Below, in pieces: positions 1-20,782 of a stretch of DNA of 20,782 bases (within the stretch, counting starts at the first letter, position 1; the number at the start of each line of letters is the position of its first letter). Origin of the DNA: a virus; IMG/VR virus record IMGVR_UViG_3300032246_001677, positions 1 through 20,782 of that record. One strand, written 5' to 3'. The position numbers and the translations under genes were made by a program. The notes beneath the pieces were generated by a model that worked only from the letters and a program-made list of their open reading frames with translations, ran no database searches and was not told the origin of the DNA.

Positions 1-1
1 C

Positions 2-3000
2 CAGCAAAACCTAGAACCCCTCTTCTACGCATCTTACAAGGTTCGTGCGACAGCCCCGATGTTCCGAACAAAGGTTTCAGATATTCAAACTGACCCGCAA
101 AAGGTTCGCTCAATCTACTACGGACTTGGAAACATTCACGAATTCGTCACCGAAATGTACAGTGACAATCGTTTCCAAACCGAGATGGCCTCGATACCAG
201 GACAGGCTGGAATTGAGATCAACGGAAACCTCAAGGAGTACATGCAAGCCTTGGCCGCCGAGCTTCCGCAAGAAGCTAGGAACGCAATGATTCAGAACTC
301 GGCAATCAAGCCGACCATTCTGACCCAAGGACAATCGGCCGCCTTGGAACTATCCAGCCAGCCATTCGACTTTATGAAGATGGTTGAAAATCTTCGCCAA
401 GGGAACGTCGAGAAAAAGCTGGAACAGGCCACCCTGTTTGCCCGAGGCATCAAGATTCAAGACAAAGACAGAAACAACATTGATGTCCTAAAGACCAAGC
501 TCCTACAGCTCCACAAAAAGAAGCACGGATCCTACCAGAAGGAGGACGACGGCTATTATCGTCCAATACCTCCCCAGCAGTTGTCTTCTCAAGAGGAGAC
601 CCTTTACACGATGCTGATGGACAAGGCTCGTGCGGAAAAGTGGCCTGGGATCGCCTTCCAGTCAGATCTCATGCAAGTGGAGACAAGCACAAAGCCAGAG
701 AATCTTGTCCTCGAACAGCAGTCGGCAGTACCAGAAGTGGAAGCTCCAAAGATGGAGCAACTCTCCTTGTTCTCACGAGGGCTAATGGAGGTTACGTCGG
801 CGTTAAGCGAAGAGTTCCCATTCACAAAGGCAGTAGAGGCTCTACCTAGAGGCGGTCTTTATGGGCAACAAAGAGAGGATGCTTTCACAGATTTCATGCG
901 AAACGCAATGCTTCCAGAGTCGTTCGAGGCCAAGTATAAAGGCAAAGGATTAAGTCCAGTTAAGCTCCGAGCCGAGTACCTCAAACAAAATCCAGAAGCA
1001 CTCAAAAGGTTGTTGTATAAAGAGAGCGGTAAAAACCCAAGTAATAAGCTTTTCTCGCGAGGTCTTTCGATGAACAACGGAGATCAACAAGCCCCGCTAA
1101 ATGACCTACTAGCCTCATTCTTGGGTGCGTCTGGAAGTATTATTACCGACGAGGAAATCGACGCCACCTACCAAAAAGCATCCGAAGAGAACGCTCCTTA
1201 TGAAGTCGGCGCACCTTATGTAGGCCAAGATATTCGTAGTGCTGGCCCATTCGCTAACGATCAGTTCCGTGAAGTTCAAAGAGTAGCTAGGGAGCTACGG
1301 AGACCAATTGATACAGTTGAGACCGACGCATCAGTTCTGGCGGCGGCAAAAGCTTTGGTCGCCACCCACAAGGCACAACTCTACGAGGATCTGCTTGAAG
1401 GAACTCTTGAGACATCGGCAACTAATCAAGCAGCGGTTTACCTGGCCCTTGCCGAGGACGCAAAGAACGCAAAGACCCCAGAGGATCTTCGTGAAATTGC
1501 AATTCTCACGATGGCGAACGACATCCAGAGGACAAATTTGGCTCGTGCCATGCGGATTGGGCGTGACAGCCAGATGACAGCAGAAGAGCGGAATCGGTCA
1601 TTCTTCAATGCGGAACTCTATAGAAGAAGCCCAGATTCGGACGAGCTGTACAAGAACGCCATCTCAAGAACCCTCAAAAGAAGGTCAATTGCTTCCAACG
1701 AAGAGCAGATCCGCCTCCTCCAAGCCGAGCTAGATCTAGCAAGAAGCCAAGTTGGGGAAGCCTTTAATGCCAACGAGCAATGGCAGAAGTGGGGAGCGTA
1801 TATGGAGGGACGGATTAAAGAGTTCCAAGACGCCAATCAACTCTGGGCAGATCAGTTGGACAAATACCAAGTCCTAGAACAGGAATCTGCTAGAAAAATC
1901 GAGGCTCTACAGGCCGAGCTGGCAAAGGCAAATACCAGCCTCGAGCAGATGGACTGGGAGACAGCCCAGCTCAAAATCCGTGAGAGCAAGTCAGCTCAAG
2001 ACGTGCTGGACACAATCAAAATGTCTCCAAACGATTCAGAGGCGATCCGACTTGTAATGGCTGGGATGGTTCCAATGGCGGCCGCTAAACAAGCTGGAAT
2101 CAAGCCAGCCAGAGTGATGCAGTTGATGAAATCTCTTGAGACAAATACAAAGCAGAGGTTTGACCAAGTGGCTGGAGAGCTTGCAACCCAAGGCATTACA
2201 AGAAGCCAGTTGAAGGCGAAGTTGACCGCATTTGCCAACGGAGCATCCCTGCGGTCTAGGGGTATCGAAGCCAACCCAGAAGAGGCTCCCCTCACCAAAG
2301 AAGAGATTCTGGCAGAGATCGTTGCGGCGATGGGATTTGACTACGCAGGGCAGTCAGACACCTCTGGCAAGACCGATTGGCACAATGTTGACGGCAAAAG
2401 CTCCCTGTTCGACTGGAGAAAACCAAGCAACGTCGGAGTTGCCATGCAGATGGTTCGTAGGTCTCAAGGCAAGCAAGCCAGCATCGGCGATGCAGTATTT
2501 GAAGCCCACGTTGCCCTGCTTGTATCCAGCACATCGACCCAGCTCGCCAACGTATCAAAGACGCCCCTTACATTTCTTAATCCTTTCTACAGAATGGTCG
2601 AGGCGGGGATGTCCTACCTCATTGGCAAAGCTGGCCTTAATGTAAGACTTCCAGACGGAACGATTGGCAACCCATACGCCAGTTTGTCTGACGTGGTCAA
2701 CGGAGCCACCGACGAGGCAAGGCTTGGATTTATGGCCATGATGCCTTCCGTAATTAACGGAACGAGATACGCTCGTTTGGCATTCAACACCGAGAAGCCT
2801 TACTACAACATCGACCATACCGATGCGACCCTGCTCGATGAAGGCGATCAGAAGTTTTATGAAAACGACCCCAAGATCCCTGGAAAACTGGGAAAGAAGG
2901 TTCGATTGCCCCTGCGAGCCTTATTGGCCGCCGACGAGTTTGCTAAATCCTTTGCCGCAGAAACTCTTGTTGGATCAATTGCATACAGAATTGCAAGGGC

Positions 3001-4531
3001 GAAAGGTCTAAACGGACAAGAGCGGGTAGATTATGTCAGAAACCAAGTCAGCGAGTTTGGATCTGATTCGTGGAAAATTGCAGTTGAGCGGTCTTCTCGT
3101 GAAACCCTTAACGAAGACGTGGCGGAAAACAAGGACGAGCCATTTACATTCAAGAGGCTCGGTAAAGCCGCCCCTCGAGCATTGAACAAGTTTAGCAAGG
3201 GCATCTCTGATCTTTCCCAAAACCTCGAAAGTTGGGGCTTTGATCCAAACAATGGAGCAAGGGCTGTCACCGCCCCTGTAGCGTTCGCTGGGTCGATGGG
3301 GTTACAGATCCTTCGAGGCCTTACCCTGTTCGCAAGGATATCTTATAATGTGCTACAGCGTGGTCTGGCATTTACTCCAGTAGGCCTCGCTGACTCCGCA
3401 ATTGGAGCGATGAATTCCATTAAGAAAAACAGAGAAGGCCAGAGGTTTATGGATCTGAGCAACTACGAGAACTCCGTAGCTGGGCTTACCGAGGGAGCAA
3501 TCGGAACCGCAATTCTGATGGCTCTGTTCAGAAGCATGGAAGGAGACAAGGACGACGATAAGAAGCTCTTATTGATTACTGGCCCCGCCGCCCAAGCCGA
3601 TTCCGCCAGCAGAACCACTCGTTATGGGAACAGATCCTATATGATCCGAATTGGGAATAAGGAGTTCGATATCAGTAGGATTGAGCCGTTTGCGTCAACT
3701 ATGGGCTTTGGTGTTGCATTAGGAACAGCAGTAAAAGACGCAGTTCATCGTGGCGGTGGCATTGCTATTTCTCAAAACCTTGTTGGCGATTTCAGCAGAA
3801 TCCTTGCCCAGAAGACATTCGGAGGACAGCTCCGCACAGCAAAGACATTGTTCGCCGATTGGAACATAGTTGACCCAGTTATTGATTTTGCATCTGTATT
3901 TACCGCCCCACCGATCGCTAGGGGTCTTGTGGAGGCCTCAAAAGACTATGTATCCAGAACTGCATCCGAAGAGCCAAGTCTAGTAAACAAAGACAGAATG
4001 CTTTCAAAGTTTGCCCCTGCAGTCGGAGCATACCCACAAGCTACTGGATACAGGACTCCATACGCTTACGACTTTGAAGGCAAAAAGGTTGTTAAGCCAT
4101 TCACGGAGGTCGTGCCTGACGGCAAGCTTGGCAAAGTTGCAAAGTTCGCACTCAGAAATCTTTTCCCTGTGGCCGTCTACAAAAAGAAGTCGGCCTCCAA
4201 GCTCAATAGGTTTGTAGAGTCCTACAATAGGCAACAGATTTCAACGGAAGGAAAAACTTGGATCCTCAATTCACCAAGAGCCGAGATCACAGATCCCTAC
4301 AGCAAAAAGAAGGTCAGGTTGACCCTGCGGGAACAGGAGACGCTGAACTCTATTGTCCAGCCCCAGCTCCAAGCCTTGTTTGAAACCAACATTACCGAAG
4401 CCGACATTGCTAACCCAACTGACGAAAAGAAGAGAAGAATCCAAGATCTAGCCTCCAAGCTCCGCAATAAATACGAGGAACAGATTGTCCGTCAGCGATA
4501 TGCAATGGGCGACGCAAAGCAGACAAAGTAG
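2..4531 (+). CDS. Large polyvalent-type internal virion protein, C-terminal part (5' truncated by window)
   Basis: The frame is open from base 2 and the first Met, at 59, has no Shine-Dalgarno, so this is the C-terminal 1,500 or so residues of a longer protein. The layout resembles the phage large polyvalent proteins that are packaged in the head and enter the cell with the DNA. Residues here are counted from the Met at 59. The N-terminal third is hydrophilic and helical, with recurring LF(A/S)RG motifs at about 126, 237 and 331. A Gln/Glu/Ala-rich coiled coil lies at about 560-670. A stretch near 815-840 (LLVSSTSTQLANV) resembles the 'LLSSPKTHIVNI' signature seen in such proteins. The C-terminal half has Gly/Ala-rich amphipathic segments like the LPD38-type region, by recalled pattern. 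It lies 34 bases before the portal gene, fitting an ejected protein. No RNA polymerase or protease motif was recognised. Virion placement is inference. Confidence 0.6.
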   Translation, partial: QQNLEPLFYASYKVRATAPMFRTKVSDIQTDPQKVRSIYYGLGNIHEFVTEMYSDNRFQTEMASIPGQAGIEINGNLKEYMQALAAELPQEARNAMIQNSAIKPTILTQGQSAALELSSQPFDFMKMVENLRQGNVEKKLEQATLFARGIKIQDKDRNNIDVLKTKLLQLHKKKHGSYQKEDDGYYRPIPPQQLSSQEETLYTMLMDKARAEKWPGIAFQSDLMQVETSTKPENLVLEQQSAVPEVEAPKMEQLSLFSRGLMEVTSALSEEFPFTKAVEALPRGGLYGQQREDAFTDFMRNAMLPESFEAKYKGKGLSPVKLRAEYLKQNPEALKRLLYKESGKNPSNKLFSRGLSMNNGDQQAPLNDLLASFLGASGSIITDEEIDATYQKASEENAPYEVGAPYVGQDIRSAGPFANDQFREVQRVARELRRPIDTVETDASVLAAAKALVATHKAQLYEDLLEGTLETSATNQAAVYLALAEDAKNAKTPEDLREIAILTMANDIQRTNLARAMRIGRDSQMTAEERNRSFFNAELYRRSPDSDELYKNAISRTLKRRSIASNEEQIRLLQAELDLARSQVGEAFNANEQWQKWGAYMEGRIKEFQDANQLWADQLDKYQVLEQESARKIEALQAELAKANTSLEQMDWETAQLKIRESKSAQDVLDTIKMSPNDSEAIRLVMAGMVPMAAAKQAGIKPARVMQLMKSLETNTKQRFDQVAGELATQGITRSQLKAKLTAFANGASLRSRGIEANPEEAPLTKEEILAEIVAAMGFDYAGQSDTSGKTDWHNVDGKSSLFDWRKPSNVGVAMQMVRRSQGKQASIGDAVFEAHVALLVSSTSTQLANVSKTPLTFLNPFYRMVEAGMSYLIGKAGLNVRLPDGTIGNPYASLSDVVNGATDEARLGFMAMMPSVINGTRYARLAFNTEKPYYNIDHTDATLLDEGDQKFYENDPKIPGKLGKKVRLPLRALLAADEFAKSFAAETLVGSIAYRIARAKGLNGQERVDYVRNQVSEFGSDSWKIAVERSSRETLNEDVAENKDEPFTFKRLGKAAPRALNKFSKGISDLSQNLESWGFDPNNGARAVTAPVAFAGSMGLQILRGLTLFARISYNVLQRGLAFTPVGLADSAIGAMNSIKKNREGQRFMDLSNYENSVAGLTEGAIGTAILMALFRSMEGDKDDDKKLLLITGPAAQADSASRTTRYGNRSYMIRIGNKEFDISRIEPFASTMGFGVALGTAVKDAVHRGGGIAISQNLVGDFSRILAQKTFGGQLRTAKTLFADWNIVDPVIDFASVFTAPPIARGLVEASKDYVSRTASEEPSLVNKDRMLSKFAPAVGAYPQATGYRTPYAYDFEGKKVVKPFTEVVPDGKLGKVAKFALRNLFPVAVYKKKSASKLNRFVESYNRQQISTEGKTWILNSPRAEITDPYSKKKVRLTLREQETLNSIVQPQLQALFETNITEADIANPTDEKKRRIQDLASKLRNKYEEQIVRQRYAMGDAKQTK

Positions 4532-4565
4532 TCGCACACCTCGCCATTGATGGTTGAAATCGAAT

Positions 4566-6791
4566 ATGGCTGAGAATCAAGTAGATAACCTCGTAAAGAA
4601 GGCCGAAGAGCTCGAGAAGGCTCTTGATTCTGCTCGTAGTGGACCGAACGCACGAGCTTTGGGTGGCGGAAGCCCGACTGCGGTGGCCTTCCCAACAGCC
4701 TATAAGCTGACAGAAGAACAAGAAAAGGAGCTGGTTCGCCACGCATGGGAACGCCTCCGCAAGCTCGAGGTTGAGATGGGTCGAAGCATCGTTCGTAATA
4801 CTGCTTACAACACAAACCCAACTTCTTTGATGGCCTTCGAGACCTTCCTAGGTCGCCGTCAAATCTACGAGTGGGTGTATGAAAATAATGTATCGTGGCG
4901 ACCAGCGGTGATGGGCGGGATCTTTGAGCAGAGCAACCTTATCGTGCCTGTCACCCGCCGTATCGTTCGGCAGATGATCGCAAAAGCACAGAAATACTTC
5001 CTTGGCACAGATCCTTGGTTCTCTGCCCTGCCCGAAGGAGCCGCCGACAGGGACATCGCAGAAAAGGTTGAGCGATATGCTCGCTATAAGTTCAACAGGC
5101 TTGGAGTTAAGGATGCGATGGCCATGGCCCTGCAATTGGCATTTGTCCGTGGTGAATGCGTGGTCAAAACTACTCACGTTAAGAAAGAGCAAGTTTATCA
5201 GCGGAACGCCAAGGTTCTGGTGGATCTAAACGGCCAGCCAATCCTAGCAACGGACGGAGATTTCATCACCGACAAAGACAGCTTTGTCCCAGCCCAGAAC
5301 GAAATCGGTGAGCCTATTATGCTTTTGAGGCGGGACATGGCCACGATCCAGCCCCCTGTTCCTGTCTTCATTGAACAAACTATCAGCCGAAGGGCAATTA
5401 TCTCCGAAGGGCCAACTGCCGAGCCTGTGTACTACCAAGACTTTATCTGCCCACTTAATGCAACCTCCGTCGATGATGCTGACTTTGTAGCTCATCTTTA
5501 TGATGCCCCTGTGATGGAGCTGGCCGACCTATACAACAAGAAAGGGTCAAAAAGCGACGAGACCCCAGAGGAGGAGATGCTCCGAATCCAAGCGGCGATT
5601 GACCAGATCCGACTATCTGCAACTGAGTCTGGGATCCCGAAATCTGGCTCAAAACAAGCCAGAACAGAGCGTGGTGAGGCCTATGAGCCAAACAACACCT
5701 TCAATAACCCCACGATGGAGATTGCAGAATGCTATCTTCGCTATGATGCAAATGGCGACGGAATCACCGAGGAAATTATGCTTCTGCTAGATGTTCGCAA
5801 TCAGCGGGCAATCTTCTACGAGTATGTGGCTAATGTGACATCCGATGGCCGTAGACCATTTACAGTAGTCCGAGTGAACCCTGTGGACGGACGCTGGTAC
5901 GGAATGGGTGGAGTTGAGCAGTTCAAGACCTCCCAAGACTTCATGGATCTGACCATTAACCGCCTCAATTTCAGCCAAAGCTCAAGCGGGCGGGTTACTT
6001 TCTGGAGGCCAGACGCAACTTTTGAAGGGTCGGCAAACCCCAATCTGATCCTCAATTCGGGAGGCACTTATACGCTCCGCCCAGGTTTTGCAGCTGCCGA
6101 TGCCTTAACCTATGTGGCTCTCCCAGAATCCAAAGAAAAGGATCTTAATTTCATGCTCCAATACTTCACCCAGCTCGTCCAACTCGAGTCGGGTGTAATG
6201 ACTGGTGGCGATCAAGAGTTCTCTGGCCTTCCCTCAAGCAAGCTGGCTACTGGCATACGAAGCATCGACCAAGCTGGCAACGAAATGTTCTCGCAGTACT
6301 TGATGTCCTTGGAGCCAGCCCTGTCTCAAGTGGTCAATCGGCTGGTCTTGATTCTGTTGGATAACATGAACAAAAAGGAAATGTTCAACTACCTTGAAGG
6401 CGATGCCCTCCAGCTTGTGACGATCACCCCAGAAGAAATTGCTGATATTAACATCAATATCCGCCTCCTACTGACCCGCTACCACGGAGAACAACAGCTC
6501 CAGAGCAACGCTCAAGCGGCGGGTCTTGTCACTCAGTTCTATGGATTGCCCCCAGAAGTTCAGCAGAAGGTCGCCTTGTTCTACAACCAGAGCCTCAAAG
6601 CCCTTGGGATCGTGGATGCAGAGTCGATCATTCAGCCTTTCGCCCCGCCTCCGACCCAGAATGGCATCACTCCAGACGGACGAGTATTCGGCCAAGCTGG
6701 ATCCCCTGGCTCACCCCCTCCTAGCGTTGGGGGAACAAAAAGCGTCCCTGTTGACGCTGGCCTAGCTGGTGGCAATCCGACACCCGCATGA
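4566..6791 (+). CDS. Portal (head-tail connector) protein
   Basis: Portal proteins form the dodecameric ring at one capsid vertex through which DNA is packaged and ejected. This 741-residue protein has the usual pattern: an N-terminal region with RQIYEWVYENNVSWRP, a helical and beta core, and a C-terminal stretch with GVMTGGDQ, SKLATGIRSIDQAGNEM and long helices that fits the stem and crown of large podoviral portals. A calcium-loop-like motif, DANGDGITEE, lies at about residues 394-403; similar segments occur in other long portals. The last 70 residues are Pro/Gly-rich. I chose ATG 4566 over an upstream in-frame TTG at 4554; neither has a clear Shine-Dalgarno. The stop overlaps the next gene as ATGA. 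Length and the linked gp56-like capsid protein suggest an N4-type portal, but the subfamily is an inference. Confidence 0.75.
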   Translation: MAENQVDNLVKKAEELEKALDSARSGPNARALGGGSPTAVAFPTAYKLTEEQEKELVRHAWERLRKLEVEMGRSIVRNTAYNTNPTSLMAFETFLGRRQIYEWVYENNVSWRPAVMGGIFEQSNLIVPVTRRIVRQMIAKAQKYFLGTDPWFSALPEGAADRDIAEKVERYARYKFNRLGVKDAMAMALQLAFVRGECVVKTTHVKKEQVYQRNAKVLVDLNGQPILATDGDFITDKDSFVPAQNEIGEPIMLLRRDMATIQPPVPVFIEQTISRRAIISEGPTAEPVYYQDFICPLNATSVDDADFVAHLYDAPVMELADLYNKKGSKSDETPEEEMLRIQAAIDQIRLSATESGIPKSGSKQARTERGEAYEPNNTFNNPTMEIAECYLRYDANGDGITEEIMLLLDVRNQRAIFYEYVANVTSDGRRPFTVVRVNPVDGRWYGMGGVEQFKTSQDFMDLTINRLNFSQSSSGRVTFWRPDATFEGSANPNLILNSGGTYTLRPGFAAADALTYVALPESKEKDLNFMLQYFTQLVQLESGVMTGGDQEFSGLPSSKLATGIRSIDQAGNEMFSQYLMSLEPALSQVVNRLVLILLDNMNKKEMFNYLEGDALQLVTITPEEIADININIRLLLTRYHGEQQLQSNAQAAGLVTQFYGLPPEVQQKVALFYNQSLKALGIVDAESIIQPFAPPPTQNGITPDGRVFGQAGSPGSPPPSVGGTKSVPVDAGLAGGNPTPA

Positions 6792-7057
6792 GCGATCCAG
6801 CCAGCCAACTGGCACTCATAGAGCGGTTAAAAGACAATTCTGGGTATAGCGAGTGGTACTTGCCGACCCTTTCAAGGCATTTAGAAGGGCTTAAAGAAGC
6901 AGTTCTAGAAGCTGGCATTAGCCCAGAGGAGCGTCAAAACAGGCACTCGGCCTATATGGCAGTTAAGGAAGTGCTGGCTCTAGTTCCGTCACAGGAGGCG
7001 GCACTTTATAGGATTTTGCAAGGCCACGAATCACGTCCAGAGCCTCGTCGTAAGTAA
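6788..7057 (+). CDS. Small helical protein after portal, unknown function
   Basis: This 89-residue, mostly helical, charged protein starts at an ATGA overlap with the portal stop, so it is probably translated by coupling; no Shine-Dalgarno precedes it. It has no Cys, signal peptide or membrane segment, and its end is basic (ESRPEPRRK). Phages often keep small head-assembly or portal-associated proteins here, but no family is recognisable. Its last 95 bases overlap the 3' end of the minus-strand glycosyltransferase-like gene, so its C-terminal 30 or so residues are encoded opposite that protein's C-terminus. The tail may have been reshaped when the minus-strand cassette arrived. Reality of the gene is supported by coupling and lack of other coding on this strand. 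Confidence 0.6.
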   Translation: MSDPASQLALIERLKDNSGYSEWYLPTLSRHLEGLKEAVLEAGISPEERQNRHSAYMAVKEVLALVPSQEAALYRILQGHESRPEPRRK

Positions 7058-8309
7058 AGAATTTGTCCACGAACTTGACCAGTCGAACCTTGTCGTCGGA
7101 AAGAACTTTTCTAGCTTCACAAAAGTCGGAATTGTTTCTGTGCAGACAAACATCCTCGTAACAAGCCGTACCAGGAAGCCTCACGCCGTGCAAAAGAGTA
7201 GAAGTTCTACTGCTTCGCTTGTCTGCAAAAGAGGCCTCATCGATCAGTTTATTCGCAGCATCATCAGAAATAGGATCCTGCATTGTAAAAAACAACTGCC
7301 GTGCATTAAAAGACGTGGCGACAACAGACGCATTGGAAGTATCCCAATCTCCGCTAGGCACATCAAGAATAACCATTCTGACGCCGCTTTCATCGAGTGG
7401 CTTGGCGGTTATGACGTTGTGCTGAAATATGCCAGTCCTTAAAGAGGAAAGAGCAGATTCAAAATCTGAAAATGGACTATTCTTATGAGCAATCCTGTTC
7501 TCGTCATCTTGTCTTTGGGATATAGTAACACCCAAAGACCCCCATATCTCACTAACAAACTCCACGGCAAACTTGAGGCCTATTTCTTCTTTTGATAAGC
7601 TATTTATCTCATCCAGAAGTGGCGAATCGCTCAATTTTTTGCGTTGAGCCTCAAGATCGGATCCATCAACCGACCTTATCACATTCAGCGGATGCTGTAT
7701 AAATTCGGAAAGCTCGGGAGAAGGGCAAGGCGAAATATCAAGCTTATTGCAAGCAAGCCCCAAAGGCCAAGAATGCGATCCCCTGCCATGAAACTGGGAA
7801 AAGTTGTGCCTTCGTAGTTCAAGTAATTCAGAAGGAGCAAGTAAGGCGGGGCTCAACAAAATCCCCTCGTCAACAAACCTACGTGCTGTAGGCCTGTCCA
7901 TTCCAAAGAACCCGCTTGCAGCGTAGTGCATAAATTCCAAGATGCCTGTGCTTTTTCTTTCAGCTACAGAAAATACCCTGCCTTTCACCCCATGCCCTTG
8001 ACTAAGAAGAGTCTCCTCAAGATCTGGTTGTGGCGTGCCAAAAGTGCAGTCGGGATCAACCTTTAATATATAAGAACCGCTCATGCGAAGAGCAAGAACA
8101 AGCAGTTCGTGGACTGCTAAACCTCCAGCCATGTGCAGATCGTCAGAAGTTGTCTGAATAAGGTCACAATAATCCTCAAGTTCTTTAGGATGCTCACACT
8201 TGTTGGCAAGTACACCTATTTTAGACGAAGGAAGTGTATTGCGAATCGCCCTTGCGGTATGCACTGATAATTCCTTGTCTCCATCCCATATCTGCATTAC
8301 AACAATCAT
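6963..8309 (-). CDS. Probable GT-A-type glycosyltransferase with extra C-terminal region
   Basis: The N-terminal half looks like a nucleotide-sugar glycosyltransferase of GT-A fold. It opens with a hydrophobic strand (MIVVMQIWDGD), followed by a helix (HTARAIRNTLP), a second strand and, near residue 105, YILKVDPDCTF, whose DPD fits the metal-binding DxD motif. ASGFFGMDRPTARRF, about 160 residues in, resembles the acceptor-side part of such enzymes. The C-terminal 200 residues are unassigned. The start at 8309 is chosen because its ATG overlaps the upstream stop as ATGA; an ATG at 8321 and an opening at 8387 would overlap the previous gene more. It is last in a four-gene minus-strand unit with a large Cys-rich protein, so it may modify a virion protein or host surface glycan. 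That role is inference. Its 3' end overlaps the plus-strand gene ending at 7057. Confidence 0.55.
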   Translation of the reverse strand: MIVVMQIWDGDKELSVHTARAIRNTLPSSKIGVLANKCEHPKELEDYCDLIQTTSDDLHMAGGLAVHELLVLALRMSGSYILKVDPDCTFGTPQPDLEETLLSQGHGVKGRVFSVAERKSTGILEFMHYAASGFFGMDRPTARRFVDEGILLSPALLAPSELLELRRHNFSQFHGRGSHSWPLGLACNKLDISPCPSPELSEFIQHPLNVIRSVDGSDLEAQRKKLSDSPLLDEINSLSKEEIGLKFAVEFVSEIWGSLGVTISQRQDDENRIAHKNSPFSDFESALSSLRTGIFQHNVITAKPLDESGVRMVILDVPSGDWDTSNASVVATSFNARQLFFTMQDPISDDAANKLIDEASFADKRSSRTSTLLHGVRLPGTACYEDVCLHRNNSDFCEARKVLSDDKVRLVKFVDKFFTYDEALDVIRGLAKSYKVPPPVTELEPALP

Positions 8310-8908
8310 TCCGTTCCCCATTTCTCCTTTGGACAACTCTGAGATGGCATACGAAGCTTTGCCTCCCCACAACCACAGACACGGCATCGGCCAGTGCCAA
8401 GGAAAGCTGTTGGGTCAAAGTATTCACATGACTGGCAAATAGACTTACGGAAAGCAAATGTCTCAGGCTTAACATGGGTTGTCAGAGTCTTGGTATTTAC
8501 TGCCTTTACAAAGGCGGCAGACAGGGTTTTTAGCTGATCCGCAGCTGAGGGAGATTTATAGAAAAGGTCTAACACACATCTCGGAGACACAGATATTTCC
8601 TTATCTACAGCGCATACCCATCCATTCCCCGTACATTTCTGCACATTCAAAGCACCTCTTTGGTAGCATTTACCAATCATTCCACGCCTAACAAACGGAT
8701 GAAGACTCTTCCAATCATCTTGTGAAGGCGATTTATATACGTACACAGTCTTTGTGTCGCTTTCGTAGGCTAGTGTTCTTAAAGCCCACAGCTCCTTAAG
8801 AAGCGGATCGGTATTTCCAGCCTCAAGCTTGTAGATCCTTCTGTCGAGCTCAATAGTCATCATTCCCTCCGAGAGTATAATTCCTTCTTCTGTAGTTTTA
8901 ATATTCAT
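8306..8908 (-). CDS. 200-residue protein with C-terminal zinc-ribbon-like Cys cluster
   Basis: Function unknown. The first 130 residues have beta-rich and mixed segments with scattered Cys and Trp. The last 45 hold an ordered Cys pattern: CQSCEYF, then CRVCGCG, then a final SCPKEKW. This spacing recalls small phage proteins ending in CxxC...CxxCGC...CPxxKW, which I remember from phage genomes beside structural genes but cannot name with certainty; zinc binding is plausible. It starts directly after the stop of the 873-residue gene, with a strong AGGAGG (8913-8918, minus strand) overlapping that gene's last codons, and its stop forms an ATGA with the glycosyltransferase-like gene. It is therefore expressed as part of the cassette and may be an accessory or assembly factor for the large Cys-rich protein. 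Confidence 0.6.
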   Translation of the reverse strand: MNIKTTEEGIILSEGMMTIELDRRIYKLEAGNTDPLLKELWALRTLAYESDTKTVYVYKSPSQDDWKSLHPFVRRGMIGKCYQRGALNVQKCTGNGWVCAVDKEISVSPRCVLDLFYKSPSAADQLKTLSAAFVKAVNTKTLTTHVKPETFAFRKSICQSCEYFDPTAFLGTGRCRVCGCGEAKLRMPSQSCPKEKWGTE

Positions 8909-11530
8909 CTAACCTCCTATTTTAGTAAAGTTTTCAAACGTTAGTGTTATCTTAAGTTCTGTATTCAGCTCCTCAAGGTCTTGAGCTTCGCCAAAACAAC
9001 CAAGCTCTCCCTGCCCTGTGGTTGTTGACGGAGGCTGAGCACCAGCATCATTCGTCGGACACGGGAAAGCCCCAGGAATTCTCTTATCTGTAATGCAACC
9101 GCCATCCCTTGCCCACAGGCAACAGCAACCACAGCAAGAGCACAGATCAAAGTGAAAATTGTTTCCTGGACAACAACAACCGCAACATGGTCCAGGAAGG
9201 TCGGGAGTCACGGTTCTCTTTGCAGCAAGTTTGCAGTTATCCCGACAACATTCATCCGTTACACTACCTCCTACTTTTCCTGCAAAGTCCTTACAGGGAT
9301 CACCTGACGCAATGCACCCATCGACTTGAGCTGGCCTGTCGACATAAAACATATTCGGCCCCCCTGAGCCATCTGCCCATCCTCCAGCGCATTCCCCTTT
9401 TTGTTTTGGGTCGTGAATTGTCCAAAGAGGGATATCCTTTGACCAATCTTTATTCTTTAGGGTTAATGTTCCAGCCTCCTTTACAAAAGCGGTGCTGGAA
9501 ATAATATTAGATTCATGCCATGCTTTGCATGTGGATATTACGGGAAGTTCAAATACTGGGCTGTTTATGTCGTATTCTGCGCCATATATGCTGGCTGTGT
9601 TAGCCCTGCTTTGTAGTATATTTTGCGTTCCTCTGAAAATAAAGCCAATGTTAATCGTATGATCGTCGCCTTCATTCGCATAAATACTTAGCGGCATTGG
9701 CGATTCCAAGTAATGGCTGGGGGTCGTCCCTGCCACAGCCCCATTTGTGTCTACGTAGTTGGCGATATGCAAGTCTATGCGATATGGCACGCTGCAACCA
9801 GATGTTGCCTTGCTAAAGTCGGAACCAGAGTTATGCGGGTAAAGTATAACTTCACCCCACCCATCCACCTCATAGCATTGTTTTGAGTATTCGCACGGAA
9901 ATCCCCATGTGCCTTGGGTACTACAATAATCACCGCAGTTGGGATCCCTGCCAAGAAGTTGTCCTGGATATGCCCTATAATCATATTTTCGCATTGAATC
10001 ATATAGCGGGCATTCCGACCCATCCCTTACGAGCCGCAATGCAGTTTGAATGGGTTCAGCTGCTGGAGATTTAAACACTTCATAGTTTCCTGGCCCTGTC
10101 CCATCATATTTACCGCATGGAGAATCCTTGTATACTTTTTCATCTCCATTTTCTCCAACAAACTCATATAAGCTCTCCACATAGCTTGCACTTAAGCTTG
10201 GGCCACTAACAAATCCTTTGCTGCCACTGAAAGCACCTGAATCGACCCCAGAATAACCAAAAGCTGAATCGACCCCAGAATAACCAAAAGGCTCAAATGC
10301 AAGCGGGCTGAGATACTTTGCAAGTATTCCACCAGTATTAAACGTAGAATCACATCGTTCGTCTTTAAGATTTTCGGACAAGAGATTGTCTTCTTGGTTT
10401 CTTCTAATTAGATCTATGTCTAGGCTTGGAACAACCGCACACCCAGCATCAAGCTTTTCCACTATTTGTCTTTCCCCCAAGAGCTTTGCTTTTGAATATA
10501 GGCTAGAATCAGGGCATTGGTTATATTCATACGGAGAACAAAAGCAGTCCCAGAGCTCTGTTATAGCTGAATGACGCAGGGCATTAGGCGTATTACTGCC
10601 TATGAGATAGTTGGGAGATAGATCCAGCTGAGTTGGTTCACCATTCCACAATGAAGACATCGCTTTATATCGGCTCATGGATCCTTCCAAGCCTCCACGT
10701 ACAGTAGCAGATATATTTTCTTGGGGTGATATACATTCATAACTATAAGTATTTGAAGCGGCCTTCCATTTCCAGGAGCAACTGCTACCTTCTCCATAGT
10801 AAAATGTACTAACTACTGTTCGTGCGCTTGGGCCACTACACTTAATAGTTTTTCTTTTAGACTCATGAGAGAATGAACCAGATATGCTAATTTTCTTGGT
10901 GCAGTTTAGTATGTTATGAGCTATTCCTGTGGGGATTGTAATGCTTGAAACAGGGAATGAGTTGACTATAGCATCTTCTTTTATTGCCTTATTTGTTCCT
11001 TCGCCGAACTTTGATGGCCTGTAAAGGTATGGGCCAGAGAACCCAGCTCCACCATCCACATCAACGCTAATGGGTGTTCCGTCATAATCCGTTGATTCAA
11101 ATTTGATTGGATACTTAGCGCATGCGTTGATCGGTATATTTTCTTGAGCTATTAAAGAGTAATCCGTGGCTGTTTTATTGTTTGGCTGCTTCCACGTTTT
11201 CAAAGCTTGTAGCTTGGAATACTGCTGCACGTCTTTTCTTTTCCTTCGGTTATCCGTGATATAAGTGTCGTATTCACTTAACTTATAGTTGTACTCTGGG
11301 TATTTCGTTTTCCCAATTCCGTAGGAAAGGCACCCATAGACTTCTTCTCCAAGGTCGTTCTCGTGAATACGTTTGAAACTGAGATCAACTTTTGCGGCCT
11401 TAGTTGCAGTTGTTTTGTAAATGTCGCCTTCTCTGTCATCTGAGGTACGAAGGTATTTGTTTAAAACCGACCCAAATGGGTTGTGGCTACCCGTACCAAA
11501 ACGCTGGAAAGATGTATGCCTACCCTTCAT
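8909..11530 (-). CDS. Large Cys-rich protein, candidate virion surface or adsorption protein
   Basis: This 873-residue protein has no recognised domain. It is rich in Gly, Ser, Tyr, Asn and Cys, has few long helices, and no signal peptide or membrane segment, a composition typical of beta-rich extracellular or virion-surface proteins. Cys residues are spread throughout and peak at 782-812, where two CCGCCC clusters (782-787 and 799-804) sit 11 residues apart with a single Cys at 797 and another at 812. A perfect 27-base tandem duplication gives repeated FGYSGVDS near residue 420. The ATG overlaps the upstream stop as ATGA. GC is lower than in neighbouring plus-strand genes, by eye. As the biggest product of a cassette placed inside the structural operon, a receptor-binding or fibre role is the best guess, but nothing proves it is in the virion. 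Confidence 0.6.
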   Translation of the reverse strand: MKGRHTSFQRFGTGSHNPFGSVLNKYLRTSDDREGDIYKTTATKAAKVDLSFKRIHENDLGEEVYGCLSYGIGKTKYPEYNYKLSEYDTYITDNRRKRKDVQQYSKLQALKTWKQPNNKTATDYSLIAQENIPINACAKYPIKFESTDYDGTPISVDVDGGAGFSGPYLYRPSKFGEGTNKAIKEDAIVNSFPVSSITIPTGIAHNILNCTKKISISGSFSHESKRKTIKCSGPSARTVVSTFYYGEGSSCSWKWKAASNTYSYECISPQENISATVRGGLEGSMSRYKAMSSLWNGEPTQLDLSPNYLIGSNTPNALRHSAITELWDCFCSPYEYNQCPDSSLYSKAKLLGERQIVEKLDAGCAVVPSLDIDLIRRNQEDNLLSENLKDERCDSTFNTGGILAKYLSPLAFEPFGYSGVDSAFGYSGVDSGAFSGSKGFVSGPSLSASYVESLYEFVGENGDEKVYKDSPCGKYDGTGPGNYEVFKSPAAEPIQTALRLVRDGSECPLYDSMRKYDYRAYPGQLLGRDPNCGDYCSTQGTWGFPCEYSKQCYEVDGWGEVILYPHNSGSDFSKATSGCSVPYRIDLHIANYVDTNGAVAGTTPSHYLESPMPLSIYANEGDDHTINIGFIFRGTQNILQSRANTASIYGAEYDINSPVFELPVISTCKAWHESNIISSTAFVKEAGTLTLKNKDWSKDIPLWTIHDPKQKGECAGGWADGSGGPNMFYVDRPAQVDGCIASGDPCKDFAGKVGGSVTDECCRDNCKLAAKRTVTPDLPGPCCGCCCPGNNFHFDLCSCCGCCCLWARDGGCITDKRIPGAFPCPTNDAGAQPPSTTTGQGELGCFGEAQDLEELNTELKITLTFENFTKIGG
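10237..10290. repeat. Perfect 27-base tandem duplication inside the Cys-rich gene
   Basis: Two identical 27-base units, 10237-10263 and 10264-10290, lie head to tail. The unit is a multiple of three, so the frame is kept and the protein gains a second FGYSGVDS segment. A perfect copy suggests a recent duplication or a length-variable site. Confidence 0.9.
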
Positions 11531-12069
11531 GCAGTGGTAATAAGCACGCCACGAAATCCGTTAATGCAGGCGGGTATAGCGATAGGAACAGAAAACGAGC
11601 TTTGGATAACTGGTGTTCTTAGGTTATTCCCAAACTTTGGGAATGGCTTGCTTTTCTTTACAAATCCAAGGAAATGACGAACTTTCGTTTGTTTTGCTAG
11701 ATCCTCTTCTGGCTCAAATAAAGGCTTAACGGATGGATATCCTTTAATTTCAGCCGACGTTACCTTCCCGTCATCGACATCGCATTCGATATATACATAA
11801 GTGCTTTCTCCTGCGACACTTTTTTCGTCTCCAAGACCTTCAACTGCAGAAGAAACGCCATAAATAAAAGAACCTATTGGGTTTACCTTGTATGACGATA
11901 CTTGATTGCCTTGAAATCTAGCTGGGTAAATCTGGAAAAAAGCATTCCAAGAAAAAAACTTTGGGTTGATTGTTCCTTCCCCAAAAAACCTTGCCGCTTG
12001 CCCGACAACGTAGCCGTACCCAGAGGCTGGACTAACTCCTAGCGGCCCTATGGGCTTCTTGGTACTCAT
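11527..12069 (-). CDS. 180-residue unknown protein, first gene of the minus-strand cassette
   Basis: No family is recognised. The N-terminus is Gly/Pro-rich (KKPIGPLGVSPASGYGYVVG), the middle has aromatic beta-like segments (FFQIYPARF, VYIECDVDDG) and the C-terminus is hydrophobic-beta (SSFSVPIAIPACING). There is no signal peptide or membrane helix. It is the most upstream gene of the unit and its stop overlaps the start of the 873-residue Cys-rich protein as ATGA, so the two are probably made together; it could be an N-terminal adaptor or partner for it. The ATG at 12069 is preceded by CGGAG with only one base of spacing, which is a poor ribosome site. Confidence 0.5.
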   Translation of the reverse strand: MSTKKPIGPLGVSPASGYGYVVGQAARFFGEGTINPKFFSWNAFFQIYPARFQGNQVSSYKVNPIGSFIYGVSSAVEGLGDEKSVAGESTYVYIECDVDDGKVTSAEIKGYPSVKPLFEPEEDLAKQTKVRHFLGFVKKSKPFPKFGNNLRTPVIQSSFSVPIAIPACINGFRGVLITTA

Positions 12070-12085
12070 ACTCCGATTACACTTT

Positions 12086-12094
12086 TGCTATAAA
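12086..12094 (+). promoter_or_regulatory. Possible extended -10 promoter in the divergent gap
   Basis: In the gap between the minus-strand cassette and the scaffold-like gene, the plus strand reads TGCTATAAA, an extended -10 shape (TGn plus TATAAA). No -35 lies at normal spacing, as expected for extended -10 sites. It would start transcription near 12101 with a leader of about 77 bases. A bacterial-type promoter is sensible because the scaffold and capsid genes cannot be read through from the oppositely oriented cassette, but a phage-specific promoter is equally possible. On the minus strand, only weak matches (TGTAAT at 12076-12081 with TTGTTT upstream) are present, and these would give an almost leaderless message. 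Confidence 0.3.
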
Positions 12095-12177
12095 CAAAAA
12101 CAACTAGGCATTACCCTATGCGTCGCACGCACTAACAAATCTCTTCCGTTCTTGCTCTAGGTCTTTTGGCTTGTTGC

Positions 12178-13146
12178 ATGAGCGAAAATAATACTCTGGC
12201 GCAAGCCGAGATAACAACCCCTCAAACAAGTGCAGAACCACAAGTTGCTGCACGGACGGAATCTAACGTGGCGACACTTGATGAGCGTGCTTATCACGAG
12301 CTCGTCCAAGGTCTAAAGGAAACGGCGGAACCCGCCCCAACTCCAGAGGCTCCCAAGGAAGAGCCTACGGCTGAACAAGCCCCTGCGGTTGAGGAAGCTC
12401 CAGTCGAAACGAAGGCCGAAGACGAGAACGAAACAGCAGAGACAGAATCCGAACTCCCCGAAAGGGTGCGTATCGGAAGCTGGTCTGAGACCGAACGCAA
12501 AGCTCTCAAGATTCGGGCTAGGAATCCAGACCTCACCCTTGAGCAGGCTATGGCCATGGTCAAAGGAGAGGCTGAACCAGCCAAAGAGGAGCAGTTTGTA
12601 GCTCCCGCCGATATCGAGGCCAAGATTGACGAAGTAGCGCAGGCGAAAGCCGCCGCTTTTAAGAATCTTGAATTCGACAAGGTTGCCGAACTTGAAGTCG
12701 AAATGCTGAAACTGAACAAAGAACTTCGGAAGTCTGAAAAGATGGCTACCGAACGTGAGTCTGTTCAGCAGACGCAACGCAACAAGGGAATTGAAGAAGC
12801 AAAGGCTCGTGCCGTGGAGTTTTATCCCGATGCGGGCAAAGCCGACTCGGCCCTCGTGAAGAAGATGAATGAGATCTTTGACACGATGGTCGATACAGGG
12901 AATCCCCTTGTAAAAGACCCTTCGATGCCATTCAAGCTGACACAAATGGCTGCTAATGAGCTTGGGATTGCTCCCCGCAACCCTAGCGCAAAAGCACCCT
13001 CGCCAAGTGTCGCCCGCAAGGCTCCGTCAATTCAACCCGCGAGCGGTAACGCCCGCACAACTCCAACAGCTCCGCTTAATGCTAAAGCTTTGGCCGACAA
13101 ACTGGACGATCTTGAGTCGTATCAGCTCTTGATGGCAAAGCTCTAG
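12178..13146 (+). CDS. Scaffold-like head assembly protein
   Basis: This 322-residue acidic protein lies immediately upstream of the major capsid gene, the usual place for a scaffold. The N-terminal 110 residues are Glu/Ala/Pro/Thr-rich and probably disordered. There follows a helical section (SETERKALKIRARNPDLTLE), a coiled coil at about 155-205 (KVAELEVEMLKLNKELRKSE), a region ending VKDPSMPFKLTQMAANELG, and a Pro/Ala/Ser-rich tail. Scaffolds act as an internal core and leave or are cleaved after shell assembly. I take ATG 12178; an in-frame TTG at 12166 would add MACC and is less likely. No strong Shine-Dalgarno is visible for either start. Low sequence conservation of scaffolds makes composition and position the main evidence. 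Confidence 0.65.
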   Translation: MSENNTLAQAEITTPQTSAEPQVAARTESNVATLDERAYHELVQGLKETAEPAPTPEAPKEEPTAEQAPAVEEAPVETKAEDENETAETESELPERVRIGSWSETERKALKIRARNPDLTLEQAMAMVKGEAEPAKEEQFVAPADIEAKIDEVAQAKAAAFKNLEFDKVAELEVEMLKLNKELRKSEKMATERESVQQTQRNKGIEEAKARAVEFYPDAGKADSALVKKMNEIFDTMVDTGNPLVKDPSMPFKLTQMAANELGIAPRNPSAKAPSPSVARKAPSIQPASGNARTTPTAPLNAKALADKLDDLESYQLLMAKL

Positions 13147-13172
13147 GGCGGGGCTTACAAACCCAAAAGAAT

Positions 13173-13178
13173 AGGAGG
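13173..13178 (+). promoter_or_regulatory. Strong ribosome binding site of the major capsid gene
   Basis: A perfect AGGAGG ends 8 bases before ATG 13187, in an A-rich context (ATATTAAA). It is among the best placed sites in the window, as expected for the most abundant virion protein. Confidence 0.8.
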
Positions 13179-13186
13179 ATATTAAA

Positions 13187-14731
13187 ATGGCTAACCTTTT
13201 AATTCCTGAAAACAATTCGACGAGTACAATCTCGTCACAAGCTTCCAATTTTCTACCAGAACTTTGGAAGAAAGGGGTGCAACTTTCGGAGGCTGCGGAG
13301 AATTTCTTCCAGCAGTTCGAAGGCCCCACAGAAAGCTACCCAGTCATGTCCATCCGTGACTTGAGCAAAGGTGCTGGAACCAAAATCACGTTCCGCACGA
13401 TGGCTCAACTCTACGGCGAAGGCGTGCAGGGTGAAACACTCATCCAAGACAACACGGAAGACTTCCGAGTCGGATCTTATAATCTGACTGTGGATTTCTT
13501 GCGTCACGCTGTCTCTTACAATCGTCGGCTCGAGGAAAAAACTGCTCTCGCCTCCGAATTGAAGAGCAATGTTCCTGTGATGCTCGGTAACTGGCTCGGA
13601 CGGATGAAAACCGAACGACTCCAGAAGCTGTTCCTTCACAAAGGTACTGCGAAAAACTACTACCAGGCTAATGGAAAAGGATCTATTGATGCCCTCGGAC
13701 ACAAAGATACCTTGTCCTACGACGGCTTGATCGCCGCTGGTCAGCAACTCCGCACTCGTGGGGCTACTCCTGCGACTATCGGACAAGTTGGCAAGAACAA
13801 GATCAAGAAGTTCGTTATCGTTTCAACAGGCGAAGGCTTGCTTTCCCTAAAGAGCGAATCGAAATATCTGGCCGCCTTGAACGCAGCCGCCGCCGCCGAA
13901 GGTGAAAATGCAAAGCAGTTCACTGGTGGATTTGTTGATCTCGATGGTCACGTTATCCGTCAGTATGACCCTGCCGACCACGATGGATTTGGTGCAATCG
14001 GATCTCCGATCAATGCCAAAGCCAGCTTGGGTGAAGTGTTCACCATCAGCAATGCAACTGCTAACTCGACTAGCATCCAGCTCAAAGGTGGCGGGTCGGC
14101 TACTGCCGCCGCTAAAACCGCTCCTAAATACTTCAAGTATTTCAGCGGGTACACCTATCCGACTGGTCTCGACCAGACCGAAACGGCCATTAACTTCTCG
14201 AATCCTACTGGCACGGCCAGCGGGACGAGCTACACGAAGGGATTCATTCTGGTCCTCTCGAGCGGTAAGTATGGTCTGTACAAGTACACCACCAATAACG
14301 GCAACCAGCTTACCCTGACTGCCGCACTCGTAAAAACGACTGGTGGGTTCACTGCTGGTACCTTCAATGTTACCCGCTCTACTTGGAACACCAACGAAAC
14401 CGTTACCCTAGATACTGGAGCGTTCTCCGATACCAACATCACCAACACTCACGCTGTCGGTGATTTAATCATCGAGTGTAACGCACAGGGCGTACCGATC
14501 GGTCGCACGATGGTTCTTGGAGCTATGGCCGCAGTTCGTGGCTACGGATCCTTGGACGGCGAGCGTTCCGAAGAGACGTTCGATGGCGAGTTCATTCGCA
14601 AAACCTACATCACGAGCATCTTTGGGCAGAGCCCTTATGTCCGTGTTGACGGCGAACAACCCAACTACCTAGTTCTGAACCACGCTGTTCAGTACGCTGG
14701 CTTGGTGTTGCCAGTGAATAACCTCGCATAG
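13187..14731 (+). CDS. Major capsid protein, N4 gp56-like family
   Basis: The protein forms the icosahedral shell (HK97-type fold). Recognition rests on the N4-gp56-family pattern: TKITFRTMAQLYGEGVQGETL, then NLTVDFLRHAVSYNRRLEEK near 100-120, a helix with MLGNWLGRMKTERLQKLFLHKG, FVIVSTGEGLLSL and GGFVDLDGHVIRQYDP, and a C-terminal MVLGAMAAVRGYGSLDG followed by ITSIFGQSPYVRVDGEQPN. At 514 residues it is longer than the roughly 400 I expect for the family. Residues of about 285-420 form a Thr/Ser/Asn/Gly-rich, beta-like section that probably makes up the difference. It follows the scaffold-like gene by 40 bases, has an excellent ribosome site, and is closed by a strong intrinsic terminator, which together suggest high-level expression from its own message. 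Confidence 0.85.
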   Translation: MANLLIPENNSTSTISSQASNFLPELWKKGVQLSEAAENFFQQFEGPTESYPVMSIRDLSKGAGTKITFRTMAQLYGEGVQGETLIQDNTEDFRVGSYNLTVDFLRHAVSYNRRLEEKTALASELKSNVPVMLGNWLGRMKTERLQKLFLHKGTAKNYYQANGKGSIDALGHKDTLSYDGLIAAGQQLRTRGATPATIGQVGKNKIKKFVIVSTGEGLLSLKSESKYLAALNAAAAAEGENAKQFTGGFVDLDGHVIRQYDPADHDGFGAIGSPINAKASLGEVFTISNATANSTSIQLKGGGSATAAAKTAPKYFKYFSGYTYPTGLDQTETAINFSNPTGTASGTSYTKGFILVLSSGKYGLYKYTTNNGNQLTLTAALVKTTGGFTAGTFNVTRSTWNTNETVTLDTGAFSDTNITNTHAVGDLIIECNAQGVPIGRTMVLGAMAAVRGYGSLDGERSEETFDGEFIRKTYITSIFGQSPYVRVDGEQPNYLVLNHAVQYAGLVLPVNNLA

Positions 14732-14742
14732 TTATTTGGAGA

Positions 14743-14781
14743 GCGGGGTCGAGGGGAAACCCTCGGCCCCGCCTTCCTTTT
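14743..14781 (+). terminator. Intrinsic terminator after the major capsid gene
   Basis: A 13-bp stem (14743-14755 paired with 14760-14772, one G-T pair) closes on a GAAA tetraloop (14756-14759) and is followed by CTTCCTTTT. It begins 11 bases after the capsid stop. The last T is directly followed by the ATG of the next gene, so readthrough or a second promoter must feed the downstream genes. Confidence 0.9.
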
Positions 14782-15087
14782 ATGAAGCTCCTCATCACGA
14801 TTACTGGTTCATCCCGATACAACCCATTCATCAGGCTTTCTGGTGGATCTGGGAATCCTTACACATTTACTTGGAGTAATGAATTCAATGCTCATGTTTG
14901 GAGTCGTGGATTTGTTACACAAGATGACTCAAAACAGATTGATGACATTTTTGCTACTGGAGACGCTTTTTACAGGCCAGCTATTAAAATTATTAAAGAT
15001 GAAAAAAGGGCTATTGAAACCCCTATTCAAGATGCCCCAGCACCTATCGCAAAGACTAGGAGACCTCGCAAGGCGGTGGCTGTATGA
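14782..15087 (+). CDS. Small unknown virion-region protein following the capsid gene
   Basis: This 101-residue protein has an N-terminal beta-like segment (MKLLITITGSSRYNPFIRL), aromatic stretches (YTFTWSNEFNAHVW), a helix around DDSKQIDDIFATGDAFY, and a Pro/Arg-rich tail (KTRRPRKAVAV). I recognise no family. Its only in-frame Met is at 14782, directly after the T-tract of the capsid terminator, so no Shine-Dalgarno lies in the usual place. The stop overlaps the next start as ATGA, which supports a real gene. Positions after the capsid gene often hold head-completion or decoration proteins, but that is only contextual. Confidence 0.6.
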   Translation: MKLLITITGSSRYNPFIRLSGGSGNPYTFTWSNEFNAHVWSRGFVTQDDSKQIDDIFATGDAFYRPAIKIIKDEKRAIETPIQDAPAPIAKTRRPRKAVAV

Positions 15088-15761
15088 ACGTCACCCAAGC
15101 CATAGATGCAATTTATGAAGTTTTCGGCATACCAAATAATGCGTCTGCCCCCGAGATCATGCGGAGGCGGATATTCAACGACCTTAATTCGGCGTTACAA
15201 CTCATCTGGGTCAAGGGGCATCGTTTATTGGATTACTACACTCGTAGGGCGGTTACTGCGACGATCTCGGCCAATGCCAATAGTGTTGTCCTCGACGACT
15301 CGGTTGAAGCGGTTCTCGGGCCTGTAAAGCGTGTTTCTGATGGCGTGGGGCTTCGCCCGATCCGCACTAGGGGCGAGTATGATTCATTTGCTTCAATCTA
15401 TGCTGGGAGTCTGACGGCCCTTACTGGAGCCCCTCCCCAAGCCTATTTTGCCGAGGAAAAGCGTCCATCCTCAGATCAAGCTGATTCAACTTCGATTACT
15501 TTATTTGTTGTCCCTGTGCCGACCACAAGCACCCAGCTCTCGGTAGAGGCTTCAATTCGAGCCCCAGCTTTCACTACGACTGATTACACGAACTCAACGG
15601 CTATCCCAATGCCTCATAACTACGCAGAAACCCTGCTGTTGCCTATCGCTCGATACCTATCCAGCAGTTCCCTGTTCTTTGCCGACAAGTCAAAGCAGAG
15701 AGAGCCTTTATTAAAAGCCGAGTATGACAGGGCGTTAAAAACTCTGGAGGAGGCCAAATGA
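15084..15761 (+). CDS. Adaptor or head-tail connector-like protein
   Basis: The 225-residue protein has helical ends around a beta-rich core, the layout of podoviral adaptor proteins that sit beneath the portal and dock the tail. It starts with a helix (VTQAIDAIYEVFGI, then APEIMRRRIFNDLNSALQLI). A beta core follows (AVTATISANANSVVLDD to STQLSVEASIRAP), and then a C-terminal helical pair with IPMPHNYAETLLLPIARYLS and LLKAEYDRALKTLEEAK. This ending (Pro-rich turn, 'LLPIARYL', 'EYDRAL') is common among adaptors. It is coupled by ATGA overlaps at both ends. The next gene has the same layout. Assignment is by architecture only. Confidence 0.55.
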   Translation: MNVTQAIDAIYEVFGIPNNASAPEIMRRRIFNDLNSALQLIWVKGHRLLDYYTRRAVTATISANANSVVLDDSVEAVLGPVKRVSDGVGLRPIRTRGEYDSFASIYAGSLTALTGAPPQAYFAEEKRPSSDQADSTSITLFVVPVPTTSTQLSVEASIRAPAFTTTDYTNSTAIPMPHNYAETLLLPIARYLSSSSLFFADKSKQREPLLKAEYDRALKTLEEAK

Positions 15762-16627
15762 CATCATTACAGCTCGCTCAAAGGATTATATCGTTCACTA
15801 ACCTCCCTAATGATCCAATCTCAATCCATGCCGACCAAGCCTCCACTCTTATAGGTGCGATCAATGCTGGCTTTGCCAAATACTATTTTTCGGCTCCATC
15901 TGGGCGTAAGACAACCCCTGTCACCTCGTTCCAGCTTGCCCCTGTAAGCGTCTCGGTTGGACTGACCCAAGGATCTAGGAACGTGACAGGCCTCACCCTG
16001 TCATCTGATACAGACAGGATTGGAGATACGCTTGAGGTTGGTAATCGCAAATGTCCCCTTGGAGTTGGGTCTACGCTTCGGGATCCGTGGTCTTTGGCTA
16101 CTGGCAACTATACTGGCCTTCTGTATGACGATGCCATCCCGCTATGGGCTCCAATCCGAAGAATCGAAGGATCTGTTATCTGGGACGAGGATCATCGCTT
16201 AACCTTCCTTTCCGAGTCTCCAGTACGGCAAGACACTCTTACCTACTACAGGCAGAGCGGTCTTCCAGCTTACTACACGGCAGAATACCTTGGAGACACT
16301 ATTGGCGGTGGAGCTAGGGCTTTGGTTCGAGTTGTCCCCCTGCCTACCAAGGCATCTTCGATTCGTTTTTCGGCCTCGCTAGAGCCACAGCAACTGGTTT
16401 TGTCGGATCTACAAACCCCTATTGGTATTTACACGCCAAGCTCCGACATCGAGGCATTTCTAGTTCCCATTATTATTGGAGAGCTGGCTACAACCTCCCT
16501 GCTTAAAGCAGACGCAGACAAGAACCTTATTGTAAAGAAGGCGGCTGAGTCATTGGCCTTCTTGAAGACGTACCACGAGCCTATCAGCGGGGCTACAAAC
16601 TTAATGATGACTCCTGTGGGGTTTTAA
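15758..16627 (+). CDS. Second adaptor or tail-connector-like protein
   Basis: This 289-residue product has the same plan as its neighbour. N-terminal helices (LQLAQRIISFTNLP, then LIGAINAGFAKYYF) are followed by a long beta-rich core (FQLAPVSVSVGLTQGS, a TLEVGN segment and SVIWDEDHRLTFLSE). A late section, VRVVPLPTKASSIRFSASLEP, leads to a C-terminal helical part, IEAFLVPIIIGELATTSLL. It is probably a tail-nozzle or second adaptor ring and may be an ancient duplicate of the preceding gene. The start is well defined: AGGAGG at 15748-15753 lies 4 bases before ATG 15758, which also overlaps the previous stop. No enzymatic motif is visible. Confidence 0.5.
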   Translation: MTSLQLAQRIISFTNLPNDPISIHADQASTLIGAINAGFAKYYFSAPSGRKTTPVTSFQLAPVSVSVGLTQGSRNVTGLTLSSDTDRIGDTLEVGNRKCPLGVGSTLRDPWSLATGNYTGLLYDDAIPLWAPIRRIEGSVIWDEDHRLTFLSESPVRQDTLTYYRQSGLPAYYTAEYLGDTIGGGARALVRVVPLPTKASSIRFSASLEPQQLVLSDLQTPIGIYTPSSDIEAFLVPIIIGELATTSLLKADADKNLIVKKAAESLAFLKTYHEPISGATNLMMTPVGF

Positions 16628-16628
16628 T

Positions 16629-17219
16629 ATGGCTCTTGTCGTACCACTATCCTCCTCGGCGAATGTAATCTCTAATATCCTTTTCAAGGTGCGTAGAGGG
16701 ATTGCGTTGTCTCGGAATGCCTCACAGGCAAACGCAGCTACTGGGGTAATGGTCGATTTGCCAGAAAAGATTGATTTTGAGATGACTCTATTAAGGACTT
16801 ATCAATCGCCAGTATATCAAAGGATAGTAAGCACGACCGCATCAGATGTAGGGGTTGAGACAAAGGGAGTTACATCCTCAGAAACCTCTTCAAGTCTCAA
16901 GATTTCAAGCGACTCAGACGTAAAGCGTTCTACCGAGACAGGTAGTAACCAATCTTTGGAGCAGAGTACAAAAAATTCAAACGGAAGCGATCAAGCAAAT
17001 CAAACAACGTCGGGGACAGGGACAACGTCTGATAGCGATAGTTCGCAAGAAACAACAACAGGGAAAGGTAATCAGAGCTCATCCGAAGATACCCAAGGAA
17101 CCAAGACTGCTACCGACTCCGAGGACGCAAAGCATTGTACGGTTCAAAGTCACAACGCCAATAGGTACTACGACAAGTTTGATACGGACACAGGGGAATT
17201 ACAGGGAATTAGCGGATAG
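16629..17219 (+). CDS. Conserved N-terminal domain with Ser/Thr-rich tail, paralogue 1
   Basis: Function unknown. The first 60 residues form a compact domain with a helix (FKVRRGIALSRNASQAN) and a strand (GVMVDLPEKIDFEM). Positions 21-52 align without gaps to residues 20-51 of the product of 17910-18536, with 24 of 32 identical by my count. A Ser/Thr/Asn/Gln-rich low-complexity region of about 100 residues follows, then a short end with FDTDTGEL. The helix-then-FE-strand pattern recalls small bacterial proteins that begin with helices and continue 'V.FDVAVTV', sometimes grouped with trypco2-like domains; that link is from memory and unproven. No signal peptide or TM segment is present. The ATG follows the upstream stop by one base, with GGGG 7 bases before it. 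The gene is coupled to neighbours of similar composition, so a shared virion or host-takeover role is possible. Confidence 0.6.
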   Translation: MALVVPLSSSANVISNILFKVRRGIALSRNASQANAATGVMVDLPEKIDFEMTLLRTYQSPVYQRIVSTTASDVGVETKGVTSSETSSSLKISSDSDVKRSTETGSNQSLEQSTKNSNGSDQANQTTSGTGTTSDSDSSQETTTGKGNQSSSEDTQGTKTATDSEDAKHCTVQSHNANRYYDKFDTDTGELQGISG

Positions 17220-17223
17220 GAGG
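17218..17223 (+). promoter_or_regulatory. Ribosome binding site fused to the upstream stop codon
   Basis: AGGAGG begins inside the TAG stop of the preceding gene (TAGGAGG) and lies 4 bases before ATG 17228. A terminating ribosome sits on the next gene's start signal, favouring coupled translation of the Ser-rich protein. Confidence 0.75.
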
Positions 17224-17227
17224 CTAT

Positions 17228-17665
17228 ATGGCATACACACTCGTTGACACAAGAAACGCCTCAATTGCAAATAATTCCGCAAGTGTAAACACAACTGGAA
17301 CAACAACTGGAACGATCACTAACACTGGAAGCACCACTTCCACTTCAAGCGTCAGCTCGAGTAGGTCTGCAACGTCAAGCTCAAGCGGTAGCAGATCTTT
17401 GACATCGTCCAACAGCAGCAGTCGTTCCAGCACAAACAACGCAAGCGGAAGTGCAAGCAGAAGCGGATCCTCGAGCAGCTCAAACTCGGCAAGCTCAACA
17501 TCGACGCAAACATCAAATGCTTCTTCTTCTGGGACATCTTTGCAGTCATCTACCAATAATCGTTCTGGTTCATCAAATAGGGTCGAGACACAAAGAGACG
17601 ACGTTGGTTGCGTAATAAGGTTTAGCGTTCCGATCGTTGTGCAGTACCCAGGAGACGTGCAATGA
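17228..17665 (+). CDS. Serine-rich low-complexity protein with beta-like C-terminus
   Basis: Of 145 residues, 48 are Ser by my count, with Thr, Asn and Gly making up much of the rest; the low-complexity part spans about residues 10-120. There are no aromatic residues between Tyr3 and the C-terminus. The last 25 residues return to normal composition (CVIRFSVPIVVQYP), a likely beta-strand pair. In the bacterial family recalled for the flanking paralogues, a strand like 'RIKFSVPVVLP' follows the FE-strand in the same chain. This protein may therefore carry the second half of a domain whose first half is in the gene before it (inference). It is coupled at both ends: TAGGAGG upstream and an ATGA overlap downstream. 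Function is unknown; disordered spacer, fibre or decoration are all possible. Confidence 0.6.
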   Translation: MAYTLVDTRNASIANNSASVNTTGTTTGTITNTGSTTSTSSVSSSRSATSSSSGSRSLTSSNSSSRSSTNNASGSASRSGSSSSSNSASSTSTQTSNASSSGTSLQSSTNNRSGSSNRVETQRDDVGCVIRFSVPIVVQYPGDVQ

Positions 17666-17913
17666 GCCGATCTGAACATCGGGAGTTCATGTCCGAAAGA
17701 ATGGCTCGGATGGAAGAACGCATGATTGCGATATCTAAAGACGTATCCGAGATGAAGGACGTAATGGAGAAGAGTTATTCCACCTTTGGCGATTTGGCTA
17801 ATAGAGTCAGCAGCCTTGAGGGCTTTAAGAAGTTTTTTATTTTAGCCGCATCTGCCGTTGGATCCCTTGTTGGGTTTGTTGTTGAGGCTGCAATAAACTG
17901 GAGGAACAAATGA
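17662..17913 (+). CDS. Coiled-coil protein with C-terminal membrane segment (XhlA-like layout)
   Basis: The 83-residue protein is a Met/Glu/Arg-rich helix (about residues 4-53) followed by one hydrophobic segment (about 58-76, FFILAASAVGSLVGFVVEA) and a short basic end. This layout is shared with small phage proteins of the XhlA type that act with holins, and also with other phage membrane coiled-coil proteins. It lies between the two Ser/Thr-rich paralogues, not beside the lysis genes, with ATGA overlaps on both sides. It could recruit those proteins to the inner membrane, act in lysis, or anchor part of the tail during entry. No catalytic residues are present. Confidence 0.55.
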   Translation: MSRSEHREFMSERMARMEERMIAISKDVSEMKDVMEKSYSTFGDLANRVSSLEGFKKFFILAASAVGSLVGFVVEAAINWRNK

Positions 17914-18536
17914 CAATCGTAGATCTGTCTGATCTCGATACATTTATCCGTGACTCCCTGTACGAAGTTAGAAAAGGAATTGCGAACTCCAGAAACGCAA
18001 CACAGGCCAATCCAATGCTCGGAGTTATGGTTGATCTGCCAGAGAAGGTTGATTTCGAGATAATGGTCACGACTGCCTATCAGAGCTTAAGCAGAAATTC
18101 CATAGCCCAAGATTCCGACTCCGTGGTCGAGCTTTCAAGCGAGAACCAGCAAACAACAAGCAAGTCGACGGAATATGTTGTTGGTGGGGGACTAAGCCTC
18201 ACTTCTTCTTCCGCAACTGAAAGCAGTACGGATGCTTCCAAGGAAATAGGGTCAAACACCGAAAGTGGGTCGGGCTCGGAGAGCAACTCAGAAAATGAAA
18301 ACAAAAACGGAACAACAACAGGGGCAGATCAAAACACGGAAACTCGAAATGGGACTACCCGAGAAAACAAAAGCAACAGCGACAAGAAACAAGAGAAATC
18401 CACTCGAACTGAACAACACCTAGAGGCAAACGATCGTGCCTCAAAGGCCTTCGACGAAGATACTGGTGCCTATGGCGGTCAGGGACAAATTGCTACCCCG
18501 TCTTACGAAGGAGGCTCGCCGTGCAGTTGCGGTTAA
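17910..18536 (+). CDS. Conserved N-terminal domain with Ser/Thr/Asn-rich tail, paralogue 2
   Basis: This is a 208-residue paralogue of the product of 16629-17219: residues 20-51 (EVRKGIANSRNATQAN, then VMVDLPEKVDFEI) match that protein closely. Here the N-terminus is better defined, with a leading helix (LSDLDTFIRDSLYEV). A long low-complexity region rich in Ser, Thr, Glu, Asn and Lys follows at about 70-170. The end has AFDEDTGAY, matching FDTDTGEL in the paralogue, then a Gly/Ser-rich tail with CSCG. Both ends are thus conserved while the middle is free to drift, which suggests the two ends are the working parts. GGAGG lies 5 bases before the ATG, and the ATG overlaps the previous stop. The stop overlaps the spanin-like gene by 16 bases. 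Molecular function is unknown. Confidence 0.6.
   Translation: MTIVDLSDLDTFIRDSLYEVRKGIANSRNATQANPMLGVMVDLPEKVDFEIMVTTAYQSLSRNSIAQDSDSVVELSSENQQTTSKSTEYVVGGGLSLTSSSATESSTDASKEIGSNTESGSGSESNSENENKNGTTTGADQNTETRNGTTRENKSNSDKKQEKSTRTEQHLEANDRASKAFDEDTGAYGGQGQIATPSYEGGSPCSCG
18508..18514 (+). promoter_or_regulatory. Ribosome binding site that defines a GTG start
   Basis: AAGGAGG, inside the 3' end of the preceding gene, ends 6 bases before GTG 18521. It selects this non-ATG start for the lipoprotein gene and puts the signal sequence at the extreme N-terminus. Confidence 0.75.
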
Positions 18537-18913
18537 TAGCACTGGCTATCTTTATCTGTGGATGCTCGACTCCTAGGCATTCGGCAGACTTCTCGGTGGC
18601 CGAAGCACGCATTGACGAGGCCATTGCTGTAGCCAACCCAGAAGCCAAGAAGCACCTAGTTGTAGCCAAGGCACAGTTAGAGACAGCCGTACAGGCCTGT
18701 AAGCAGACCTCCGTTGATTTAGACGAGGCCGTCAAAGAAAAGAACGAGGCAATTAAAGATGCTGGGGTCTGGAAAGACAAACAGCGCAAGGCGTTGAAGG
18801 AGCTTTGGATCTATCGTGGGGCTCTTATCGCTTTAGGGCTATGGATGTTTAGAGGTGTCCTATTTGGGGGTGTTATGTTTGTGGCTAGAAAGTTTGTGGG
18901 GATCCCTTGGTGA
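18521..18913 (+). CDS. Candidate unimolecular spanin (lipoprotein with C-terminal TM)
   Basis: The 130-residue product begins with a short hydrophobic signal and a lipobox-like ICGC (Cys15 would be lipidated), continues with a helical, Ala/Glu/Lys-rich periplasmic-type section (about 25-95, EAKKHLVVAKAQLE, then VKEKNEAIKDAG) and ends with a hydrophobic segment at about 97-122 and a basic tail. Unimolecular spanins such as T1 gp11 have this order: outer-membrane lipid anchor, periplasmic helix, inner-membrane C-terminal TM. They fuse the two membranes in the last step of lysis of Gram-negative hosts. The following genes encode a holin candidate and a peptidoglycan hydrolase, which fits. An Arg near 111 interrupts the hydrophobic segment, a small doubt. 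An ordinary phage lipoprotein is the alternative. Confidence 0.6.
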   Translation: MQLRLIALAIFICGCSTPRHSADFSVAEARIDEAIAVANPEAKKHLVVAKAQLETAVQACKQTSVDLDEAVKEKNEAIKDAGVWKDKQRKALKELWIYRGALIALGLWMFRGVLFGGVMFVARKFVGIPW

Positions 18914-19257
18914 AAAGGTTTTTCTCAAAGTTCCAAGGCCTTGGCTCGTTTTGTATCGCAATCATTGTGTTCTGGTCGGCTGCACCTCTTATTCAGCAGG
19001 CCGATCCTTCTGCTGGAACTTATGATAGAGGATCCTTGCATGGCTTAATCCTTGGGGCTTCTGCCTATTTGCTTGCTGTGTGGCTTAGTTGGTTCGTGAT
19101 CCAAATGGAATGGCCATCAATCAATGAATATATTGATACTTTGAGCTGGCTACAGGATTGGAGGGGTGCCACTAGAACTGTACGCCTTGTCATTGTTCTT
19201 TGCCTATGGGCCGTCCTTTTTATAGGAGCCGTAGTATGCCTTCTTGGCTGGCGATAA
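18910..19257 (+). CDS. Three-TM membrane protein, holin candidate
   Basis: The 115-residue protein has hydrophobic segments at about 12-29, 43-64 and 92-113, separated by a short polar loop with DPSAGTYDRG and an amphipathic loop with several Trp. Three TM segments and this size match class I holins, which time lysis by forming holes in the inner membrane. It lies between the spanin-like and hydrolase genes. I choose GTG 18910, which overlaps the upstream stop as GTGA, over TTG 18907. No dual-start motif is evident. Because the next gene has its own signal peptide, the protein could be a pinholin or simply a membrane accessory. Confidence 0.55.
   Translation: MKRFFSKFQGLGSFCIAIIVFWSAAPLIQQADPSAGTYDRGSLHGLILGASAYLLAVWLSWFVIQMEWPSINEYIDTLSWLQDWRGATRTVRLVIVLCLWAVLFIGAVVCLLGWR
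19224..19228 (+). promoter_or_regulatory. Ribosome binding site that sets the hydrolase start
   Basis: AGGAG ends 7 bases before ATG 19236. It favours this start over the in-frame TTG at 19200, and places the hydrophobic signal segment at the N-terminus. Confidence 0.7.
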
Positions 19258-19730
19258 TCCTCCTAGCCACTTCCCTTTCAATCGCTGACGACCGAGGATG
19301 CGTCCTCGCACAAGCCAGAAAGATGATTGGAGTAAAGGAGTGGGGCGTAAACACAGGGCCAGAAGTAGACATCATCTTGTCATCGGTTGACCTTGAGCCA
19401 GGGAATCCTTGGTGTGCCGCTTTTAACTACTATGTCTTTCGCCAAGCTGGGCATGGGAACCTAGTCCCTAAAACAGGCTGGAGCCCATCTTGGGTGGCTG
19501 GGGGCAAGAGAGTCGACTATTCGCCCCCCGCTTCTGTATTCGGGATCTATTTCAGCTCCCTTGGGCGGGTAGCCCATACAGGCATCATTGAGAGAACAGA
19601 GAATGGGTTTGCCACCACAATCGAGGGTAATACCAACTCGGCTGGGGATCGGGGTGCTGGCGGGGGTGACGGCGTATACCGCCGAAAGAGGTCGATGCGA
19701 ACGCTCCTGTGCCGAGATTGGCTTAAATGA
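19236..19730 (+). CDS. Exported CHAP-type peptidoglycan hydrolase (endolysin candidate)
   Basis: This 164-residue enzyme would cut peptide or amide bonds of peptidoglycan. Residues 1-18 are a hydrophobic signal (MPSWLAIILLATSLSIA) with a plausible cleavage before DD. The rest is one NlpC/P60-superfamily CHAP-like domain. Catalytic candidates are Cys60 in GNPWCAAF, His114 in VAHTGIIE and Glu130 in TIEGNTN, in the usual order. The domain is full length with a short basic end. It overlaps the holin-candidate gene by 22 bases, and its stop overlaps the next start as ATGA. A cleavable signal would let the enzyme reach the periplasm by Sec without a large-hole holin; a signal-anchor-release mode is possible if it is not cleaved. 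Alternatively it could be a virion-entry hydrolase, but the lysis context favours lysis. Confidence 0.75.
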   Translation: MPSWLAIILLATSLSIADDRGCVLAQARKMIGVKEWGVNTGPEVDIILSSVDLEPGNPWCAAFNYYVFRQAGHGNLVPKTGWSPSWVAGGKRVDYSPPASVFGIYFSSLGRVAHTGIIERTENGFATTIEGNTNSAGDRGAGGGDGVYRRKRSMRTLLCRDWLK

Positions 19731-19921
19731 TAGCCCAATTCATCAAGGGGTTAATTGAGTTATGGGTTCAAAGAAAACCCGAATCTGAGAGGTCATCCTT
19801 CTCTCGTTGGCTGTGGAGTAAGCGTCCTGGTACTCGAACTCCTTGGGACTTTGAAGACAAAGACGAGGACGGATACGACGACAGATTTGAGCCTCAGAAG
19901 GACGACAACTACTACCGATGA
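19727..19921 (+). CDS. 64-residue protein with EF-hand-like acidic loop
   Basis: The protein begins with an amphipathic helix (MIAQFIKGLIELWVQR), has a basic middle (RWLWSKRPGTRT) and an acidic C-terminal part with DKDEDGYDDRFE. That 12-residue string fits the calcium loop DxDxDGxxxxxE, but no flanking EF-hand helices are obvious and only one loop is present. It is coupled on both sides: ATGA with the hydrolase gene and ATGA with the phosphoesterase gene. It could act as a small regulator or partner of either neighbour. No family is recognised, and the gene is called mainly on coupling. Confidence 0.5.
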   Translation: MIAQFIKGLIELWVQRKPESERSSFSRWLWSKRPGTRTPWDFEDKDEDGYDDRFEPQKDDNYYR

Positions 19922-20664
19922 AAAAATACCAAAAGTTCATTGCAGGGTTCGACCTCCACGGAGATATGCAAGATCGTGGCGTGGTCAAAAAGTTCTTTCA
20001 GTTTTCGGAGGCGTTTCGACCAGACATCAAAATCATGGGCGGAGACCTATTTGATTTTCGTGGCTTGAGAAAGAAGGCCGACAAAGCAGAACAGGCCGAA
20101 AGCCTTTCGGACGACGTGGCTTGCGGGATCGAGTTTTTAAGCAAGTGGATGGATGGGAAAGGCACAAAGGTCTGGCTTCGTGGCAATCATTGTCAGCGAC
20201 TCTGGGACGTGGCAGAAGGCGAATCGGACGGCCTCAAGAGGGACGCAGCAATCAAAGGGGTCGAAGAGCTAGACGAGCTGTGCAAGACACTTGGGATCAA
20301 AACCTACCCCTATTCAAAAAGACTTGGAATCCATCGGGAGGGTCGCCTTTGCTTCCTTCACGGATACGCAGCTGGAGTCTATGCCTTACGTAAAACCCTG
20401 CAGTGCTACGGAGAGAACGTGATTATGGGGCATACTCACACTATCCAGTCCTTGTCCGTTGAAGGCCTTGTGCCAAAACAAGGTTGGGTGGCTGGATGCT
20501 TATGCCAGCTAGACTACGAATACAACCGATCAATGCTAGGCACGCTCAATCACGAAAACGGATGGATCTACGGACTTATTTTTGACGATGGCAGTTTTGC
20601 AGTCTACCAAGCTAGGCAGATCTCTGGGAAATGGATTCTGCCAATGGACTTCAAGGAGATTTAG
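19918..20664 (+). CDS. Calcineurin-like metallophosphoesterase
   Basis: This 248-residue protein carries the full metal-binding set of the calcineurin-like superfamily: DLHGD (Asp12, His14), GGDLFD (Asp43), RGNH (Asn90, His91), LHG (His148) and GHTH (His172, His174). Such enzymes use two metal ions to hydrolyse phosphoesters, with substrates from proteins to nucleotides and nucleic acids; phages encode several kinds. The insertion between motifs 2 and 3 is helical and Lys/Glu-rich (about 51-80). No signal peptide is present, so it should be cytoplasmic. The ATG overlaps the previous stop. The position just after lysis genes is unusual for a DNA-repair-type nuclease and gives no clue to substrate. 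Confidence 0.85.
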   Translation: MKKYQKFIAGFDLHGDMQDRGVVKKFFQFSEAFRPDIKIMGGDLFDFRGLRKKADKAEQAESLSDDVACGIEFLSKWMDGKGTKVWLRGNHCQRLWDVAEGESDGLKRDAAIKGVEELDELCKTLGIKTYPYSKRLGIHREGRLCFLHGYAAGVYALRKTLQCYGENVIMGHTHTIQSLSVEGLVPKQGWVAGCLCQLDYEYNRSMLGTLNHENGWIYGLIFDDGSFAVYQARQISGKWILPMDFKEI

Positions 20665-20782
20665 CTTTTGGAAGAAGGCGGTAGTGCGGAACCATTCTGT
20701 TTGATGTCTTAATTTTTCCCACAATCAATACCCTGTAGTACTTTTTTTCAGCTAACCCCAACTTAAGCAGTTTCCCTACGGC

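Follow-up and report, generated by a model that had tools for sequence, protein, structure and literature searches.

Three adjacent genes of an uncultured phage, named here A, B and D, are kept together and keep their products locked in length; the middles of these products show two-residue periodicity and a sidedness of charge, and the charges of A and D complement each other. A single rod in which A, B and D run parallel and in register, each as a chain of its own kind (in the simplest case a 1:1:1 heterotrimer), is the probable explanation (roughly 70%). The balance of the evidence also leans towards an undescribed fibre principle, i.e., a sequence-degenerate, residue-locked, three-chain rod of two-residue repeats, the length of which is evolvable and tuned by matched changes in three genes. 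The function of such a fibre would be of a known type, and its architecture may be of a new kind.

The genes were found in a window of 20,782 nucleotides (the whole stretch of DNA analysed), which is a 20.8 kb IMG/VR virus record with near relatives of up to about 64 kb. The window encodes an SU10-type portal (PF23899, 4e-26) and a capsid protein of the Phage_capsid_3 type. The features considered are as follows.

15084..15761, plus strand: g225, a paralogue of g289 and a conserved neighbour, apparently at the position of the SU10 adaptor gene
15758..16627, plus strand: g289, a paralogue of g225 and a conserved neighbour, coupled to A
16629-17219, plus strand: gene A
16629..16799, plus strand: N-terminal domain of A, residues 1-57, a paralogue of the D N-domain; predicted helix at 7-34, then GVMVDLPEKIDFEM
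16827..17123, plus strand: middle of A, residues 67-165, two-residue-periodic and Ser/Thr/Gly-rich, a proposed rod strand
17142..17216, plus strand: conserved C-terminal segment of A with the KFDTDTG anchor, K at 17175
17228-17665, plus strand: gene B
17228..17278, plus strand: conserved N-terminus of B, residues 1-17, starting, in register, near the end of the A/D N-domain
17279..17572, plus strand: Ser-rich middle of B, residues 18-115; even face 85% Ser and never charged (17 phages)
17573..17662, plus strand: conserved C-terminus of B, including VETQRDDVGCVIRFSVPIVVQYPGDVQ; GC anchor at 17606
17662..17913, plus strand: C, coiled coil and one transmembrane (TM) segment, not length-coupled
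17910-18536, plus strand: gene D
17910..18077, plus strand: N-terminal domain of D, residues 1-56, a paralogue of the A N-domain
18105..18398, plus strand: middle of D, residues 66-163, a two-residue-periodic strand, its charges anticorrelated with those of A at the same register
18414..18533, plus strand: conserved C-terminal segment of D with FDEDTG (F at 18450) and a terminal C-x-C
18521..18913, plus strand: E, lipobox ICGC, coiled coil and C-terminal TM segment, unimolecular-spanin-like
18907..19257, plus strand: F, three hydrophobic segments, holin-like
19200..19730, plus strand: endolysin (PHROG 1.8e-14; Pfam CHAP 4e-5, just under the cut-off), likely start at 19236

The first residues of A and D are clearly related, with 33 identities in an ungapped alignment of the first approximately 69 residues and at most 7 at any other offset. 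The core A21-51/D20-50 contains 24 identities, which agrees with the hand count of an earlier note on this DNA. All coordinates in that note were correct, and it was also right about FDxDTG at the C-termini of both proteins (KFDTDTG in A, AFDEDTG in D), the 48 Ser among the 145 residues of B, and C as a coiled-coil protein with one TM segment (a charged, heptad-like N-terminal half and hydrophobic residues 55-79). AlphaFold modelled the N-domain of A, as a single chain, as one helix (pLDDT 77, pTM 0.51). Nothing usable was obtained by PHROGs searches of A, B, C and D and Pfam searches of A, C and D, and A, B and D matched no fibre family by sequence. Trypco2 (PF19631) was considered for the N-domain and rejected, giving no match at E <= 10 and being absent from the hits of 21 members. 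On the opposite strand, an open reading frame (ORF) within B (17224-17679) was attributed to the Ser codons, which are expected to leave such a shadow.

The N-domain of A has no match among 50,697 annotated phage records or 84,980 bacterial and archaeal genomes, and thus marks an uncultured phage family without a known host; A, B and D are likewise missing from the annotated phages and bacterial genomes searched. The nearest annotated portal match, MW202601, gave no useful information. Relatives were sought with A, the portal, profiles of the N-domain and of g225, and the C-terminus of B as queries, all of which recovered essentially one set of virus contigs, B and A occurring on the same contig family. 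Exactly two N-domains each were found in the window record and in 10 of 10 long-contig relatives. Three lineages are visible: in lineage 1, to which the window belongs, the matched part of the portals is 93-100% identical, and at least 98% in nearly every case; lineage 2 has portals 70-76% and g225 67-72% identical, and lineage 3 has g225 65-68% identical. The relatives are metagenomic assemblies, in which repeats may be misassembled, though the exact agreement in 21 sets described below argues against it.

A, B and D co-occur in the same order in all 21 complete sets, which come from the three lineages. A stop codon fused to a ribosome-binding site (TAGGAGG) joins A to B, and a 4-nt overlap is found at both B/C and C/D. 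On such junctions the earlier note had based a coupled set of four genes, including C. These overlaps exist, but they are not special to the four genes: between 14782 and 20664 all junctions are overlaps or gaps no longer than 8 nt, and since the overlaps are unbroken from g101 (14782) to the phosphoesterase gene (20664), coupling defines no four-gene unit. What survives of this unit is a three-chain one, A-B-D, whereas C is separable. C lies between B and D in lineages 1 and 2 and has moved upstream of g289 in lineage 3 (L069, L077, L107 and the fragment L071), and A-B-D are adjacent in all three lineages, including the phages with the moved C. Loss of linkage in related phages had been named as an argument against the set; linkage of A-B-D is kept (21/21), and the position of C is not. 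Membrane anchoring, also suggested before, found no support in A, B and D: only the TM segment of C speaks for it, and C is not coupled in length to the other three.

Within lineages, the whole lengths of A, B and D are correlated with r = 0.998-0.999 and slopes of 1.005 and 1.02 in 17 phages; the lengths have an SD of about 28 aa and their differences of 1.4-1.7, and none of 100,000 permutations was as good. For a more exact comparison, lengths were taken between anchors, from DLP[ED] to the [FL]DxxTG motif in A and D and from the start to GC[VI][IV][RK]F in B; these motifs were picked after the whole-length agreement had been seen, and identical anchors were used in all sets. In 21 of 21 complete sets D minus B equals 12, and A minus B is 11 or 13. 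The anchor length of B takes 13 distinct values, from 79 to 207, all of them odd, so that every change of length comes in units of two residues. For phages whose portals are nearly identical, the range is 127 to 207. A 22nd set, consisting of A and B only, has a B of 199, again odd, and A minus B of 11. As several sets are near-identical, the 21 counts are not all independent, and the independent evidence consists of the 13 distinct lengths found across three lineages. The product of another very variable gene, m873, is 860-922 aa long in relatives and is not locked to the length of B.

This lock is kept while the sequence is changing rapidly. In phages with portals 98-99% identical, the best aligned segments of A and D have identities as low as 39-68% and 39-81%, respectively, and the loss sits in the middles: between the window and L001, the N-domains are 89% identical and the middles 30% (A) and 18% (D). 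The middles had been described as freely drifting; this holds for their sequence, but not for their length and polarity.

In all 57 middles (19 sets of three chains), identity at even lags exceeds that at odd lags, and the two-residue periodicity has p <= 0.05 in 55 of them, including all three of the window, against 0 of 7 control proteins of the window. A collagen-like pattern, with Gly at every third residue, was not found in these 57 middles, where the period is two residues and even lags dominate. Counted from the anchors, the two faces keep their places. Ser makes up 85% and Thr 9% of the even positions of B in 17 sets, and the charged residues of B number 0/1118 on the even face vs 166/1118 on the odd one; the corresponding values are 111/1118 vs 494/1118 for D and 122/1109 vs 433/1126 for A. 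GAS alternation reaches significance in most B chains but in fewer than half of those of A and D. Several measures of charge and periodicity were tried, and those reported, except GAS alternation, were defined before the comparison of own with other phages described below.

Two phages deviate in their A chains. The A middles of L011 (8001-8813) and L013 (8001-8717) consist of Gly/Lys/Asn-rich (GNGKG)n repeats in which charge sidedness is lost or reversed (even 0.35 vs odd 0.16 in L011, 0.23 vs 0.20 in L013). Their length lock is kept despite these repeats, and their D partner is strongly acidic. These Gly/Lys-rich chains with Gly on the odd face are not explained by a simple inside/outside model.

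On the outward face, the charges of A and D are opposed at the same register within one phage, with a mean r of -0.166 and negative values in 16 of 17 phages; none of 5,000 random shifts gave as low a correlation. When repeat-rich phages or close relatives were left out, the frequencies were 0/5,000 (n = 15) and 0.0002 (n = 9). A paired with D from another phage gave r +0.005 (own vs mismatched, p = 1.8e-6). The signal is centred at zero offset, reaches +/-2 residues and is near zero at odd offsets. It is strong for the phages as a group, but its size is modest, and for the window alone it is weak (-0.08). The charges of B showed no clear or significant register signal with those of A or D, so that the place of B is argued from its length and sidedness.

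The combination of equal length, two-residue steps, sidedness and A-D pairing is best explained by three extended parallel in-register strands. The physical complex, its 1:1:1 stoichiometry and the beta-type conformation of A, B and D are what we infer from these features. Each middle would be an extended strand having an inward, uncharged, Ser/Thr-rich face and an outward face that bears Asp, Glu, Lys, Arg, Asn and Gly. A and D, sharing the N-terminal domain, would be register neighbours with opposing charges, and B, starting at the end of that domain, would be the third chain. The base would thus be made of two N-terminal domains and the rod of three chains, the short conserved C-termini (FDxDTG, GC-IRFSVPIVVQ, cysteines) serving as a tip or register clamp; the geometry may be that of three strands, or of six from two trimers. 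Because each residue would face residues of the partner chains, the sequence would be nearly free and the length would not, and a change of length in one gene would call for the same change in the other two, two residues at a time. With fully extended strands, the fibre is predicted to be roughly 30-75 nm long.

In an improbable alternative, each of the three proteins makes a homotrimeric fibre of its own, or all of them supply numerous strands to an axial sheath or tube surrounding the tail; they would have to reach between the same two virion levels and hence be of equal length. The exact length lock and the two-residue strand pattern would be explained by this as well. However, the complementarity of A and D charges in the same phage, absent between phages, suggests direct A-D contact, and a build of two N-domains plus one short chain suits a mixed trimer. 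That the middles are intrinsically disordered spacers, owing their two-residue periodicity and even lengths to slippage by six bases in repetitive DNA, has very little probability in our opinion. Their composition is of low complexity and some of them, like those of L066 and L009 with 10-residue repeats in each of the three chains, are tandemly repeated almost to perfection, but the middles of the window are periodic without obvious tandem repeats. Moreover, slippage, as an event in a single gene, cannot hold three genes equal to the residue, hold the charges of B to one face in 17 of 17 phages, or make those of A and D oppose at register.

The three-chain rod is probably best placed at the tail or neck, attached near g225 and g289, as the position of its genes suggests; fibre-like ORFs also occur elsewhere in the genome, which counts against this reading. 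Of the virion set acting together that the earlier note had envisaged, joint action is upheld by the A/B/D length lock and the A-D register charges, gene position being the one argument for location in the virion. The paralogy of g225 and g289 was confirmed by hhalign (91%, E 1e-6), and they possibly form a two-protein ring at the neck; the AlphaFold model of g289 was unusable (pLDDT 46).

Most known phage fibres are homotrimers. The T4 gp37 needle and the fibre shafts of adenovirus and reovirus are thin trimeric beta shafts, the length of which follows the repeat number; they differ from the proposed rod in being homotrimers with other repeats, so that no gene has to match another in length. 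Serine-rich repeat adhesins of Gram-positive bacteria have long (Ser-X)n stalks resembling the stretches of B, but they are single chains anchored to the cell wall, whereas no LPXTG anchor or export signal is present here.

Among the literature searched on heterotrimeric or serine-rich phage fibres, only the cases of DSLV2 and A-1(L) were relevant, and neither a length lock between genes for fibres nor a Ser/Gly fibre code of two residues was found described. As a precedent for the proposed rod, three consecutive genes of the virophage DSLV2 give a thin, 1:1:1 heterotrimeric tail fibre of about 16 nm; the chains are of comparable length, similar to the T4 gp37 tip, have the collar domain PF07484 and are located on the capsid, and fibres of this type are widespread in uncultured aquatic viruses (PMC12724248). 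A, B and D, known from sequence alone, are likewise encoded by three consecutive genes with products of comparable length. They differ in having no Pfam match, Ser/Gly two-residue repeats and a residue-exact lock across 79-207 residues, and in that two chains share an N-domain missing from the third. Neither PF07484 nor another fibre domain of Pfam was detected in A and D (E <= 1) or in 21 N-domains (E <= 10). The neck fibres gp80-gp82 of cyanophage A-1(L) are a three-gene fibre near the neck, in which homotrimers are stacked end to end (PMC10966104), in contrast to three different chains side by side as proposed here.

In the Kuravirus SU10, the long tail fibre gp12/gp13 is composed of homotrimers of large proteins, its genes follow the adaptor gene and lie between the capsid/adaptor and holin/endolysin genes, and three fibre N-termini bind the adaptor asymmetrically, 2+1 (PMC9509320). 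A, B and D appear to match this gene position, and the portal is of the same Pfam family. As a guess, A/D plus B may fix such a 2+1 arrangement genetically, and the paralogous g225 and g289 may do the same for the ring. No sequence similarity was found between the N-terminal anchor of SU10 gp12 and the A/D N-domain (hhalign probability 0.3%), or any match of g225 and g289 to SU10 gp11.

The evolution of phage fibres is usually read from sequence; here the sequence is nearly free, register, parity and equal length are kept across three genes, and the usual homology tools find nothing. If confirmed, this would be a new class of protein rod with a simple code (small or hydroxyl residues inside, charged residues outside, partners charge-paired) and a natural length series for study, and comparing adjoining genes for a length lock would become a way to find other heteromeric fibres encoded by phage genes that lack annotation. 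A further question is how three genes alter their length in step.

Downstream of D, E, F and the endolysin (18521-19730) make a compact set of a spanin-like protein, a three-TM holin-like protein and a CHAP endolysin with an overlapping start, which by its predicted products is a lysis cassette and suggests a host with an outer membrane. E has the lipobox ICGC near its N-terminus and a hydrophobic C-terminal segment at 100-122, as in the definition of u-spanins (PMC6139136). A periplasmic cysteine was absent from 58 of 58 surveyed u-spanins (PMC6139136), and E carries an internal Cys (...LETAVQACKQT...), so that it is named u-spanin-like only. Against XhlA-like family profiles C gave no accepted match (DUF7201 at 0.0036, below the cut-off; PHROG holin/antiholin at 0.013). 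That A, B and D themselves belong to lysis or envelope disruption, with C being XhlA-like and the set running into spanin, holin and endolysin, is hardly credible in spite of the unbroken gene coupling into E-F-endolysin, the weak similarity of C to holin-associated PHROGs (E 0.013 and 0.064) and the u-spanin plan of E (PMC6139136), since coupling extends equally upstream into g225 and g289, no signal peptide or TM segment is apparent by reading in A, B and D, E-F-endolysin alone is a complete lysis set, and C moves independently of A-B-D.

Several other observations concern the rest of these genomes. In L077, an extra 160-aa ORF (4444-4926) lies between g225 and the moved C, and it is absent from the relative L069. 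Within the cluster of head genes, m873, m200 and m474 are encoded on the minus strand. The product of m873 (8909-11530, minus strand) is 24-48% identical between phages with portals 98-99% identical, and m873 is likely a second host-interaction gene. The first ORF of the window (1-4531, plus strand) is already open at position 1 and matches the end of an ORF of more than 5,500 codons (1-16572) in L109, so it probably encodes the C-terminal portion of a giant protein of the virion or of ejection.
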